A stretch of 64,000 nucleotides of DNA from Agrobacterium cucumeris (GTDB lineage Bacteria > Pseudomonadota > Alphaproteobacteria > Rhizobiales > Rhizobiaceae): assembly GCF_030036535.1 (NCBI RefSeq), contig NZ_CP080388.1:682001-746000 (forward strand), in the 5' to 3' direction. The position numbers and the translations under genes are program-made. This document shows positions 1-64,000 of the stretch, piece after piece. Below the pieces are notes generated by a model, which did no database searches, had not been told where the DNA came from, and was given only the letters and a program-made list of their open reading frames with translations. Within the stretch, counting starts at the first letter, position 1; each line of letters begins with the position of its first letter.

Positions 1-1011
1 CTGGCGGGCATCGGCGCGGGCAATGTCATGACGGACGTTCTCATGCACGGCCGCCTGACCAAGCGAGGAACCGTCATCCGTGGTCATGGTCTGGCCAAGC
101 ACGCCCTTGGAAATCTGCCGGTCGAGATATTCGGCCTTGGCCGAGAAGACGGCATTACCGGTGCCACCCTTGGCCTCGATAAACTCGATATCCATTTCCT
201 TCGGGATAATGGCGGCGGCGTCCGAGCTGATGTTGCGCACTGCCGTCAGAAGCACGCGCTTCTCCGCGTCCTTGGCGTTGCGGCTGTAACGGCCGACGCG
301 GAGCGGCATGCCGTAGACTTCCAGAAACGCCATCCAGTCCTTGAGCGTATAGCTCTTGTAGAGGAAAGCCCATGCCGCCAACCGGGCCAGACCGGCGCGG
401 ATCGGCAGGCCGGACATCAGCTTCGGGCGATGAATCGAGAACTTGAAGGGCGGCAGGTCAACGCCTTCAATGCTGCTGTCCTTCAGGCGCAGCGTGCGGC
501 CGTCGCGCTGGTCGATCACGAAATGCCGCTGGTCGCGCCACTCGTATCGCTTCGGATGCCATTCCTTGGCGCTGCGGTCCCATATGGTCTCGACAACCGA
601 ATAGCCCTTGCCCAAGGCGTCGAGCAGGTCGGTCAGATAATCGTCCACGAACTCGGGCTGGCCGATCATTTCCCGCACGGCCTCGGCAATCTTCTCGTCC
701 TCGGCCGAGTTCGACGCGGCAACGACAAGCGGCGTGATACCGGTCAGCGCCCGCTTGCGGGTGCCAAGCACCGCCGCATAATGCAGGTCGCGTTCCTCCA
801 TGTCGGTCGCGAGCGAAAAGAAGCGGTCGGGATAACCGCGACCTGCCTGCCGCAGAACTTCCGCAAGTGCATGCGGGGTCAGCCCGCTGACAATGGTTTC
901 CTGCCATACAGAATGAATGCCGCCCAAGGTGGGGGCGGCGAATTCATCTTCAAGGACTGTGGTCGAGATCGGGTTTCCCCACTGGTCGATGATCCGGGGT
1001 GGCGTGGCCAT
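1..1011 (-). CDS. Phage portal protein, Mu gp29-like (DUF935), 3' end outside window
   Basis: This frame stays open from an ATG at 1011 to the window edge, giving 337 residues without a stop. The translation begins MATPPRIIDQWGNPIS and contains LATDMEERDLHYAAVLGTRK and later KSYTLKDWMAFLEVYGMPLR, both typical of DUF935 portal proteins, which form the dodecameric ring through which DNA enters the head. The start ATG shares its A with the terminase stop (TGATG), so the two are translationally coupled. The family is usually about 450-550 residues, so roughly a third is missing at the C terminus because of the window edge. A long open frame on the opposite strand is a GC-driven shadow. Confidence 0.9.
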   Translation of the reverse strand, partial: MATPPRIIDQWGNPISTTVLEDEFAAPTLGGIHSVWQETIVSGLTPHALAEVLRQAGRGYPDRFFSLATDMEERDLHYAAVLGTRKRALTGITPLVVAASNSAEDEKIAEAVREMIGQPEFVDDYLTDLLDALGKGYSVVETIWDRSAKEWHPKRYEWRDQRHFVIDQRDGRTLRLKDSSIEGVDLPPFKFSIHRPKLMSGLPIRAGLARLAAWAFLYKSYTLKDWMAFLEVYGMPLRVGRYSRNAKDAEKRVLLTAVRNISSDAAAIIPKEMDIEFIEAKGGTGNAVFSAKAEYLDRQISKGVLGQTMTTDDGSSLGQAAVHENVRHDIARADARQ

Positions 1012-2681
1012 CAGTGAAGACCTCCATTCAATGTCGGGATAAGAGCGTCTCCGGTCGATACCGCCTCGAAGAGCTGGATGCCGTCCATGGTGTCCAGTTC
1101 ATCGACCGTGGTGTAACCGAAGTATTCAAGTTCGGATCGGGATGCGAAATAGGCCAAGGCTCCGGCGATCGCGGTGTCGCCGTGACGGTTGAAACCGTTC
1201 GCGCCCTTGAAGCGATGGCCGTCCGGCACCTTGATATAGCCGCCGCTCACATAGGCGAGGGCCTGATGGTCGGCCAGAACGTCGGCATCAAGCGGCAGGA
1301 CGATCGTCTGGTCGCCGAATGCGGCGACATAGGCGGTCATCTCGCGGCGATACCATTGTTCGGAGAATTTCACCTCAATGATGCTGGAGCCGTATCTCTG
1401 GGTCGCTTTTTCCGCGAGATACGAACCGTTGCCACCGGCATCGAGCGCGCCACCGGCAAGGCTTGGGATGCGATCGCAAACATAGAAAAGGATCTCGCGC
1501 TGCTGGTCGAACGGCATGTTGTGCAGCTCGACAATGAAGCGGGTGCGCCTGACGAGGTCCTGACCGATCTCCATCAACACGATCGCGGTGGCATCGCCGC
1601 TGCGGGCAAAGTCCACGCCGAACACATGCTGACGGCGATGGTCGAGCCGCTCCAGAACGGCGATCAGGTTTTCCTTGCACCACTTCAGCGCCTCGGCCGT
1701 GCGGTCCTCTTCACCCCAGTTCTTGAAATCGTCGGTCTGGGCATAGCGCAGGATCGGGATATCCTTCTCCATGCGGCTTTCGATCTGGACGCGGGTGAGC
1801 GCTGCGCCCGCCTGATCGGCCGGGATCGCGTCCAGCTCCTGCCGCATGGCGCTGAGACGAACGCCGTAGGAGCCACGGATTTTCTTTTCCCATGCGTCCT
1901 GTCCCGCTTGGGTCCACTCTTCGCCCTTGAGCATGCAGACGCGCCGGAACAGACCGTTCTTGACAGCGAGCGCGAACGGAATGTGATGAACCGAGAACGG
2001 GATTTTTCCGGCGTGCGCTTCCCGGATCAATTCGTTGAACGGATTGAGGACGCCGTTGTGGGTCGAGATCACGCGGATTTTGCCGCCCCAGATCAGCAGC
2101 GCGTTGACGGCATCGAGGACGCCGCGCACGTCGCGGTGATAAGCGGCCTCGTCAATGCAGACAGTTCCCTGCAGACCACGGATGTTTTCCGGGCGCGATG
2201 ACAGCGCCTCGACACGATAACCCGACCGGAAGCGCACCCGGTAGGCGGCGATATACCGGGTCGAACCGTCCTTCAGCTCGTCTTCAAACAGGAACTCCTC
2301 GATCTGCCCGAGATCGTCAGCGATGGTTTTCGCAAACTTGGCGACATAGCCGATGAATTCGCGGCCCTTGTCCTTGGTGTCGCCGATATAGAAATAGTTC
2401 TGGCCACCGGCGCTGGGAGCCGATGACGAAATCAGGGTCGCGTCGGTCGCCTCGGCAAAGGTAATGCCGGTGCGTCGGCCCTTTTCGCCGAGCTTCAGAT
2501 CGGAATCATCGGCGAGCCACTCGGACTGATGTTTCATCAGCACGCCTTCGGCGAGCGGATCGAGATCGTCCGGTACATCCGCACCGCGGGGCAGTTCAGG
2601 AGGCAGGTCAGCCAGACTGGCGAGAACGGTCGAGCCGTCCCACTTGCCACGCGGCAGGCCGGGCAGTTCACCCTCAGTCAC
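1011..2681 (-). CDS. Phage terminase large subunit, Mu gp28-like
   Basis: This is the motor and nuclease that packages DNA into the prohead. The N-terminal ATPase shows a Walker A-like stretch LKLGEKGRRTGITFAEA and a Walker B-like VCIDEAA. The C-terminal nuclease begins at FGVDFARSGDATAIVLME and has a further acidic centre at GGALDAGGNGSYLAEKA. I chose the GTG at 2681 (556 aa) because GGAGG lies 6 nt upstream and the start overlaps the stop of the zinc-ribbon gene. A TTG at 2702 would add seven residues but lacks such a site. Length is normal for Mu-type large terminases. It sits between the gp27-like small subunit and the portal, as in Mu. Confidence 0.92.
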   Translation of the reverse strand: MTEGELPGLPRGKWDGSTVLASLADLPPELPRGADVPDDLDPLAEGVLMKHQSEWLADDSDLKLGEKGRRTGITFAEATDATLISSSAPSAGGQNYFYIGDTKDKGREFIGYVAKFAKTIADDLGQIEEFLFEDELKDGSTRYIAAYRVRFRSGYRVEALSSRPENIRGLQGTVCIDEAAYHRDVRGVLDAVNALLIWGGKIRVISTHNGVLNPFNELIREAHAGKIPFSVHHIPFALAVKNGLFRRVCMLKGEEWTQAGQDAWEKKIRGSYGVRLSAMRQELDAIPADQAGAALTRVQIESRMEKDIPILRYAQTDDFKNWGEEDRTAEALKWCKENLIAVLERLDHRRQHVFGVDFARSGDATAIVLMEIGQDLVRRTRFIVELHNMPFDQQREILFYVCDRIPSLAGGALDAGGNGSYLAEKATQRYGSSIIEVKFSEQWYRREMTAYVAAFGDQTIVLPLDADVLADHQALAYVSGGYIKVPDGHRFKGANGFNRHGDTAIAGALAYFASRSELEYFGYTTVDELDTMDGIQLFEAVSTGDALIPTLNGGLH

Positions 2682-2847
2682 GACGCACCTCCATGCAGGC
2701 AAGGCCGCTGCCCTTGCACGGCTTGCAGATCACCTTCAGGTCATAGACGACGCTGGAGATCGTGCCGTCCCGGCGACGGTTGATGCGTTTGACAGCCTGC
2801 CCGACGCCACCGCACCGGCTGCACGGCTCTGGGCGGGCAGCTTCCAT
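2674..2847 (-). CDS. Small zinc-ribbon phage protein, 57 aa
   Basis: This short gene fills the gap between the small and large terminase genes. Its start shares a base with the upstream stop (TGATG) and its stop overlaps the terminase GTG. The 57-residue product has two paired-cysteine knuckles, CSRC at residues 9-12 and CKPC at 41-44, followed by KGSGLAC, which resembles a DnaJ-type zinc ribbon. The region between them is rich in arginine. No function is known to me for it. Its position suggests a packaging or nucleic-acid-binding accessory. The tight overlaps on both sides are the main evidence that it is a real gene. Confidence 0.72.
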   Translation of the reverse strand: MEAARPEPCSRCGGVGQAVKRINRRRDGTISSVVYDLKVICKPCKGSGLACMEVRRD

Positions 2848-3482
2848 CATTCCTGCGATCCTCTGGTGGTGACGGTTTCGGGTTCCGTCTTGTGTTCCGG
2901 CCGCACGCCGAGGAAGTCACGGCGCAGCTGCGCAACGCGCTCGGACGAAAGGCCCATTTCCTTCGAGACCTTGTCGATGACGTTCTCGGCTTTCTTGGAG
3001 AACTCGGCTTCGACCTTCTGACGCCGGGCCGTCGAGACGCCCTGCGCACGGGTTGCCGAAAACAGGGCGTCGGCAAGAGCCTTCGCGCCCTTGGGATCGA
3101 ACCCGGCCTCGCCTCCGGCCGTCACCAGCTCGAACACCAGCGTCTTGATCGCCTCGGAGGCGATCAGCGTTAGATCGTCGGAGGCGGCGGCATCGAACTT
3201 GCTGGCAAGCGTCGTGGCGATTTCCCGCGTCTGGTTGAGGCGCTGGGTCAGCGTTGCAAGGCGGATCGAATAGCGATTGAAGGCCGAGAATGAGGGAATG
3301 GTGAATTCCAGTTCGCCCCGGTATTCTTGGTCGAGCGCCTCAAGCTTGCCGACGAACTCCTCATAGATTTCCGTCTGCGTTCGCTCACGCTTCTGAAGTT
3401 CCTCGGCGGCCCATGCGACAACATCCGCGCAGGCTTCGGGCAACAGCTCAATACCGGATAGACGACCGCGACCCATGGTCAT
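2847..3482 (-). CDS. Terminase small subunit, Mu gp27-like (DUF3486)
   Basis: The 211-residue protein starts MTMGRGRLSGIELLPEACADVVAWAAEEL, matching the DUF3486 family, whose Mu member gp27 is regarded as the small terminase subunit that recognises the pac end. It is mostly helical: an N-terminal helix-turn-helix-like region, a middle section with EFVGKLEALDQEYRGELEFTIPSFSAFNRYSIRLA, and a charged C terminus. Start and stop overlap its neighbours by 1-4 nt. An internal ATG two codons downstream could also serve as start. Confidence 0.85.
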   Translation of the reverse strand: MTMGRGRLSGIELLPEACADVVAWAAEELQKRERTQTEIYEEFVGKLEALDQEYRGELEFTIPSFSAFNRYSIRLATLTQRLNQTREIATTLASKFDAAASDDLTLIASEAIKTLVFELVTAGGEAGFDPKGAKALADALFSATRAQGVSTARRQKVEAEFSKKAENVIDKVSKEMGLSSERVAQLRRDFLGVRPEHKTEPETVTTRGSQE

Positions 3483-3793
3483 TCACCCGGCTCGGAGGGG
3501 CGCAGGATGCCTTCAATAGCAATGTCGCGCTGAAGATGGCGGCGACCACGTTTATTGAGCGTGGCAATCATGACCGTTCCGGCCTTGGTGAGCGTCACCG
3601 CGTCCCGTTCCGCCAGATACTCCATCTGCTCGTGTATCCAGAGGCGTGTTTCCCGGATGGCAAAGCTCGGCATGATTTCTTCGATCATGCTGCTGTCCAA
3701 GGAACCGTTCACCTGCTCGGCCAGCGCCTTCAGGATGATGAGCCGTGCACGCTCGCGGCGCATCCGCGCCCAATCCACACCGATATCAGACAT
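3479..3793 (-). CDS. Mu gp26-like phage protein (VpaChn25_0724 family)
   Basis: The 104-residue product begins MSDIGVDWARMRRERARLIILKALAEQ and contains WIHEQMEYLAERDAVTLTKAG, which looks like a winged-helix DNA-binding fold with a C-terminal wing. It corresponds in position and style to Mu gp26, encoded just upstream of the terminase genes. Its role is unknown; a DNA-packaging accessory is plausible from position alone. The gene overlaps both neighbours (8 nt with the upstream gene, 4 nt with the downstream one). Confidence 0.75.
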   Translation of the reverse strand: MSDIGVDWARMRRERARLIILKALAEQVNGSLDSSMIEEIMPSFAIRETRLWIHEQMEYLAERDAVTLTKAGTVMIATLNKRGRRHLQRDIAIEGILRPSEPGE

Positions 3794-4178
3794 TGGCCTG
3801 TCGCGCCCTTTCCAACAGCAGTTCGTTCATAGCCTCGCCGTTCGCCTTGATCGGCTTGAGGGTTTCATTGAGGGTGTCGAGACGCCCGTTGACCTTTTCG
3901 AGCGCCAGCTCCAGCCGGTGCTGGCTTTCCCGGTCGGGCAGATATTTCATGTCGCTCTCGACCGACTGGATGCGACGGTCGTGTTCGATCAGCTTTTTCT
4001 CGTGCGACTCGTCTTCGCTTTTCAGCGCCGCGACATCGGCCGCCTGTTGTATTTTCAGGGCAGCGACATCTTCTGTCAGTTGCTTTTCGCCCGTGTTCAT
4101 CCAGCCTTTTACGTGTCCGAATATCGCAATGGCGGAGAGGGCAAGGCTGCAATAAAGGGCTATTTCTGCGGTGGTCAT
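3786..4178 (-). CDS. Mu gp25-like phage protein with TM and coiled coil (DUF2730)
   Basis: The 130-residue protein has an N-terminal membrane segment (about residues 5-22, IALYCSLALSAIAIFG) followed by a long charged coiled coil from about residue 30 to 120. This layout fits the DUF2730 family, encoded next to lysis genes in Mu-like phages. A spanin-like or other membrane role has been suggested for such proteins by position only. The ATG at 4178 forms ATGA with the stop of the zinc-finger gene upstream, which fixes the start. Confidence 0.72.
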   Translation of the reverse strand: MTTAEIALYCSLALSAIAIFGHVKGWMNTGEKQLTEDVAALKIQQAADVAALKSEDESHEKKLIEHDRRIQSVESDMKYLPDRESQHRLELALEKVNGRLDTLNETLKPIKANGEAMNELLLERARQANV

Positions 4179-4393
4179 ACTCGCGATCTCTCCAGCATGG
4201 TCTGGCAGACGATGCAGCGTGTGGCGGATGGCAATGCGAGGCGGCGTTCGCGGGCGATATCGCCGCCGCAATCCTCGCACTGCATGGTGCCGGGGCCGCG
4301 CAAGGTGCGGGAGGCGTCGGCGATCGCGGCCTCCCGTTCCTGTTCGGCGCGCAGTTCGGCCTGCTCAAAAGCAGCATTTCCACCGAAGTTCAT
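4175..4393 (-). CDS. TraR/DksA-type C4 zinc-finger protein, 72 aa
   Basis: The product has a helical N terminus rich in Glu and Ala followed by a C4 finger, CEDCGGDIAR...CIVC (cysteines near residues 39, 42, 60 and 63). This matches the TraR/DksA family, which binds RNA polymerase through its secondary channel. Similar short versions are common in Mu- and P2-like phages next to lysis genes. The start at 4393 overlaps the holin stop by 4 nt. A role in tuning late transcription is inference from the family. Confidence 0.83.
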   Translation of the reverse strand: MNFGGNAAFEQAELRAEQEREAAIADASRTLRGPGTMQCEDCGGDIARERRLALPSATRCIVCQTMLERSRV

Positions 4394-4923
4394 GGAGTGC
4401 GCTTCCACGTCTTGACGGCTTCGACGGCCTGCTTGCCGAACTCCTTCAGCGTATGGCCGCCCATGTAGAGGGAGATGAACCAGCCCGTCAGCGTCATCAG
4501 CGTGGCGCTGTCGATCGGATCGATATAGACGCCGAAGACACGCAGAACCGGGAAAAGCAGGAATGCGCAAATCCACAGAAAGGCGAGCAGATACATCCAG
4601 CCCCAGCGCCACGCGCTTTGCCAGAAGCCTTCGGCCTGCTCTGCCTGGAGGAGCGCAAACTGCCCCTGAAGGCCCTTGTCATAGAGGGCGATCAGCTCCG
4701 GCATATTGGCGTTGACCTCGCTGACGGCATCGCCGAGTTCGGCCTGATCGACGGACGGAAGCGCCTCCGGCTCGACACCGAGGCGCTCGGCAACCTGATC
4801 GACCACGGTACCGGCGAGCGTTCCGGCAAGCCCGCCGACGTGCTTTTCCAGCACGCCCTTGACGATGGGAGCGCCGACTTTCGCGGCGGCTCCGATAAGA
4901 ATGGAGGTGATGGCTGCGCTCAT
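4390..4923 (-). CDS. Holin, 3TM type
   Basis: The 177-residue protein begins MSAAITSILIGAAAKVGAPIVKGVLEKH and carries hydrophobic stretches around residues 105-125 (WMYLLAFLWICAFLLFPVL) and 138-155 (ATLMTLTGWFISLYMGG), after an amphipathic N-terminal half. It resembles the GTA/phage 3TM holin family, which perforates the inner membrane so that endolysin can reach the wall. It follows the lysozyme gene by one nucleotide, giving an endolysin-holin cassette. The start at 4923 is preferred over an upstream one at 4992 that would overlap the lysozyme deeply. Confidence 0.8.
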   Translation of the reverse strand: MSAAITSILIGAAAKVGAPIVKGVLEKHVGGLAGTLAGTVVDQVAERLGVEPEALPSVDQAELGDAVSEVNANMPELIALYDKGLQGQFALLQAEQAEGFWQSAWRWGWMYLLAFLWICAFLLFPVLRVFGVYIDPIDSATLMTLTGWFISLYMGGHTLKEFGKQAVEAVKTWKRTP

Positions 4924-4924
4924 G

Positions 4925-5896
4925 TCAGAAGCTCCGCAGCCAGTTCGCAAGACGCGGGGCCTTGTCGGCAACGCGCACGGCGATGATGTCACGGTACTGG
5001 TACGCCTGCCATGCGAGATAGGCGACGGCGATCACGGCGATGCCGCCACCGATCCACGAGGCGAGATGATCCGGCACCACCGAAGTCGGATCGGCGGGCG
5101 CTGGCGTGGTGACCGTGCTGACGGCCTGATCCCCTGCCGCGACGGTGGTGCTGGCAGCGGTCGTTACCGCACCGCTCTTTGCCTTGCGCCGGGCGTCCAG
5201 TTCGCGCTGCAGGGTGGACAGGGTTGCCCTGCCGATCCTGCCGTCGACCGTGAGATTGTAGGCTTTCTGGAAGCCTTCAACCGCCGATCGGAGGATTTTG
5301 CCGGTTACGACACCTGCATCAAAACCGATACTGGTGAGACTGGCTCCGACCTCCTCGATTTCCGGCGTCGTCGCCGAAACCACGAACACCGCAAAAAGGC
5401 TCGTTTCCGATGTGGTGGGCAGGCTTACGGACTCGATGTCGGCGGGATATTTACCGAGCAACAGGATGTTCGCTTCCTCAGCACGGCGGCGCGTCAGGCC
5501 GCGCAGCACCTTGCCGCCTGCCTTGTTCCAGAGGCCGAGGCGCTGACGGGCCTCGTCTTTTTTTCCAGCAAGGAAGGATTTCACCCACGAGGCCTTGTGG
5601 ATTGCGCCGGTGTTCCAGTCGAAAGAGACGCCCGCATCGATCGCGAAAGGGCTGACATTCGCACCGAGCGCTTTCACCACGCGGGGCAGATAGTTGCGTC
5701 CGACAGCGAGGTCGAACAGCTCATCGCATTTTTGGGAAGTAATCGTCATGCCCGCCTTGGGCGTGATGACACCGGAGGCAGCGGTCAGGCCGGGGCCGAT
5801 CGTCCACACGCCGACAACGTCACGATAGGCTTTCAGGACGACGCCTTCGTGTCCGTAGATGAATTTCCGTCCTTTCGGACTGACGTTGGGAGACAT
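4925..5896 (-). CDS. Phage lysozyme (GH24) with peptidoglycan-binding domain and C-terminal anchor
   Basis: This endolysin cleaves the glycan strands of peptidoglycan. The N-terminal half has the T4-lysozyme catalytic spacing: Glu of GHEGV, Asp nine residues later (AYRDVV) and Thr six after that (WTIGPGLT). A second domain around residues 165-235 looks like a peptidoglycan-binding repeat (GILRSAVEGFQKAY-type, with VDGRIGRATLSTLQ). A Thr/Ala-rich linker leads to a single membrane segment (about 288-305, WIGGGIAVIAVAYLAW) and a basic tail. The C-terminal anchor is unusual for an endolysin. I chose the ATG at 5896 (323 aa) because AAGGTG stands 8 nt upstream; that site lies in the arm of a terminator hairpin. 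Confidence 0.9.
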   Translation of the reverse strand: MSPNVSPKGRKFIYGHEGVVLKAYRDVVGVWTIGPGLTAASGVITPKAGMTITSQKCDELFDLAVGRNYLPRVVKALGANVSPFAIDAGVSFDWNTGAIHKASWVKSFLAGKKDEARQRLGLWNKAGGKVLRGLTRRRAEEANILLLGKYPADIESVSLPTTSETSLFAVFVVSATTPEIEEVGASLTSIGFDAGVVTGKILRSAVEGFQKAYNLTVDGRIGRATLSTLQRELDARRKAKSGAVTTAASTTVAAGDQAVSTVTTPAPADPTSVVPDHLASWIGGGIAVIAVAYLAWQAYQYRDIIAVRVADKAPRLANWLRSF

Positions 5897-5941
5897 AAAA
5901 AAAGCACCTTGAACGGTTCGTTGAAATCCGTTCAAATGTGC
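5897..5941 (-). terminator. Intrinsic terminator ending the early/middle operon
   Basis: On the minus strand the arms TTGAACGG (5928-5935) and CCGTTCAA-type complement (5909-5916) pair perfectly around an 11-nt loop; outer GTGC/GCAC arms (5938-5941 and 5904-5907) extend the stem. Seven T residues follow immediately (5897-5903). The lysozyme ATG directly abuts the T tract, and its ribosome-binding site AAGGTG lies in the descending arm. Confidence 0.8.
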
Positions 5942-5965
5942 TTCAAAGGTTGTGCCGTCGCGCCC

Positions 5966-5980
5966 CTGACACTGTCAGTG
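5966..5980. promoter_or_regulatory. Overlapping dyads, candidate activator site for late/lysis transcription
   Basis: In the 54-nt gap between the Mor-like gene and the terminator lies CTGACA-C-TGTCAG (5966-5978), a perfect 6-bp inverted repeat, overlapped by CACTG-T-CAGTG (5970-5980). Mor and C proteins of Mu bind dyads just upstream of their promoters. Assignment to the Mor-like product is inference from position. Confidence 0.4.
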
Positions 5981-5995
5981 CCAGCCTATGTTTCT

Positions 5996-6388
5996 TCAGA
6001 AAAGACTGCCCTGATCGTCGTCGCTGTGCTTCATGCGCTTGCGGGCGCGAAAGGCTGAGCGAACATGCATGCCAGCGGCTGCGGCAGCATCCGGGGCCGA
6101 CATGCCGTCAGCCAGTGCCTTGACCAATCTTAACCGCTTCGCGGCGTCCTTGGCAATCGGGACCAGAATACGGTAGCCGGAATCGCCCGCCTTGTAGAAG
6201 CTGCAGATTTTGGCGGCGGCTTCCATGCCGACCAGTTCCGGCAACCAATGGCCCGGCGCGGCCTTGGCCGGAATATAGGCCACCCGGCCACCCTGTGCCT
6301 GCACGATGGCCCATGCGGCTTCCAGACCGGCAACTTCGGCAATCTCGCGCATGACCACGGGCAGATGGGCGAAACGGTCATCTTCCAT
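5996..6388 (-). CDS. Mor-like transcription activator
   Basis: The 130-residue protein matches the Mor/C family of Mu activators in size and layout. The N-terminal half (REIAEVAGLEAAWAIVQAQGGRVAYIP) would form the dimerisation region including a beta strand, and the C-terminal half (LVKALADGMSAPDAAAAAGMHVRSAFRARKRMK) is a helix-turn-helix. In Mu, Mor turns on the middle promoter for C, which then turns on late genes. No separate C gene is visible before the lysis genes here, so this protein may switch the late operon directly; that is inference. It overlaps the preceding gene by 11 nt. Confidence 0.82.
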   Translation of the reverse strand: MEDDRFAHLPVVMREIAEVAGLEAAWAIVQAQGGRVAYIPAKAAPGHWLPELVGMEAAAKICSFYKAGDSGYRILVPIAKDAAKRLRLVKALADGMSAPDAAAAAGMHVRSAFRARKRMKHSDDDQGSLF

Positions 6389-6593
6389 GATTGATCCTGC
6401 TCGATAATCTCAGTTGTTCTTCGGTCAAGGCTTTCAGCCGCACTTCCAGCTCTAGGCGTTTGTGTGAAAATCTCGGGAGCTTGGCGGCGCGTGCCGCCAG
6501 TTCGTCCCGCTTCGTCTGAAGGACGTCGATCTCCCGCTGCTCCGGCCAGCCGAAGAGCGGCATGACGGTCATGGGAGAGACGTCCCGGTTCAT
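6378..6593 (-). CDS. Hypothetical phage protein, 71 aa, coiled coil
   Basis: The 71-residue product is not recognised. Residues 22-60 (LQTKRDELAARAAKL...LELEVRLKALTEEQ) form a strongly predicted charged coiled coil. The gene begins 4 nt inside the end of the upstream gene and runs 11 nt into the Mor-like gene, so it is part of the same operon. No function can be assigned. Confidence 0.62.
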   Translation of the reverse strand: MNRDVSPMTVMPLFGWPEQREIDVLQTKRDELAARAAKLPRFSHKRLELEVRLKALTEEQLRLSSRINHGR

Positions 6594-7039
6594 GGCGTCG
6601 GTGCCTCCGGTTGCCAGCGAATCAAGACGCCGGTGAACTTGGAGACGCCGGGATGATTGGCGATCCAGAACCGGCCCATCGTCTCCCGCGCCGTTCGGCC
6701 GTAGAGCTTGACCGGATAGCTGTTGCCTAGCAGCTCGGGCGCAAAGCCGTCACGGCGGGCGAACGCCTCGACCTCTGTCCGGTGCAGATGGACACCGCCG
6801 ATGACGATGCTGGCGATCAGCTCGTTGATCAGGTCGCTCACCACGATCTCAATCGGCACCACATGGGTGCAGACCGGATCGGCGACGATCTTGCGGCAAT
6901 ACTTGGTGCGCATGGCCTCGTAGAGCTGCACGCGCTCGCCCGGCCGGGCATGACGGGCGCGGTCACCGCGTACCGTCTGCCGCTTGTGGCCGCTCTCGAT
7001 CTGGCCACTGAAGAAGGATTTGAAACCGTACGCGACCAT
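6590..7039 (-). CDS. Hypothetical phage protein, ASCH-like
   Basis: The 149-residue protein begins MVAYGFKSFFSGQIESGHKRQTVRGDRARHARPGERVQLYEAMRT. A 'KSFFSGQIESGxKRQTVR' opening followed by a 'GDxVQLY' strand resembles ASCH/PUA-like folds that bind RNA or modified bases, which occur in other phages. The identification is tentative. The ATG at 7039 overlaps the stop of the gp16-like gene by one base, so the much longer upstream extension of the frame is not used. Confidence 0.65.
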   Translation of the reverse strand: MVAYGFKSFFSGQIESGHKRQTVRGDRARHARPGERVQLYEAMRTKYCRKIVADPVCTHVVPIEIVVSDLINELIASIVIGGVHLHRTEVEAFARRDGFAPELLGNSYPVKLYGRTARETMGRFWIANHPGVSKFTGVLIRWQPEAPTP

Positions 7040-7689
7040 TACGCGCTCGCCTTCGTCTTCGGTGCACGGCGGCCACGAATGAGCTTGCCGTAATAATCCA
7101 TGACCGTGATCCACTCCTTGTCGGTCACGGCGCGATAGGTGATCTCCTGATCGACAATGCCGGTCACCGAAGGCCAGAAGCCGTCGCAGAGCATGGATTT
7201 CAGCATGGCGTGCTGCGCGATCGCGATCTTGTAGCCGTAGCGCATGGTATATGCCTCGCAGGGCTTGCGATCGCCCCACACCACACCGGCCTCGCGGGCG
7301 ATCCAGCTTTTCAAGGCCTCGACAACCGCTCTGGCATCGTCGGCGTTGTTGACCCACCGGCCGCTGTCGAGACCTGTCTGGCGCTTGACGAACGCTTCAA
7401 GCGCCCGGTCCTCGCGGTCCTCGACAATGCCGAGATTGTAGGCTGCGATCCACAGCGACTGCATCTTCGGCGCATAGCGGCCGTCGAGGCGACGGCGGCC
7501 ATTGCGGCGCACTGCCTTCGGCTTGTAACCGAGGCGGCGCAGTTCCTTCACGACAGCGTCCTGTTGCTGCGCGTTCATCAGGGACAGGCGAGGTTGTCCT
7601 GTCACGCGAGAGTAGATGGCGCGCTGCGCGTCTTCTTCAGTAATACCGAGTTGGCGGAAACCGCCGAAAATCGCACGTTGAATGCTCAT
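7039..7689 (-). CDS. Mu gp16 (GemA)-like regulatory protein
   Basis: The 216-residue protein starts MSIQRAIFGGFRQLGITEEDAQRAIYSRVTGQPRLSLMNAQQQDAVVKELRRLGYKPKAVRR, the signature of the DUF1018/gp16 family. In Mu this protein (GemA) affects host gene expression and DNA topology early in infection, though its mechanism is poorly known. The C-terminal half carries a second helical region (DREDRALEAFVKRQTGLDSGRWV) with a conserved-looking W. It lies between the methyltransferase and the ASCH-like gene, overlapping both. Confidence 0.86.
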   Translation of the reverse strand: MSIQRAIFGGFRQLGITEEDAQRAIYSRVTGQPRLSLMNAQQQDAVVKELRRLGYKPKAVRRNGRRRLDGRYAPKMQSLWIAAYNLGIVEDREDRALEAFVKRQTGLDSGRWVNNADDARAVVEALKSWIAREAGVVWGDRKPCEAYTMRYGYKIAIAQHAMLKSMLCDGFWPSVTGIVDQEITYRAVTDKEWITVMDYYGKLIRGRRAPKTKASA

Positions 7690-8264
7690 GCTGCTTCTCC
7701 AAATTTTCCGGTTTCATCACCCCATACCGTCCAGCCCTTGCGGTTGGTCCGGCTGAAAAGCTCAAGACGCCGGGCGTTCGGCATCAGTTTTTCAGCGTGC
7801 CGATAGCCTTCCTCGGGTTTGCGGGAGTGGCCACGGACCACACCGGCAAAGGAGGAACGGACGGATTTCGTGGTTTTCGGCTCGCCGCGTTTCCCGATGA
7901 GGTATGGTTCGTTAGATGTGCGTAGTACGTAGCCCGGCCCAAACGCCTGCTTCCCGTTCTTGGTGATCTTTTCCCAAGAACCTGCCGTGACGAAATCGAA
8001 GCCCCAATCGGTCAAAACCTCGTAGGCCTGAAACAGCATCGGGTTGGTGGCATAGAGCCAGAGCAGGCAGTTTTCCGATGCAAGATCGAGAACGGGCATC
8101 GCCTTGATCTTATCCAGCGGCATGCACTTGTAATGAGCCTGAGCGGATTTGCCTTCGCCCTTTTCCGATCGCACTTTGTAAAGCCACGGCGGGTCGGCCA
8201 TGATGAAGTCGAAAGAGAACGGCGGCAGGTCACCAAAACACCAGACATCAGGGAACAGCCTCAC
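7686..8264 (-). CDS. MT-A70 family adenine-N6 methyltransferase
   Basis: The 192-residue enzyme carries the DPPW catalytic motif (IMADPPWLYKV, about residue 22-32) and the family's later LWLYATNPML and TSNEPYLIGKRGEPK stretches. It should transfer methyl groups from S-adenosylmethionine to N6 of adenine in DNA. Phage copies of this family commonly protect phage DNA against host restriction, but the target here is unknown. There is no cognate nuclease nearby, so it is an orphan. GTG start at 8264 overlaps the upstream stop by 4 nt. Confidence 0.9.
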   Translation of the reverse strand: MRLFPDVWCFGDLPPFSFDFIMADPPWLYKVRSEKGEGKSAQAHYKCMPLDKIKAMPVLDLASENCLLWLYATNPMLFQAYEVLTDWGFDFVTAGSWEKITKNGKQAFGPGYVLRTSNEPYLIGKRGEPKTTKSVRSSFAGVVRGHSRKPEEGYRHAEKLMPNARRLELFSRTNRKGWTVWGDETGKFGEAA

Positions 8265-8509
8265 TGGATCGACCCTCCGCTGTAAGGGCGGTCACCATTC
8301 TCAAGGGCATAATTGACAGTCTCCCGAAGGGTATTCGCCCAAAACTGAGCGTTGCCATCAGGATCGTCCGACTGGCTGATCGCGTGTGAAATGATGGAGA
8401 CCATCGCGGTTATGACGTTGTCGGCGCTATGGGGCTGGATGACGCCGATGATCTTGAGGGCGATGCTGACCTGTTCATCCGTAAGACCTTGGTTTTCGAC
8501 CGTGCTCAT
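8261..8509 (-). CDS. Hypothetical phage protein, 82 aa
   Basis: The product starts MSTVENQGLTDEQVSIALKIIGVIQPHSADNVITAMVSIISHAI, an acidic helical protein with a hydrophobic middle section. It is not recognised. The ATG at 8509 forms ATGA with the stop of the upstream gene, which argues against a longer version starting at 8707. No function assigned. Confidence 0.66.
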   Translation of the reverse strand: MSTVENQGLTDEQVSIALKIIGVIQPHSADNVITAMVSIISHAISQSDDPDGNAQFWANTLRETVNYALENGDRPYSGGSIQ

Positions 8510-8757
8510 TCGCAAATCTCGCTGATTTCGGTGGTGGTGAAGGTGGCTTTGAAGACCGGCACGAAAAAACGGACATAGACGAACTGGACGGACCAGCCCC
8601 GGCCTTGAGCTTTTTCCCATGTCTCGCGTTTGCGGTACTTGGTTGCGATCGCCTTTTTGGCGGTCGCGCCCCAAGTGTTCGGCTGAAGCTTTCCCGATGG
8701 GGAGCAAAGCACATAGCCCTTGGTAAAGGCCGCAGGGATTTGGCGCTTACTCGTCAT
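8506..8757 (-). CDS. Hypothetical phage protein, 83 aa
   Basis: A basic 83-residue protein (MTSKRQIPAAFTKGYVLCSPSGKLQPNTWGATAKKAIATKYRK...) of unknown function. The ATG at 8757 lies inside the 3' end of the upstream gene (11-nt overlap), consistent with the compact operon. The C-terminal half is rich in beta-forming residues (VQFVYVRFFVPVFKATFTTTEISEI). No recognisable motif. Confidence 0.62.
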   Translation of the reverse strand: MTSKRQIPAAFTKGYVLCSPSGKLQPNTWGATAKKAIATKYRKRETWEKAQGRGWSVQFVYVRFFVPVFKATFTTTEISEICE

Positions 8758-8950
8758 AGGCGACAAACTCCAATTCGGCCGGGTGGCAGTTGCTGTAATG
8801 CTTGTCGCCTTGGAAGTGCACTTTGACGTAATGCCGATGCTCGCGACCTTCCGGCTTGATCTTGCCGTAGCGGGCGGTCACCGTGTGCCGGACGAGCCGG
8901 TTCACGGTGATTTCGATGCCATAGTAATTGCGGATATAGTCGTAGCTCAC
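8747..8950 (-). CDS. Hypothetical phage protein, 67 aa
   Basis: The small basic protein (MSYDYIRNYYGIEITVNRLVRHTVTARYGKIKPEGREHRHYVKVHFQGDKHYSNCHPAELEF as read in short segments) starts at GTG 8950, overlapping the upstream stop by 4 nt. It looks like a small all-beta protein with several His residues near the end (HRHYVKVHF, HYSNCHP). Not assigned to a family I know. Confidence 0.6.
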   Translation of the reverse strand: MSYDYIRNYYGIEITVNRLVRHTVTARYGKIKPEGREHRHYVKVHFQGDKHYSNCHPAELEFVAYDE

Positions 8951-9639
8951 GAGCGCACCCCAATCAGTCGGGGGGCCGAGGAAGCGCCGTCCACTCCATG
9001 GGACAGGTTCACCCGCTCACCCGCTTGCCAGCCAGCATGTTCAGCCTCGTCAAAACGAGGCTTGTGAGCTTTCTGCTTGACGGTTCCGGTATGCGGATGG
9101 CGACGATCGAGATACGCTTCCGCCTCTAGCAATGCCGCGCCCGATTTGCTCTGAGCGAACAATGCGCGCAATCTGACGGCCAAACGCTGCACCAGTCCAA
9201 GGGTGAAATCGTCCACGGCCTTTCGCTTGGTTTTGGCAGAGCGGCGGCGCTGATAAAAATCCCCGGCCCGAAATTTCGAAAGCTCATGCTTGATCGCATT
9301 TTCGCAAACTTCGAAAAGATAGGCAGCAATCTGCGGGCCGGGTTCACGACCGAAAAAAGTGATATCGCGACCCGTTGCCATCCGGCGTTCGGACACCAGC
9401 GCTCTGCAGTTTGCGCAGGTCGCGATGGTGTTCCACAGCAAGGCTTTCGGTGAAGCGACCGGCGTTCTTGTGCCTATGCTCGCCTCGGTCATGACCAGAT
9501 CGGAAGCGTTGAGGCCGTGATCCCGCATCAACTGAGCTGCTTTGGCCGCAGCTTCCATCGCCTCGGCCTCGGTGCAACCACGCGCTGTTGTACGCTCGCG
9601 CAAAGCCTTGATGCGGCGCTTGATGGCGTCTGTCGTCAT
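8947..9639 (-). CDS. DUF2786 domain protein
   Basis: The 230-residue protein opens with a DUF2786-type helical module: IKRRIKALRERTTARGCTEAEAMEAAAKAAQLMRDHGL. The centre contains FFGREPGPQIAAYLFEVCENAI and YQRRRSAKTKRKAVDDFTLGLVQRLA, as in many phage members of this family. The biochemical role is unknown. It is common in the early-middle region of Mu-like phages of proteobacteria. It overlaps both neighbours by 4 nt. Confidence 0.82.
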   Translation of the reverse strand: MTTDAIKRRIKALRERTTARGCTEAEAMEAAAKAAQLMRDHGLNASDLVMTEASIGTRTPVASPKALLWNTIATCANCRALVSERRMATGRDITFFGREPGPQIAAYLFEVCENAIKHELSKFRAGDFYQRRRSAKTKRKAVDDFTLGLVQRLAVRLRALFAQSKSGAALLEAEAYLDRRHPHTGTVKQKAHKPRFDEAEHAGWQAGERVNLSHGVDGASSAPRLIGVRS

Positions 9640-9845
9640 ACCGCGCCGCCTTTCTTCTTGGCGGCACGCAAGATGCGCCGGGCGTGGGCGGCCGACTTGC
9701 GAAGCTCATGCATGCGCTCATCCACCATGGCGATCAGCCGGGCGGCGGCAGCTGCTTCGTCTGGAAAGATGCCGAAACCGTCATCGGTCGGCGTCACACG
9801 CAGTACGTTCGGGTCAGTCCCTACGGAGATGGCAAAGCTGGTCAT
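9636..9845 (-). CDS. Hypothetical phage protein, 69 aa
   Basis: A 69-residue protein with an acidic first half (TDDGFGIFPDEAAAAARLIAMVDERM) and a strongly basic C terminus (HARRILRAAKKKGG). Not recognised. It is joined to both neighbours by 4-nt overlaps, so it is very likely a real operon gene. The basic tail suggests nucleic-acid contact, which is only a guess. Confidence 0.6.
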   Translation of the reverse strand: MTSFAISVGTDPNVLRVTPTDDGFGIFPDEAAAAARLIAMVDERMHELRKSAAHARRILRAAKKKGGAV

Positions 9846-10120
9846 GCTGCGTTCCCTTGCTCAAGAGGGACGATTGCGGCAATGGCGACATGGCCGGCAG
9901 CGTTGTTCAGCACCATGACGATGTTTGCAGCGAGCAGCGCGACGGTGTCGTCGGGCATGGCGCCAGCGGAATCGACGGTGAGAAGCTCATCACCGTCTGC
10001 ATCCAGCAGGACACCCATGTCCCGCTGAGAGCATGTCAGCGGAAAGGCAACTCCCAATTCGTTCATCGCCTGAACGAAAGCTTCCGGTGTGGTGGGATTT
10101 TCTACGGGGATATTCTTCAT
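9842..10120 (-). CDS. Hypothetical phage protein, 92 aa
   Basis: The 92-residue acidic protein (MKNIPVENPTTPEAFVQAMNELG...) is not recognised. It has a hydrophobic C-terminal stretch (DDTVALLAANIVMVLNNAAGHVAIAAIVPL), probably part of a soluble fold, not a membrane segment. GAGGG precedes the ATG at 10120. It lies directly downstream of the Gam-like gene, ten bases after its stop. Confidence 0.6.
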   Translation of the reverse strand: MKNIPVENPTTPEAFVQAMNELGVAFPLTCSQRDMGVLLDADGDELLTVDSAGAMPDDTVALLAANIVMVLNNAAGHVAIAAIVPLEQGNAA

Positions 10121-10130
10121 CGGCCCGCCC

Positions 10131-10658
10131 TCAGTTCAACGCAGAGGTTTCGAGTTCGGCGGGTTCGATCACGAAATCCTCGCCCTCAGATGAGATCGTC
10201 ACGCCGTTGACGAGGCGGGCCTTGTCGGGATCGGCGAGCATGGCATCCTTGTTCAGTTCCTCGCGAGTGCGGATGAACGCACTCAGGCCAAGTTTCCTGA
10301 ATGCCTCGATCGCGGCCTCGACGCCGCGAATGGATACCTTCGGCGGGCGGGAGCGCCAGTTGATCCGGCCGTTTCCGAAATCGTGGTATTTCACCTTGCC
10401 GTCATTGGTCAGGGCAAGGCGGTTCGCTTCGCAGAAGGTTTGCACGCCCCGCTCATGTTCGGCGAGTTCCTCCAGCATCTCCGCTGTGTCGGCTTCGAAC
10501 TTCTCACCGACAAGGCGGATGGCTTCGTCAGCCAGCGCCTTATGCGCGGCGATGGCGCGGCGCAGGACACCGATCCGGCCGACTGCAAAAATGGCGTCCT
10601 CGCGGTTCTGCGGTACGCGGGAGATGGCTTTTGTCTTCGTCTTCAATGCGTTTTTCAA
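10131..10658 (-). CDS. gam: Gam-like host-nuclease inhibitor / DNA-end-binding protein
   Basis: The 175-residue protein matches Mu Gam, a Ku-like dimer that caps linear DNA ends against RecBCD. Typical features are a long N-terminal helix pair (RIGVLRRAIAAHKALADEAIRLVGEKFEADTAEMLEELAEHERGVQTFCEANRLAL, read in parts) followed by the beta-rich KYHDFGNGRINWRSRPPKVSIRG and a C-terminal 'IRTREELNKDAMLADPDKARLVNGVTI' section. It starts at TTG 10658, supported by GAGGAAACGACC just upstream. The acidic C terminus is common in the family. Confidence 0.88.
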   Translation of the reverse strand: MKNALKTKTKAISRVPQNREDAIFAVGRIGVLRRAIAAHKALADEAIRLVGEKFEADTAEMLEELAEHERGVQTFCEANRLALTNDGKVKYHDFGNGRINWRSRPPKVSIRGVEAAIEAFRKLGLSAFIRTREELNKDAMLADPDKARLVNGVTISSEGEDFVIEPAELETSALN

Positions 10659-10688
10659 GGTCGTTTCCTCGGTTCTAAAAGGGAATTG

Positions 10689-10710
10689 GAAGGGCGCTCG
10701 AACGCCCTTC
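10689..10710 (-). terminator. Intercistronic hairpin upstream of gam
   Basis: Arms GAAGGGCG (10689-10696) and CGCCCTTC (10703-10710) pair perfectly around a 6-nt loop in the 62-nt gap between two early genes. A run of T residues follows only after some ten bases (CAATTCCCTTTT on the minus strand), so it may be a weak terminator, a processing site or a translational control element for gam. Confidence 0.45.
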
Positions 10711-10720
10711 GAAGGCGGTT

Positions 10721-11011
10721 TCAGGAGGTGTGCGGAGAGCGCGGGAACGGCACAACGTTGGTGCCAGGACGCATCATGTGCAGGACCGTGGCGCTGGCGG
10801 GTGGGACCAGCCGATCAAGGGCGTCCCGGCTGACCAACTGGAAGTCCCGCACGAAAATTTCCAAGTCTCTGGCGGTTTCCGCGCAACCGTCGAGGCACTG
10901 AACAAGCAGCTCGACCTGCTCACTGGATAGAACCACGCCGCCGTGCCGGTAGTCGGCGATCAGGTTGCGGGTTTCACGCAAACGGTCTGAAAGAAGATTA
11001 GGCTGGCTCAC
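10721..11011 (-). CDS. Hypothetical phage protein, 96 aa
   Basis: The 96-residue protein (MSQPNLLSDRLRETRNLIADYRHGGVVLSSEQVELLVQCLDGCAETARDLE in parts) is helical and not recognised. It starts at GTG 11011 with AAGGAG nine bases upstream, inside the end of the preceding gene. A hairpin follows its stop, so it may end a sub-block of the early operon. No function assigned. Confidence 0.6.
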   Translation of the reverse strand: MSQPNLLSDRLRETRNLIADYRHGGVVLSSEQVELLVQCLDGCAETARDLEIFVRDFQLVSRDALDRLVPPASATVLHMMRPGTNVVPFPRSPHTS

Positions 11012-11396
11012 TGTTCGTCTCCTTTATGCGGCTGTGAGGGCAATTATTCCGGCAGGCCTGATGCATGCGGACGGCGTTGGCGCTGGCGGTGCTGAAGGGG
11101 CGGCGCTGCCACCCGAGGCAGATATCCCGGCCGATCTCCTGAAGGACCGGGCAGCGCACGGTCTCGGACATGAGCGCACCGCGAACGAGCTGCTCGATGC
11201 GGCCGACATCGCCGGGATAGCTGTTCGAAAGAAGCTGGCTGACGGTCGAACCGGCATAACCGATACGCTTGCCAACCAGCGTCTGGTTCTCGGCGTTGCA
11301 GGCTTCCGCCAGTGCAACGATCCATTCGGGGGTCTGCTCGCCCCATGCGGCGCGGGCCTTTTCCAGATTGTCGGGCTTGGGCTTTGTCGGGGTCAT
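10998..11396 (-). CDS. Phage helix-turn-helix protein, 132 aa
   Basis: The product contains a probable Cro-type helix-turn-helix around residues 28-62 (ACNAENQTLVGKRIGYAGSTVSQLLSNSYPGDVGRIEQLV), where GYAGSTVSQLLSNSYPG is the recognition region. It is likely a DNA-binding regulator or DNA-transaction accessory. The C terminus holds His/Cys residues (RMHQACRNNCPHSR) that could bind metal. Position after the MuB-like gene parallels other rhizobial Mu-like phages as far as I recall, but no precise name is justified. Confidence 0.68.
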   Translation of the reverse strand: MTPTKPKPDNLEKARAAWGEQTPEWIVALAEACNAENQTLVGKRIGYAGSTVSQLLSNSYPGDVGRIEQLVRGALMSETVRCPVLQEIGRDICLGWQRRPFSTASANAVRMHQACRNNCPHSRIKETNSEPA

Positions 11397-12028
11397 TGCT
11401 CGACCTCGACAGTCTCGGGCTCGCCGAAAATCTTCTCGGCGTTCGGGTCATAGACGCACAGGGTTTTCAGGAGCTTCGGCGCGGCAGGGCCGGTGTTCTG
11501 GACAAGTCGCCAGATCGTCGGCTCGGTCCGGGTACCCTTCTGCAGCACGATCAAATATCCGGCCCGCAGGAGGCAGGAAATGTAGAGCCGCGCCGAACGC
11601 TGGTTGATTTCCAGCGTATCGGTAGATGCATGCACCGAAATATCGATCAGCTTGAAACCGTTCCTGAAGAACGGCGAGCGCATGGCGTTCCAAAGCGCCT
11701 GCCGTGCCGTCATCTGGTCGCCGATCGGAGTGCCGTCACGTTTGAACATCGGCGTGGCGGACTGGCGGGCAGCGACACGGTAGAGGGCCATGCCACGCGG
11801 GTTCGTTTCGCCGGTGCGGCGGATGATCTTGGCCTTTTCCAGCATGTCGATGAATTCCGATATCTGCAGGCGGCTACGGTTGTTGGACAGGCCGAAGATA
11901 TCGTCCACGCTGAAGGGCTGCTCACGCATGTCGGCGTCCATCATCAGCTTCCAATAGTGGTCGCGGCCGGTCAGGACGCGCTGGCCCTTGGCGACAGCGA
12001 TCTTGAGAGCAATCGGAGTGACCCGCAT
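11393..12028 (-). CDS. Hypothetical phage protein, winged-helix-like, 211 aa
   Basis: The protein begins MRVTPIALKIAVAKGQRVLTGRDHYWKLM and appears to contain two winged-helix-like units: about residues 38-85 (FSVDDIFGLSNNRSRLQISEFIDMLEKAKIIRRTG) and about 135-175 (LEINQRSARLYISCLLRAGYLIVLQKG, ending TIWRLV). This is a pattern seen in DNA-binding accessory proteins. It is translationally coupled to the MuB-like gene (TAATG). The exact role is unknown; a transposition or replication accessory is likely from context. Confidence 0.65.
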   Translation of the reverse strand: MRVTPIALKIAVAKGQRVLTGRDHYWKLMMDADMREQPFSVDDIFGLSNNRSRLQISEFIDMLEKAKIIRRTGETNPRGMALYRVAARQSATPMFKRDGTPIGDQMTARQALWNAMRSPFFRNGFKLIDISVHASTDTLEINQRSARLYISCLLRAGYLIVLQKGTRTEPTIWRLVQNTGPAAPKLLKTLCVYDPNAEKIFGEPETVEVEQ

Positions 12029-12786
12029 TATGCTGCCTCCTTTCTGGTCGGCAGACGTGGACGGGAGAACAGGCCTCTACCGCCTTCGTAGGTTGCGAGA
12101 TCGATGGAGCTGACACCTATCCTCGCCGCAGCTTCGGCTATGTTGTGCAGCGAATTTCCGACGCGACGGACATTGCCCTTGCCTTCGTCCTTGGCCTTTT
12201 CGAGCAAGTCATCGGTAATCATCAGCTTGGGATAGAAGGTTCTCGCGAGGGTCCGAGCATCATCGAGATCGCAAGGTTGCGCATATTTGGTATCGAGAAC
12301 GAGATCTCGGAAGCGGTCGCCGACATGCTCCAGCTTCTGCGGGAACAGTTCTTCACCGATCAGCATCACCGGAACACCGCTGGCCTTTGCAATGCCGCGC
12401 ACCAGCTCAATCAGGTTCTTTTTGATCAGCAGGTCGCTTTCATCGATGATGAGTGGGCGGCGCGGATCGCGGGCAAGAAGGCCGATAACTTCGTCTTCCA
12501 TATCTGCAAGAGTACCGCGTGGCTGGTAGATGCCGAGTTCGGAGAGGATCGAGCGCAGCAGCTTGGCGCGGGTCCACGTATCGCGGACTTCGACATAGGC
12601 AGCGCTGGTTTTGTTCTGGCAATAGAGCGCCGCTACGCTTTTGCCATAACCGGAGTAACCGGCGAGAACGCCGAGGTTGGGTTGCAGGGGATGACGGTTC
12701 TGGAGGCTGTATACAAGAGCGAGCGCCGTCGAGACGTTCTTGATCGGAGCCGTGTCACCATTGACTTTCATCGGTTGTGTCGTCAT
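12028..12786 (-). CDS. AAA+ ATPase, MuB-like transposition target activator
   Basis: The 252-residue protein has a Walker A motif GYSGYGKS (about residues 43-50) and a Walker B PLIIDESD (about 110-117), followed by a sensor-1-like VPVMLIGEE. This matches the MuB/TniB-type ATPases, which form ATP-dependent filaments on DNA, choose targets and activate the transposase. MuB is 312 residues, so this is a shorter version lacking an N-terminal helix-turn-helix appendage. It follows the transposase gene after a 62-nt gap, with GAGGATCAAAATG as its start site. Confidence 0.87.
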   Translation of the reverse strand: MTTQPMKVNGDTAPIKNVSTALALVYSLQNRHPLQPNLGVLAGYSGYGKSVAALYCQNKTSAAYVEVRDTWTRAKLLRSILSELGIYQPRGTLADMEDEVIGLLARDPRRPLIIDESDLLIKKNLIELVRGIAKASGVPVMLIGEELFPQKLEHVGDRFRDLVLDTKYAQPCDLDDARTLARTFYPKLMITDDLLEKAKDEGKGNVRRVGNSLHNIAEAAARIGVSSIDLATYEGGRGLFSRPRLPTRKEAA

Positions 12787-12848
12787 TTTGATCCTCGTAT
12801 TTATTGCAATGCAGAGGGGTCGATGGCAGTCGGCCCCTTTTTCTTGAC

Positions 12849-15098
12849 CTAGCCGCGGAGTGCGGCGTCGATCCCGAAATCTTCGAAAATGTCCCGGCGC
12901 GTCTGGTAATCGGCGCTGGCCTTGTAGCGAGCGAGCTTGCCAGCCGTGGCGTCATCAATGACGACACCGGAGGCGATCTGCGCCTCGACAGCCTGCGCCC
13001 ATTTGAACATGCGGGCGCTGTCGGAAAGCGCCGCATCCGGGTCCAGATGAATGACGGTGGAATTGCCCTTCTGCTCGGCCTCGCGGACGATGGCCGCGTG
13101 GATTTCCGCCGCTTTTTCGTTGAGCGTGGCTGACTGCGGCACCTTCGGCGCGGTCATGGCTTCCAGTGCGGCGGCAATGGCGGGCGTGCTGTGCTGCTGT
13201 TCGCGCTTGGGCAACTGGATGACGTTGGCGGTTCCGGCTTCGCGCTCTGCCTTCTCTTTCTTGGCAAGACGGATAGTGCGCTCGATGCCGGAAGGCCCTT
13301 TCTTCAGCTCACGAATATCGGCCTTGATCTCGCGTTCCTTCTCGCGGATCAGCTCGGCGGCAATCTGTTTCTGTGCCTTGACGTAAGCCTGTGGATTGAC
13401 CTCGGAGAGTTCCGGGCAGATGGCGACATCGAGATACCGCCCGGTTTCGCCGTCAAAGACGTACATCCGGCCCATATCGAGCGGATCGAGGCGGCAGAAC
13501 ACATCGGTGCCGACCATGATGGAACCGGCGAGATAGAAGAAACCATCATTCTGAATGCCACGCTTCTGCATGACGCGATGGCCGTTCTTGCCAGCCACCG
13601 GCATCAGCAGCGCGTCCAGTGCACGCTCGTCAACACGATTGATCTTCGCCAGAGAAGCGGCTGCGACCTCGTTGGGTGCGCGGTCTTTCAGACCGCCGTG
13701 TTCGCGCTCGTGATAGACATATTCGAGCCAGTCATCGATATGATGCTGGAGCTGCTCGGCGGTCAGAGCGACTTCGAACAGTTCCTTTTCGTCAGCGCCG
13801 AGGCGTTCGGCAAACGACTTGCGACCTTCGATCGCTTTCCGATCGGCAACCGAATGGCCGATGTAACCGGGGAGCTGCGGGCAAACCTCATGCTGGAACG
13901 TCCTGATGACGCGCTCGACATGACCCTTCTGCTCGGGGCTGTAAGCGTCGGACGGATCGGGTTCGATATCGAGATCGGTAAACAGGCGCTTGATGGCGAT
14001 GGCCACGAAATCCGAGCCATTATCCGTCTTAATGACCTTTGCGACGCCCCATTTCAGGATGGCTTTACGCATCATCAGGCCAACGGCGGAGGCACGTGGT
14101 GTTTTCGAAAGGGTGATGACCAGCCTACGCGTGGCGATGTCGATGCAGGCATATAATGAGTGGCGACCGTCTATGCAGAGTGCATCGACCGGAGAGGCGT
14201 CGATCATCCAGAGCGCGTTCGGCTCGGTAATGTGACGGAACGTGCCGGTACCGGAAAGCTTCATGTGCGACCGGAACTTGTCAGGATCGGTGATCTTGGT
14301 CAGGACAACCTTTTCCGAGGACTTCAACTGCGCGATGAAATGCTGGAAGGTGCGCTCCGGCGGGAGCGGCTTCAGTTCGCCGTTGCGGTCAACCAGCTCC
14401 GCGCCAAAAAAATCCTTGCAGTAGCCCCTGATGACATCGGCCGACAGCGCCGGGTTCTTGGCGATCCATGCCAGCACGAAGGCACGAACCTCTCCCGCGT
14501 TCGCGGTGTCGAGCAAGCCCTTGCCCTTGCGCGCTTCCGACCGATCGACGGCGAGCTTGTCCTTTGCTCCGGCCTGTTTGGCTGAGCGCCACCGGAAAAC
14601 CGACCGCTGCGAAATCTGCGGCAGGATGTCCTTCACCCAAGCGTCTGCTTGGATCATGTTCATGTTCCACCGGTCGCAGAAGATGAACATGCTGGCCTGC
14701 ACCGATATCTTAAGGCCTTTTGAGAAGGTCTCGAAGGCGGCGACAACAGCCAAGCGGGCATCACGTTCGCGCCGGGCGCGATCGGTCAAAGCCGCAGAGA
14801 CTGACGTTTCTGGCTCGGCCTGCGGCTGCACCGGCTCGCTGCCGACAACCATATAGCGCTGCACATAGGTGACCTGAGCGAGGGTCGGGAACAGGCGATA
14901 GTGATATTCCAGACCACCGCCAAAGCCAGCGTGGTCACGGGTCAATGAGGGGACGTCGTTCCAGCCCTCACGCTTCGCGAACCGTATCACGGCGCTCTTC
15001 GTGGTTGGCAGGCCGGGCAAGGCTTCCTCCGCAATCTCACGGGCGGTCAGCCATTCCTTCAGGCGTCGGGTTTCGGAGGGAAAGGGAACCGTGTTCAA
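12849..15098 (-). CDS. DDE transposase, MuA-like
   Basis: The 749-residue protein carries out integration and replicative transposition of the phage genome. The N terminus (RLKEWLTAREIAEEALPGLPTTKSAVIRFAKREGW in parts) is the Mu-type DNA-binding domain. The catalytic core lies at about 290-410: Asp in WMIDASPVDALCID, Asp in IKTDNGSDF and Glu in QKGHVERVIRTF. A Mu C-terminal beta-barrel domain follows (KRGIQNDGFFYLAGSIMVGTDVFCRLDP). I place the start at TTG 15098, which overlaps the upstream TGA (TTGA) and has GAGGG 7 nt before it; the frame extends to 15182 without a good site. Confidence 0.93.
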   Translation of the reverse strand: MNTVPFPSETRRLKEWLTAREIAEEALPGLPTTKSAVIRFAKREGWNDVPSLTRDHAGFGGGLEYHYRLFPTLAQVTYVQRYMVVGSEPVQPQAEPETSVSAALTDRARRERDARLAVVAAFETFSKGLKISVQASMFIFCDRWNMNMIQADAWVKDILPQISQRSVFRWRSAKQAGAKDKLAVDRSEARKGKGLLDTANAGEVRAFVLAWIAKNPALSADVIRGYCKDFFGAELVDRNGELKPLPPERTFQHFIAQLKSSEKVVLTKITDPDKFRSHMKLSGTGTFRHITEPNALWMIDASPVDALCIDGRHSLYACIDIATRRLVITLSKTPRASAVGLMMRKAILKWGVAKVIKTDNGSDFVAIAIKRLFTDLDIEPDPSDAYSPEQKGHVERVIRTFQHEVCPQLPGYIGHSVADRKAIEGRKSFAERLGADEKELFEVALTAEQLQHHIDDWLEYVYHEREHGGLKDRAPNEVAAASLAKINRVDERALDALLMPVAGKNGHRVMQKRGIQNDGFFYLAGSIMVGTDVFCRLDPLDMGRMYVFDGETGRYLDVAICPELSEVNPQAYVKAQKQIAAELIREKEREIKADIRELKKGPSGIERTIRLAKKEKAEREAGTANVIQLPKREQQHSTPAIAAALEAMTAPKVPQSATLNEKAAEIHAAIVREAEQKGNSTVIHLDPDAALSDSARMFKWAQAVEAQIASGVVIDDATAGKLARYKASADYQTRRDIFEDFGIDAALRG

Positions 15099-15268
15099 CG
15101 TGTCGCCCTCACGATGAGGACAAGCGCCGTGGCGACCTGCGAGAAATAGATCATCCCGAGGATGAAACAGGTGACTGCCCACAAGGCGGAAACGTCTTTT
15201 ACGATCTGGCTTTTCGCGACACGGCAGACGAACTGCAGGAATGGCGCGATGCTGCTGGCTATATTCAT
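15095..15268 (-). CDS. Small membrane protein, 57 aa
   Basis: This short gene lies between the 154-aa gene and the transposase and overlaps both (ATGA at its start, TTGA at its end). The product begins MNIASSIAPFLQFVCRVAKSQ and has one strong hydrophobic segment at about residues 27-53 (VSALWAVTCFILGMIYFSQV, then ATALVLIV), ending in RATR. A membrane protein placed directly before the transposase gene is unusual. Function unknown. Confidence 0.68.
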   Translation of the reverse strand: MNIASSIAPFLQFVCRVAKSQIVKDVSALWAVTCFILGMIYFSQVATALVLIVRATR

Positions 15269-15729
15269 CGGCGTGCTCTCTTCCTTACGGCGCGAGCTGC
15301 TCTCAGCGCCTCCATTTCCTTGATGTGATCCTCAAGGAGCTGGTCCTCGATCATCTCGGCGTATTCGTCCTCGATGACGGTGAGACCGAACTCGCCCGGC
15401 ACGAAACCGAGCAGCTCCTTGGCTTTGGTGGCGTGGACAAGCGCGATGAAGGCATCGAGCGGAATGCGGTGTTCGCCGCTGCCTTCCGAGGCCCATTTGT
15501 CGAGCATCGCGCTTGAGATCGTGCGTCCGAGATATTTGCTCATGGCGCTGGCGATCTCTGACCGCTGCCAGCCGTCATCGCGGGCATCGCGCAGGGCGCG
15601 GGCGATGAGGCGGGAAATACGATTGTCGAGCGGGCCGCGACCGGTCACGCCTTCTTCGTAGCGGATTGCCACCTGCGGCGGCGTCCACTCGAAAAGGTCC
15701 TTTGTGAGAGGGTCGCGGCGTTTGCTCAT
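15265..15729 (-). CDS. Hypothetical early phage protein, probable DNA-binding, 154 aa
   Basis: The product begins MSKRRDPLTKDLFEWTPPQVAIRYEEG and contains SRLIARALRDARDDGWQRSEIASAMSKYLGRTISSAMLDKWASEG (in parts), which looks like a helix-turn-helix with a second helix pair. An acidic helix near the end (EDEYAEMIEDQLLEDHIKEMEAL) precedes a basic tail. I know similar proteins next to transposases of rhizobial Mu-like phages, but no tested function. It overlaps the ParB-like gene by 4 nt. Confidence 0.66.
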   Translation of the reverse strand: MSKRRDPLTKDLFEWTPPQVAIRYEEGVTGRGPLDNRISRLIARALRDARDDGWQRSEIASAMSKYLGRTISSAMLDKWASEGSGEHRIPLDAFIALVHATKAKELLGFVPGEFGLTVIEDEYAEMIEDQLLEDHIKEMEALRAARAVRKRARR

Positions 15730-16577
15730 CGGCGAGCGGCCCTACGCTCGGCAACCCAACGCATGATGGAAGCTTCGTTCAGGGAGAAGAATGCGTCCTG
15801 TTCGGTGGGCTTCATCCGCGTGAAGCGGTCATTAAGCTTTTCCCATGCCGCCAGTGGATTGGCGCGGGGAACTTGGTCGATGATCGCGATGGCGTCGGCA
15901 TAGTTCGTCGCCTCGCCGGAAATCAGCAGCTCTACGATACGAGCGGCGCGCTCGTAGGGCAGGCCAGCGATATCCATAAGGGTCTGCTGGTTGTCGGCCA
16001 AGCCGTCATCCAGCGCGATACGCTCCCGCAGGTCGGCCGGAATACCGGCGATCTTGAGGGCGTTGAAAACATTGCGGCGGCTGATCTTGAGGAAGCGCTG
16101 TGCCGCCTCGCTGAAAGTGCCGGAGAACGCGGCGGCTGTCTCGATTGTCTCGACATCGGAGTTTAGTGCAGAGTCTGCACTTAATTCCTGCTTAGGCTTG
16201 GGGCCGCGCCGGACCGGGTTTGCTGCCCGCCAGATCGCGCACCAATCGGCAACGTCGACGCTGTGTTCCAGCGCCGTCAGTTCGTGGCGATAGAGAGTTT
16301 CGGAAATCTCGGTCAGGCGAATTTGAGCGTCGTTCGCGAATTCGTCCGATTGGCGAACGATGGCGGATATGTCGATGCCGAGCGATATGGCTGCGGCAAG
16401 GCGCTTGGCACCAAAGACGAGGCGATATCGCCCCTCGGTACCGGCGATAACCTCGACCGGAACGCGCTGCCCGATCTGCTGGAAGCTTTCGGCCAACGCC
16501 TGAATGGCGTCAGGGGAGACTTTTTTCGCGTCTGAGGAGACGTCGATCAGTTGGGGAGACAGAAGTTCAATCTGCAT
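15726..16577 (-). CDS. ParB/Spo0J-like DNA-binding protein
   Basis: The 283-residue protein starts MQIELLSPQLIDVSSDAKKVSPDAIQALAESFQQIGQRVPVEV and continues with a ParB N-terminal fold (GRYRLVFGAKRLAAAISLG, a GxRRxxA-like box with Lys-Arg). Modern ParB proteins bind CTP through this region. A helix-turn-helix follows at about 150-185 (FSEAAQRFLKISRRNVFNALKIAG). No ParA partner is seen, so plasmid-type partition is unlikely; a role in transposition control or early regulation is more plausible. The ATG at 16577 is chosen since the longer form to 16625 would overlap the Ner gene. Confidence 0.8.
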   Translation of the reverse strand: MQIELLSPQLIDVSSDAKKVSPDAIQALAESFQQIGQRVPVEVIAGTEGRYRLVFGAKRLAAAISLGIDISAIVRQSDEFANDAQIRLTEISETLYRHELTALEHSVDVADWCAIWRAANPVRRGPKPKQELSADSALNSDVETIETAAAFSGTFSEAAQRFLKISRRNVFNALKIAGIPADLRERIALDDGLADNQQTLMDIAGLPYERAARIVELLISGEATNYADAIAIIDQVPRANPLAAWEKLNDRFTRMKPTEQDAFFSLNEASIMRWVAERRAARR

Positions 16578-16624
16578 GTGGCACTCTGGATTGTCAGGAA
16601 AGGTTGCGCGGCCTGACGAAAACA

Positions 16625-16930
16625 TCAGGCGGCGTTCTGCGCGCCGTCAGACTTCGACGACTTTTTTGCTCTGGTGTTGCCGCTCGTGTTGCTGCTAGTG
16701 TCGCCTCGGTCGTGACGACCAAGCGTGTAGCTGTCGGGAAACATCTCGCGGAAAGGCACGCCCAGCGCCTTGGCTAAAGCCTCAGCGCCGGGACGGCTTG
16801 CCCCGAGAACCGCCGCACGGCACGCGCTGGAATAAAGGCCAGCATCGCGAGCTATTCCGGTCAGAGTTTTATTCTGCCGTAAGAGTTCCGCTTTGATGGC
16901 TGCCCGATCCCACTTCTTTGTGGTCGTCAT
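16625..16930 (-). CDS. ner: Ner-like phage regulator
   Basis: The 101-residue protein matches Mu Ner: KKWDRAAIKAELLRQNKTLTGIARDAGLYSSACRAAVLG, then ASRPGAEALAKALGVPFREMFPDSY, with a Ser/Lys-rich tail. Ner-type proteins damp both the repressor and early promoters during lytic growth. The start at 16930 has AGGGAG 8 nt upstream. It is the first gene of the leftward early operon, divergent from the repressor, exactly as in Mu. Confidence 0.88.
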   Translation of the reverse strand: MTTTKKWDRAAIKAELLRQNKTLTGIARDAGLYSSACRAAVLGASRPGAEALAKALGVPFREMFPDSYTLGRHDRGDTSSNTSGNTRAKKSSKSDGAQNAA

Positions 16931-17177
16931 GATTGCTCCCTGTTTTTCTGACCTTCGGCAAAAGGTCGGTTTGGTTGGGGGTTGGCGTTCAAACTTTGTT
17001 GCAACGGGATATTCGCGTAATTGCGTGAAAATGTCAACGAAACTCTCGTCATTACGCGGGTCATAGTTTCGAAATTCACGTAATTCCGAAAATCTGCCAT
17101 AGGGCATTGAAAATGTTTGGGAAAATCGGGAAGAAGTCGCAAATTTCCGACTGTGCCGCTTGGTCACGGTTTGCGTT
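16931..17177. promoter_or_regulatory. Divergent early-promoter/operator region with CGTAAT repeats
   Basis: The 247 nt between ner and the repressor are AT-richer than the surroundings and carry three copies of a short motif: CGCGTAATT at 17014-17022, the inverted CATTACGCG at 17050-17058, and CACGTAATT at 17077-17085. Spacing is about 36 and 27 nt. These are the likely binding sites of the repressor and/or Ner. No protein-coding frame of merit is seen here. Confidence 0.55.
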
Positions 17178-17876
17178 ATGACGGGAGAAACATTCTCGCA
17201 GCGTCTTGAAATCGTGTTGGATGGCGAATCAATTCACGCTTTTTCGAAAAGGGCGAAAATCCCTGATTCCACCTTTCGCCAATATCTGGCTGGCACAATG
17301 CCGGGGCTGGAAAAGCTCATCTCGATTTGCGAGGCTGGGAATGTATCGCTGGATTGGCTGGCGACGGGGCGCGGGCGTATGCGACCAGACAACGACAACG
17401 TTGCTGGAACGTTGATCGTCGCAGGCGAGCCGAACATTGTCTCAGTTGACGGAAAACAGCACGATATAACACTGGTTCCGCGCCTTGACGTTCGTGCGTC
17501 TGCCGGACTTGGTTTGATCGCATTTCAAGAGCAAGCCGTTGAAATAATAGCGTTTCAGTCGGAATGGCTTAGGTCGATCGGCGTTGCGCCATCATTTGCC
17601 CGCATCATCACGGCGCGTGGCGACAGCATGGAGCCGACGATCCGCGACGGCGATGTTCTTTTGATCGATACGTCCGTGACCGAAGTGCGCGATAACGGCA
17701 TCTATTGTGTGGTTTACGGGAATATGCTGCTGGTTAAGCGCGTTCATCCGAGAATGAACGGTTCCCTGCAGCTGATAAGTGACAATGCTGTATATCCGCC
17801 AGAAGAGGTCACCTCCGCAGAGGTTCCTGCGCTGTCTATTGCTGGACGCGTGATGTGGTATAGTCGTTCACTGTGA
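17178..17876 (+). CDS. Phage repressor, HTH plus S24 LexA-like protease
   Basis: The 232-residue repressor maintains lysogeny. The N-terminal helix-turn-helix spans about residues 5-55 (FSQRLEIVLDGESIHAFSKRA, then IPDSTFRQYLAGTMPGLEKL). The C-terminal S24 domain has the Ser nucleophile in ARGDSMEPTIRDGD and the Lys in NMLLVKRV, with a candidate Ala-Gly cleavage site in RASAGLGL. Self-cleavage under RecA control, and so SOS induction, is likely from the family. This differs from Mu c, which lacks such a protease. The ATG at 17178 is preferred over TTG 17160; no clear ribosome-binding site is seen. Confidence 0.9.
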   Translation: MTGETFSQRLEIVLDGESIHAFSKRAKIPDSTFRQYLAGTMPGLEKLISICEAGNVSLDWLATGRGRMRPDNDNVAGTLIVAGEPNIVSVDGKQHDITLVPRLDVRASAGLGLIAFQEQAVEIIAFQSEWLRSIGVAPSFARIITARGDSMEPTIRDGDVLLIDTSVTEVRDNGIYCVVYGNMLLVKRVHPRMNGSLQLISDNAVYPPEEVTSAEVPALSIAGRVMWYSRSL

Positions 17877-17906
17877 GAGCTAGCGGCCTGAAGCTCTGAT
17901 TTCGTT

Positions 17907-17950
17907 CCGGCCGCGTTGCCTGCCATTTGTTCTTGCGGCCGGATTTTCTT
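17907..17950 (+). terminator. Intrinsic terminator of the repressor gene
   Basis: Perfect arms CCGGCCGC (17907-17914) and GCGGCCGG (17935-17942) enclose a 20-nt loop, followed by ATTTTCTT. It lies 30 nt after the repressor stop and would stop transcription before the phage end. Confidence 0.62.
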
Positions 17951-18033
17951 GGAAGGCCCTTCAAGACCTTCTTTATGATGTCGTGAGTGCCGAGAAAATA
18001 AGGCCTTTAACCGCAGGTTCCCGGATTTTCCCA

Positions 18034-18082
18034 GTTATTCCCGGTTAAAGCCTACTCCTGCCATCTGGTATTGCGGGTTACA
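18034..18082 (-). other. Candidate left phage end (attL) with transposase-binding repeats
   Basis: Reading inward from 18082, the element would start TGTAACCCGC. The 16-mer GGTATTGCGGGTTACA (18067-18082) recurs as GTTATTCCCGGTTAAA (18034-18049), 12 of 16 matching and 33 nt apart, that is three helical turns. TTCCCGG also recurs at 18018 and 18038. Mu-type ends start with TG and carry several transposase sites in the first 180 bp. The next five bases, TCTAC (18083-18087), would be the target duplication. The other end is outside the window. Confidence 0.5.
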
Positions 18083-18086
18083 TCTA

Positions 18087-18201
18087 CCGTCATGCCGGGC
18101 TTGATCCGGCATCCAGCCACGGCGCGTCTGCGCCGTGAGAAGAGTCTCTCGCGATCAAGGACTTGATCACGCTGGACCCCGGATCAAGTCCGGGGTGACG
18201 G
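18087..18201. repeat. RIME-like intergenic mosaic element, copy 1
   Basis: This about 115-bp element begins CCGTCATGCCGG and ends GGGGTGACGG. It consists of three hairpins: TGCCGG/CCGGCA, a central CACGGCGC/GCGCCGTG (18118-18137), and ACCCCGGA/TCCGGGGT. It belongs to the same family as the copies at 31058, 44595 and 57658, and fits the description of Rhizobium-specific intergenic mosaic elements. It sits between the phage end and the 3' end of a transport gene and could terminate that operon. Confidence 0.8.
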
Positions 18202-18230
18202 AGTGGGGATGAACTCACATTTCAAAACGC

Positions 18231-19820
18231 TTACTCACTTTTCCAGGCAGTCGACAAATCCCCATAGGCAATGTCGATGGTCGTGACGAGCGACTTCAGA
18301 CTGGTGTTGCGCAGAATGACGGTCGGCAAAGCGACGATGGAGAAATTCGGCAGGTCGTCGCCGGTGATTTTCTGGATGTCGCGGAATTGCGCCGCCCGCT
18401 TCGTTTCATCCACCTCGATGGCGGCCGCACGGAAAAGATCATCCACCTTGGGGTTATTGTAGTGGGCGGCATTGACGTAAGGCGCGGGGTTCTTGATGCC
18501 ATCGGACCAGTAGAGACGCTGCACGCCCGCCGTTGGATCGAACAGCCGGCTGATGCCGTTCACCGTCAGGTCAAAACCGCGCTCGGTGTAAACGCGCTTG
18601 ATGAAGGTTGCGAGATCGCCTTCGACGATGTCTACCTTCACGCCGAGTTTGCCGAAGGAAGAGCGCAGATAGTCGGCTGTCTTGCGGAAGACGTCGGATG
18701 GCAGGAAGGCGAGCCGCAGCGAAAAACGGGTGCCATCAGCACCTCTCGGGTAACCAGCCTTGTCCAGCAATTCGTTCGCTTTGGCGAGATCGAAAGGATA
18801 GGTGAAAGGCTTTTCATCATTATAGGCGGTGAAGACGGCCGGGATGTTTGAACCAGCAGGTTTGGCCGTTCCGAAGAAGATCGCGTCATTGATGAAATCG
18901 CGGTCGATGGCATGGGCCAGCGCGTGGCGGACTTCCTTTTTGGCAAGGATCGGGTTTTCCAGATTGAACTCGAAGATGGCGGCATTGTTGAGATAGGAGT
19001 CTGTATAGACCTCCACCGCAAGCTTCGGATTTTGCCGCAGACGCTCCAGATCACTGTAGGAAACGTCAGCGGTGTAATCCGCCTCCCCCGTTTCCACGGA
19101 GATGGTGGTGGAGGCCGCATCCGCAACGAAGCGTGCCACGAAACCATCGAGATAAGGCAGATCGGCCTGCCAGTAATGCGGGTTCTTCTTCAGCTTCACA
19201 TAGCTGCCGCGTTTCCATTCCTCGAACACGAAGGGGCCGGTGCCGATGGGCGCATTGCCGTTCGGGCTTTCATTGTAGTTTTCCGAAGCATAGGCGTGGG
19301 CCGGCAGTATGGGTGTTTCGCCGCCCGTCAGCGCCCGCAGAAGGTAGGGTGCGGGTTTGGAAAGCACCACCACCGCCGTCAGCGGATCGGGCGTTTCGAT
19401 ATCGGCAATATTGGCAAAGGTGATACGCCCGCGCGGACCGACCTTCTTGAAGGCCAGCAGCGAGAATTTCACATCCTGCGCAGTGAAATCCCTGCCATCA
19501 TGCCATTTGACGCCCTTGCGCAGCTTGAACGTGTGACGCAGCCCGTCGGCGGAGGTTTCCCAGCTTTCGGCGAGAACCGGATGCGGCTTGAACTCGCTGT
19601 CGAACCGCACCAGCCCTTCAAGAATTTTCGTGGAAATGGCGCGGGTGCGCGTATTGGAATCGGAAAGCGGCACCAGCGTCGTCGGCTCGCCGAGACCCGC
19701 AAGAGTAACGATTCCGCCCTTTTTCGGCGTTTCCGCCGCCAGTGCGGGCAAGGACGGCAACAGCATGGCCCCGGCAAGCGCGGCACTCAGAAGCAATGTC
19801 TTACGTCTTGTAATATTCAT
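18231..19820 (-). CDS. ABC transporter substrate-binding protein, family 5 (peptide/nickel type)
   Basis: The 529-residue periplasmic protein has a signal peptide with a twin-arginine-like start (MNITRRKTLLLSAALAGAML, cleavage after ALAAE-like site near residue 28). The mature part follows the SBP_bac_5 pattern: RAISTKILEGLVRFDSEFKPHPVLAESWETS, then TFKLRKGVKWHDGRDFTAQDVKFS. It should bind a peptide-like or other organic solute. No permease or ATPase lies beside it, so it would use transporter parts encoded elsewhere. The start at 19820 has GAGGAAACATCC just upstream. It is the last gene of the leftward operon starting at 24294. Confidence 0.88.
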   Translation of the reverse strand: MNITRRKTLLLSAALAGAMLLPSLPALAAETPKKGGIVTLAGLGEPTTLVPLSDSNTRTRAISTKILEGLVRFDSEFKPHPVLAESWETSADGLRHTFKLRKGVKWHDGRDFTAQDVKFSLLAFKKVGPRGRITFANIADIETPDPLTAVVVLSKPAPYLLRALTGGETPILPAHAYASENYNESPNGNAPIGTGPFVFEEWKRGSYVKLKKNPHYWQADLPYLDGFVARFVADAASTTISVETGEADYTADVSYSDLERLRQNPKLAVEVYTDSYLNNAAIFEFNLENPILAKKEVRHALAHAIDRDFINDAIFFGTAKPAGSNIPAVFTAYNDEKPFTYPFDLAKANELLDKAGYPRGADGTRFSLRLAFLPSDVFRKTADYLRSSFGKLGVKVDIVEGDLATFIKRVYTERGFDLTVNGISRLFDPTAGVQRLYWSDGIKNPAPYVNAAHYNNPKVDDLFRAAAIEVDETKRAAQFRDIQKITGDDLPNFSIVALPTVILRNTSLKSLVTTIDIAYGDLSTAWKSE

Positions 19821-19854
19821 GGATGTTTCCTCGTAGAGACTCGTTTTCAAATTT

Positions 19855-21054
19855 TCAGGCAGGTTTCAGCCGGGTTTCCACCAGCCGGGCAAACAGCGTG
19901 GCGCCAACCGGCAGGATGGCGTCATCGACGATGAAACCGGGATTGTGGGCAGGCACGGTGCCGGAATGGCCAAGGGTGAAAAATGCGCCGGGCGCGTGTT
20001 TCAGGAGATCGGCGAAATCCTCGCTGCCCATGAAGCGGCCCGGCTCAGTGGAGACGCGCTCGTCTCCCAATACCTCGCGGGCCACGCCGGCAACGATCTC
20101 CACCGATGCATCGTCATTAGTGAGAACCGAGAATATGTCGCGAATATCCACCTCGGCGGTCAGGCCATGGGCGGCGGCAAGGTGATCGGAAATCGTGCGG
20201 ATGCGCTCCCGGATGGTTTCGCGCACGCTGTCGGAAAAAGCCCGCACCGTTCCGGCAATCGAGGCCGTTTCGGGAATGACATTATAGGCCGACCCCGCCT
20301 CGATGCGCGTGATCGACAGCACGGCAGGATCGGTCGGCGGCACGTTGCGGCTCACAATCGTCTGCAAGGCCTGGATGAGTTCGCCCGTGGCCGGCACCGG
20401 ATCACGCGAGACATCGGGGTGGGCGGCGTGGGCACCCCTGCCCTTCAGCCGGATATCGAAGAAATCCGCACCTGCCAGAATGGTGCCGGGCGAGACTTTC
20501 AGATGATTGGGCGCGGCATGGGTGGAATTATGCAGGCCATAAATCTCGTCGACAGGGAAATCCTTGAACAGCCCGTCGGCAATCATGGCGCGCGCGCCGC
20601 CAAGACCTTCCTCGGCCGGCTGAAAAATGAACACCACCGTGCCGGCGAAATCACGGGTTTCCGCCAGATAACGGGCGGTGCCGAGCAAAATCGTGGTATG
20701 CACATCATGTCCGCAACCGTGGAACTTGCCGGGATAAACCGACGCATAGGGCAGCCCGGTTTCCTCCGGCATCGGCAGGGCGTCCATATCGGCCCGAAGC
20801 CCGATGGACCGGTTACCCGCATGGCGGCCGTGCAACACGCCGACCAGGCCGGTCTTGCCATAACCGCGATGCACCTCGATTCCCCAGGAGGCGAGCTTTT
20901 CAGCGACGATGCCTGAGGTGCGCACCTCCTCGAAGCCGATTTCCGGATGCTGGTGCAGATCGTGGCGGATGGAGACGAGTTCGGGAACATAGGTCCCGAT
21001 CCGGTCCAGAATTTTCGGTGCTGATGTTTTGACGGGATCGACGGCGATATTCAC
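19855..21054 (-). CDS. M20 family amidohydrolase (hippurate hydrolase-like)
   Basis: The 399-residue zinc or manganese peptidase-type enzyme has the M20D signatures: SIRHDLHQHPEIGFEE, then FHGCGHDVHTTILLGTARYL (metal ligands), FIFQPAEEGLGGARAM (catalytic Glu) and RGAHAAHPDVSRDP in the lid domain. Relatives hydrolyse N-acyl amino acids or amide conjugates. In this operon it could release an amine or acid from an amide taken up with the downstream binding protein; the substrate is unknown. It starts at GTG 21054 with GAGGAG five bases before it. Confidence 0.88.
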   Translation of the reverse strand: MNIAVDPVKTSAPKILDRIGTYVPELVSIRHDLHQHPEIGFEEVRTSGIVAEKLASWGIEVHRGYGKTGLVGVLHGRHAGNRSIGLRADMDALPMPEETGLPYASVYPGKFHGCGHDVHTTILLGTARYLAETRDFAGTVVFIFQPAEEGLGGARAMIADGLFKDFPVDEIYGLHNSTHAAPNHLKVSPGTILAGADFFDIRLKGRGAHAAHPDVSRDPVPATGELIQALQTIVSRNVPPTDPAVLSITRIEAGSAYNVIPETASIAGTVRAFSDSVRETIRERIRTISDHLAAAHGLTAEVDIRDIFSVLTNDDASVEIVAGVAREVLGDERVSTEPGRFMGSEDFADLLKHAPGAFFTLGHSGTVPAHNPGFIVDDAILPVGATLFARLVETRLKPA

Positions 21055-21147
21055 GGCATCTCCTCAGGGCAAACAATATCGTTTTCGCAATCGGGCGATT
21101 GCGAAGGGGGTTAGCTTCGGAACTGGAAAATCAGGGCTGGAAAGGCG

Positions 21148-22332
21148 TCAGAGCCTCAGGCCAGCCTCCTTCATCAAGGGCAGAATGCGCTCGGCGAAGT
21201 AATCAAGGTCTTCACGGAAATCGTAGAAATTCAGCTGAACCCCATCGATGCCGGCCTTTTTTAAACCGACAAGCTGCTCGACCACCTGTTCCGGCGAACC
21301 GATGATTTCGATATTGCCGCCGAGATTGCGCCCCTGCTTGTGGCGCGCATCGCCGCGGCCGCGCCAGGCATGGGCGTCGCTGTCGTAATTATTGGTGGCA
21401 AAGGCACGGGTGCCGGCCTGCGGTTTTCCAGCCTCGATGGCATCGGCATAGGCGATCGCCTCCTTTTCCGTATCGCGGCTGACGATGATCGGATTGATGA
21501 GCGTCTTCACCTGCCGGCCATAGGCTTTGGCACGGTTCTTGATCGTGGCGACATGATCGGGCAGCGTTTCCAGAGCGCTGTCTATATGCGCGCCGCCTGG
21601 CGAAGTGACGAAAACCAGATCGGAATGGCGGGCGGCGAAATCGATACCAGCAGGCGAACCCGTCGCCGTCACCAGCGGCGGGCGGCCAAAGGCCGGCTTC
21701 GGCGTGATCCAGCCATTGTTGATCGCCCACGGGTTTAGTTTGCCTTCATAGGAGAAGTTTTCTGTCTCGCCCCACAGGCGGTGAAGCACATCGAACAATT
21801 CACCCGCCATATCATAACGCCTGTCATGGTCGATCCGCTGCCAGCCGAACATTTCGTGCTCGATGGCGCGGTGGCCGGTGACGATGTTGATGCCCCAGCG
21901 CCCCTTGGCGATATGATCCAGCGTCGCTCCATATTTGGCGAGATGCAGCGGATGTAGAGGCCCGTAAAGCACATGGATGGTCGAGATCAGCAGAATGCTC
22001 TTCGTCACCGCCGCCATGGCGCCGAGCGCGATGAAGCTGTCGAGTGAGGATTCGCCGTCATATCCGCCCTTGGGCAGCCATTGGGTGCGGCTGAAGGCGA
22101 TTTCGAAACCAAGTTCCTCCGCCCGCTTCACCAGTTCGACGTTATAATCGAAAGTCCAGCTGTTGCTGGTCGGCAGGCTGGAGAAATTGATGTCCTGCAG
22201 GTTGAGGAACAGGCCGAGCATCAACGGCTGCTTCACCGCTCGGCTCAGCGGGCTGTCTTCGAAATCGGCGGGACTTTTCAGTTCGAGACCTTTCAGCTCC
22301 GAACCATCGGGCAAAGGAACACTCAGCGCCAT
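21148..22332 (-). CDS. FMNH2-dependent monooxygenase, dimethylsulfone/alkanesulfonate type (SfnG-like)
   Basis: The 394-residue protein is a bacterial-luciferase-fold flavin monooxygenase. Motifs shared with SfnG/SsuD include LGFEIAFSRTQWLPKGG, LLISTIHVLYGPLHPLHLAKYGATLDHIAKGRWGINIVTGH (read in parts) and GSPEQVVEQLVGLKKAGIDGVQLNFYDF. SfnG cleaves dimethylsulfone to methanesulfinate with reduced FMN. Its gene overlaps the NmrA-like gene by 10 nt, so both belong to the operon that starts with the DszB-like gene. A substrate with a C-S bond is likely, but the exact one cannot be read from sequence. It needs a flavin reductase, which is not encoded here. Confidence 0.86.
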   Translation of the reverse strand: MALSVPLPDGSELKGLELKSPADFEDSPLSRAVKQPLMLGLFLNLQDINFSSLPTSNSWTFDYNVELVKRAEELGFEIAFSRTQWLPKGGYDGESSLDSFIALGAMAAVTKSILLISTIHVLYGPLHPLHLAKYGATLDHIAKGRWGINIVTGHRAIEHEMFGWQRIDHDRRYDMAGELFDVLHRLWGETENFSYEGKLNPWAINNGWITPKPAFGRPPLVTATGSPAGIDFAARHSDLVFVTSPGGAHIDSALETLPDHVATIKNRAKAYGRQVKTLINPIIVSRDTEKEAIAYADAIEAGKPQAGTRAFATNNYDSDAHAWRGRGDARHKQGRNLGGNIEIIGSPEQVVEQLVGLKKAGIDGVQLNFYDFREDLDYFAERILPLMKEAGLRL

Positions 22333-23219
22333 GTCTTTTCTCCCTCGGAATGATCACCCTGCGGTGCGGCTGCGGCCAACCGAGTGCGCAGGTAGCTCTC
22401 CACGCCCCGGGGTTGACGACCGGTGATCCGGTCGATGGTATCGGTGACGGATGCCGCCAGACCTTCGCGGATGAGCTGACCGAATTCGCCGATCGCTTTC
22501 TGTTCGAACACGCCGATATCCGGTGGAAAGGCCAGCACGGCATCATGCGAAACACCAACCGGCCGATGCAGGATACGGGCCGCAATGCGGGCGATCTCCA
22601 GCCCCGTCAGGGCTTCGCCGCCGGTCAGCACCAGGGGGCCGGCAAGCGGTTCATCGGCAGTCAGCGCGTGAACCGCCACATCGGCGATATCGTCGGCATC
22701 GATGAAGGAGACGGCCGCATTGCCGAACCGGGCGGGCACATCCTCACCCTTGCGCAGCGCGGCGACAACGGGTTCCAGCACCACCTGCATCCATGCATTC
22801 GGCCGCAGTACCGTATGCGCTATGCCGGTTCTGGCAAGATGCGCCTCCACCTCGGCATGGGCCGCACCCGAGATGGAACGGGCGGCATTTTTTATGGTCC
22901 AGTCGGAGCCGGATATTTTTACGATCCGCGACGCACCGGCCGAGAGAGCCGCATCGATGACCGCATTCTGGTCAACTGCCAGCGCTTCTCCGATGGGGGA
23001 AAGCACAAAGACGGCATTTATGCCGCGCGCCGCCTCCTTCAGGCTGGCCGGATCAGAAAAATTCCCCTCCGCAATCTCGACCCTGTCACCCCAGAGCTTC
23101 AGCGCATCCTCGCGCCTGCGGGTCAGCACGCGAACGCTCTCCTGTTTTTGCAAAAGACGGCTGACGACACGCTGGCCGAGCTTGCCGGTTGCACCCGTTA
23201 CAAGAATGGTGGCTGCCAT
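22323..23219 (-). CDS. NmrA-like NAD(P)-binding oxidoreductase
   Basis: The 298-residue protein has an N-terminal Rossmann motif ILVTGATGKLGQRVVSRLL (GxTGxxG) followed by VRVLTRRREDA, as in atypical short-chain dehydrogenases of the NmrA/QOR2 type. It lacks the usual YxxxK catalytic pair, so it may be a quinone oxidoreductase, a redox sensor or a nucleotide-binding partner. The start at 23219 has GAGGACGTC directly before it and lies 7 nt after the stop of the DszB-like gene. The role in the sulfur cluster is unknown; supplying reduced cofactor is one possibility. Confidence 0.83.
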   Translation of the reverse strand: MAATILVTGATGKLGQRVVSRLLQKQESVRVLTRRREDALKLWGDRVEIAEGNFSDPASLKEAARGINAVFVLSPIGEALAVDQNAVIDAALSAGASRIVKISGSDWTIKNAARSISGAAHAEVEAHLARTGIAHTVLRPNAWMQVVLEPVVAALRKGEDVPARFGNAAVSFIDADDIADVAVHALTADEPLAGPLVLTGGEALTGLEIARIAARILHRPVGVSHDAVLAFPPDIGVFEQKAIGEFGQLIREGLAASVTDTIDRITGRQPRGVESYLRTRLAAAAPQGDHSEGEKTWR

Positions 23220-23226
23220 GACGTCC

Positions 23227-24294
23227 TCACTTTCCAGCTTTGTGTTGTGCGGTCTCTTGCAGTGAAGAAAGAGCACGTGGATCGGCCCAGTCCCGCACAT
23301 CGAAATCGTCAGGGATAAATTTCCATTCCAGCAGGAAATCCTTGAAATGGCTCAGCGCATCCAATTCCGCCGGATCGAGATCGAGCCGCAGATTTTGGTG
23401 CACATCCGCGCCATTGGCAGCCAGGACCGCCTCTTCGCTGACGCCGATCTCGCGGGCGATGAAACGCACGGCCTCCGCCGGATTGTCATTTGCCCACTGG
23501 GCAACCCGCTGAACGGTGGCCACCAGTTCCGCCACCAGATCGGGCCGCTCATCGGCAAAGGTGGCGTCCACCGTCAAGGGACGCGGCGTGCCATTATTGA
23601 TGCGGATTTTCGGATCGGGATGAAACCCGGTTGATACGACGACCTGAGCACCGATGAGATTGGCGACGGTGACACCTTCGGCGCCCTTGACGAAAAATGC
23701 ATCGATCTGGCCGCGGTGCAGTGCTGCAATTTCCTCACCATAAGGAAGCCGCCGGCGCAGGCCATGGAAACGCTCATCCGTGGGACCAAGCAGCACTGGC
23801 TCTCTTGCTGTCAGATCGACAAGTTCGACATCCGCAACGGTGAGATCGGAAACGGTGAGTGCCGACACGATGCCCTTCAGCGACGTGGCGCGCTGGAAAT
23901 CGATGGTTTCATTCGGACGTTTCGGCAGGCCGACGCGCCGCCCCTTCAAATCGCGGCCCTTGTTTATTCCGCTTGCGGGCAACGCGATGACCGCCTGAAA
24001 CTCATCGGTTCTCGTCAGCCCCACCAGCCGCGTCTGCCGGCCACCCGCCTTCGCCCAGATTGGCGGAATGTTGCCGCCCTGGCGGAAGGACCAGTCCAGC
24101 CGATGATCAAAATGGCTCTGCCTGATAGCTGGATCGGCCGCATCTCGAATGGAGGAAACGGAGATGCCGTGACCGGCAAAACGCTCCTCTATCCAGCCAA
24201 GCTGCACCGCGATCGAGAGCGGCGTTGGTGCCGGGCAGCGGGTGTACCAGAGGGTCACGGGTTGGGTTGCTTGGCGAAGGGCGGCATCAGCCAT
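23227..24294 (-). CDS. DszB-like organosulfinate desulfinase (resembles NMT1/SsuA binding proteins)
   Basis: The 355-residue protein has the bilobed fold of sulfonate-binding proteins but no signal peptide, so it is cytoplasmic. It carries the catalytic residues of DszB (2'-hydroxybiphenyl-2-sulfinate desulfinase): Cys20 in YTRCPAPTPL, equal to Cys27 of DszB in YSNCPVPNAL, and His61 and Arg71 in HFDHRLDWSFRQGGNIPP, with the same ten-residue spacing as His60 and Arg70 and the same GG-IPP. It should release sulfite from an aryl or alkyl sulfinate. Automatic annotation would call it an ABC substrate-binding protein. It heads the leftward operon. The alignment to DszB is from memory; the substrate is unknown. 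Confidence 0.75.
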   Translation of the reverse strand: MADAALRQATQPVTLWYTRCPAPTPLSIAVQLGWIEERFAGHGISVSSIRDAADPAIRQSHFDHRLDWSFRQGGNIPPIWAKAGGRQTRLVGLTRTDEFQAVIALPASGINKGRDLKGRRVGLPKRPNETIDFQRATSLKGIVSALTVSDLTVADVELVDLTAREPVLLGPTDERFHGLRRRLPYGEEIAALHRGQIDAFFVKGAEGVTVANLIGAQVVVSTGFHPDPKIRINNGTPRPLTVDATFADERPDLVAELVATVQRVAQWANDNPAEAVRFIAREIGVSEEAVLAANGADVHQNLRLDLDPAELDALSHFKDFLLEWKFIPDDFDVRDWADPRALSSLQETAQHKAGK

Positions 24295-24358
24295 GGCGGT
24301 CGTCCTCGAAATTGCGATCTGGACAGCACACTACACGTTGCGGGATATTTTCTATAGA

Positions 24359-24374
24359 TAAAGTGTACTATTTA
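24359..24374. promoter_or_regulatory. Imperfect dyad in the divergent dszB-like/dszA-like promoter region
   Basis: TAAAGTGTACTATTTA has the form TAAA-nn-GTAC-nn-TTTA and contains TAGTA on the minus strand. It lies 65 nt upstream of the DszB-like start in the 355-nt intergenic region 24295-24649. A related dyad precedes the monooxygenase at 27072. The rest of the region shows no convincing gene; a short frame at 24445-24645 lacks a start signal. Confidence 0.4.
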
Positions 24375-24649
24375 GGAGGCGATTGAAGAAATTCGTTTCC
24401 ATAACACTAGGACCTCGCACGGTGAAGGAAATATCCTTTCGAAAATGGCGTTATTTTCGAACACAACTCCCAACGCAGCCATTCATATCCGGGGCATCCA
24501 CGTGGGAGCCGGGAAAGCCATGGCTCGAAAGTTTTTCTTCTCCCAGCAGCAAGGATTTTTAACTCGCGACCGAAATCGCGGCTGTTACGCTTTCGGACAA
24601 TTGCACCCGCCACAGGCTGGAAATCCCATACAGACGGAAAAATAAAAGC

Positions 24650-25957
24650 ATGAGCAACACCAAACGCCGGCTCAATCTCAATGTCGGCATCAACACAACG
24701 GGATATCTTCCCAATGCCTGGAAATACAGAAGCGGAGACCGGCACGATATCAATGATATCGGCTATTACCGGCGGCTGACGGAACTGGCCCATAAAGGCC
24801 AGTTCGACGCTGTTTTCCTCTCCGACCACCCGGCATTGCTGACCGACCCGGCCAGCCGTCCATTTCACACCATCGATCCGCTCATCCTCTCCACCTCACT
24901 TGCCGCGCAGGTGCCGGATATCGGTTTTGTGGCGACGATATCCTCCACCTATAATTCACCCTATAATTTTGCGAGACGGACGCAGTCTATCGACGTGGTC
25001 ACCGGCGGCCGGCTGATCGTCAACATCGTCTCCTCCTTCAATCCCAATGTCGCGGCCAATTTCGGCAACGATCCGCTGCCACCACGCAGCGAACGTTATG
25101 CCAAGGCCACCGAATTTCTCGATGTCGCGAAAAAGCTCTGGTCGAGCTGGGATCCGCGCCGTGAGGGAGACGTGCCGGAAGATCGCTTCTGGGATGCCGC
25201 AACGGCGGAAACCATCGATCACGAGGGGCAATATTTCCACGTAAAAGGGCCGCTCAACGTTCCACGCGGGCCGCAGGGACATCCCGTCATCGCGCAGGCC
25301 GGCGCTTCCGAAGGTGGCATCGATCTGGCGGCTCGCCATGGCGAGATCATCTATTGCAACATCCTGTCACGCCCGGCGGGTCAGGCCTTCGGCAAAAAGG
25401 TGCGTGACCGTGCTGTCTCTTTCGGCCGCGATCCCGCCGGCATCCGCATCGTTCCCGGCCTTGTCGTCATTCTCGGCGAGACCCGTGAGGAAGCGCTGCG
25501 CAAGCATGAACTCTTCAGCGGGACCGGCTCGGAAGACGGGCTTCTGGCGCGTTTCGCCAAGGAAAACGGCATTGATCCGCGCGATTTCAACCCGGATATA
25601 AAACTCGACGGCGAGCGCTTCATTCCCGACCAGAACCGGCAATGGGCTGTTGGCATGGGGCTTGGCCTGTCCGAGCTGCTGACCCATGAAAAGCTCACCG
25701 CGCGTGAGGCCGTGCGCCGCTCCGAGGGACACCACCGGCTGCTGCTCGGCACGCCGGAAGAGGTGGCGGATGGCATCATCGACCTCTGGCAGGATGGCAC
25801 CGTGGATGGCTACACCCTGCAGCCACCGCGCGCGCCCGATGATATTGCCGAATTCGTCGAAAAGGTCGTGCCGGTGCTGCAGGACCGCGGCGTTTATCCG
25901 CGTGAATATGACGGTGCGACGATCCGCGACCGCTATGGTCTGCCTTATCCCGATTGA
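24650..25957 (+). CDS. DszA/NtaA-family FMNH2-dependent monooxygenase
   Basis: The 435-residue protein belongs to the NtaA/SnaA/DszA group of luciferase-like monooxygenases. Shared motifs include ISSTYNSPYNFARRTQSIDVVTGGR, AKKLWSSWDP, GQYFHVKGPLNVPRGPQGHP with VIAQAG, and FVEKVVPVLQDRGVYPREYDG near the end, each with a close counterpart in DszA, which opens the thiophene ring of dibenzothiophene sulfone to a sulfinate. Together with the divergent DszB-like gene it could turn a sulfone into a sulfinate and then sulfite. NtaA-type nitrilotriacetate or other substrates remain possible. Length is normal (DszA 453). Confidence 0.87.
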   Translation: MSNTKRRLNLNVGINTTGYLPNAWKYRSGDRHDINDIGYYRRLTELAHKGQFDAVFLSDHPALLTDPASRPFHTIDPLILSTSLAAQVPDIGFVATISSTYNSPYNFARRTQSIDVVTGGRLIVNIVSSFNPNVAANFGNDPLPPRSERYAKATEFLDVAKKLWSSWDPRREGDVPEDRFWDAATAETIDHEGQYFHVKGPLNVPRGPQGHPVIAQAGASEGGIDLAARHGEIIYCNILSRPAGQAFGKKVRDRAVSFGRDPAGIRIVPGLVVILGETREEALRKHELFSGTGSEDGLLARFAKENGIDPRDFNPDIKLDGERFIPDQNRQWAVGMGLGLSELLTHEKLTAREAVRRSEGHHRLLLGTPEEVADGIIDLWQDGTVDGYTLQPPRAPDDIAEFVEKVVPVLQDRGVYPREYDGATIRDRYGLPYPD

Positions 25958-26043
25958 ACCAAGGATGTGGCGCGGTTAAAGCGCCACACCTCCATCGCCC
26001 GCCATTTTTGCCGTGTACGACAATGGCGGGTGCCAGGGACGTA

Positions 26044-27072
26044 TTATTGACCTGCCGCCACTTTCAAAACCGGCCGGCCGCCGGAAAGCTGCGGCACGAC
26101 GGAGGCGAAATCCGTGACGATCTGGCGATAATCTTCCGGCTGAAACTCATAGGGCAACTCCAGACGGAATTCCGAGACATGCGGCAGCACGGGATCACGC
26201 GACAGCGTCTCCAGAATCTCCTCAGTCGTGCCAACGATGTCGGGCAGGAAAAGCGTGCGGCGCGCGCCATGCGGCGTATGCGTGCGCTTGTCACGCTCAG
26301 CGGCGAATTCCGCATAACGGCGGCGTGTCGCGGGGCTTGCGCTATCGGTTGGCAGGATCACCCGTCCCAGCGCGACACGCGGCTGGCGCTCATGCGCCCA
26401 TTCCTGCCGGAAGCGGGCGACAAGAGCTGCCTGTGCGGTCAGAAAATCATCGGTATTTTCACCGCTGACGATATTACCGGTCAGAAGATTGAACCCGGCC
26501 CTGCCGGCCCACCGGGCGGAGTTCTGCGATCCGCCGCCATACCACAGCCGGTCGGTCAAACCCCTGGCGAAGGGCCGAAGACGCGGCACCTGAGCACCAG
26601 CGGCATTGCCGGCCTCCGTGTCACTGGACAAAGGTTCCGATCTCAAAGCCTTCGCCAGCTTTTCCGCGCGACCGTGGCTGTAATCCGCATCGGCAGCAAT
26701 ATCGACATAGTCCGAAATGAGATGCGCAAAGGGCGGCGCGCCCACCGAAACGCCGACATTCAGCCGCCCGTGTGACAGGACATCAACCGTGGCGAGGTCC
26801 TCGGCCAGCCTGAAGGGATTTTCATAACCCAGCTGAATGACGGCAGTGCCTAGCCCGATCCGCTTCGTGCGCTGCGATGCAGCGGCAAGAAAAGTGGCTG
26901 CCGATGAAACGCCCCGTTCCAGATGGCGCTGACGCACCCAGGCGCTGTGATAACCCAGCGCCTCCCCGGCTTCGAAAAGCTGCAGGGTTTCTTCCAGCCC
27001 CTTTGCAGGGTCATCATCGTGATAATTGCCGGGAACCAGAAAGGCGAAATGAGAAATACGGGAAAGAGGCAT
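26044..27072 (-). CDS. Luciferase-like (LLM) flavin-dependent oxidoreductase
   Basis: The 341-residue protein begins MPLSRISHFAFLVPGNYHDDDPAKGLEETLQLFEAGEALGYHSAWVRQRH (read in parts), the single-domain luciferase-like fold. RIGLGTAVIQLGYENPFRLAEDLATVDVLSHGRLNVGVSVG is the FMN-phosphate region. It is smaller and distinct from the SfnG- and DszA-like enzymes, so the cluster has three different flavin monooxygenases. The gene is convergent with the DszA-like gene and has its own promoter region with a dyad at 27237. Substrate unknown; a sulfur or other heteroatom compound is likely from context. Its start has only a weak ribosome-binding site. Confidence 0.82.
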   Translation of the reverse strand: MPLSRISHFAFLVPGNYHDDDPAKGLEETLQLFEAGEALGYHSAWVRQRHLERGVSSAATFLAAASQRTKRIGLGTAVIQLGYENPFRLAEDLATVDVLSHGRLNVGVSVGAPPFAHLISDYVDIAADADYSHGRAEKLAKALRSEPLSSDTEAGNAAGAQVPRLRPFARGLTDRLWYGGGSQNSARWAGRAGFNLLTGNIVSGENTDDFLTAQAALVARFRQEWAHERQPRVALGRVILPTDSASPATRRRYAEFAAERDKRTHTPHGARRTLFLPDIVGTTEEILETLSRDPVLPHVSEFRLELPYEFQPEDYRQIVTDFASVVPQLSGGRPVLKVAAGQ

Positions 27073-27236
27073 AGTGAACGTCCGGGAATGGTTGTTGACG
27101 GAAGACGGGCTCAGGCGATGCTGCTGCGGCCGTTCTTCCGTGCCGCGCATACTCCAGCAGAATGCCCGATGAAGGGCGCGGCTTGCACGGCATGGTCTTT
27201 TATAGTCCCGGTCATTGTTGAAAGATCGTTGCGCAA

Positions 27237-27253
27237 TTTAGTAGTCTACTAAA
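27237..27253. promoter_or_regulatory. Perfect 17-bp dyad upstream of the LLM monooxygenase
   Basis: TTTAGTAG-T-CTACTAAA is a perfect inverted repeat, 165 nt upstream of the monooxygenase start at 27072. It shares TAGTA and flanking TAAA/TTTA with the dyad at 24359, hinting at a common regulator. Confidence 0.45.
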
Positions 27254-27392
27254 ATTATGGGTTATTCACGACGATCTTGCCGCGTCCTGCTCTCCACTTC
27301 CCCCGTCCCTTCGCAGCTCCTAACAGCCACAAAGCCGGTCTGGCCTACGACGCCCGTTACGGGCTACCCGACAAAAACTTGATTTCCGCCTC

Positions 27393-27450
27393 AAACATGT
27401 AATACAGATTATCATACATGTTGACAAATAACGCAGACATGTATGACATT
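27393..27450 (+). promoter_or_regulatory. Promoter with overlapping ACATGT operator for the racemase operon
   Basis: Perfect arms TCATACATGT (27412-27421) and ACATGTATGA (27437-27446) enclose 15 nt; a third ACATGT lies near 27395. Between the arms is TTGACA (27421-27426), a good -35 box, with a TATGAC-like -10 at 27442. A repressor bound to the arms would cover the promoter. The rest of 27254-27493 shows no gene; GGGAGGAATT precedes the start at 27494. Confidence 0.5.
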
Positions 27451-27493
27451 GCGGCAATCATGAACGCTGCGATACCTGCATGAGGGAGGAATT

Positions 27494-28642
27494 ATGATCA
27501 TCACCGACGTCGAGGTCCGTGTTTTCCACACGACGACCCGTCGCCACTCGGACAGCGCCGGTCACGCGCATCCCGGGCCGGCGCATCAGGTGGAACAGGC
27601 CATGCTGACCATCCGCACGGAAGATGGGCAGGAAGGCCACTCCTTCACCGCGCCGGAGATCGTTCGCCCGCATGTCATCGAAAAATTCGTCAAGAAAGTC
27701 CTGATCGGTGAAGACCATCGCGACCGGGAACGGCTGTGGCAGGATCTTGCCCACTGGCAGCGCGGCTCGGCTGCGCAACTGACGGACCGCACATTGGCGG
27801 TGGTGGATTGCGCATTGTGGGACCTTGCCGGCCGCTCGCTCAATCAACCTGTATACAAGTTGATCGGCGGTTATCGCGACAAGGTGCTGGCCTATGGCTC
27901 GATCATGTGTGGTGACGAGCTGGAAGGCGGGCTGGCGACGCCGGAAGATTACGGCCGTTTTGCCGAAACGCTGGTAAAGCGCGGTTACAAGGGCATCAAG
28001 CTGCACACCTGGATGCCGCCCGTCAGCTGGGCACCGGATGTGAAGATGGACCTCAAGGCCTGCGCCGCCGTTCGCGAGGCGGTTGGCCCCGATATTCGCC
28101 TGATGATCGACGCTTTCCACTGGTACTCCCGCACCGATGCGCTGGCGCTGGGGCGTGGTCTCGAAAAACTCGGTTTCGATTGGATCGAGGAGCCGATGGA
28201 TGAACAGTCGCTGTCCTCCTACAAATGGCTTTCCGACAATCTCGATATTCCGGTCGTCGGCCCGGAAAGCGCTGCTGGCAAGCATTGGCATCGCGCCGAA
28301 TGGATCAAGGCCGGCGCCTGCGATATTCTGCGCACCGGCGTCAACGATGTCGGCGGCATCACCCCGGCGCTGAAGACCATGCATCTGGCCGAAGCCTTTG
28401 GCATGGAATGCGAAGTCCATGGTAACACGGCCATGAACCTGCACGTTGTCGCCGCCACCAAGAATTGCCGCTGGTATGAGCGTGGCCTGTTGCACCCCTT
28501 CCTCGAATATGATGACGGCCACGATTATCTGAAATCGCTGTCCGACCCGATGGATCGCGACGGCTTCGTGCATGTCCCTGACCGGCCGGGCCTTGGCGAG
28601 GACATCGATTTTACCTTCATCGACAATAACCGGGTGAGGTAA
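27494..28642 (+). CDS. Enolase-superfamily (mandelate racemase-like) dehydratase/racemase
   Basis: The 382-residue enzyme has the enolase-superfamily barrel. Metal ligands are Asp206 in MIDAFHWYS, Glu232 in DWIEEPMDE and Glu258 in VVGPESAAG. The lysine motif reads KLH (Lys169, His171) rather than the usual KxK, and a probable general base His309 lies in CEVHGNT. Such enzymes abstract an alpha proton from a carboxylate, often dehydrating or isomerising an acid sugar or its lactone. With an SGNH hydrolase remnant, a binding protein and an ABC transporter nearby, an imported acid sugar or ester is plausible. The exact substrate cannot be named. Confidence 0.85.
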   Translation: MIITDVEVRVFHTTTRRHSDSAGHAHPGPAHQVEQAMLTIRTEDGQEGHSFTAPEIVRPHVIEKFVKKVLIGEDHRDRERLWQDLAHWQRGSAAQLTDRTLAVVDCALWDLAGRSLNQPVYKLIGGYRDKVLAYGSIMCGDELEGGLATPEDYGRFAETLVKRGYKGIKLHTWMPPVSWAPDVKMDLKACAAVREAVGPDIRLMIDAFHWYSRTDALALGRGLEKLGFDWIEEPMDEQSLSSYKWLSDNLDIPVVGPESAAGKHWHRAEWIKAGACDILRTGVNDVGGITPALKTMHLAEAFGMECEVHGNTAMNLHVVAATKNCRWYERGLLHPFLEYDDGHDYLKSLSDPMDRDGFVHVPDRPGLGEDIDFTFIDNNRVR

Positions 28643-28648
28643 CGGGCG

Positions 28649-29277
28649 ATGAAGACGGTGCTCGCCTTCGGAGACAGCCTCACCTGGGGTGCTGACCCGG
28701 CAACGGGTCTGCGGCACCCTGCCGAACACCGCTGGCCGGAGGTTCTGGAGGCCGAGCTTGCCGGAAAGGCAAAGGTTCACCCGGAAGGGCTTGGCGGCGC
28801 ACCACCTGCTATGATGACCATGCCGGCCCCGCCTGCCGCAATGGCGTGCGGGCGCTTGAAGTCGCGCTGTCCTGCCACATGCCACTTGATCTCGTCATCA
28901 TCATGCTGGGCACGAACGATATCAAGCCGGTGCATGGCGGGCGGGCGGAAGCCGCAGTTTCCGGCATGCGGCGGCTGGCCCAAATTGTCGAAACCTTTAT
29001 CTACAAGCCGCGCGAGGCGGTGCCGAAACTGCTGATCGTCGCACCGCCGCCCTGCGTCGCAGGCCCCGGCGGAGAACCGGCGGGTGGGCGGGACATCGGC
29101 CAATCGCTCAGGCTTGCGCCGCTTTACCGCAAACTTGCCGGCGAACTCGGTCATGCCTTCTTTGATGCCGGATCAGTTGCCAGCGCCTCACCAGTGGATG
29201 GCGTGCATCTGGACGCGCCGGCAACGGCGGCAATCGGCCGGGCGCTCGCAGCACCGGTCAGAGAGATTCTTGGCTGA
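28649..29277 (+). pseudogene. SGNH/GDSL hydrolase gene with one-base frameshift
   Basis: The first frame begins MKTVLAFGDSLTWGADPATG with the GDSL nucleophile motif and runs properly to GLGG near 28797. From 28798 the family sequence continues in another frame as RTTCYDDHAGPACRNGVRALEV, then LVIIMLGTNDIKP and the catalytic DGVHLD near the end. GGCGGCGC at 28793-28800 would need one more C (GGCGGCCGC) to join the two, so a single base is missing. Intact, it would be a normal hydrolase of about 209 residues acting on an ester. Either the gene is inactive or this is an assembly error. It lies 6 nt after the racemase stop. Confidence 0.85.
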
Positions 29278-29358
29278 TCCTGCGACGCCCGAGGAGGAAC
29301 CGGGCGCGAGGATCAAAACGTGGAAAGGCCGTATGAACCGGCCGTATTGGGAGGAAAA

Positions 29359-30957
29359 ATGAAACATTTTCTTGCAACCGCAGCGCTTGGCGCATTGCTG
29401 ATCGGCGCCATGCCGCTCAGTGTTTTCGCCGAAACGCCGAAAGACCAGCTCATCGTCGCCACAACCATGAGCAATATCCTGACCCTCGATCCGGCCGCCA
29501 TCACCGGCCGCGAGACCGTGCAGGTCTTGAACAACGTCTATGACACGCTGGTCGTGCTTTCGCCTGAAGATCGCAGCGTGCAGCCCCGCCTTGCCGAACG
29601 TTGGGAAATTGGCGAAGACCGGAAATCGATCCGCTTCCATCTGCGCGCCGATGCCAAATTCGCCTCCGGCAATGCCGTGACGGCAAAGGACGTGGCGTGG
29701 AGCCTGAAACGCCTGCTCGCCCGCAATCTGGCGCAATCCTCCTTCCTGAAAACCCGTGGTTTCAAGCTGGAGGAAGCCGACAAGCTGTTCGTTGCCGAAA
29801 ACGACCAGACCTTCGTGCTGAATATTCCGAAGCCTGACGACCCCAATCTTCTCCTGATGATCCTTGCGCAAAACGGTCCCGGCTCGATCATCGACAGCAA
29901 GACCGCGCTTGAGAACGAGAAGGACGGCGATCTGGGCGGCGCATGGCTGACGCTGAATTCCGCCGGCTCCGGCCCCTTCAAGCTGACGCAATGGAAATCC
30001 AACGAATATATCATCCTCACCCGCAACGACGATTATTGGGGTGAGAAGGCCAAGATGAGGCGCATCCTGATGCGTCATCTGCCGGAATCGCAGTCGCAGC
30101 GCCTGATGCTGGAAAAAGGCGATATCGACGTTGCCTATTCCCTGCAGGCCCCCGATCTGAAATCGCTTGAGGCCGACAAGGCCGTCACCATCGAATCCAC
30201 ACCCGGCTCCGGTTTTTATTACCTCAGCGTTTCGATGAAGGATGAGAAATTCGCCAATAAGAAGGTGCGCGAGGCCCTGCGTTACCTGATCGATTACGAC
30301 GGTCTCGACAAGGCGGTCATGCCCTATTACGGCAAGGTGCATCAGCGTTCTCTCAGCACCGGTGTCATGGGTGCGCTGCCGGATCAGGGCTACAAGCTCG
30401 ATATCGCAAAAGCCAAGGCGCTTCTGGCTGAGGCCGGTTATCCCAACGGTTTCAAGACGACGCTGCGCGTACTCTCGGAAGATCCCTTCATGAAGGCGGC
30501 AACGGCGATCCAGAACACGCTGGCGCAGGCCGGTATTCAGGCCGAGCTGATCAGCGGCTCCGGCGACCAGATCTATGGCGCCATGCGCGAGCGGAATTTC
30601 GAACTGCTGCTCGGCCGCGGCGGCGGCGGCCAGCAGCCGCATCCCGACAACAACCTGCGCTCCATCGCCTATAATCCCAACAATGCCGACGACGCCAAGC
30701 TGACCAACTATCAGAGCTGGCGCACCAGCTTCTTCGATGAAAAGCTGAACAAGATGATCGAAGAAGCGCTTGTCGAGCGCGATGTGGCGAAACAGACGAA
30801 GCTTTATGAGGACCTGCAGGGCTATATGGACGAGATCGTCATGTCGATCCAACCTTTCTCCGAAGTCATCGACACCGCCGCCTTCCGCAGCGATATCAAG
30901 GGCATGATCGTCAGCCCCTGGCTTTCGCGCTTTGAAGAGGTGAGCAAGGAGCGGTGA
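29359..30957 (+). CDS. ABC transporter substrate-binding protein, family 5
   Basis: The 532-residue protein has a classical signal peptide (MKHFLATAALGALLIGAMPL, cleavage near VFAE at 25). The mature protein shows SBP_bac_5 features: AAITGRETVQVLNNVYDTLVVLSPEDRSVQPRLAERWEIGEDRKSIRFHLR in parts, and a binding-cleft region EKGDIDVAYSLQAPDLKSL. It is presumably the periplasmic receptor of the ABC transporter encoded convergently at 31339-34847. GGGAGGAAAA precedes the start at 29359. A terminator follows at 30982. Confidence 0.9.
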   Translation: MKHFLATAALGALLIGAMPLSVFAETPKDQLIVATTMSNILTLDPAAITGRETVQVLNNVYDTLVVLSPEDRSVQPRLAERWEIGEDRKSIRFHLRADAKFASGNAVTAKDVAWSLKRLLARNLAQSSFLKTRGFKLEEADKLFVAENDQTFVLNIPKPDDPNLLLMILAQNGPGSIIDSKTALENEKDGDLGGAWLTLNSAGSGPFKLTQWKSNEYIILTRNDDYWGEKAKMRRILMRHLPESQSQRLMLEKGDIDVAYSLQAPDLKSLEADKAVTIESTPGSGFYYLSVSMKDEKFANKKVREALRYLIDYDGLDKAVMPYYGKVHQRSLSTGVMGALPDQGYKLDIAKAKALLAEAGYPNGFKTTLRVLSEDPFMKAATAIQNTLAQAGIQAELISGSGDQIYGAMRERNFELLLGRGGGGQQPHPDNNLRSIAYNPNNADDAKLTNYQSWRTSFFDEKLNKMIEEALVERDVAKQTKLYEDLQGYMDEIVMSIQPFSEVIDTAAFRSDIKGMIVSPWLSRFEEVSKER

Positions 30958-30981
30958 TCGGCCGTCCTTACTGCGAATGAA

Positions 30982-31010
30982 AAGGCGCGGCTAACCCCGC
31001 GCTTTTTTTT
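30982..31010 (+). terminator. Intrinsic terminator after the binding-protein gene
   Basis: GCGCGG (30985-30990) pairs with CCGCGC (30997-31002) around CTAACC, with flanking AA/TT pairs, followed by eight T residues. It ends the racemase-to-binding-protein unit, 25 nt after the stop. Confidence 0.88.
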
Positions 31011-31057
31011 GCGGGAAGACCGCGTAGAACTGCTCCGACGGGCAAAACATATCGCCT

Positions 31058-31172
31058 CCGTCATTCCGGCCTTGAGCCGGAATCCAGCCGACGTGCGTCT
31101 GCACGGCGGAAAAGGTCCTTTCAGCCCAAGGACTTGGGCTGGCTGGATGCCGGATCTGGTCCGGCATGACGG
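31058..31172. repeat. RIME-like intergenic mosaic element, copy 2
   Basis: The element starts CCGTCATTCCGGCCTTG and ends GGTCCGGCATGACGG. It has the same layout as copies 3 and 4: ATTCCGG/CCGGAAT, central CGTGC/GCACG, CCCAAG/CTTGGG and a terminal CCGGAT-type hairpin. It lies between two convergent operons, between their respective terminators. Confidence 0.82.
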
Positions 31173-31246
31173 AAGAGAGGTTTCTGCTTTGTCAGCAGCA
31201 CGAGGCCCAATCATCACCCAGCCTTTTCTATTTTTGGCCTGCCCCC

Positions 31247-31276
31247 AAAAAAAATGCCCGACAGGGAGGCCGGGCA
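31247..31276 (-). terminator. Intrinsic terminator of the ABC transporter operon
   Basis: On the minus strand TGCCCG and CGGGCA (31271-31276 and 31255-31260) pair around a short internal stem, followed by eight T residues (31247-31254). It lies about 60 nt after the last transporter gene. Confidence 0.85.
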
Positions 31277-31338
31277 AGGAAGGAGGATGTTATTTGTCCG
31301 TGACGCCCCGGAGGAGGACAGTCACGTTTTGGGAAGCG

Positions 31339-32097
31339 TCAAGCGCCTTCATATTCCAGAGAGGCACCGATCAGTTCGCGGGCATAGGGATGCGTCGCGC
31401 CATTGCCGGCGATAGCCTCGCGCGGCAGGATTTCGGTGATCTCACCGCGCAGCATCACGGCGAAACGGTCGCACATGTGATCGACCACGGCGAGATCATG
31501 GGTGACCATGATATAGGTGAAACCGCGCTCTTCCCGCAGCCGCTGCAACAGATTGAGGATTTCCGCCTGCACCGAGACATCGAGCGCCGAGGTCGGCTCA
31601 TCAAGCAGAAGCAGAGACGGTTCGAGGATCAACGCACGGGCAATCGCCACACGCTGCCGCTGGCCGCCGGAAAGTTGATGCGGAAAGCGGTCGAGAAAGG
31701 AGACGGGCAGACCGACATCGGTGATGACTTTGCGCATGCGCTCTTCACGGTCGCCGAGCTTGTGGATCGCAAGCGATTCCGAAAGCACGGTGCGCACCGA
31801 CTGGCGGGGATGTAGCGAGCCGTAAGGGTCCTGAAATACCATTTGCAGCATGCGGCACCGCTCGATCAGCGGCATGTCACGCACCGACCTGCCGTTGATG
31901 AGGATTTCGCCACTCCAGAAATCGTTGAGCATCGACACACAACGCAGCACGGTGGATTTGCCCGAGCCGCTTTCGCCGACCAGCCCGAAGCACTCGCCAG
32001 GCTCCACCTTGAAGGAGACGGAGGGCAGCACTTTCAGCGCCGTATGGCCGCTGCCGAAGGTAATGGAAAGATCGCGGATTTCAACGGAAACGGCCAT
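31339..32097 (-). CDS. ABC transporter ATP-binding protein (OppF/DppF-like)
   Basis: The 252-residue ATPase has Walker A GESGSGKST, the Q-loop VFQDPYGSLHPRQSV, the signature LSGGQRQRVAIARAL and Walker B LLLLDEPTSALD. It pairs with the upstream ATPase to energise uptake of a peptide-type solute. Start overlaps the upstream stop (TAATG), so translation is coupled. The family usually has a further C-terminal oligopeptide extension of about 70 residues; here the protein ends shortly after HPYARELIGASLEYEGA, which is on the short side. Confidence 0.9.
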   Translation of the reverse strand: MAVSVEIRDLSITFGSGHTALKVLPSVSFKVEPGECFGLVGESGSGKSTVLRCVSMLNDFWSGEILINGRSVRDMPLIERCRMLQMVFQDPYGSLHPRQSVRTVLSESLAIHKLGDREERMRKVITDVGLPVSFLDRFPHQLSGGQRQRVAIARALILEPSLLLLDEPTSALDVSVQAEILNLLQRLREERGFTYIMVTHDLAVVDHMCDRFAVMLRGEITEILPREAIAGNGATHPYARELIGASLEYEGA

Positions 32098-32933
32098 TAT
32101 ACGTTCTCCTTCAGCCATTCGGGACGGCGATCCAGCACCGCAAGCGGTGAGCGCGAGCCACCGATGCGTGGCTGCGCGGCCAGAAGGCCACGCGTATAGG
32201 GATGCTGCGCCTGATCGAGATCGCGCGCGGCCAGCGTTTCCACCACGCGGCCGGCATACATGATGAGAACCCGGTCACAGAAATTGCGCACGAGGTTGAG
32301 GTCATGGCTGATCATGATGAGGCCAATGCCGCGATCCCGAACCAGACCGTCGAGAATGTTCAAGACCTGCAACCGCACAGTCACATCCAGCGCCGAGGTC
32401 GGCTCGTCGGCAATGACGAGATCGGGATCGGCGAGCAGCATCATAGCGATCATGACACGCTGGCCCATGCCGCCGGAAATCTCGTGCGGATATTGCTCAT
32501 AGACGCGCGCAGCATCGCGGATCTTCACCGCATCCAGCATGGCGAGCGCCTTTTCCCGAGCCTCGGATTTCGACGCCTTGAAGTGGCGAAGATAGGTTTC
32601 CGTTACCTGTTCGCCGACGCGGCGAATGGGATTGAGGGAAAATTTCGGATCCTGAAGGATCATCGACATGCGTCGCCCACGAACCTTCAGCATTTCTTTT
32701 TCACTGAGCGCGAGAAGATCGAGGCCTTCGAAATCGAGCTTGTCGGCAGTGATCGTCGCCGATGGCAAAAGGCGCAGCAGAGCCCGGCCGACGGTTGATT
32801 TGCCCGAGCCGCTTTCACCGACGATGCCGAGCCGCTCCCGGCCAAGCGTGAAGGAGATGCCACGCACCGCCTCGGTTGCCGAGCCGCCGTAACGAATGCG
32901 GAGATTTTCGACGTCAAGGATTGGTTTTTCCAT
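32097..32933 (-). CDS. ABC transporter ATP-binding protein (OppD/DppD-like)
   Basis: The 278-residue ATPase shows Walker A GESGSGKST, Q-loop ILQDPKFSLNPIRRV, a slightly divergent signature ISGGMGQRVMIAMML and Walker B LVIADEPTSALD. A C-terminal HPYTRGLLAAQPRIGG is typical for the peptide/nickel branch. The Fe-S-cluster-type C-terminal cysteines of many OppD proteins are absent. It lies 4 nt after the second permease gene and overlaps the next ATPase. Confidence 0.9.
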   Translation of the reverse strand: MEKPILDVENLRIRYGGSATEAVRGISFTLGRERLGIVGESGSGKSTVGRALLRLLPSATITADKLDFEGLDLLALSEKEMLKVRGRRMSMILQDPKFSLNPIRRVGEQVTETYLRHFKASKSEAREKALAMLDAVKIRDAARVYEQYPHEISGGMGQRVMIAMMLLADPDLVIADEPTSALDVTVRLQVLNILDGLVRDRGIGLIMISHDLNLVRNFCDRVLIMYAGRVVETLAARDLDQAQHPYTRGLLAAQPRIGGSRSPLAVLDRRPEWLKENV

Positions 32934-32937
32934 CGTC

Positions 32938-33825
32938 TTATCTCCGGTTCATCTGCTTAGGATCGAGCGCATCGCGCAGGCCGTCGCCTAAAAGATTGAA
33001 GGCGAGGCTGACGGAGAGGATCGCGACGCCGGGGAACGTCACCAGCCACCAGCTGTCCAGCATGTAACGCCGCCCGGTGGCGATCATCGCCCCCCACTCC
33101 GGCAGCGGCGGCTGCGCGCCGAGACCGAGAAAGCCGAGGCCGGCAGCAGTCAGAATAACGGTCGCCATGTTAAGCGTCAGGCGGATGAGGACCGAAGGCA
33201 GGCACATGGGCATGATGGATTTGACGATGATGCGCAGCGGCGAGGCGCCCTGAAGCCGCGCAGCGGCGATATAATCCGCTTTCCGAAACGTCATGGCCTC
33301 GGCGCGGGCAAGACGCGCGATCGGTGGCCACGAGGTGAGCGCAATCGCGATGATCGCATTGTTGAGGCTCGGCCCGAGTGCTGCAACGAAGGCAAGCGAC
33401 AGGATGAGGCTGGGAAACGACAGGAAAATATCCGTGATGCGCATCATCGCCGTATCGAACTTGCCGCCGAGATAACCGGACGCGGTGCCGACCAGAAGGC
33501 CGACCGGGCCGACGATGACCGACACCAGCGTGATGATGGTGAGCGTGATGCGCGCACCCCAGAGCAGGCGGCTGTAGATATCGCGTCCCAGCTCATCCGT
33601 ACCGAAGACATGGCCATTGCCGGGCGGCTGCAGCGTGTTGGCGAGATCCTGCACATAAGGATCATGCGTCGCGAGCCATGGCGCGAAAATCGCCGAAATG
33701 ACGAGCAGCAGCAAGATCAGCAGACCGAAGGCCGATGTCGGGCTTTTCAGCAGGAAAAGGATGATGTTCTTCAGCGCGTTTAACGGCACGGGAAGACGAG
33801 AGGAGGTTTCTGCACGAGCCGTCAT
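32938..33825 (-). CDS. ABC transporter permease (DppC/OppC-like)
   Basis: The 295-residue inner-membrane protein has about six membrane segments, the first at residues 25-48 (FGLLILLLLVISAIFAPWL), and the peptide-permease N-terminal HDPYVQDLANTLQPPGNGHVFGTDELGRDIYSRLLWGAR (in parts). The EAA-type loop reads ARLARAEAMTFRKADYIAAARLQGASPLRII. It forms the channel with the DppB-like partner, whose stop it overlaps by one base. Confidence 0.92.
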   Translation of the reverse strand: MTARAETSSRLPVPLNALKNIILFLLKSPTSAFGLLILLLLVISAIFAPWLATHDPYVQDLANTLQPPGNGHVFGTDELGRDIYSRLLWGARITLTIITLVSVIVGPVGLLVGTASGYLGGKFDTAMMRITDIFLSFPSLILSLAFVAALGPSLNNAIIAIALTSWPPIARLARAEAMTFRKADYIAAARLQGASPLRIIVKSIMPMCLPSVLIRLTLNMATVILTAAGLGFLGLGAQPPLPEWGAMIATGRRYMLDSWWLVTFPGVAILSVSLAFNLLGDGLRDALDPKQMNRR

Positions 33826-34847
33826 CAGCGGGTCCTCGGATCGAAAAAGCGGTAGAGAATGTCAGACAGGAGATTAAGCCCGATGAAGATGACACCGACG
33901 ATAAGCACGCAGGTCATCACGGCATTCATGTCGCCGATGATAAGATTGCTGGTGAGATATTGCCCGAAACCCGGCCAGGCGAAGACGGTCTCGATAAGCA
34001 CCGCGCCTTCCAGCAGCGAGCCGTAAGCAAGGGCAATGATGGTGACCAGTTGCACGCGAATATTGCCAAAAGCATGCAGCCACACCGTCTGTCGCTGCGA
34101 CAGGCCTTTGACGCGGGCGGTCGTGACATATTCCTGGCCCAGCTGATCCAGCATGAAGCTGCGCGTCATCCGGGTGATATAGGCCGAGGAGGAATAACCG
34201 AGCAGGGCGGCGGGAAGGATGAGGTGGTTGATCGCCGACCAGAACACTTCCATGTCACCCGCAAGCAGGCTGTCTATCAGCAGGAAGCCCGTCCGCTCCT
34301 CCACCAGACCGATATAGAACTGGTCCATGCGACCACCGCCGCCGACAAGGCCGAGATGGGCGTAAAAAACGATCAGCGCGATCATGCCGGTCCAGAAAAT
34401 CGGCATGGAATGGCCGAACAGGCTGAGTACGCGCACGAGATGGTCCTGCCAGCGGTCTTTCTTGACGGCGGCATAAACACCCATGGGAATGCCGAGGCCG
34501 GCACCAATCAGGATCGCGAAGGTCGCAAGCTCCATCGTCGCGGGCATGACCCGGATGATGTCTTCGATGACCGGTCGGCCGGTGCGGATCGAAGTACCGA
34601 AATCGCCGGTGAACACATCGCCGAGATAATAGATGAACTGCTGCCACAGCGGACGGTCGAAGCCGAGCGCATGATAGACCTGTTCATAGGTTTCACGGGT
34701 TGCATCCTCACCGACGATCGCCCGCACCGGATCGGCGGGCATCAGGCGACCGATGAAAAAGGTCAGCAGCAGCAGTCCAAGCAGCGTAACGGCAATACTT
34801 CCGATCTGGCCGGACAGGCCATAAAGCGAAAGGCGTCTTTTTGACAT
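33825..34847 (-). CDS. ABC transporter permease (DppB/OppB-like)
   Basis: The 340-residue permease has an N-terminal membrane helix (IAVTLLGLLLLTFFIGRLM) followed by the DppB-type PADPVRAIVGEDATRETYEQVYHALGFDRPLWQQF (in parts), and further segments to about residue 330. The cytoplasmic EAA loop is ITRMTRSFMLDQLGQEYVTTARVKGLSQRQTVW. It is the first gene of the operon; start 34847 has GGGAGGAATC directly upstream. The operator-like dyad at 34902 lies 55 nt before it. Confidence 0.92.
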   Translation of the reverse strand: MSKRRLSLYGLSGQIGSIAVTLLGLLLLTFFIGRLMPADPVRAIVGEDATRETYEQVYHALGFDRPLWQQFIYYLGDVFTGDFGTSIRTGRPVIEDIIRVMPATMELATFAILIGAGLGIPMGVYAAVKKDRWQDHLVRVLSLFGHSMPIFWTGMIALIVFYAHLGLVGGGGRMDQFYIGLVEERTGFLLIDSLLAGDMEVFWSAINHLILPAALLGYSSSAYITRMTRSFMLDQLGQEYVTTARVKGLSQRQTVWLHAFGNIRVQLVTIIALAYGSLLEGAVLIETVFAWPGFGQYLTSNLIIGDMNAVMTCVLIVGVIFIGLNLLSDILYRFFDPRTR

Positions 34848-34901
34848 GATTCCTCCCTTGCCAGAAACCGATCGGCGCAAGGATGAATGCGCAATCCTGT
34901 C

Positions 34902-34924
34902 TGACAACTATTCACAAGTTGTCA
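34902..34924. promoter_or_regulatory. Dyad operator between ABC operon and lysE-like gene
   Basis: TGACAACT and AGTTGTCA form a perfect 8-bp inverted repeat with 7-nt spacing; CCTG/CAGG flanks extend it imperfectly. It lies in the 317-nt divergent region 34848-35164, close to the permease start. The local GntR/FCD regulator (35827) is a candidate ligand; that is inference. The rest of the region shows no gene. Confidence 0.5.
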
Positions 34925-35164
34925 CAGGTGTAGAAAGCTGTCAAGCACGGGTCAGCAAAATCGACAGCGCCAGAGGCTCCGAAAAATTTATCCCGGTGGA
35001 AATTTCACCCTGCAGTTACCGGGGTTTCCCCTTCACCGGAAAATAAACCCCTTACGTTGTCGCAACCGCAAAAGCCTGTATTCTTTCGTTTCGAAAATAT
35101 GCCGGCGCGAATGCAGTTCCAGGCATTGCCGACAACATCGAGGGCTTCCGGGGGAGAGCAAGAA

Positions 35165-35800
35165 ATGGCCGATATGACGCTTCTGGCATTTGCCCTCGTC
35201 GCTTTCATCGGTATCGCGACGCCCGGTCCGACTGTTTTGCTGGCGCTTTCGAATGGCTCGAAATTCGGAATTCAGCGCGCTTTGACCGGCATGGCCGGCG
35301 CAATTCTCTCCGATTTCGTTCTGATCGGTGCGGTTGCGCTGGGGCTGGGAGCCCTGCTCGCTGCCTCGGAATTCTGGTTCAGCGTCGTCAAATGGGTGGG
35401 CGTCTGTTATCTCGTCTTTCTCGGTCTCATGCTGCTTCGCTCCAGAGGCACGCTCGACGGCGCGCTGCAACCGACAGATAGGAACGGGGCGACATCCGCA
35501 CGTTCGGTCTTTCTCAAGAGCTTTCTTGTCGCGGTGACCAACCCCAAGGGCTATCTGTTCTTTTCTGCTTTCCTGCCGCAGTTCATCAACCCTTTGGCGC
35601 CGCAAATCCCACAATATGCGGTGCTTGCGCTGGTCTTTGCCGCCATCGATTTCATCGTGATGTTCGGATACGCCCTGCTGGGCGCACAGGCCGTCAGAAT
35701 GTTACGCAAATCCGGCGCCCTGTGGCTTGACCGGATTTGCGGCGGTGCGCTGCTGACGCTTGCCGCCTCTCTGGCCCTTTATCGCCGGGCAAGCACCTAA
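35165..35800 (+). CDS. LysE/RhtB-family amino acid exporter
   Basis: The 211-residue protein has six predicted membrane segments and the family start MTLLAFALVAFIGIATPGPTVLLALSNGSKFGIQRALTG (in parts), with the conserved GPT near residue 22. Members export amino acids or related small molecules. GGGGGAGAGCAAGAA precedes the ATG at 35165. It is divergent from the transporter operon and convergent with the GntR regulator, 26 nt from it. The exported compound is unknown. Confidence 0.9.
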   Translation: MADMTLLAFALVAFIGIATPGPTVLLALSNGSKFGIQRALTGMAGAILSDFVLIGAVALGLGALLAASEFWFSVVKWVGVCYLVFLGLMLLRSRGTLDGALQPTDRNGATSARSVFLKSFLVAVTNPKGYLFFSAFLPQFINPLAPQIPQYAVLALVFAAIDFIVMFGYALLGAQAVRMLRKSGALWLDRICGGALLTLAASLALYRRAST

Positions 35801-35826
35801 GCCATTGAGACGGCTATCTTTCCGTC

Positions 35827-36558
35827 TTACTCCGCCGCCGTACGGGAGCGCAGAAGTACCTTGTAACGTTCAAGACTGCCACGCAGATGCGCCGCCATAT
35901 ATTGGCGCGCGGCATCCGCATCGCTTTCTATGATGGCGTCGACGATCCTGGCATGTTCCTCCTGCAGATGGAGATTATAGTCCTTCGGACGTGCGCCGGG
36001 TGCCGCGCCCTGCAATTCGCCACGCGGAATGATGCCGGAACGAATGAGTTGAAGGAACTCCGGAAAACGCCGGTTCTGCGTTGCCTGCGCAATTGCCAGA
36101 TGGAATTCGAAATCGGCATCCCGTGTCGGCAGCCCGGCGGCCAGGCAATCACCAATCCGCCGGTGCGCATCGACAATCGCCTCCACCTGCACGGCGGAAC
36201 GACGCGATGCCGCAAGGCCGGCGGATTCAACCTCAAAAACCGTTCGCAATTCCAGCAACTCGATTACCGAGGAAATCCGCCCGATAGCCAGATCGTTGAA
36301 AGGCAGTTCCTTGGCTGGTTTCGTCTCCACGGCAAAAACGCCCGCGCCCTTGCGGGCTTCAACGAGACCATCGGCGCGCAGAATGGCGATGGCTTCGCGC
36401 ACGACGGTACGGCTTACGGAATATTCACGCGTAAGCGCGCTCTCGCTCGGAAGACGGTCACCCGGGCGGAACACGCCCTCCGACAAATCCCGCCTCAGTG
36501 CCGAACTGATTTTCGCCGCGAGCGATACCCCCTGCTTCGTGCTGCTCTCACCGTCCAT
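35827..36558 (-). CDS. GntR/FadR-family regulator with FCD domain
   Basis: The 243-residue protein has a GntR winged helix at residues 15-80 (KISSALRRDLSEGVFRPGDRLPSESALTREYSVSRTVVREAIAILRADGLVEARKGAGVFV-like, in parts) and an FCD ligand domain. That domain shows Asp/His metal-ligand candidates in DADFEFHLAIAQAT, LQEEHARIVDAI and YMAAHLRGSLERY. FCD regulators usually sense carboxylates such as acid-sugar derivatives. It likely controls the adjacent racemase and transporter operons through the dyads at 27412 and 34902, which is inference from position. Confidence 0.9.
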   Translation of the reverse strand: MDGESSTKQGVSLAAKISSALRRDLSEGVFRPGDRLPSESALTREYSVSRTVVREAIAILRADGLVEARKGAGVFAVETKPAKELPFNDLAIGRISSVIELLELRTVFEVESAGLAASRRSAVQVEAIVDAHRRIGDCLAAGLPTRDADFEFHLAIAQATQNRRFPEFLQLIRSGIIPRGELQGAAPGARPKDYNLHLQEEHARIVDAIIESDADAARQYMAAHLRGSLERYKVLLRSRTAAE

Positions 36559-36709
36559 TCCAGCCCACCTGTTTTTAACCTGTCTGGCATGTTAGCAAAC
36601 ACCCGCAACATTGCAAGGGCCGGCCACCTTGACGATTGGCTTGGCGGACCCTCGCGGTCATCCATCCTGTCGCTCGAAAAGAAATTTTCAACATCTTGCG
36701 GGAAGACGA

Positions 36710-36732
36710 TATACATTATACAATAACATATA
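36710..36732. promoter_or_regulatory. AT-rich dyad, probable BigR operator
   Basis: The sequence has the symmetric form TATA-nn-TTAT-nnn-ATAA-nn-TATA, 27 nt before the blh start. BigR of Agrobacterium and Xylella binds an AT-rich palindrome overlapping the promoter of its own operon and is released by sulfide or persulfide. The remaining 36559-36709 shows no gene. Confidence 0.65.
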
Positions 36733-36758
36733 TTAATTTAGAACAACAGGAGATGCTG

Positions 36759-38054
36759 ATGAGCGCCGTCAAGATCAACGAGCGTCTGACCGTAGCGGGC
36801 CAGCCGGAGATCGCCGATTTCCCTTCAATCTCCTCTCAAGGGTATAAAAGCATCATCAACGCGCGACCGGATGGCGAAGACGCCGGCCAGCCGGGCAATA
36901 TGCGGGAAAAAACTGCCGCCGGCACAGCGGGTCTGACTTACAGCTTCATTCCGGTGACGGGACCGACCATGACCGAGGCCGATATTCGCGCTTTCCAGCA
37001 GGCGATGGCCGCGGCCGACGGCCCTGTTTTTGCCCATTGCAAAGGCGGCACCCGCGCGCTGACACTCTACGTGCTCGGCGAAGCGCTTGACGCGCGTATG
37101 CAGCAAAGCGAAATCGAGGCTTTCGGCAGGACGCACGGTTTTGACCTGTCCGGCGCGGTTCGCTGGCTGGAGCGGCGGGCTTTGGCGGCACCCCACGTCA
37201 AGGCATTCTTCGATCCGCGTACATCCAGCCTGCAATATGTCGTTTCGGACCCGGCGACCGGACGCTGCGCCATTATCGACCCCGTCTTTGATTTCGATGA
37301 AAAATCCGGCGCGACGGGCACGATGAATGCCGATGCCATTCTGGCCTATGTCGAAAGCGAAGGCCTGTCGGTAGAATGGATACTCGATACCCATCCGCAT
37401 GCCGACCACTTTTCCGCCGCCTATTATCTGAAACAGAAAACCGGCGCCCAGACCGCCATCGGCGCAAAAGTTACCGGTGTGCAAAAACTCTGGCAGGCGA
37501 AATATAACTGGCCCGATCTGGAGACCGATGGCTCGCAATGGGATCGGCTGTTTGAAGCGGGTGACAGGTTCAACATCGGTTCACTGGATGCCCGCGTGCT
37601 GTTTTCGCCCGGCCACACACTGGCTTCCGTCACCTATGTCGTGGGCGACACCGCCTTTGTGCATGATACGGTTTTCATGCCGGATTCCGGCACCGCGCGC
37701 GCCGATTTTCCAGGTGGCAGCGCCGGGGAGCTTTGGGCTTCCATTCAGGATATCCTTGCCCTTCCTGACGAAACACGGCTTTTCACCGGCCATGACTACC
37801 AGCCCGGCGGCCGCGCACCGAAATGGGAAAGCACGGTCGCAGAACAGAAACGCAGCAATCCGCATCTGGCCGGCGTGACGGAAGAAGGCTTCATCCGTCT
37901 GCGCGAAGCTCGGGATCGCACCTTGCCGATGCCCAAGCTCATTCTGCACGCACTGCAGGTCAATATCCGTGGTGGCCGCCTGCCGAAGCCGGAGGCCAAC
38001 GGCAAACGCTACCTCAAATTCCCGCTCGATGGGCTGGAGGGTAGCACATGGTGA
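36759..38054 (+). CDS. blh: Blh: DUF442 phosphatase-like/ETHE1-type persulfide dioxygenase fusion
   Basis: The 431-residue protein fuses two enzymes. Residues 1-110 form a DUF442 phosphatase/rhodanese-like domain with HCKGGTRALTLYVLG, a Cys-x4-Arg loop. Residues 145-431 form a metallo-beta-lactamase domain with LDTHPHADHFSAAYYLK (HxHxDH), a second His in LFSPGHTLASVTYVV, and FTGHDYQPGG, as in ETHE1 persulfide dioxygenases, which oxidise glutathione persulfide to sulfite. This matches Blh of the Agrobacterium BigR operon, involved in sulfide detoxification. I chose the ATG at 36759, which has AGGAG six bases upstream; an in-frame ATG two codons earlier sits on the Shine-Dalgarno sequence itself. 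Confidence 0.92.
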   Translation: MSAVKINERLTVAGQPEIADFPSISSQGYKSIINARPDGEDAGQPGNMREKTAAGTAGLTYSFIPVTGPTMTEADIRAFQQAMAAADGPVFAHCKGGTRALTLYVLGEALDARMQQSEIEAFGRTHGFDLSGAVRWLERRALAAPHVKAFFDPRTSSLQYVVSDPATGRCAIIDPVFDFDEKSGATGTMNADAILAYVESEGLSVEWILDTHPHADHFSAAYYLKQKTGAQTAIGAKVTGVQKLWQAKYNWPDLETDGSQWDRLFEAGDRFNIGSLDARVLFSPGHTLASVTYVVGDTAFVHDTVFMPDSGTARADFPGGSAGELWASIQDILALPDETRLFTGHDYQPGGRAPKWESTVAEQKRSNPHLAGVTEEGFIRLREARDRTLPMPKLILHALQVNIRGGRLPKPEANGKRYLKFPLDGLEGSTW

Positions 38055-38401
38055 AAGACAATAATTGGCAACAGGTTCCGGGGATCGCCGAAATCCCCCT
38101 GCCCGCCATGGAAGAACGCGCCGTCGAAGTTGCGCTGCTTTTAAAGACACTCGCCCATCCTGCCCGGCTGATGCTGGCCTGCACTCTGGCGCAGGCAGAA
38201 TTTTCAGTCGGCGAACTGGAGACGAAGCTTGATATTCACCAGCCCACACTTTCCCAGCAGCTCGGCGTGCTGCGGGAAGCGGGTGTCGTCGAAACCCGGC
38301 GCGAAGCCAAGCAGATTTTCTACCGGATGAGCGAAACGAAAGCGGCCCAGCTTATCGAGGCTCTCTACGCCATATTCTGTGCACCGGAGGCGGCCCCGTG
38401 A
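38048..38401 (+). CDS. bigR: BigR, ArsR-family sulfide/persulfide-responsive repressor
   Basis: The 117-residue winged-helix repressor has the ArsR recognition region FSVGELETKLDIHQPTLSQQLGVLREAGVVETRREAKQIFYRM (in parts). Two cysteines, one in MLACTLAQ (about residue 45) and one in AIFCAPEAAP (about 111), match the redox pair that forms a disulfide or trisulfide in BigR/SqrR sensors, releasing DNA. It overlaps blh by 7 nt and the next gene by 4 nt, so it autoregulates this operon. Confidence 0.92.
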   Translation: MVKDNNWQQVPGIAEIPLPAMEERAVEVALLLKTLAHPARLMLACTLAQAEFSVGELETKLDIHQPTLSQQLGVLREAGVVETRREAKQIFYRMSETKAAQLIEALYAIFCAPEAAP

Positions 38402-38805
38402 GCCCCTATTGGCCCTCGCTTTTCGGCGGCATGCTTCTCGGTCTTGCATGCATCCTCCTGTTTCTGTTCAACGGCCGCATCGCCGGCATCAGCGGTATCA
38501 TGGGCAGGATGCTCGGCCGGGAGCGGCGGCTTGCCGATCTGGCCTTCTTGGCCGGCCTGCTGGCCGGGCCCTATCTTTACGCCGCCGCATTCGGCCGGCT
38601 TCCGACGATAACCATAATCGCCCCATGGCCGCTGATCATCATTGCCGGTCTGCTGGTGGGTTTTGGCACGCGCATGGGCTCCGGCTGCACCTCCGGCCAC
38701 GGCATCATGGGGCTGGCCCGGTTTTCCCGGCGCTCCATCGCCGCAACCGCAACCTTTCTGATGACCGGCATTGTCGCGGCAACGATAACGGGAGCCATGT
38801 CATGA
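38398..38805 (+). CDS. YeeE/YedE-family sulfur transporter, first half protein
   Basis: The 135-residue membrane protein has four predicted segments and the conserved family motif FGTRMGSGCTSGHGIMGLARFS, whose cysteine is needed for thiosulfate or sulfur-compound passage in YeeE homologues. With the next gene it forms a split pair (PmpA/PmpB style). GTG start at 38398 overlaps bigR. Export of sulfite or uptake of a sulfur compound have both been proposed for BigR-linked pairs; direction is not settled by sequence. Confidence 0.88.
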   Translation: MSPYWPSLFGGMLLGLACILLFLFNGRIAGISGIMGRMLGRERRLADLAFLAGLLAGPYLYAAAFGRLPTITIIAPWPLIIIAGLLVGFGTRMGSGCTSGHGIMGLARFSRRSIAATATFLMTGIVAATITGAMS

Positions 38806-39239
38806 AAAATCAAGCCATGGCGCGTGTTGCGCTGGCATTGATCGCAGGAGCACTGTTCGGTTTCGGTCTGTCGCTCTCCGGCATGGTCGATCCGGCCCGC
38901 GTTTCAGGTTTTCTCGATGTGGCGAGCGGCCATTGGGACCCGAGCCTGATGTTTGTTCTTGGCGGTGCAGTCTCGGTCGCCGTGCCGGGTGTTCTGCTCA
39001 GCCGTTTTATTGCCAGACCGGTTCTTGCCGAAGACTTCAGCCTTCCGGCAAAAACCCGCATCGACCGGCCGCTCATCCTTGGTTCAGCCATTTTCGGCAT
39101 TGGCTGGGGGCTTGCCGGTTTCTGCCCCGGCCCGGCACTGTCGGCTTTCGCTCTCGGGCTTCTGCCGGTCATTCTTTTTGTCTGCGCCATGATTGCAGGC
39201 ATGTTGGCGCATGATCGCCTCCTGGCAAAAAAGCCATAG
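38802..39239 (+). CDS. YeeE/YedE-family sulfur transporter, second half protein (DUF6691)
   Basis: The 145-residue partner begins MKNQAMARVALALIAGALFGFGLSLSGMVDPARVSGFLDV (in parts) and contains GWGLAGFCPGPALSAFALG, the second conserved cysteine motif of the family, with four membrane segments. It overlaps the first half protein by 4 nt (ATGA) and ends the blh-bigR operon. The two halves together correspond to one full-length YeeE. Confidence 0.88.
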   Translation: MKNQAMARVALALIAGALFGFGLSLSGMVDPARVSGFLDVASGHWDPSLMFVLGGAVSVAVPGVLLSRFIARPVLAEDFSLPAKTRIDRPLILGSAIFGIGWGLAGFCPGPALSAFALGLLPVILFVCAMIAGMLAHDRLLAKKP

Positions 39240-39283
39240 AGCAAACCGCCAACCTTCATACCCAGGCATGATAAGAATGGGCA

Positions 39284-39307
39284 GCGCGGGTGGCAAAACA
39301 CCCGCGC
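39284..39307. terminator. Hairpin between convergent yeeE and gpmI
   Basis: GCGCGGGTG and CACCCGCGC form a perfect 9-bp stem with a 6-nt loop (GCAAAA). It lies 44 nt after the yeeE stop and just after the gpmI stop. No clear T tract follows on either strand, so it may be a weak bidirectional terminator. Confidence 0.5.
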
Positions 39308-39317
39308 CAAGACCTTA

Positions 39318-40835
39318 TTACAGGTCGATCAGGCTCTTGCCCGTCATTTCCGGGGGCAACTGCACGTTCATCAGTTGCAGCAAGGTGGGCGCGACATCGG
39401 CGAGAATGCCGTCATGCAGCTTTGCACCCTGCGGGCCGCCAAACAGGATCACCGGCACCGGATTGGTGGTATGCGCCGTGTGCGGGCCGCCGGTTACGGG
39501 GTCGACCATGGTTTCGCAATTGCCGTGATCAGCGATTACCAGCATGGCGCCACCGACTGTCTCGAGAGCGGCGACGACAGCAGCAAGCCCGCGATCCACG
39601 GCTTCGCAAGCCTTGATAGCGGCCTGCAGATCCCCGGTATGACCAACCATGTCCGGATTCGCGTAATTTGTGACGATAAGATCGTAGCCCTTGCCGATCG
39701 CCTCGACGAATTTCTCCGTCACTTCCGGCGCGCTCATTTCCGGCTGCAGATCATACGTCGCAACCTTGGGGGATTTCGGCATGAAGCGGTCTTCGCCCAC
39801 CTCCGGCTCTTCCTTGCCGCCATTCAGGAAGAAGGTGACATGCGGGTATTTTTCGGTTTCGGCGAGACGGAACTGCGTGAGCCCGTGTTTTGCCACCCAT
39901 GCACCCAGCGTATTGGCGATATCGCGCTTCGGATAGGCCGTCGTCATGAAAGCAGCGTGCCGGGTGGAATATTCCACCATGCCAAGCAATGCCGAAAGCA
40001 CGGGCTTTTCACGCGCGAAACCATCAAAGTCATCCGCACCGATGGCAAGCAGGATTTCACGGGCACGGTCAGCGCGGAAGTTCAGGCAGAACAACCCATC
40101 GCCGGCCTTGAAACCCTCATAACCATTGATCACAGTCGGCAGAATGAATTCATCCGTCACATCGTTCTTGTAGCTCTGCGCGACCGCGCTAACCGCATCA
40201 GGCGCATGTTCGCCCTTGCCGAGAACCATGGCGTCATAGGCCTTTTCAACGCGCTCCCAGCGATTGTCGCGATCCATCGCATAATAACGGCCGATCACAG
40301 TGCCGATGCTGGCGCCTTGCGGCAGGCTCGCCACCAGCGCCGCAACAAAATCTTCCGCCGATTGCGGCGCGACATCGCGGCCATCGGTGATGGCATGCAC
40401 GACGACTTTCAGACCATGGCTGATCATGAGCTTCACCGCCGCCTGACCGTGGAGAATATGGCCATGGACGCCGCCATCGGAAACGACGCACATCAGATGC
40501 GCCACACCGCCCGCGGCCTTCACCGTGGCGGCGAAATCGAGCATCGCCGCATTGCGGAAAAAGCTGCCATCCTCAATGGCCAGATCGATCTGGCCGAGAT
40601 CCATGGCGACGATGCGGCCGGCGCCGATATTGGTGTGGCCGACTTCCGAATTGCCCATCTGCCCGGTGGGCAGACCGACATTCGGGCCGAAGGTGGTGAG
40701 CCTCGCATTCGGGCAGGTGGCGAAAAGCCGGTCCACGGTGGGCGTATTCGCCAGCACCGGCGCATTGCTGGATGTGTCCTCGTTCAGCCCCCAGCCATCG
40801 AGAATAGTCAGGACAACGGGTTTGGGAGTGCGCAT
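39318..40835 (-). CDS. gpmI: 2,3-bisphosphoglycerate-independent phosphoglycerate mutase
   Basis: The 505-residue enzyme interconverts 3- and 2-phosphoglycerate in glycolysis/gluconeogenesis. The alkaline-phosphatase-like metal site is seen in VVLTILDGWGLNED (Asp) and the catalytic serine in GQMGNSEVGHTNIGAGR. Further metal ligands lie in VITNYANPDMVGHTGD and VIADHGNCETMVD, with HTTNPVPVIL near the end. Full length. The start at 40835 was chosen because homology begins at MRTPKPVVLTILDG; upstream sequence is unrelated. Monocistronic. Confidence 0.96.
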   Translation of the reverse strand: MRTPKPVVLTILDGWGLNEDTSSNAPVLANTPTVDRLFATCPNARLTTFGPNVGLPTGQMGNSEVGHTNIGAGRIVAMDLGQIDLAIEDGSFFRNAAMLDFAATVKAAGGVAHLMCVVSDGGVHGHILHGQAAVKLMISHGLKVVVHAITDGRDVAPQSAEDFVAALVASLPQGASIGTVIGRYYAMDRDNRWERVEKAYDAMVLGKGEHAPDAVSAVAQSYKNDVTDEFILPTVINGYEGFKAGDGLFCLNFRADRAREILLAIGADDFDGFAREKPVLSALLGMVEYSTRHAAFMTTAYPKRDIANTLGAWVAKHGLTQFRLAETEKYPHVTFFLNGGKEEPEVGEDRFMPKSPKVATYDLQPEMSAPEVTEKFVEAIGKGYDLIVTNYANPDMVGHTGDLQAAIKACEAVDRGLAAVVAALETVGGAMLVIADHGNCETMVDPVTGGPHTAHTTNPVPVILFGGPQGAKLHDGILADVAPTLLQLMNVQLPPEMTGKSLIDL

Positions 40836-40996
40836 GGGAGGACCTTCTTCTTCATTCGGTTGCCGGCGGAGGGCGGACCGCCGGGCGCCGGAGCGCCGTC
40901 TTCCGCCACTATGATCATGATGAGAAAACATGCTTCTCGTTCTTCTCTTCTATACCCGAAGATGACGAACGCAAGCCTATACCGACACCGAAACAG

Positions 40997-41024
40997 TTCC
41001 GTGAAGCCGGAGTGCTTCACGGAA
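40997..41024 (-). terminator. Hairpin after the bkd operon
   Basis: TTCCGTGAAGC and GCTTCACGGAA form a perfect 11-bp stem with 6-nt loop, 20 nt after the bkdB stop. A run of T residues precedes it on the minus strand but none follows, so it would be a non-canonical terminator or RNA-stabilising stem. The rest of 40836-41044 shows no gene. Confidence 0.5.
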
Positions 41025-41044
41025 AAAAGCTTTTGGATGAAACC

Positions 41045-42301
41045 TCAACCGTCGATGAATATCAGTGCCGGCTTTTCCAGGAGCGCCTTGACGGCCTGGA
41101 TGAAGACGGCGGCATCCCAGCCATCGACCACCCGGTGATCAAAGCTGGACGACAGGTTCATCATCTTGCGCGGCACGAAGCGTGAGCCATCCCAGACCGG
41201 ACGCGTCATGATCTTGTTGACGCCGATGATCGCCACCTCCGGATGGTTGATGATGGGCGTCGAGACCACACCACCCAGGGCTCCGAGCGAACTTATGGTG
41301 ATGGTGGAGCCCATCAGTTCCTCCCGATGCGCCGTGCCGGTGCGGGCGGCTTCGGCAACGCGTGAGACCTCGTCTGCACATGCCCACAGGCCGAGTGCTT
41401 CGGTGTGGCGCACGACCGGAACGGTGAGGCCGGACGGTGTTTGCGTGGCAATGCCGATATGGACGGCTTCGTAATGGCGGACGACACCGTTCTCATCGTC
41501 GAAAGTGGCATTCATGCCAGGATGGTCAGCCACGGCTCTCACCAGAGCGCGCATCAGAAACGGCAGGATCGTCAGTTTCGGCTGTCCGGAACGACGATTG
41601 CCGTTCATGGTCGCGCGCAAATCTTCGAGATCCGTCACGTCGATTTCCTCGACATAGGTAATGTGCGGAATACGGAAAGCGGAGAGCACCATCTTCTCGG
41701 CAATCTTGCGCCGCAGCCCCGTCACCTTCACTTCCTCGACGGCGCTATCGTGGGCCGCTGCCGGCTCGGGGCGTTCCGGCCTTTCCCGCACGGTTAAGAA
41801 CCCATCGAGATCGGCATGGGTGATATGCCCGTCCGGCCCGGTTCCCTTGACCTTTGTGAGATCAATATCGAGATCGTCGGCACGCTGGCGAACGGCGGGA
41901 GACGCCAGCGGTTTGTGGTGCGGTTCGGCTGGAGGCGGCGGCAGCGGCGAATTCTCGGCGGGACGCGCAGCCGGCTGGGTTTCGACGGGTGGCGGCGCTT
42001 CCGTCATATCCGCCGGCGCTTCGGCTTCCGGCGCGTTGACCTCGGGAGCGGCGGCAGAGACATCGGTTTCGATGCGGACAAGTGGTGCCTTCACCGGCAC
42101 GGTATTTCCGACCGTCACGGCCAGCCAGGTGACGATGCCCGCCACCGGCGACGGAATCTCGACCGTTGCCTTGTCAGTCATCACGGCGGCCAGCACCATG
42201 TCCTCATGCACCGGATCACCCGGCTTGACGTTCCATTCTACCAGTTCGGCTTCAGCGACGCCTTCGCCGACATCGGGCATTGTAATGGTATATTCCGCCA
42301 T
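41045..42301 (-). CDS. bkdB: Branched-chain alpha-keto acid dehydrogenase E2 (dihydrolipoyl acyltransferase)
   Basis: The 418-residue core subunit has an N-terminal lipoyl domain with the lipoylation Lys in VMTDKATVEIPSPVAG, a Pro/Ala-rich linker, a peripheral-subunit-binding domain (ASPAVRQRADDLDIDLTKVKGTGPDGHITHADLD in parts) and the catalytic domain ending in SFDHRVVDGWDAA, with His and Asp of the acyltransferase active site. It transfers acyl groups from E1 to CoA. The start at 42301 lies 2 nt after the E1-beta stop. No E3 gene follows. Confidence 0.94.
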   Translation of the reverse strand: MAEYTITMPDVGEGVAEAELVEWNVKPGDPVHEDMVLAAVMTDKATVEIPSPVAGIVTWLAVTVGNTVPVKAPLVRIETDVSAAAPEVNAPEAEAPADMTEAPPPVETQPAARPAENSPLPPPPAEPHHKPLASPAVRQRADDLDIDLTKVKGTGPDGHITHADLDGFLTVRERPERPEPAAAHDSAVEEVKVTGLRRKIAEKMVLSAFRIPHITYVEEIDVTDLEDLRATMNGNRRSGQPKLTILPFLMRALVRAVADHPGMNATFDDENGVVRHYEAVHIGIATQTPSGLTVPVVRHTEALGLWACADEVSRVAEAARTGTAHREELMGSTITISSLGALGGVVSTPIINHPEVAIIGVNKIMTRPVWDGSRFVPRKMMNLSSSFDHRVVDGWDAAVFIQAVKALLEKPALIFIDG

Positions 42302-42303
42302 AA

Positions 42304-43317
42304 TCAGGCCTCCATGACTTCGACAAGTGCGCGTCCGACGCGGGCGGGTCCGGGAAAATAGTCCCATTCCTGCGCATGCGGGTAAGGCGTATCCCAACCG
42401 GCGACACGGACGACGGGGGCCTCCAGATGATAGAAACAATGTTCCTGCACCAGCGACACCACTTCGGCCCCGAAGCCGGAGGTCAACGTCGCCTCATGCA
42501 CCATGACACAGCGGCCGGTCTTGGAAACGGATTTGACGATACTATCGAGATCAAGCGGTAGCAGGCTGCGCAGATCGATGATCTCGGCATCCACACCGGT
42601 TTCTTCCGCTGCCGCCAGCGCCACATGCACCATGGTGCCATAAGCGATGACGGTGACAGCGTTTCCGGGGCGGCGGATTTCGGCCTTGCCGATGGGGATG
42701 GTGTAGTGCCCTTCCGGCACCTCGCCCATATCGTGTTTGGACCACGGGGTGACCGGCCGGTCGTGGTGCCCGTCGAAGGGACCGTTATAGAGCCGCTTCG
42801 GCTCCAGAAACATCACGGGGTCGGGGTCTTCGATCGAGGCAATCAACAGCCCCTTGGCATCATAAGGGTTGGAGGGAACAACCACCTTCAGCCCGCAGAC
42901 ATGGGTGAAAAGCGCTTCCGGGCTCTGGCTATGCGTCTGCCCGCCGAAAATACCGCCGCCAGTGGGCATTCTGAGCACGATCGGGCAGGTGAAATCGCCA
43001 TTGGAGCGATAACGAATGCGCGCCGCTTCCTGGGTGATCTGGTCATAGGCGGGATACATGTAATCGGCGAACTGGATTTCGACACAGGGTCGCAACCCGT
43101 AAGCGGCCATGCCGATGGCGGTGCCGACAATGCCGGATTCGCTGATCGGCGCATCGAAACAGCGGGTCTTGCCGTATTTCCCCTGCAGCCCCTGCGTGGC
43201 GCGGAAGACGCCGCCGAAATAACCCACGTCTTCGCCGAACACCACGACATCGTCGCTGCGCTCCATGGACACATCCATGGCGCTGCGAACGGCTTCAATC
43301 ATCGTCATTCTTGCCAT
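42304..43317 (-). CDS. bkdA2: Branched-chain alpha-keto acid dehydrogenase E1 beta
   Basis: The 337-residue subunit has the transketolase pyrimidine-binding part (VVVFGEDVGYFGGVFRATQGL, then FDAPISESGIVGTAIGMA) with Glu contacting thiamine diphosphate, and the C-terminal domain (KTGRCVMVHEATLTSGFGAEV). It pairs with the alpha subunit encoded 3 nt upstream. The complex oxidatively decarboxylates the keto acids of leucine, isoleucine and valine. Confidence 0.95.
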   Translation of the reverse strand: MARMTMIEAVRSAMDVSMERSDDVVVFGEDVGYFGGVFRATQGLQGKYGKTRCFDAPISESGIVGTAIGMAAYGLRPCVEIQFADYMYPAYDQITQEAARIRYRSNGDFTCPIVLRMPTGGGIFGGQTHSQSPEALFTHVCGLKVVVPSNPYDAKGLLIASIEDPDPVMFLEPKRLYNGPFDGHHDRPVTPWSKHDMGEVPEGHYTIPIGKAEIRRPGNAVTVIAYGTMVHVALAAAEETGVDAEIIDLRSLLPLDLDSIVKSVSKTGRCVMVHEATLTSGFGAEVVSLVQEHCFYHLEAPVVRVAGWDTPYPHAQEWDYFPGPARVGRALVEVMEA

Positions 43318-43320
43318 GTC

Positions 43321-44710
<1,390 letters not shown>

Positions 44711-44735
44711 AGGTTTTCCTTTCCAATCATCAGCC

Positions 44736-45863
44736 TCACAAATTCCGTGCGATCACCATGCGCTGGACATCGCTTGTCCCCTCGTAAATCTGGCAAATGC
44801 GCACATCGCGATAAATCCGCTCCACCGGATAATCCGCCATGTAGCCGTAACCGCCGTGGATCTGGATGGCGTCCGAGCAGACGCGTTCGGCCATTTCGGA
44901 GGCGAAGAGCTTGGCCATCGAGGCCTCCGAAAGACAGGGCTCTCCCGCCTCCTTCAGCGCTGCGGCATGCAGCACCAGCTGCCGCGCCGCCGTAATCCGC
45001 GTTGCCATATCCGCCAGCCGGAACGCGACCGCCTGGTGCTCCACGATTGCCTGCCCGAAGGCCTTGCGCTCGCGGGCATAATCCCGCGCCGCCTCGAAGG
45101 CCGCCTGCGCCATGCCGACAGCCTGAGCGGCGATGCCGATGCGGCCACCCTCCAGATTGGCAAGCGCGATGCGATAACCCTGCCCCTCTTCGCCCAGCCG
45201 CAATTCGACGGGGACCGCCATCTCGGTGAAGGCGATCTGGCAGGTATCGGACGAATGCAGGCCGAGCTTTTCTTCGACCCTTATCACCTCGTAACCCGGC
45301 GTATCCGTCGGCACGATGAAGGCGGTGATGCCCTTCTTGCCCGCCGCCGCATCGGTGACGGCGAAGACGATGACGACATCACCATTCTTGCCTGACGTTA
45401 TGAACTGTTTTGCACCATCAAGAATATAGCGGTCGCCATCCCGCCGGGCGCGGGTCTTCAGGTTGGAAGCATCTGAACCGGCCTGCGGTTCGGTCAGCGC
45501 AAAACCGCCGATCCATTCGCCGGAAGCGAGTTTCGGCAGGAAACGCTGTTTCTGGTCTTCCGTGCCGAATTTCAGGATCGGCACGCAGCCGACTGAATTA
45601 TGGACGCTCATGATGGTGGAACAGGCCCCGTCACCGGCAGCAATTTCCTCCAGCGCCAGGGCATAAGCGACGGCCCCGGTTTCCGACCCGCCATAATCCT
45701 CCGAAACCAGCATGCCGAGGAAACCGAGGTCTCCCATTTCCTTCAGTTCGTCTTTCGGGAACCGGCTTTCCCGATCACGCGAAGCAGCCCCTGGGGCCAG
45801 CCGCTCGCGGGCGAAATCGCGGGCCATGTCACTGATCTGCTGCTGGGCTTCGTTCAGGATCAT
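44736..45863 (-). CDS. Acyl-CoA dehydrogenase, short/branched-chain type
   Basis: The 375-residue flavoenzyme has [38 protein letters not shown] and the C-terminal [39 protein letters not shown] (in parts). The catalytic Glu is in the IYEGTS position, as in short-chain and isobutyryl/2-methylbutyryl enzymes, in contrast to the isovaleryl-type enzyme at 47772. With the bkd genes it would oxidise isobutyryl- or 2-methylbutyryl-CoA; the exact chain is inference. It lies 12 nt after the thiolase gene. Confidence 0.92.
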
Positions 45864-45875
45864 CGCCGCCTCCCC

Positions 45876-47039
45876 TTAATGCCGCTCGATGCCGAGCGCG
45901 GTTGCTTCACCGCCGCCAATGCAGACTGCGGCCACGCCGCGCTTCAGCCCGTGACGCTGCAGGGCCGCCAGCAGGGTGACGACGATCCTCGCGCCGGAAG
46001 CGCCGATCGGATGACCGAGCGCACACGCCCCGCCATGCACATTCACCTTGTCATGCGGCAGATCGAGATCGCGCATTGCCGCCATCGCCACCACGGCAAA
46101 GGCCTCGTTGATTTCGAAGAGATCGACATCCCTCGCCGTCCAGCCGGTTTTATCGAACAGCTTTTTCATCGCGCCGATGGGAGCCGTTGGATATCCGGCA
46201 GGGGCATCCGCATGGGAGGCCTGACCGATGATGGTCGCCAGTGGTGAAAGACCCCGCCTTTCCGCTTCGGAGCGACGCATGAGAACGAGAGCGGCCGCAC
46301 CATCGGAGATAGAACTGGAATTGGCCGCCGTCACCGTTCCGCCATCGCGAAAGGCGGGCTTCAGCTGCGGGATTTTCTCCGGCCTTGCCTTGCCCGGCTG
46401 CTCATCCACGGCAACATCGCCGACAGGCGTGATTTCCGCTTCAAAGGCTCCCTCCGCTATGGCGCGACGCGCCCGCTCCAGCGAGGCAAGCGCATAGTCA
46501 TCCTGCATGGCGCGGGTAAATTGATAGGTTTCAGCGCAATCTTCCGCGAAAGTGCCCATCAGCCGGCCCTTGTCATAGGCATCCTCGAGACCGTCGAGAA
46601 ACATATGGTCGATGACCTTGCCGTGGCCGAGACGATAGCCACTTCGGGCGCGATCCAGCAGATAGGGCGCATTGCTCATGCTTTCCATGCCGCCCGCCAG
46701 CACGATGGAAGAGCTTGCCGCTGCGATCTGGTCATGGCCCAGCATGATCGCCTTCATGCCCGAGCCGCACATCTTGTTGATGGTCGTTGCGCCAATCGAA
46801 TTGGGAATGCCGGCGGCAATGGCTGCCTGCCTGGCGGGCGCCTGCCCCTGCCCGGCCGTGAGCACACAGCCCATCAATACATCATCAATATCAGAAACCG
46901 GAACAGCGGCCCGTTCGACGGCCGCACGGATCGCCGCGGCCCCAAGATCGGGCGCAGCCACCGATTTGAATTCGCCCTGGAACCCACCCATAGCAGTACG
47001 GGCGGCCCCGACGATCACGACAGGGTCATGCACAGTCAA
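45876..47039 (-). CDS. Acetyl-CoA acetyltransferase (thiolase)
   Basis: The about 387-residue thiolase carries all catalytic residues: nucleophile Cys in TTINKMCGSGMKA, His in GGACALGHPIGASGARI and the second Cys in AAVCIGGGEA. It would split acetoacetyl-CoA or 2-methylacetoacetyl-CoA at the end of leucine/isoleucine breakdown. The start is uncertain: GTG 47045 abuts the GGGAGG site, whereas TTG 47039 has ideal 5-nt spacing and gives MTVHDPVVIVGAARTAMGG; I prefer TTG. It is divergent from the Lrp-type regulator. Confidence 0.92.
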   Translation of the reverse strand: MTVHDPVVIVGAARTAMGGFQGEFKSVAAPDLGAAAIRAAVERAAVPVSDIDDVLMGCVLTAGQGQAPARQAAIAAGIPNSIGATTINKMCGSGMKAIMLGHDQIAAASSSIVLAGGMESMSNAPYLLDRARSGYRLGHGKVIDHMFLDGLEDAYDKGRLMGTFAEDCAETYQFTRAMQDDYALASLERARRAIAEGAFEAEITPVGDVAVDEQPGKARPEKIPQLKPAFRDGGTVTAANSSSISDGAAALVLMRRSEAERRGLSPLATIIGQASHADAPAGYPTAPIGAMKKLFDKTGWTARDVDLFEINEAFAVVAMAAMRDLDLPHDKVNVHGGACALGHPIGASGARIVVTLLAALQRHGLKRGVAAVCIGGGEATALGIERH

Positions 47040-47150
47040 ATTCACCTCCCTTGGGCATTCTCTCGCTTGAGAAAACGACCGTCATCGCGATCTCCTCCAG
47101 ACCTCGAATGACATGAACGCTATCACCAACTCGAATTCATTTCAAAGCTA

Positions 47151-47176
47151 TTTTGATTGACAGTTTTTTGATTGAC
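47151..47176. promoter_or_regulatory. Direct repeat in divergent promoter, candidate Lrp-type site
   Basis: TTTTGATTGAC occurs at 47151-47161 and again at 47166-47176, a 15-nt period, in an AT-rich stretch 47-72 nt before the regulator start. The surrounding 47046-47222 has no gene. TTGAC may also act as -35 element for the rightward promoter. Confidence 0.45.
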
Positions 47177-47222
47177 GATATCTTTGATCCAACAATTAGT
47201 CATATCATAGAGCAAATGATCC

Positions 47223-47696
47223 ATGATTGAGCTCGACAGTTTCGACCGCAAGATTTTGCATGTGCTCGGTGATGACGGGCGGGTGAGCTGGCGCGATCTG
47301 GCGGCCCGCATCGGTCTTTCCTTCACACCAACGCTGCGCCGTGTACGCAAACTGGAAGAGGAAGGCATCATTCGTGGCTATACCGCCGTGTTCGATGAAA
47401 ACCGGCTGCTCGGCAATATGGGCGTCTTCATCTCCGTCACGCTGGAACGGCAGATCAAGGAAGCGCTGACGACCTTCGAACACCATGTCGCTTCTATCCC
47501 CGAAGTCGTGGGCGGTTATCAGACCAGCGGCAGTTCCGATTACCTGATCCACGCCATGGTGCGGGATTTGCCGCATTATCAGGAGCTACTGGATTTCCTG
47601 ACCACGGTTCCCGGCGTGTCGCGCATCCAGTCCAATTTCGCCATCAAGACATTCGTGCGCCGTTCCGCCGCCTTCACCGGGGGTGACACGCCGTAA
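47223..47696 (+). CDS. Lrp/AsnC-family regulator (BkdR-like)
   Basis: The 157-residue protein has the AsnC-type helix-turn-helix LDSFDRKILHVLGDDGRVSWRDLAARIGLSFTPTLRRVRKLEEEGIIRGYTAVF (in parts) and a RAM effector domain with VVGGYQTSGSSDYLIHAMVRDL. It stands between the thiolase/acyl-CoA dehydrogenase genes (leftward) and the liu genes (rightward). Lrp-type BkdR proteins activate bkd operons on branched-chain amino acids in Pseudomonas, so the same role is likely here. Confidence 0.92.
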   Translation: MIELDSFDRKILHVLGDDGRVSWRDLAARIGLSFTPTLRRVRKLEEEGIIRGYTAVFDENRLLGNMGVFISVTLERQIKEALTTFEHHVASIPEVVGGYQTSGSSDYLIHAMVRDLPHYQELLDFLTTVPGVSRIQSNFAIKTFVRRSAAFTGGDTP

Positions 47697-47771
47697 ATAA
47701 GGGCTGCCGGCGCGGAGGAGGCGCCGACTGCTGAAAAGAGGGACGGCCTGCCGTCCGGAGGAGGAGACGCG

Positions 47772-48944
47772 ATGAGTTTGAACCTCGCCGCCATTTTCGA
47801 TGCCGATCTCGGCCCGGAAATCGCAGCATTGCGCGACAGCGCAAGTGCATTCGCAGATGATAAAATCGCCCCGCTGGCGGCAGAGATCGACAGGGACGAT
47901 CGTTTTCCACGCAAGCTCTGGCCGGAGATGGGTGAGCTCGGCCTGCACGGCATTACCGTTTCGGAAGAGTTCGGCGGTGCCGACATGGGTTATCTCGCCC
48001 ATTGCGTGGCGATGGAGGAAATAAGCCGGGCTTCGGCTTCCATCGGCCTTTCCTATGGCGCTCATTCCAACCTCTGCATCAACCAGATTCACCGCTGGGG
48101 AACGCGAGAGCAGAAGCACAGATATCTGCCGAAACTCGTCTCCGGCGAACATGTCGGCTCACTCGCCATGAGCGAGACGGAAGCCGGTTCGGATGTCGTG
48201 TCGATGCGGCTGAAGGCGGAGCGCAAGGGCGACCGCTACGTGCTGAACGGCGCAAAAATGTGGATCACCAATGGTCACGAGGCCGATACGCTGGTGGTTT
48301 ACGCCAAGACGGATATGTCCGCCGGCCCGCGCGGCATCACGGCCTTCCTGATCGAAAAGGGCTTCAAGGGGTTTCGCCCGGCCCAGAAACTCGACAAGCT
48401 CGGCATGCGCGGCTCACCCACATCAGAACTGTTGTTCGAGGATTGTGAGGTGCCGGAAGAGAACATTCTCGGCCGCCTCAATGACGGCGTGACGGTGCTG
48501 ATGAGCGGGCTGGATTACGAGCGCGCCGTGCTCGCCGCCGGCCCTGTTGGTATCATGCAGGCGGCAATCGATCTGGTGCTGCCCTATGCCCGCGAGCGCA
48601 AGCAGTTCGGCAAACCGATCGGCGAATTCCAGCTGGTGCAGGGAAAGCTCGCCGATATCTACTCGTCCATGAATGCATCCCGTGCCTATGTCTATGCCGT
48701 GGCCCGGGCCTGCGACAATGGCCGCATCACGAGGCAGGATGCGGCGGGCGCAATCCTCTTTGCCGCCGAGCGGGCGACACAGGTGGCGCTGGATGCGATC
48801 CAGCTTCTCGGCGGCTCCGGCTATGTCAATGAAAGCCCGGCCGGACGGCTGCTGCGCGACGCCAAGCTTTACGAGATCGGCGCGGGCACCAGCGAAATCC
48901 GCCGGATGCTGATCGGCCGCGAACTGGTCAAGGGCAACGGGTGA
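47772..48944 (+). CDS. liuA: Isovaleryl-CoA dehydrogenase
   Basis: The 390-residue flavoenzyme converts isovaleryl-CoA to 3-methylcrotonyl-CoA. It keeps [18 protein letters not shown] and the isovaleryl-specific catalytic Glu in [21 protein letters not shown], while the usual Glu position near the C terminus is Ala/Gly ([17 protein letters not shown]), which separates it from other acyl-CoA dehydrogenases. GGAGGAGGAGACGCG lies before the ATG. First of five liu genes. Confidence 0.95.
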
Positions 48945-48951
48945 GAACGCG

Positions 48952-50553
48952 ATGAAGCTTACTTCCAGTCTGAACCGCGACCCCACCTTTGCTGCCAATG
49001 TCGATTTCATGTCGGGGCTGATCGACGACCTGCGCCAGCACGTCGAAAAAATCTCCCGGGGCGGCGGCGAAAAGGCCCGCGAACGGCATCTTTCCCGCGG
49101 CAAATTGCTGGCGCGTGACCGCATCGAGGCCCTTCTCGATCCCGGCAGCCCGTTTCTGGAATTGTCGCAATTTGCAGCTTACGAGGTCTATGAAGAACCG
49201 GTTCCTGCCGCCGGCATCGTCACCGGGATTGGCCGGGTCTCGGGCCGCGAATGTGTGATCGTTGCCAATGACGCGACGGTGAAGGGCGGCACCTATTATC
49301 CGCTGACAGTGAAGAAACATCTGCGCGCGCAGGAAATTGCCACTGAGAACCGCCTGCCCTGCATCTACCTCGTGGATTCCGGCGGCGCGAACCTGCCCAA
49401 TCAGGACGAGGTGTTTCCCGACCGCGATCATTTCGGCCGCATCTTCTACAATCAGGCCACTATGTCGGCGCAGGGTATCGCCCAGATCGCCGTGGTGATG
49501 GGCAGTTGCACGGCGGGCGGGGCCTATGTGCCTGCCATGAGCGACCAGTCCGTCATCGTCAAAAATCAGGGCACGATCTTTCTCGGCGGCCCGCCGCTGG
49601 TGAAAGCGGCGACCGGCGAGGTGGTAAGTGCGGAGGACCTCGGCGGCGCGGATGTGCATTCCCGCCAATCCGGCGTCACCGATCATTATGCCCATGACGA
49701 CCGCCATGCGCTGGCGCTGACCCGGCGGATCGTCTCCACCCTCAACCGCCGCAAACAGGTGGAGCTGGATATCCGCGAACCGGCAGAACCACTTTACCCG
49801 CCCGACGAGCTTTACGGCATCGTTCCCGCCGATACGCGAAAACCCTTCGAGGTGCGCGAGATCATTGCCCGACTGGTGGATGGTTCCGAATTTGACGAGT
49901 TCAAGGCGCTTTACGGAACGACGCTGGTCTGCGGTTTCGCCCATATCCACGGTTATCCCGTCGGCATCATCGCCAATAACGGCATCCTGTTTTCGGAATC
50001 GGCGCTGAAGGGCGCGCATTTCATCGAACTCTGCTGCCAGCGCGGCATCCCGCTGGTTTTCCTGCAAAACATCACCGGCTTCATGGTCGGCAAGGCCTAT
50101 GAAGCCGGTGGTATCGCCAAGGATGGCGCAAAGCTCGTGACTGCGGTCGCTTCAGCCAAAGTGCCGAAATTCACCGTCATCATCGGCGGCTCCTTCGGGG
50201 CCGGTAATTACGGCATGTGCGGCCGGGCCTATTCGCCACGCTTCCTGTGGATGTGGCCGAATGCCCGCATTTCGGTGATGGGTGGCGAACAGGCGGCGTC
50301 CGTTCTGGCGCAAATCCGCCGCGACGGCATCGAGGCCGATGGCCGCCATTGGTCGAAGGAAGGCGAAGAGGCGTTCAAGCAGCCGATCCGGGAAAAATAC
50401 GAACGGGAAGGCCATCCCTATTATGCCAGTGCAAGGCTATGGGACGACGGCATCATCGATCCGAAGGATACCCGCCTCGTGCTGGGCCTCGGTCTTTCCG
50501 CAGCACTCAACGCACCGATTGACCCCACCCGTTTCGGCATATTCAGGATGTGA
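48952..50553 (+). CDS. liuB: Methylcrotonoyl-CoA carboxylase beta subunit (carboxyltransferase)
   Basis: The 533-residue subunit transfers the carboxyl group from biotin to 3-methylcrotonyl-CoA. It has the acyl-CoA-binding region [29 protein letters not shown] (in parts) and the two oxyanion-hole areas: [15 protein letters not shown] and [34 protein letters not shown] (in parts). Its start is 7 nt after liuA. Length matches MCC-beta. Confidence 0.95.
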
Positions 50554-50560
50554 GGCGACG

Positions 50561-52558
50561 ATGTTCTCGAAAATACTGATCGCCAACAGGGGCGAAATCG
50601 CCTGCCGCGTCATCCGCACCGCCAACCGCATGGGCATCCGCACCGTGGCGGTCTATTCGGATGCCGACCGAAACGCCATGCATGTGGCGCTGGCCGATGA
50701 GGCCATCGGCATCGGCCCCGCGCCGGCGCGCGCCTCCTATCTCGATGCGGAAAAAATCATCGCGGCAGCAAAAACAACCGGCGCGGAGGCGATCCATCCG
50801 GGTTACGGCTTTCTCTCCGAAAATGCTGCGTTCGCCGAAGCCTGTGCCGCCGCGGACCTCATTTTCATCGGTCCGCCGCCGCAGGCAATCCGCGCCATGG
50901 GCGGAAAAAGCGAGGCGAAGGCACTGATGACGGAGGCGGGTGTTCCCGTCGTTCCAGGTTATCACGGTGACGAACAGTCCGAAAAACGGCTGGCAAGCGA
51001 GGCGGAGAAGATCGGTTATCCGGTGCTGCTCAAAGCCTCGGCTGGCGGCGGTGGCAAGGGCATGCGCGTTGTCAGGCAAAAGCGCGACTTCGCCGCGGAG
51101 CTTGCCGGCGCGAAACGCGAAGCGCTTGCCGCTTTCGGCAATGACCGCATGCTGATCGAAAAATACCTGGAACGACCACGGCATGTGGAAGTGCAGGTCT
51201 TTGCCGACGGCCACGGCAAATGTGTTTCGCTGTTCGAACGCGACTGCTCGATCCAGCGCCGGCATCAGAAGGTGATAGAGGAAGCCCCCGCCCCCGGCCT
51301 GCCCGATGCCTTGCGGCAACGCATGTATGATGCGGCAACCGCCGCCGCCCGCGCCATCGATTATCGCGGGGCCGGAACCGTGGAGTTTCTGCTCGACCCC
51401 TCCGGCGCCTTCTATTTCATGGAAATGAACACCAGGCTTCAGGTCGAGCATCCGGTGACGGAATATATTACCGGTCTCGATCTGGTCGAATGGCAAATCC
51501 GCGTCGCCAACGGCGAGCCCCTGCCGGAGGGCTGGGCCGACCTTGCCATCAACGGCCATGCCATCGAGGCGCGGATTTATGCCGAAGACCCGGCGCATGA
51601 TTTCCTGCCGTCGATTGGCACGGTCAGCCATCTCGTTTTTCCCGATGAGGGCCCGCATCTCAGGATCGACAGCGGCATCCGCGCCGGCGACGCCATCACC
51701 GTGCATTACGATCCGATGATCGCCAAGCTGATCGTCTGGGATCATGATCGCCCTTCTGCCGTGCGGCGGCTGCGGCTGGCGCTGGAAAAACTGGCGATCT
51801 GTGGCGTCACCAGCAATGCCGCCTTTCTGGCGCGGCTTGCGAGGCTCGAGAGTTTCGCGGCGGCCGATCTCGATACCGGCTTCATCGCCCGCAACGAGGC
51901 GGCACTATTCGCCCCCGCAGCCATCGGCGAGAGCGAGATCGCTGTAGCCGCGCTTGGCCTTCTTCTTTCGCGACAGAAAACGGCCAAGACGAGTTCTCTG
52001 TCATCGGCCGATCCCTATAGCCCATGGAACAGCACCAGCGCTTTCCGCCTGAATGCACCGACGCGGGAAACCCTGTATTTCACTCTCGACCATCAGCCGC
52101 GCACAGTTGCCGTTACCCATGAGGAGGACGGGTTTTCAATGGAGATTGACGGCGGGACGATCCGCATCGGCGGCAATCTCGCGGAGAATGGCAAGCTGCG
52201 TGCGGTCATCGATGGCAGGCAGAGGCGGGGCTATTTCTTTGCCGAAGACAGCGGCCATACGCTTTTTCTGGACGGCGAGCATTATCGCATCAGCCAGCCG
52301 GACCCCGTCGATATAGCGGACGTCACCATCCACACCGGTGGTCTGGAGGCGCCCATGCCGGGCGTTATCCGTGCTTTGCTCAGCCAGAAAGGTGCGCTCG
52401 TCGAAGCCGGCGAGGCGCTGGTGGTGATGGAGGCGATGAAAATGGAGCACACGATCCGTGCCCCGGCGAAAGGTATCGTCGCCGCCATTAACTGTGCCGA
52501 AGGCGATATGGTGGCAGCCGGTGCGGTGCTGGTGGATTTCGAGCCGGAGGGCGCGTGA
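50561..52558 (+). CDS. liuD: Methylcrotonoyl-CoA carboxylase alpha subunit (biotin carboxylase/carrier)
   Basis: The 665-residue protein starts MFSKILIANRGEIACRVIRTA, the biotin-carboxylase opening. The ATP-grasp part shows KASAGGGGKGMRVV and FYFMEMNTRLQVEHPVTE. The C-terminal carrier domain has the biotinylated Lys in VVMEAMKMEHTIRAP. Together with LiuB it makes 3-methylglutaconyl-CoA. ATG at 50561 lies 7 nt after liuB. Confidence 0.95.
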   Translation: MFSKILIANRGEIACRVIRTANRMGIRTVAVYSDADRNAMHVALADEAIGIGPAPARASYLDAEKIIAAAKTTGAEAIHPGYGFLSENAAFAEACAAADLIFIGPPPQAIRAMGGKSEAKALMTEAGVPVVPGYHGDEQSEKRLASEAEKIGYPVLLKASAGGGGKGMRVVRQKRDFAAELAGAKREALAAFGNDRMLIEKYLERPRHVEVQVFADGHGKCVSLFERDCSIQRRHQKVIEEAPAPGLPDALRQRMYDAATAAARAIDYRGAGTVEFLLDPSGAFYFMEMNTRLQVEHPVTEYITGLDLVEWQIRVANGEPLPEGWADLAINGHAIEARIYAEDPAHDFLPSIGTVSHLVFPDEGPHLRIDSGIRAGDAITVHYDPMIAKLIVWDHDRPSAVRRLRLALEKLAICGVTSNAAFLARLARLESFAAADLDTGFIARNEAALFAPAAIGESEIAVAALGLLLSRQKTAKTSSLSSADPYSPWNSTSAFRLNAPTRETLYFTLDHQPRTVAVTHEEDGFSMEIDGGTIRIGGNLAENGKLRAVIDGRQRRGYFFAEDSGHTLFLDGEHYRISQPDPVDIADVTIHTGGLEAPMPGVIRALLSQKGALVEAGEALVVMEAMKMEHTIRAPAKGIVAAINCAEGDMVAAGAVLVDFEPEGA

Positions 52559-52559
52559 C

Positions 52560-53486
52560 ATGAGCTGGCCTGAAACCGTCAAAATCGTCGAGGTGGGCGC
52601 GCGTGACGGCCTGCAGAACGAAAGCACCGAAGTTCCCGTCGCCATCAAGATCGAACTGATCGAGCGGCTCGCAGCAGCAGGCCTGCCGGCGGTCGAGGCT
52701 GGCGCTTTCGTTTCACCCAAGAGAGTTCCGCAGATGGCGGGTTCGACGGCGGTGTTTCAGGGTCTAAGACAGCGGTACGGCACAGCCTATCCGGCGCTCG
52801 TTCCAAATATGAAAGGTTTCGAGGCGGCCATTGAAGCCGGCGTGACGGAAATCGCCGTTTTCGTCTCCGCATCCGAAGGCTTCAGCCAGCACAATATTGG
52901 CTGTTCACGTTCGGAAAGCCTCGAGCGACTACACGATGTCGCGCAGGTAGCAACCAGCCAGAATATCCGCATGCGCGGTTACGTTTCCTGCATTGCCGGC
53001 TGCCCCTATGACGGCGCGGTTGCGCCCGATGAGGTGGCGGCAATGGCCGACGCGCTTGTCACCATGGGGTGTTACGAAATTTCGCTCGGCGATACGATCG
53101 GCGTCGGCACAGCTGGCCAAATCCGCAACCTCATCGAGCATGTATCGACCCGCATCCCGCGTGAAAAAATCGCCATGCATTTCCATGACACCTATGGGCA
53201 GGGCGTGGCCAATGTGCTGGCCTCGCTTGAGGAAGGCATCGCCGTTTTCGACAGTTCCGTTGCCGGGCTGGGTGGCTGCCCCTTTGCGCCAGGAGCGAGC
53301 GGCAATGTCGCCACCGAAGATGTCGTTTATCTACTGCAGGGACTTGGCATCAAAACCGGTATCGACCTGATGGCGGTGGCGAAGACCGGTGACTGGATCA
53401 GCCGGCATCTCGGCAGGCCAAATGCGGCACGCGCCGGAAAAGCGCTGCTTGCCGCAAAACAGGAGGGTGACCTGCATGGCGGATGA
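52560..53486 (+). CDS. liuE: Hydroxymethylglutaryl-CoA lyase
   Basis: The 308-residue TIM-barrel enzyme cleaves HMG-CoA to acetoacetate and acetyl-CoA. Key motifs: KIVEVGARDGLQNES at the N terminus, MHFHDTYGQGVANVLASLEEGIAVFDSSVAGLGGCPFAPGASGNVATED (in parts), with metal-binding His residues and the catalytic Cys in GGCPFAPGASGN. The ATG at 52560 starts one base after the liuD stop. Confidence 0.95.
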   Translation: MSWPETVKIVEVGARDGLQNESTEVPVAIKIELIERLAAAGLPAVEAGAFVSPKRVPQMAGSTAVFQGLRQRYGTAYPALVPNMKGFEAAIEAGVTEIAVFVSASEGFSQHNIGCSRSESLERLHDVAQVATSQNIRMRGYVSCIAGCPYDGAVAPDEVAAMADALVTMGCYEISLGDTIGVGTAGQIRNLIEHVSTRIPREKIAMHFHDTYGQGVANVLASLEEGIAVFDSSVAGLGGCPFAPGASGNVATEDVVYLLQGLGIKTGIDLMAVAKTGDWISRHLGRPNAARAGKALLAAKQEGDLHGG

Positions 53487-54252
53487 GTTGTTACGCGAAA
53501 CACGCAAGGATGTTCTGTGGCTGACACTCAACCGGCCGGAGGTGCACAACGCCCTCAATGCCGCCATGACCGATGCGCTCACGGATGCCATCCGCGCTGC
53601 ATCCGGTGACCGCAATCTGCGCGCCGTGGTGATAACGGCGGCGGGAGATCGCAGTTTCTGTTCCGGAGCAGATCTCAAGGAAAGCGCCGGTGGCATGTTC
53701 CTTTCGCGCGATGGAACAAACCCCATTGCCGATGTGATGCGCGCCATCGAGCGATGCGAAAAACCCGTCATTGCCCGCATCAACGGCCGGGTCCTGGCTG
53801 GCGGGCTAGGCCTGATTGCCGCCTGCGATCTTGCCTATGCCGCCGATCATGCGGAATTTGGTCTGCCGGAAGTGCGGATCGGACTTTTCCCGGCCATGGT
53901 GGCGGCAAAGCTTCTGGCGAAAATGCCCTTGGGCGGGCTTCAGGAAATGGCTTATCTCGGCCAGCCGGTCAGCGCTGCGGAGGCAACACGCCTAGGCCTC
54001 GTCAATCGCACCGCGCCTGCCGCTGAACTCGATCGCTTGATCGAGGATGTTCTTGCAAAGCTGCGACAGAATGCGCCGGGCGCCATCGCAGCCGGAAAGG
54101 CAGCCTTGCTGGCGATGCGCGACATGCCGTCCGATGAACGGCTGGCCTTTGCCGAAACTACCATCGCCACCCTCAGCGGTAGCGATGAGGCGCGCGAAGG
54201 GCGGCAGGCTTTTGCGGAAAAGCGGCCGCCTATATGGGCGGGAACATCCTGA
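53476..54252 (+). CDS. liuC: Methylglutaconyl-CoA hydratase (enoyl-CoA hydratase family)
   Basis: The 258-residue crotonase-fold enzyme would hydrate 3-methylglutaconyl-CoA to HMG-CoA. It shows LTLNRPEVHNALNAAMTDALTDAI, the oxyanion hole AAGDRSFCSGADLKE and ARINGRVLAGGLGLIAACDLAYAADHAEFGLPEVRIGL (in parts), with the acidic residues at the expected sites. It overlaps liuE by 11 nt with AGGAGG upstream. It is the last liu gene. Confidence 0.92.
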   Translation: MADELLRETRKDVLWLTLNRPEVHNALNAAMTDALTDAIRAASGDRNLRAVVITAAGDRSFCSGADLKESAGGMFLSRDGTNPIADVMRAIERCEKPVIARINGRVLAGGLGLIAACDLAYAADHAEFGLPEVRIGLFPAMVAAKLLAKMPLGGLQEMAYLGQPVSAAEATRLGLVNRTAPAAELDRLIEDVLAKLRQNAPGAIAAGKAALLAMRDMPSDERLAFAETTIATLSGSDEAREGRQAFAEKRPPIWAGTS

Positions 54253-54393
54253 ACCGCAGCACTTTCACCGCAGTCGTCACCTCTTGAGGCGTTAATCGAT
54301 ATAATGCCAATAGCCGCGTTGACCCCGTTCAGCAAATCGCGTTCTATCCAGCACCTTTCGCCGGATGGCGATCGGGCAGCCGGAGGAGACCCC

Positions 54394-55272
54394 ATGCGCC
54401 TTGTAAAAACCGTCGCCGAATTGCGGAATGCGATTGCCGCCTTTCGCCGCGAGGGCAAGACTGTCGGCTTTGTGCCGACCATGGGTTTTCTCCATATCGG
54501 CCACCTCACCCTCGTTGCGCGAGCCAAGGCAGAAAACGACGTGACGGTGGTTTCCATCTTCGTCAACCCGCTGCAATTCGGCGCGAATGAGGATCTGGCG
54601 CGTTACCCGCGTGACCTCGCCCGCGACAGCGCGCTGCTGGAAGAGGCGGGCATCGATATTCTCTTCGCGCCAGAGGTGACGGAGATGTATCCGCGCCCGA
54701 TGTCGACCGTCGTGGATGTGCCGGAACTGGGCAGCCAGCTGGAAGGCGCGGTGCGGCCGGGGCATTTTGCCGGCGTCACCACCGTCGTGACCAAGCTCTT
54801 TAACCTCGTCCAGCCGGATGCCGCCTATTTCGGCGAAAAGGACTATCAGCAGGTGACGCTGATCCGCCGCATGGTGGAAGACCTTGCCCAGCCGGTGCGG
54901 GTCGTGCCGGTCGCGACGGTGCGGGAGGTGGATGGCCTCGCCTGCTCCTCACGCAATGTCTATCTGACCCCCGAGCAACGCGCTGCCGCCGTGATCGTGC
55001 CGCGCGCGCTTGAAGAGGCTAGCCGGCTTTACGACCAGGGCCTCGACGATCCCACCGCCCTGGAAGCGGCGATAGAAAAATTTATCGCCTCTGAGCCACT
55101 GGCTTTGCCGGAAGTCGTTGCGGTGCGCGATCCCGATACGCTGGCGCCGGTTACCTCCGTGCAGTTGGGACCCGTGCTGGTGGCGCTGTTTGTGCGCTTC
55201 GGCAGCACGCGCCTGCTCGACAACCGCGTCATCGGCCGCGACAGAACTGAAAAAAGAGAGGCTGCCCAATGA
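54394..55272 (+). CDS. panC: Pantothenate synthetase
   Basis: The 292-residue enzyme joins pantoate and beta-alanine with ATP. It has the nucleotidyltransferase HIGH-type motif in [17 protein letters not shown], then [23 protein letters not shown] and the KMSK-like [12 protein letters not shown]. The ATG at 54394 has GGAGGAGACCCC directly upstream. The 141 nt after liuC show no clear terminator. It overlaps panB by 4 nt. Confidence 0.96.
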
Positions 55273-56108
55273 GCACCCATGGAAAACTGAAGCGGCTGAC
55301 GACAGCCTCCATCCGGCAGATGAAAGGTGAGGCTCGCATCGTCTGCCTCACCGCCTATACGACGCCGATTGCGCGCCTGCTCGATCCGCATTGCGACCTG
55401 CTGCTGGTGGGCGATTCACTCGGCATGGTGCTTTACGGCATGGACACGACGGTTGGCGTGACGCTGGACATGATGATCGCACACGGCCGCGCCGTCATGC
55501 GCGGCGTCAACCGAGCATGCGTCATCGTCGATCTTCCCTTCGGCACCTATCAGGAATCGAAGGAACAGGCCTTCCGCAACGCGGTGCGGCTGATGCAGGA
55601 AACCGGCTGCGACGGCGTGAAGCTGGAAGGCGGCGAAGAAATGGCCGAGACAATCGCCTTTCTGGTGGCCCGTGGCATTCCTGTCTTTGGCCATGTCGGC
55701 CTGATGCCGCAGCTTGTCCACACCGCCGGCGGCTTCCGCTCGCTCGGCCATTCAGATACGGAAACGCAAAAGATCTGGCGTGATGCGATTGCGGTCGATC
55801 AGGCGGGCGCCTTCGCCATCGTCGTGGAAGGCACCGTCGAGCCGCTTGCCCGCGAGCTGACCGAGAAACTTTCCGTCCCCACCATCGGCATCGGCGCATC
55901 ACCGGCCTGCGACGGACAGGTGCTCGTCTCCGACGACATGCTTGGCCTGTTTTCCGATTTCAAACCGAAATTCGTCAAACGTTTTGCTGATCTTGGTGCG
56001 GCGGTTTCGGAAGCAACCGCTGCTTATGCCGACGAAGTTCGCTCAGGGGCATTTCCGGGGCCGGAGCATACGTTTCAGGTGCGCAAGCAACCCGTTAAGG
56101 GGGAGTAA
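55269..56108 (+). CDS. panB: 3-methyl-2-oxobutanoate hydroxymethyltransferase
   Basis: The 279-residue enzyme makes ketopantoate from 2-ketoisovalerate and methylene-THF. Features: [36 protein letters not shown] (in parts, Mg-binding Asp), [24 protein letters not shown] and GHVGLMPQ. Its substrate is also a valine breakdown product, linking it to the neighbouring catabolic genes. Full length. Confidence 0.96.
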
Positions 56109-56154
56109 GAAGCTTAGCCAGTATGTCGATGGCAAGCCTTGCCCTAAAACTCAA

Positions 56155-56229
56155 CGTCATCCTCGGGCTTGACCCGAGGATCCATAACCTGACGCACCAT
56201 GGATCCTCGGGTCAAGCCCGAGGATGACG
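56155..56229. repeat. Perfect 30-bp inverted repeat, intergenic element
   Basis: Arms 56155-56184 and 56200-56229 are exact reverse complements around a 15-nt loop; each arm also folds on itself (CCTCGGG/CCCGAGG). It starts CGTCATCCTCGGGC and ends CGAGGATGACG, and differs from the RIME-like copies. It lies between convergent panB and rhaI and could stop transcription from both sides. Confidence 0.85.
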
Positions 56230-56312
56230 GCGGAGAGGTGAGGCAATGCTGTTTGCTGTTAACCGCCTGCTCGGCCTGATCGCAGTCTTTGCGCATCCAG
56301 CAAATCGAACGA

Positions 56313-57605
56313 CTACACAATACCACCGCTGCCACCAACCGAAGCCGGCCGTTCCGCCGCCACCCGCTTGCGATAACCGCTCGCCCGATATGTCGCGATG
56401 GGGTCGATTGCACCACCAGCCAATTGCCGGGCCTGCGCGAGGATGGGCTCTACATCGGTGCGATAAGCCCGTTTCAGCGTATCAGAAGCCAGCAGCGCAT
56501 CATTTTCCTGCTGATAGCCGTCGAGAGCCACGCGATCCACCAGCAGTGCCTGCGCATAGGCGCGGCGGATTTCATTGGCGCTGGAGATCAGGCTTTCGAT
56601 CGGGTCCGTCACATTATGCGACTGGTCGATCATATGGGCGGGGTGGAAGCCTTTCACGCCGCGATATTCGGCATCCACCAGTTCGTTGAACACGAGGAAC
56701 AGGCGGTATGGCTCTATCGAACCGGCATCCAGATCGTCATCGCCATATTTGCTGTCGTTGAAGTGGAAACCGCCGAGCTTGCCGAACTGGATGAGCCGGG
56801 CGACGATCATTTCGATATTGGTGTTCGGCGCATGGTGGCCGAGGTCGACGAGGCAGAAGGCCTTTTCGCCGAGCGTATTGGCGATGAGGTAATTGGTGCC
56901 CCAGTCCTGCACGACGGTGGAATAGAAGGCCGGCTCGTACATCTTGTGTTCGGAGAAAATGCGCCAGTCATCCGGCAGCGCCTTATAGATATCGGCCATG
57001 CCGGCAAGATAGCGCTCGAAACTTCTGGTGAAATTACTCTGGCCGGGGAAATTGGAGCCGTCGCCCACCCACACCGTCAGCGCCTTGGAGCCGATGGCGT
57101 TGCCGATCTCGATACATTCGATATTGTGTTCGACGGCCTGCCGGCGCGTGGCGGCATCCGTATGGCTGAGGGAGCCGTATTTGTAGGAATGGCTCTGACC
57201 GGGCGCATCCGAAAACGTGTTGGAATTCATGGCGTCGAAGCCGAGACCCAGCGCATCGGCATGGGCCTTCAGCCGCTTCGGGTCTTCCTTGTCCCACGGA
57301 ATATGCAGGGAAACGTTTGGTGTAGCGCGCGTCAGCTGGTTGATGACGGCGCAATCATCGAGCTTGTCGAAAATGCCGCGCGGCTCACCCGTGCCGGGAA
57401 AACGGGCAAAGCGCGTGCCGCCCGTGCCAACGCCCCAGGAGGGCACGGCGACGAAAAACTCCGCCACCTTGGCCGTAACGGCATCGATATCGATGTTACG
57501 GCGCGCAAGCTGGTTGCCCAGCGCCTGATAGTCGTCTTTCTGTGCGCCGGCGCGCTTTTCGTTTTCAGCCGCGATCACATCGGCGGCGATTTTCGTCTCG
57601 GTCAT
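56313..57605 (-). CDS. rhaI: L-rhamnose isomerase (catabolic, Rhizobium/Pseudomonas type)
   Basis: The 430-residue TIM-barrel enzyme converts L-rhamnose to L-rhamnulose. It resembles the RhaI type, distinct from E. coli RhaA: VPSWGVGTGGTRFARFPGTGEPR, then VSLHIPWDK, WRIFSEHKMYEPAFYSTVVQDWG and VDLGHHAPNTNIEMIVARL hold the metal-binding Glu, Asp and His. GGGAGGAAAAG precedes the ATG at 57605. It follows rhaD on the minus strand, separated by a RIME-like element. Confidence 0.94.
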   Translation of the reverse strand: MTETKIAADVIAAENEKRAGAQKDDYQALGNQLARRNIDIDAVTAKVAEFFVAVPSWGVGTGGTRFARFPGTGEPRGIFDKLDDCAVINQLTRATPNVSLHIPWDKEDPKRLKAHADALGLGFDAMNSNTFSDAPGQSHSYKYGSLSHTDAATRRQAVEHNIECIEIGNAIGSKALTVWVGDGSNFPGQSNFTRSFERYLAGMADIYKALPDDWRIFSEHKMYEPAFYSTVVQDWGTNYLIANTLGEKAFCLVDLGHHAPNTNIEMIVARLIQFGKLGGFHFNDSKYGDDDLDAGSIEPYRLFLVFNELVDAEYRGVKGFHPAHMIDQSHNVTDPIESLISSANEIRRAYAQALLVDRVALDGYQQENDALLASDTLKRAYRTDVEPILAQARQLAGGAIDPIATYRASGYRKRVAAERPASVGGSGGIV

Positions 57606-57657
57606 CTTTTCCTCCCGGGAATCGGTCCAGTGCATGCTTAGCTTATCGACCTCATCT

Positions 57658-57772
57658 CCGTCATACCGGCCTTGAGCCGGTATCCAGTCGACGCGCGTCT
57701 GCGCGGCGGGATAAGTTCCTTCAGCACAAGGACTTGGGCTGGCTGGATTCCGGCTCACGGCCGGAATGACGG
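57658..57772. repeat. RIME-like intergenic mosaic element, copy 4
   Basis: Starts CCGTCATACCGGCCTTG, ends GGCCGGAATGACGG. Same architecture as copies 2 and 3, with a central GACGCGCG...CGCGGCG stem and CCAGTC instead of CCAGCC. It lies inside the rhaD-rhaI unit, 22 nt downstream of rhaD, so transcripts of rhaI must pass through it. Confidence 0.85.
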
Positions 57773-57794
57773 AAATAAGAACGCACCAAACGCC

Positions 57795-59891
57795 TTATCG
57801 CGTAAAACTCTGCGCATTGCCGGCATCAACATTGATGATGTTGCCGGTGGACTTGGCGGAAGCGTCGGACGCCAGGAAGTAGATCGCCTCGGCGATGTCT
57901 TCCGGGAAGACGTTGAGCTTCAGCATCGAGCGTTTGCGGTAATGTTCCTCCAGATCGGTCACCTCGATCTTGGATGAAGCAGCACGCTGCTCACGCCACT
58001 CACCATTCCAGATTTTCGAGCCACGCAACACGGCATCGGGATTGACGGTGTTGACGCGAATGCCCGCTTCCGCCCCTTCAAGTGCAAGGCAGCGGGCCAG
58101 ATGGATTTCCGCGGCCTTCGCCGTGCAATAGGCCGACGCATTGGGTGAAGAGGCAAGGCCATTCTTGGAGGCGACGAACACGACGTTGCCGCCGAGATTC
58201 TGACGCCGCAGCAGCCGGAATGCTTCTCGCGAAACAAGGAAATAACCCGTGGCGAGAATGTCGATATTCTTGTTCCACATGGCAAGCGTCGTATCTTCCA
58301 CGGGTGCGGAAGAGGCAATGCCGGCGTTGGAAACGAGAATATCCACACCGCCGAATTCCACGCTCGCTTGCGCAAAGGCCGAAATGACCGCGTCTTCCTG
58401 CGTCACATCAAGCTTGACGGTACGCACCGCGTCGGCGCTGTAACGCTTGGCGAAATCGCCCTTGGCGGCTTCCAGCGCCGTCTCGTCAATATCGGCCAGA
58501 ACCACGCAGGCACCCTCACCCGCCAGCCGTTCCGCCGTTGCCCGGCCAATGCCGCCGGCGCCGCCGGTGACGAAGGCCACGCGGCCGGCAAGGCTTTTCG
58601 GCTTCGGCATGCGCTGCAGCTTTGCTTCTTCCAGCAGCCAATATTCGATATCGAAGGCTTCCTGCTCGGGAAGCCCCTGATATTCGGACACGGTGGAAGC
58701 GCCGCGCATGACGTTGATGGCGTTGACATAAAATTCGCCGGCGATGCGGGCCGTGGCCTTGTCCTTCGCGAAGGACAACATGCCGACGCCGGGGATCAGG
58801 AAAATAACCGGGTTTGGATCGCGTATATCAGGCGAATTATCGTGGCGGCAGGCTTCATAGTAGCGGGTATAATCCGCGCGGTAAACTTCCAGCGCCTTGT
58901 CGAGACCCGCCGTCACAGCGTCCACATCTGGGTTCGCGGTATCGAGCTCAAGGATCAGCGGGCGGATTTTGGTGCGCAGGAAATGATCGGGGCAGGATGT
59001 GCCGAGATTTCCGAGCGGCTTCAATTCCTTCGAATTGACGAATTCAAGAACCGCATCCTGATCGTCAAAATGGCCAAGCTTGCGCTCCTCGCGGCCAATG
59101 CGGCCACGGATTTCCGGCATCAGCCGCGCGGCGATGGCGCGGCGTTCGGCAACCGGCAGGCTCTTGGCCACGGCACCGCCGAAGATCACCTTGCCTTCGG
59201 TCTTTCCAGCAAACCACTCGATCGCCTTGTTGATGATGGCGAGCGTCAGTTCGTAACATGCCTTGGCGTCATTATCCCAGGTGAACAGGCCGTGGCTTTC
59301 CAGCACAACGCCCTTGGCCTTGGGATTGGCCTTGACGAAGGCTTCGAGATCAAGCCCGAGCTGGAAACCGGGACGACGCCAGGGCAGCCAGCCGATGTCA
59401 TCGCCGAAGATCTGCTGCGTCAGTTCCTTCGAATTCTTCGAAGCGGCAATAGCGATGATCGCATCCGGATGCATGTGATCGACATGATCGTAAGGCACAA
59501 AACCGTGCAGCGGCGTATCGATGGAGGCAGCACGCGGGTTGAGGTTGAAGGTGCAATGCGGCAGGAATCCGACCATGCGGTCCTCGTCTGCAACGCCTTT
59601 GTAAATGCCCTTCAGCGCTTCCAGCTTGTCGAGATAAAGCGTCGAAAAACCATCGAGCTTGATGGTGCCGACATCACCGCCGGAGCCTTTGACCCACATG
59701 ACGCGGACCTTTTCACCGGTCAGCGGATCGGTTTCCAACACCTTTGCAGAGGTGTTGCCGCCGCCGTAATTGGTGATGCGCTTGTCCGCACCCAGCAGAT
59801 TGGAGCGATAAAGCAGCTTGCCAGGCTCATCGAGCGTCCTGGCGTAAGCGTCGTCCCAACGGCTTTCGAGAAGGCGGGATGTTCCCGTCAT
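57795..59891 (-). CDS. rhaD: Bifunctional rhamnulose(-phosphate) aldolase/short-chain dehydrogenase
   Basis: The 699-residue protein fuses a class II aldolase (residues 1-about 420; ITNYGGGNTSAKVLETDP, MVGFLPHCTFNLNPRA, LESHGLFTWD) to an NAD-dependent short-chain dehydrogenase (from about 435; VAFVTGGAGGIGRATAERLAGEG, NAGIASSAPVED, SAYCTAKAAEIHLAR with the YxxxK pair). It would split rhamnulose-1-phosphate to glycerone phosphate and lactaldehyde and then oxidise the latter. This fusion is typical of rhizobia. GGGAGGAAGAC precedes the ATG at 59891. Confidence 0.94.
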   Translation of the reverse strand: MTGTSRLLESRWDDAYARTLDEPGKLLYRSNLLGADKRITNYGGGNTSAKVLETDPLTGEKVRVMWVKGSGGDVGTIKLDGFSTLYLDKLEALKGIYKGVADEDRMVGFLPHCTFNLNPRAASIDTPLHGFVPYDHVDHMHPDAIIAIAASKNSKELTQQIFGDDIGWLPWRRPGFQLGLDLEAFVKANPKAKGVVLESHGLFTWDNDAKACYELTLAIINKAIEWFAGKTEGKVIFGGAVAKSLPVAERRAIAARLMPEIRGRIGREERKLGHFDDQDAVLEFVNSKELKPLGNLGTSCPDHFLRTKIRPLILELDTANPDVDAVTAGLDKALEVYRADYTRYYEACRHDNSPDIRDPNPVIFLIPGVGMLSFAKDKATARIAGEFYVNAINVMRGASTVSEYQGLPEQEAFDIEYWLLEEAKLQRMPKPKSLAGRVAFVTGGAGGIGRATAERLAGEGACVVLADIDETALEAAKGDFAKRYSADAVRTVKLDVTQEDAVISAFAQASVEFGGVDILVSNAGIASSAPVEDTTLAMWNKNIDILATGYFLVSREAFRLLRRQNLGGNVVFVASKNGLASSPNASAYCTAKAAEIHLARCLALEGAEAGIRVNTVNPDAVLRGSKIWNGEWREQRAASSKIEVTDLEEHYRKRSMLKLNVFPEDIAEAIYFLASDASAKSTGNIINVDAGNAQSFTR

Positions 59892-59980
59892 GTCTTCCTC
59901 CCAATATCTGTCTTCATTCGCGGAGCCGATATCGGCCCGCCTCCTTTGATGGCAGGTATCGCGCATCCAAAAGCACAATG

Positions 59981-60073
59981 TCAATCAAAAACGATCATAA
60001 TTTTTCATGTTGCAGCGCGATATTGATTAATTTGATCGTTCTTGATTGACAACGTAAAGAGATTGCGAATAAT
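59981..60073. promoter_or_regulatory. Divergent rhaD/rhaR operator and promoter
   Basis: TCAATCAAAAACGATCA (59981-59997) and TGATCGTTCTTGATTGA (60033-60049) are inverted copies matching at 16 of 17 positions, 52 nt apart centre to centre (about five helical turns). The second overlaps a TTGACA -35 box (60046-60051) with AATAAT (60068-60073) 16 nt further. RhaR (DeoR family) is the likely ligand and could loop both sites. Confidence 0.7.
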
Positions 60074-60091
60074 CACGGTCAGGAGGACCCC

Positions 60092-60922
60092 ATGCACGAA
60101 CGCGAACGCCATCGCATCATCTTGAGCGCCACGCAGGAAAAAGCTGTCGTGACGGTGCAGGATATTGCTGAACTCACGGATGCGTCGGAAGCGACAATCC
60201 GCCGGGATATCGCGTCTTTGCACGTTCAGGGCAAGTTGCGGCGCGTGCGCGGCGGAGCGGAAGCGGTGCATCCGCCGCAGCTCGGTAATCTTGCCGCACG
60301 TCCCTTCCGCGTGTCCGAATCGGTCAATATCGACAAGAAACGCGCAATTGCGCGCAAGGCGGTCGATCTCTGCAATGATGGCGACGCGATCATCCTGAAT
60401 GGCGGCACCACGACATTCCAGATGGTGCATTACATGGCGGCACGCCGCCTGCAGGTGATGACCAATTCCTTCGCGATTGCCGAGCATCTGGTCAAGCATT
60501 CCAAATGCAGTGTCAGCGTGCCGGGCGGCGCGATCTATCGCGACCAGAGCCTTATCCTGTCGCCTTTCGAGAACGACGCGATCCGCAATTTTTATGCGCG
60601 ACGGATTTTTCTCGGCGCGCAGGGCGTGGGCGCGCTCGGCATCATGGAGTCCGACGCGCTGGTCATCCAGAGCGAACAGAAGCTGATGCGGCAGGCGGAA
60701 GAACTGATCGTGATGGTCGATTCCTCGAAATTCAGAAAACGATCCAGCCTGATTTTATGCCCGCTCGAAAATGTCACGACCATCATCACCGATGACGGGA
60801 TTTCGGACGAAGCGGCAAGGATGGTGGAAGATGCCGGCGTCGAATTGCTGATCGCCGGTGCGGTGGCAGCGGGAAAAACCGCCGGTCCGCCGGATGAGGA
60901 GAATTCTTCTTCAGTCGCTTGA
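60092..60922 (+). CDS. rhaR: RhaR, DeoR-family transcription regulator
   Basis: The 276-residue regulator has a DeoR winged helix (ATQEKAVVTVQDIAELTDASEATIRRDIASLHVQGKLRRVRGGAEAV, in parts) and a sugar-phosphate-sensing domain with DAIILNGGTTTFQMVHYM and VDSSKFRKRSSLI. It heads the rhaRSTP... operon and controls it and the divergent rhaDI in Rhizobium. GGAGGACCCC precedes its ATG. Confidence 0.94.
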   Translation: MHERERHRIILSATQEKAVVTVQDIAELTDASEATIRRDIASLHVQGKLRRVRGGAEAVHPPQLGNLAARPFRVSESVNIDKKRAIARKAVDLCNDGDAIILNGGTTTFQMVHYMAARRLQVMTNSFAIAEHLVKHSKCSVSVPGGAIYRDQSLILSPFENDAIRNFYARRIFLGAQGVGALGIMESDALVIQSEQKLMRQAEELIVMVDSSKFRKRSSLILCPLENVTTIITDDGISDEAARMVEDAGVELLIAGAVAAGKTAGPPDEENSSSVA

Positions 60923-60969
60923 GGAGTGCTGGAGGGAAAAGCAAGGTTCAAAACGGGAGGAAAAGGGAC

Positions 60970-61980
60970 ATGAAACTTACACGCAGAACATTGACCAGCG
61001 TTCTGGCACTCAGCGCGGCGCTCTCCGTCGCGGGGCTTGGCAGCGTTGCCCAAGCAGCAGACGTCAAGATCGCACTGGTGGTCAAGTCACTCGGCAACGG
61101 CTTTTTCGAAGCCGCCAACAAGGGCGCGCAGGAAGCGGCAAAGGATCTCGGCGGCGTCGAGATCATCTATACCGGTCCGACCAGCACCACGGCGGAAGGC
61201 CAGATCGAAGTCATCAATTCGCTGATCGCGCAGGGTGTCGATGCCATCGCCATTTCCGCCAACGACCCCGACGCCGTTGTTCCGGCGCTGAAAAAGGCGG
61301 CACAGCGCGGCATCAAGGTCATTTCCTGGGATTCCGGCGTGGCGCCCGAAGGCCGCATTCTCCAGCTTAATCCTTCTTCCAACGCGCTGATCGGCAAGAT
61401 GTGCCTGCAGCTTGCCGCATCGCATCTGGAAGGCGGCAAGGGCGACTTCGCCATTCTTTCAGCCACCACCACCTCCACGAACCAGAATATCTGGATCGAC
61501 GAAATGAAGAAGCAGCTGAAGGACTTCCCCGGCCTCAACCTCGTCACGACCGTTTACGGTGACGACCTTGCCGACAAGAGCTACCGCGAAGCGCAGGGCC
61601 TGCTCTCCTCGCAGCCGAATGTGAAGGTCATCGTCGCGCCGACGACGGTTGGCGTTCTCGCCGCCTCTCAGGCCGTGAAGGATGCCGGCAAAATCGGTCA
61701 GGTCTTCGTGACAGGCCTTGGCCTGCCGTCGGAAATGGCCGGCGCCATCAAATCGGGCGCGACCAAGGAATTCGCCATCTGGAACCCGATCGACCTCGGT
61801 TACTCCGCCACCCAGATCGCCTATCGCCTTGTGAAGGGTGAAGCCGACGGCAAGCCGGGCTCGGAAATCGAAGCCGGCCGCATGGGCAAGATCAAGGTTG
61901 GCGAAAACAGCGAAGCGGCCATGGCTGATCCGTTCATCTATGACGCGAAGAATATCGATCAGTTCTCGAAGATTTTCTGA
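60970..61980 (+). CDS. rhaS: RhaS, rhamnose ABC transporter substrate-binding protein
   Basis: The 336-residue periplasmic protein has a signal peptide (MKLTRRTLTSVLALSAALSV, cleavage near AQAAD at 29) and the ribose-binding-protein fold: VKSLGNGFFEAANKGAQEAAKDLGGVE, AISANDPDAVVPALKKAAQRGIKVISWDSG (in parts). It captures rhamnose for the RhaTPQ transporter. It is separated from rhaT by a 164-bp repeat. GGGAGGAAAAGGGAC precedes the start at 60970. Confidence 0.93.
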   Translation: MKLTRRTLTSVLALSAALSVAGLGSVAQAADVKIALVVKSLGNGFFEAANKGAQEAAKDLGGVEIIYTGPTSTTAEGQIEVINSLIAQGVDAIAISANDPDAVVPALKKAAQRGIKVISWDSGVAPEGRILQLNPSSNALIGKMCLQLAASHLEGGKGDFAILSATTTSTNQNIWIDEMKKQLKDFPGLNLVTTVYGDDLADKSYREAQGLLSSQPNVKVIVAPTTVGVLAASQAVKDAGKIGQVFVTGLGLPSEMAGAIKSGATKEFAIWNPIDLGYSATQIAYRLVKGEADGKPGSEIEAGRMGKIKVGENSEAAMADPFIYDAKNIDQFSKIF

Positions 61981-62006
61981 TCTGAGAAGTGACGGCAGGG
62001 CGTGGA

Positions 62007-62170
62007 GGGCACCCCCCTCTGTCCTGCCGGACATCTCCCCCTCAAGGGGGGAGATCGATATGCGGCGGCCTCTCGGCCATCTCCAACGTTGCGAGTGAGC
62101 GAGCGTTTTCTTCTGGCCGATCTCCCTCCTTGTGGGGGAGATGCCCGGCAGGGCAGAGGGGGGTGGCCCC
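62007..62170. repeat. Long inverted intergenic repeat inside the rha operon
   Basis: The ends GGGC-ACCCCCCTCTGTCCTG (62007 onward) and the complementary CAGGGCAGAGGGGGGTGGCCC (to about 62169, read in two parts) pair with a few mismatches, followed inward by GGACATCTCCCC versus GGGGAGATGCCC. The middle has GCGGCC/GGCCAT and GCGAGTGAGCGAGCG-type small repeats. It occupies most of the 227-nt gap between rhaS and rhaT; nothing else is seen in it. Confidence 0.82.
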
Positions 62171-62207
62171 GATCACTTCACTCAAAACTGACCGGTAAGA
62201 CCTGATA

Positions 62208-63740
62208 ATGCGTGCTGAAACCCAAACCATCAACATGACAGAGGCTTCGAGCGCCACGCCCATTCTGGAAATGCGCGGCATCAGCCAGATATTCCCCGGC
62301 GTGAAAGCGCTGGATGGCGTCGATATTGCGCTTTATCCCGGCAAGGTCACCGCGCTGATCGGCGAGAATGGCGCGGGCAAATCCACGCTCGTCAAAATCC
62401 TCACCGGCATCTACCGCCCGAACGAAGGCGAAATCCTGCTGGATGGCAAGGCTGTGACCTTTCACGGTGCGCAAGATGCCATCGATGCCGGCGTCACCGC
62501 CATTCATCAGGAAACCGTGCTGTTCGACGAGCTCTCGGTCGGCGAAAACATCTTCCTCGGCCATGCGCCAAAAGGCCGTTTCGGCCTGATCGACTGGAAG
62601 ACCATCAATGAGCGAGCCAGAATTCTGCTGGAACAGCTCGAAAGCACCATCGACCCTACCATCCGGTTGAAAGATCTTTCGATCGCCCAGCGCCATCTGG
62701 TGGCCATCGCCCGTGCGTTGTCAGTCGAGGCGCGCATCGTGATCATGGACGAACCGACGGCTGCGCTTTCCCGCAAGGAGATCGATGATCTCTTCCGCAT
62801 TGTCGAGAACCTCAAACGGCAGGGCAAGGCGATCCTCTTCATCAGCCACAAGTTCGATGAAGTCTATGAAATCGCCGAGAATTACGCCGTGTTCCGCGAC
62901 GGGAAAATGGTCGGAGCCGGCACACTCGCCACCACGCCACAGGATGAGATCGTGCGCCTGATGGTCGGTCGCGACGTGACGAACGCCTTCCCCAAGCAGG
63001 CCGTCACTCTGGGACCAACGGTTTTGTCAGTTCGCGATTACTCGCACCAGACGGAATTCCGCGATATTTCGCTCGAGCTGCGCAAAGGCGAGATTCTCGG
63101 CCTTTACGGGCTGATCGGCGCCGGTCGCTCCGAACTCTGCCAGTCGCTGTTCGGCATCACCCGGCCGGCCTCTGGTGAGGTGACACTGAACGGCCAACGG
63201 CTCACCATTCGTTCGCCGGAGGATGCGATCCGCGCCGGCATCGTTTACGTGCCGGAAGAGCGCGGCCGCCATGGGCTGGCGCTGGACATGCCAATCTATC
63301 AGAACATGTCGCTGCCCTCTCTCACGCGCACATCGCGCAAGGGGTTTCTCGCCGCCGCCAATGAATTTGCGCTGGCGCGCAAATATGCGTCCCGTCTCGA
63401 TCTACGTGCGGCTGCACTCTCCGTGCCTGTTGGCACGCTTTCGGGCGGCAACCAGCAGAAGGTAGTGATCGGCAAGTGGCTCGCCACCCAGCCCAAGGTC
63501 ATCATTCTCGACGAGCCGACCAAGGGCATCGATATCGGCTCCAAGGCCGCCGTGCATGGCTTCATCAGCGAGCTTGCGGCCGAGGGGCTTTCCATCATCA
63601 TGATTTCATCCGAACTTCCCGAAATCCTCGGCATGTCCGACCGTGCCATCGTCATGCGCGAAGGCCTGATGGCGGGCCAGTTCGAACGCGCCGATTTTTC
63701 TCCGGAAAAGCTGGTGCGCGCCGCCACCGGCAATGCCTGA
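62208..63740 (+). CDS. rhaT: RhaT, rhamnose ABC transporter ATPase (double domain)
   Basis: The 510-residue protein has two ABC modules typical of sugar transporters. The first has Walker A GENGAGKST, a degenerate LSIAQRHLVAIARAL and Walker B VIMDEPTAALS. The second has a degenerate Walker A GLIGAGRSE, signature LSGGNQQKVVIGKWL and Walker B IILDEPTKGID. Start is uncertain: ATG 62208 has only GGTAAGA upstream, and ATG 62235 (MTEASSATPILEMRG) is also possible. In Rhizobium leguminosarum this gene follows rhaS. Confidence 0.92.
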   Translation: MRAETQTINMTEASSATPILEMRGISQIFPGVKALDGVDIALYPGKVTALIGENGAGKSTLVKILTGIYRPNEGEILLDGKAVTFHGAQDAIDAGVTAIHQETVLFDELSVGENIFLGHAPKGRFGLIDWKTINERARILLEQLESTIDPTIRLKDLSIAQRHLVAIARALSVEARIVIMDEPTAALSRKEIDDLFRIVENLKRQGKAILFISHKFDEVYEIAENYAVFRDGKMVGAGTLATTPQDEIVRLMVGRDVTNAFPKQAVTLGPTVLSVRDYSHQTEFRDISLELRKGEILGLYGLIGAGRSELCQSLFGITRPASGEVTLNGQRLTIRSPEDAIRAGIVYVPEERGRHGLALDMPIYQNMSLPSLTRTSRKGFLAAANEFALARKYASRLDLRAAALSVPVGTLSGGNQQKVVIGKWLATQPKVIILDEPTKGIDIGSKAAVHGFISELAAEGLSIIMISSELPEILGMSDRAIVMREGLMAGQFERADFSPEKLVRAATGNA

Positions 63741-63753
63741 GAGGGGCAACCAC

Positions 63754-64000
63754 ATGCAACGTCTACTCAAAAATCGCGAATGGCTGCTGGCGGGCATCAT
63801 CATCGTCATGATCGCCGGTTTTGCGCTGCGCGCGCCCGGTTTCAGCCGGCCCGGCAATCTCGTCAATATCTTCAACGACACGTCCATCCTCATCATTCTG
63901 GCGCTTGGCCAGATGGCGGTCATTCTCACCAAATCCATTGATCTCTCCGTCGCCGCCAATCTCGCCTTTACCGGCATGGCGGTGGCGATGACCAATGCCG
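63754..64000 (+). CDS. rhaP: RhaP, rhamnose ABC transporter permease, 3' part outside window
   Basis: The frame is open from ATG 63754 to the window end, giving 82 residues: MQRLLKNREWLLAGIIIVMI..., with membrane helices at about 10-28 (WLLAGIIIVMIAGFALRAP) and 45-80 (SILIILALGQMAVILTKSIDLSVAANLAFTGMAVAMTNA in parts). The ILTKSIDLSV motif is conserved in ribose-type permeases. GAGAGGGGCAACCAC precedes the start, 13 nt after rhaT. Confidence 0.88.
   Translation, partial: MQRLLKNREWLLAGIIIVMIAGFALRAPGFSRPGNLVNIFNDTSILIILALGQMAVILTKSIDLSVAANLAFTGMAVAMTNA

Follow-up and report, generated by a model that had tools for sequence, protein, structure and literature searches.

What does the gene at positions 23227 to 24294 encode, a transport protein or an enzyme? 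A sequence-only reading of the 64,000-nucleotide stretch of Agrobacterium cucumeris DNA that holds it (the window) had proposed a cytoplasmic sulfinate desulfinase with the catalytic residues of DszB, one that routine annotation would mislabel as a substrate-binding protein. DszB is the 2'-hydroxybiphenyl-2-sulfinate desulfinase, represented by the structures PDB 2DE2, 2DE3, and 2DE4, by records from Rhodococcus, Gordonia, and Mycobacterium, and by a thermophilic enzyme of Paenibacillus. Our follow-up covered the protein's sequence features, predicted fold, clade, and conservation, asked whether a signal peptide is evident, and examined the gene neighborhood. On this basis, the observation in that reading was right and its interpretation, with corrections on the pocket and the labeling, is well supported in silico: the protein probably belongs to a subfamily related to DszB and acts in the cytoplasm as a sulfinate desulfinase, fed by an importer and flavin monooxygenases.

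A DszB-like Cys/His/Arg set in a single open frame

Positions 23227 to 24294 form one open frame of 355 codons plus a stop on the minus strand, while the plus-strand reading of the same positions contains two stops. The ORF, its homologues, an alignment, a tree, and the predicted fold identify the 355-residue product as a DszB-like putative sulfinate desulfinase. Its minus-strand translation places Cys20, His61, and Arg71 as the sequence-only reading had said, with codons, read by eye, at 24235 to 24237, 24112 to 24114, and 24082 to 24084, all on the minus strand. Cys20 is the sole cysteine of the protein and lies within WYTRCPAPTP; His61 and Arg71 are ten residues apart, and GGNIPP follows Arg71. 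These residues align with DszB Cys27, His60, and Arg70, the last in an RxGG motif, and DszB Ser25, two residues before the cysteine, corresponds to Thr18. A promoter and terminator scan of 24200 to 24750 returned one promoter-like and one terminator-like site against 0.5 of each expected.

The pattern C-x(25-50)-H-x9-R-x-G-G arose twice when the protein sequence was shuffled 20,000 times, but conservation is more telling than this rarity and gives the pattern its real support. A 55-sequence alignment had 15 invariant columns, including Tyr17, Cys20, His61, Arg71, Gly73, and Gly74. When the clade of this set was aligned with DszB and a third family (67 sequences), His61, Arg71, Gly73, and Gly74 remained invariant and Cys20 was kept in 66 of 67 sequences. 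The exception, P0168, is a deposited R. erythropolis desulfinase with glycine at the expected catalytic cysteine position. In a search for homologues, the 7,995 candidates sharing the most words were scored and 1,377 kept; among the 120 of these that were listed, 119 had the pattern. The one without it, P0063, is a 251-residue piece that lacks the N-terminal part. All 80 named loci, the best 80 of at least 529 relatives, carried it as well, and none of 19 binding proteins did. Alignment and conservation thus bear out the DszB-like Cys/His/Arg set. The Thr18 hydroxyl, which like Ser25 of DszB would pair with the catalytic histidine, is less constant: the position is alanine in 7 of the 120 listed homologues, so the His-hydroxyl part of the DszB analogy is not general. 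The seven (P0018, P0019, P0021 to P0024, and P0032) are close homologues, all of the WYARCPAPTP type.

The N terminus and the database labels

No signal peptide was evident in the protein by simple hydropathy, as opposed to a dedicated predictor, whereas the same measure found a hydrophobic stretch within the first 70 residues of all 19 binding proteins; this agrees with the claim that the protein lacks a signal peptide. A script placed the YTxC motif in 111 of the 120 listed homologues, and in 110 of these it begins after 6 to 16 residues. By simple hydropathy, a hydrophobic stretch preceded the motif in just one of the 111, P0042, which has a longer start. The nine unplaced homologues comprise seven with WYARCP, one with WYTRCR near the start, and one N-terminally short piece.

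Of the 120 listed homologues, 41 show a name, in some cases cut off. In 39 of the 41 the name includes that of an ABC or nitrate/sulfonate binding protein, and in five it includes a desulfurase or DszB-type name (P0002, P0003, P0053, P0059, and P0102), with three rows carrying both. The suspicion that many relatives are mislabeled was correct in that such labeling is common, but it is not universal.

The protein groups with DszB and apart from binding proteins

The phylogeny comprised 67 proteins: 23 from the window clade, 15 from a DszB search, 6 of the R. leguminosarum type, 4 intermediates, and 19 binding proteins, the last including E. coli SsuA, E. coli TauA, L023, L029, L031, and L035. 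A branch with 100/100 support separated 48 DszB-side proteins from the 19 binding proteins, although the tree has long branches that drew a warning from the tool, including the join between these two sides. The protein thus groups with DszB and apart from SsuA and TauA. The pattern is present in all 48 DszB-side proteins when L016 is counted in its untrimmed frame; L016 entered the tree trimmed past its cysteine, and 47 of the 48 show the pattern as used. Within the DszB side, the window clade (100/95) is a separate group beside the DszB clade (100/100) and outside it. Identity to DszB is about 26%.

The predicted fold is nearer to DszB than to SsuA or TauA, in a model whose input alignment contained DszB sequences. 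The list of similar folds also holds the HMP synthase Thi5, MqnD, and a dihydroxyphthalate decarboxylase. With SsuA and TauA, the sulfonate and taurine binding proteins, the protein shares the predicted type II periplasmic-binding fold; they differ from it in starting with a hydrophobic stretch, in having no Cys/His/Arg-GG set, and in grouping separately in the tree.

The database label would make the protein the solute-binding component of a sulfonate-type ABC importer. It matches Pfam NMT1 at 37.5 bits (cutoff, 20.5) and, weakly, NCBIfam SsuA_fam, at 84 bits against a cutoff of 163.5, and its predicted fold is that of SsuA. The missed SsuA_fam cutoff, the N terminus without a signal-like stretch, and the tree position speak against the label. 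So do the neighbors, since no more than 9 of 80 related loci had an SsuC-type permease at a distance of up to about 10 kb (0 of 16 controls). We consider a binding-protein role very improbable and reject it on N terminus, clade, and neighbors.

Monooxygenase and importer genes surround the DszB-like gene

On the same strand, the DszB-like gene is followed by genes for an NmrA/NAD(P)H-binding protein (22323 to 23219, minus strand, with the start chosen by eye inside the ORF at 22323 to 23300), a luciferase-like flavin monooxygenase (21148 to 22332, minus strand), an M20 family amidohydrolase (19855 to 21054, minus strand, by family match), and a family 5 extracellular solute-binding protein with a signal-like N terminus by eye (18231 to 19850, minus strand). 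The monooxygenase is SfnG-like: its closest solved relative is the dimethylsulfone monooxygenase 8t0u (E value, 1.1e-41), and it scores 184.7 bits against NCBIfam SfnG, below the cutoff of 382.95. Divergent from the DszB-like gene is a second flavin monooxygenase gene (24650 to 25957, plus strand), placed in the NtaA/DmoA family by family match and solved relatives; EDTA monooxygenase is the closest of these (E value, 1.1e-91), and the DszA-type 5tlc matches at an E value of 3.9e-56. Beyond it lie genes for a third luciferase-like monooxygenase (26044 to 27150, minus strand), a mandelate racemase/muconate lactonizing enzyme (MR/MLE) family protein (27494 to 28642, plus strand), and a second family 5 solute-binding protein (29320 to 30957, plus strand). 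An oligopeptide-type ABC importer follows on the minus strand (31339 to 34907), with ATPases at 31339 to 32118 and 32097 to 32933, the latter read by eye outside the Pfam scan, and permeases at 32938 to 33825 and 33825 to 34907. From position alone, our guess is that a GntR/FCD-family regulator (35827 to 36558, minus strand) is linked to this importer. No Ssu-type permease was found among the scanned genes, a subset of those in the window.

A scan of named genomes confirmed at least 529 relatives among at least 593 matching stretches, and the best 80 were kept. We compared the genes within about 10 kb of each with a small control set of 16 stretches of 20 kb, defining neighbor families by similarity to reference genes from the window and such loci. 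A luciferase-like monooxygenase was present in 79/80 loci, a family 5 solute-binding protein in 76/80, oligopeptide-type permeases in 66/80, NmrA in 39/80, and M20 in 17/80, each against 0/16 controls; an acyl-CoA-dehydrogenase-type flavoprotein was present in 66/80 against 1/16. NtaA/DszA-family monooxygenases occurred in 54/80 loci, and an NmrA-like gene was the next matched same-strand gene downstream in 35/80. L118 alone lacked both a luciferase-like monooxygenase and an acyl-CoA-dehydrogenase-type gene within that distance. Close kinship links many of the 80 loci, contig ends clip some of them, and the reference genes came from the window and from such loci, so these counts show association and not independent events. 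On pSymA of S. meliloti R28, the DszB-like gene stands in one run with genes for an acyl-CoA-dehydrogenase-type flavoprotein, NmrA, an FAD oxidoreductase, an NAD(P)-dependent oxidoreductase, and an NtaA/DmoA monooxygenase.

The NtaA/DszA-family monooxygenases and acyl-CoA-dehydrogenase-type flavoproteins of these loci, the kinship with DszB in the tree, and some records named dibenzothiophene desulfurization enzyme B would fit a true biaryl sulfinate desulfinase of the 4S dibenzothiophene pathway. However, the window protein falls outside the fully supported DszB clade, the window monooxygenases are nearer to EDTA monooxygenase and SfnG than to DszA, and an oligopeptide-type importer stands alongside. 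Two pocket residues of DszB, W155 and F203, are also lost. A 4S role is therefore improbable, and a strict DszB orthologue is ruled out by pocket and clade.

The window gene has a DszB-like paralogue of 55% identity 59 kb away. Genes for a family 5 binding protein and an acyl-CoA-dehydrogenase-type flavoprotein adjoin this paralogue, and those for a rhodanese, a sulfur transporter, and an oligopeptide-type importer are close by. In a relative, G190, the two DszB-like genes are 19 kb apart, whereas here a nonmatching, prophage-bearing stretch of about 40 kb lies between them. Positions 1 to 18235 of the window are the right part of this stretch (G000:C2, about 660110 to 700235), which is absent from G190 and has matches to a transposase, a ParB-like protein, a CI-like repressor, and a terminase small subunit; we read it as Mu-like. 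It splits two halves of an organosulfur island that stand together in G190. In another genome, the paralogue matches as two overlapping pieces in separate frames (G691:C4:496136-497142) and looks broken.

A rebuilt pocket and the proposed chemistry

DszB F61, W155, and F203 are named as possibly stabilizing by hydrophobic contact in the portion of the source available (PMC6100217). In our alignment, F61 is kept as F62, whereas W155 and F203 are replaced by T137 and L183. T137 is identical in all 44 window-clade rows of the 67-row alignment; the L183 position varies. Because W155 and F203 are replaced, a different substrate, probably smaller or more polar, is likely, and a biphenyl sulfinate is improbable in that role. 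The proposal of a DszB-like sulfinate desulfinase thus stands with respect to clade, predicted fold, N terminus, and neighborhood but not with respect to the DszB pocket, and we class the protein not as DszB itself but as a putative member of a subfamily of its own among the DszB-type desulfinases. It is like DszB in predicted fold, the Cys-His-Arg trio, His-Arg spacing, RxGG, flavin monooxygenase neighbors, and, in most members, a hydroxyl two residues before the cysteine. It is unlike DszB in its low identity, separate clade, and two replaced pocket residues, and the window gene stands outside any dszABC operon, the dszA-dszB-dszC order being absent, with an oligopeptide-type importer alongside.

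The changed pocket also suits a DszB-fold enzyme that uses the same trio for a different reaction, such as another C-S, C-N, or C-C cleavage of a nonsulfinate substrate of the island. The missing hydroxyl in some homologues and the occurrence of the fold in Thi5, MqnD, and the decarboxylase agree with this idea, and our searches of the open-licence literature, which is not all of print, found no activity report for the window clade. The available text of PMC10179380 and PMC7661421 held no evidence on the clade. The trio, its spacing, and RxGG are nevertheless as in DszB, nearly without exception, and the neighbor families include C-S-oxidizing enzymes. We regard a different reaction as unlikely, though less so than a 4S role.

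For the sulfinate desulfinase that we favor, we infer the reaction, pathway order, cytoplasmic location, and substrate as follows. The oligopeptide-type ABC importer would bring in an organosulfur compound. The island's flavin monooxygenases, especially the SfnG-like enzyme encoded two genes downstream, would oxidize this compound and cut a C-S bond in it to give a sulfinate, which the DszB-like protein would desulfinate. By analogy with DszB, as described in the part of PMC6100217 available, Arg71 and the Gly73-Gly74 backbone would hold the sulfinate and His61 would take up charge from Cys20. Aided by His61, Cys20 would pass a proton to the sulfur-bearing carbon, and SO2 or sulfite would then leave for assimilation.

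An SfnG-type enzyme is expected to yield an alkyl sulfinate. In SfnG/MsuC/MsuD scavenging of sulfones and sulfonates, the sulfinate is oxidized to a sulfonate before sulfite release. The window resembles this system in having an SfnG-like monooxygenase in the same gene run; unlike it, the window desulfinase could free sulfite directly. The DszB reaction was calculated as an electrophilic aromatic substitution. Such a mechanism calls for a carbon in an aromatic ring, whereas the sulfinate to be expected from an SfnG-type partner is aliphatic, so mechanism and neighborhood do not fit together without change. It is possible, though we hold it only tentatively, that SfnG-like sulfone monooxygenases supply small polar or aliphatic sulfinates and that the rebuilt-pocket subfamily removes the sulfite from these in a single step. 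Such a direct route would require a mechanism other than the one calculated for DszB. If it exists, rhizobia, agrobacteria, and Comamonadaceae would have a sulfone-to-sulfinate-to-sulfite route that skips the sulfonate step.

If the desulfinase assignment is true, genes labeled for transport in plant-associated bacteria would encode enzymes that end an organosulfur-scavenging route, and desulfinases would reach beyond the petroleum-desulfurizing dsz operon. The differing pocket would also offer a natural series for studying substrate choice in DszB, whose slow turnover limits biodesulfurization according to the available part of one source (PMC12168087). The assignment would also suggest a rule for correcting annotations: a cysteine followed by His-x9-Arg-x-Gly-Gly in a protein with no signal peptide. 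In the accessible parts of two other sources, BCAM0556 of Burkholderia cenocepacia is listed as dibenzothiophene desulfurization enzyme B, which does not imply membership in the window clade (PMC5491218), and a sulfolane degrader is reported without dszB (PMC6395730).

Distribution and related loci

At an E value of 1e-30, 26 of 39 genomes of the genus had a match, the window's own genome included; 25 carried an orthologue of at least 79% identity, and one had the paralogue only. Matches were found in 7 of 398 genomes of the phylum, again counting the window's own. Across the family, any match at an E value of 0.001 occurred in 56 of 297 genomes, with at most six candidates scored in most genomes; in eight of these, a match of at least 50% identity spanned most of the protein, and in one more, G120, such a match covered 70 residues. 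The DszB-like gene is therefore common in this genus and patchy elsewhere.

A third family also carries the Cys/His/Arg-GG set (P0203 to P0322; L041, 8941 to 10116; L156, 9004 to 10170), with the set in all 120 listed rows of 2,989 matches; a class-wide search for this family at an E value of 1e-60 had hits in 0 of 289 genomes. In R. leguminosarum ATCC 14479, a 69% relative has a pair of 2-hydroxyacyl-CoA dehydratase family genes on one side and a pair of activase genes on the other, and genes for a symporter, rhodaneses, and a sulfate permease come next. A protein resembling desulfinases is paired there with dehydratase-type enzymes driven by ATP; the annotation of strain 22B (L041) shows no such dehydratase or activase genes next to the third-family gene.

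Some DszB-like genes occur in other company. The Variovorax locus L037 (8980 to 10056 and 16283 to 16918; see also L089) combines a DszB-like gene, a sulfurtransferase gene, and a gene of the cysteine dioxygenase family, a sulfinate-making enzyme type; among the 80 named loci, a similar dioxygenase was present in one, again from Variovorax. L159 (8128 to 10358) holds a tandem pattern-bearing pair; by eye, the gene upstream of the pair looks like one for a binding protein and the gene downstream like one for an ABC ATPase. Two DszB-like genes also lie close together on a Burkholderia cenocepacia replicon (L039, 9019 to 10026 and 12066 to 13127), and neighboring DszB-like pairs occur in other genomes of the phylum.
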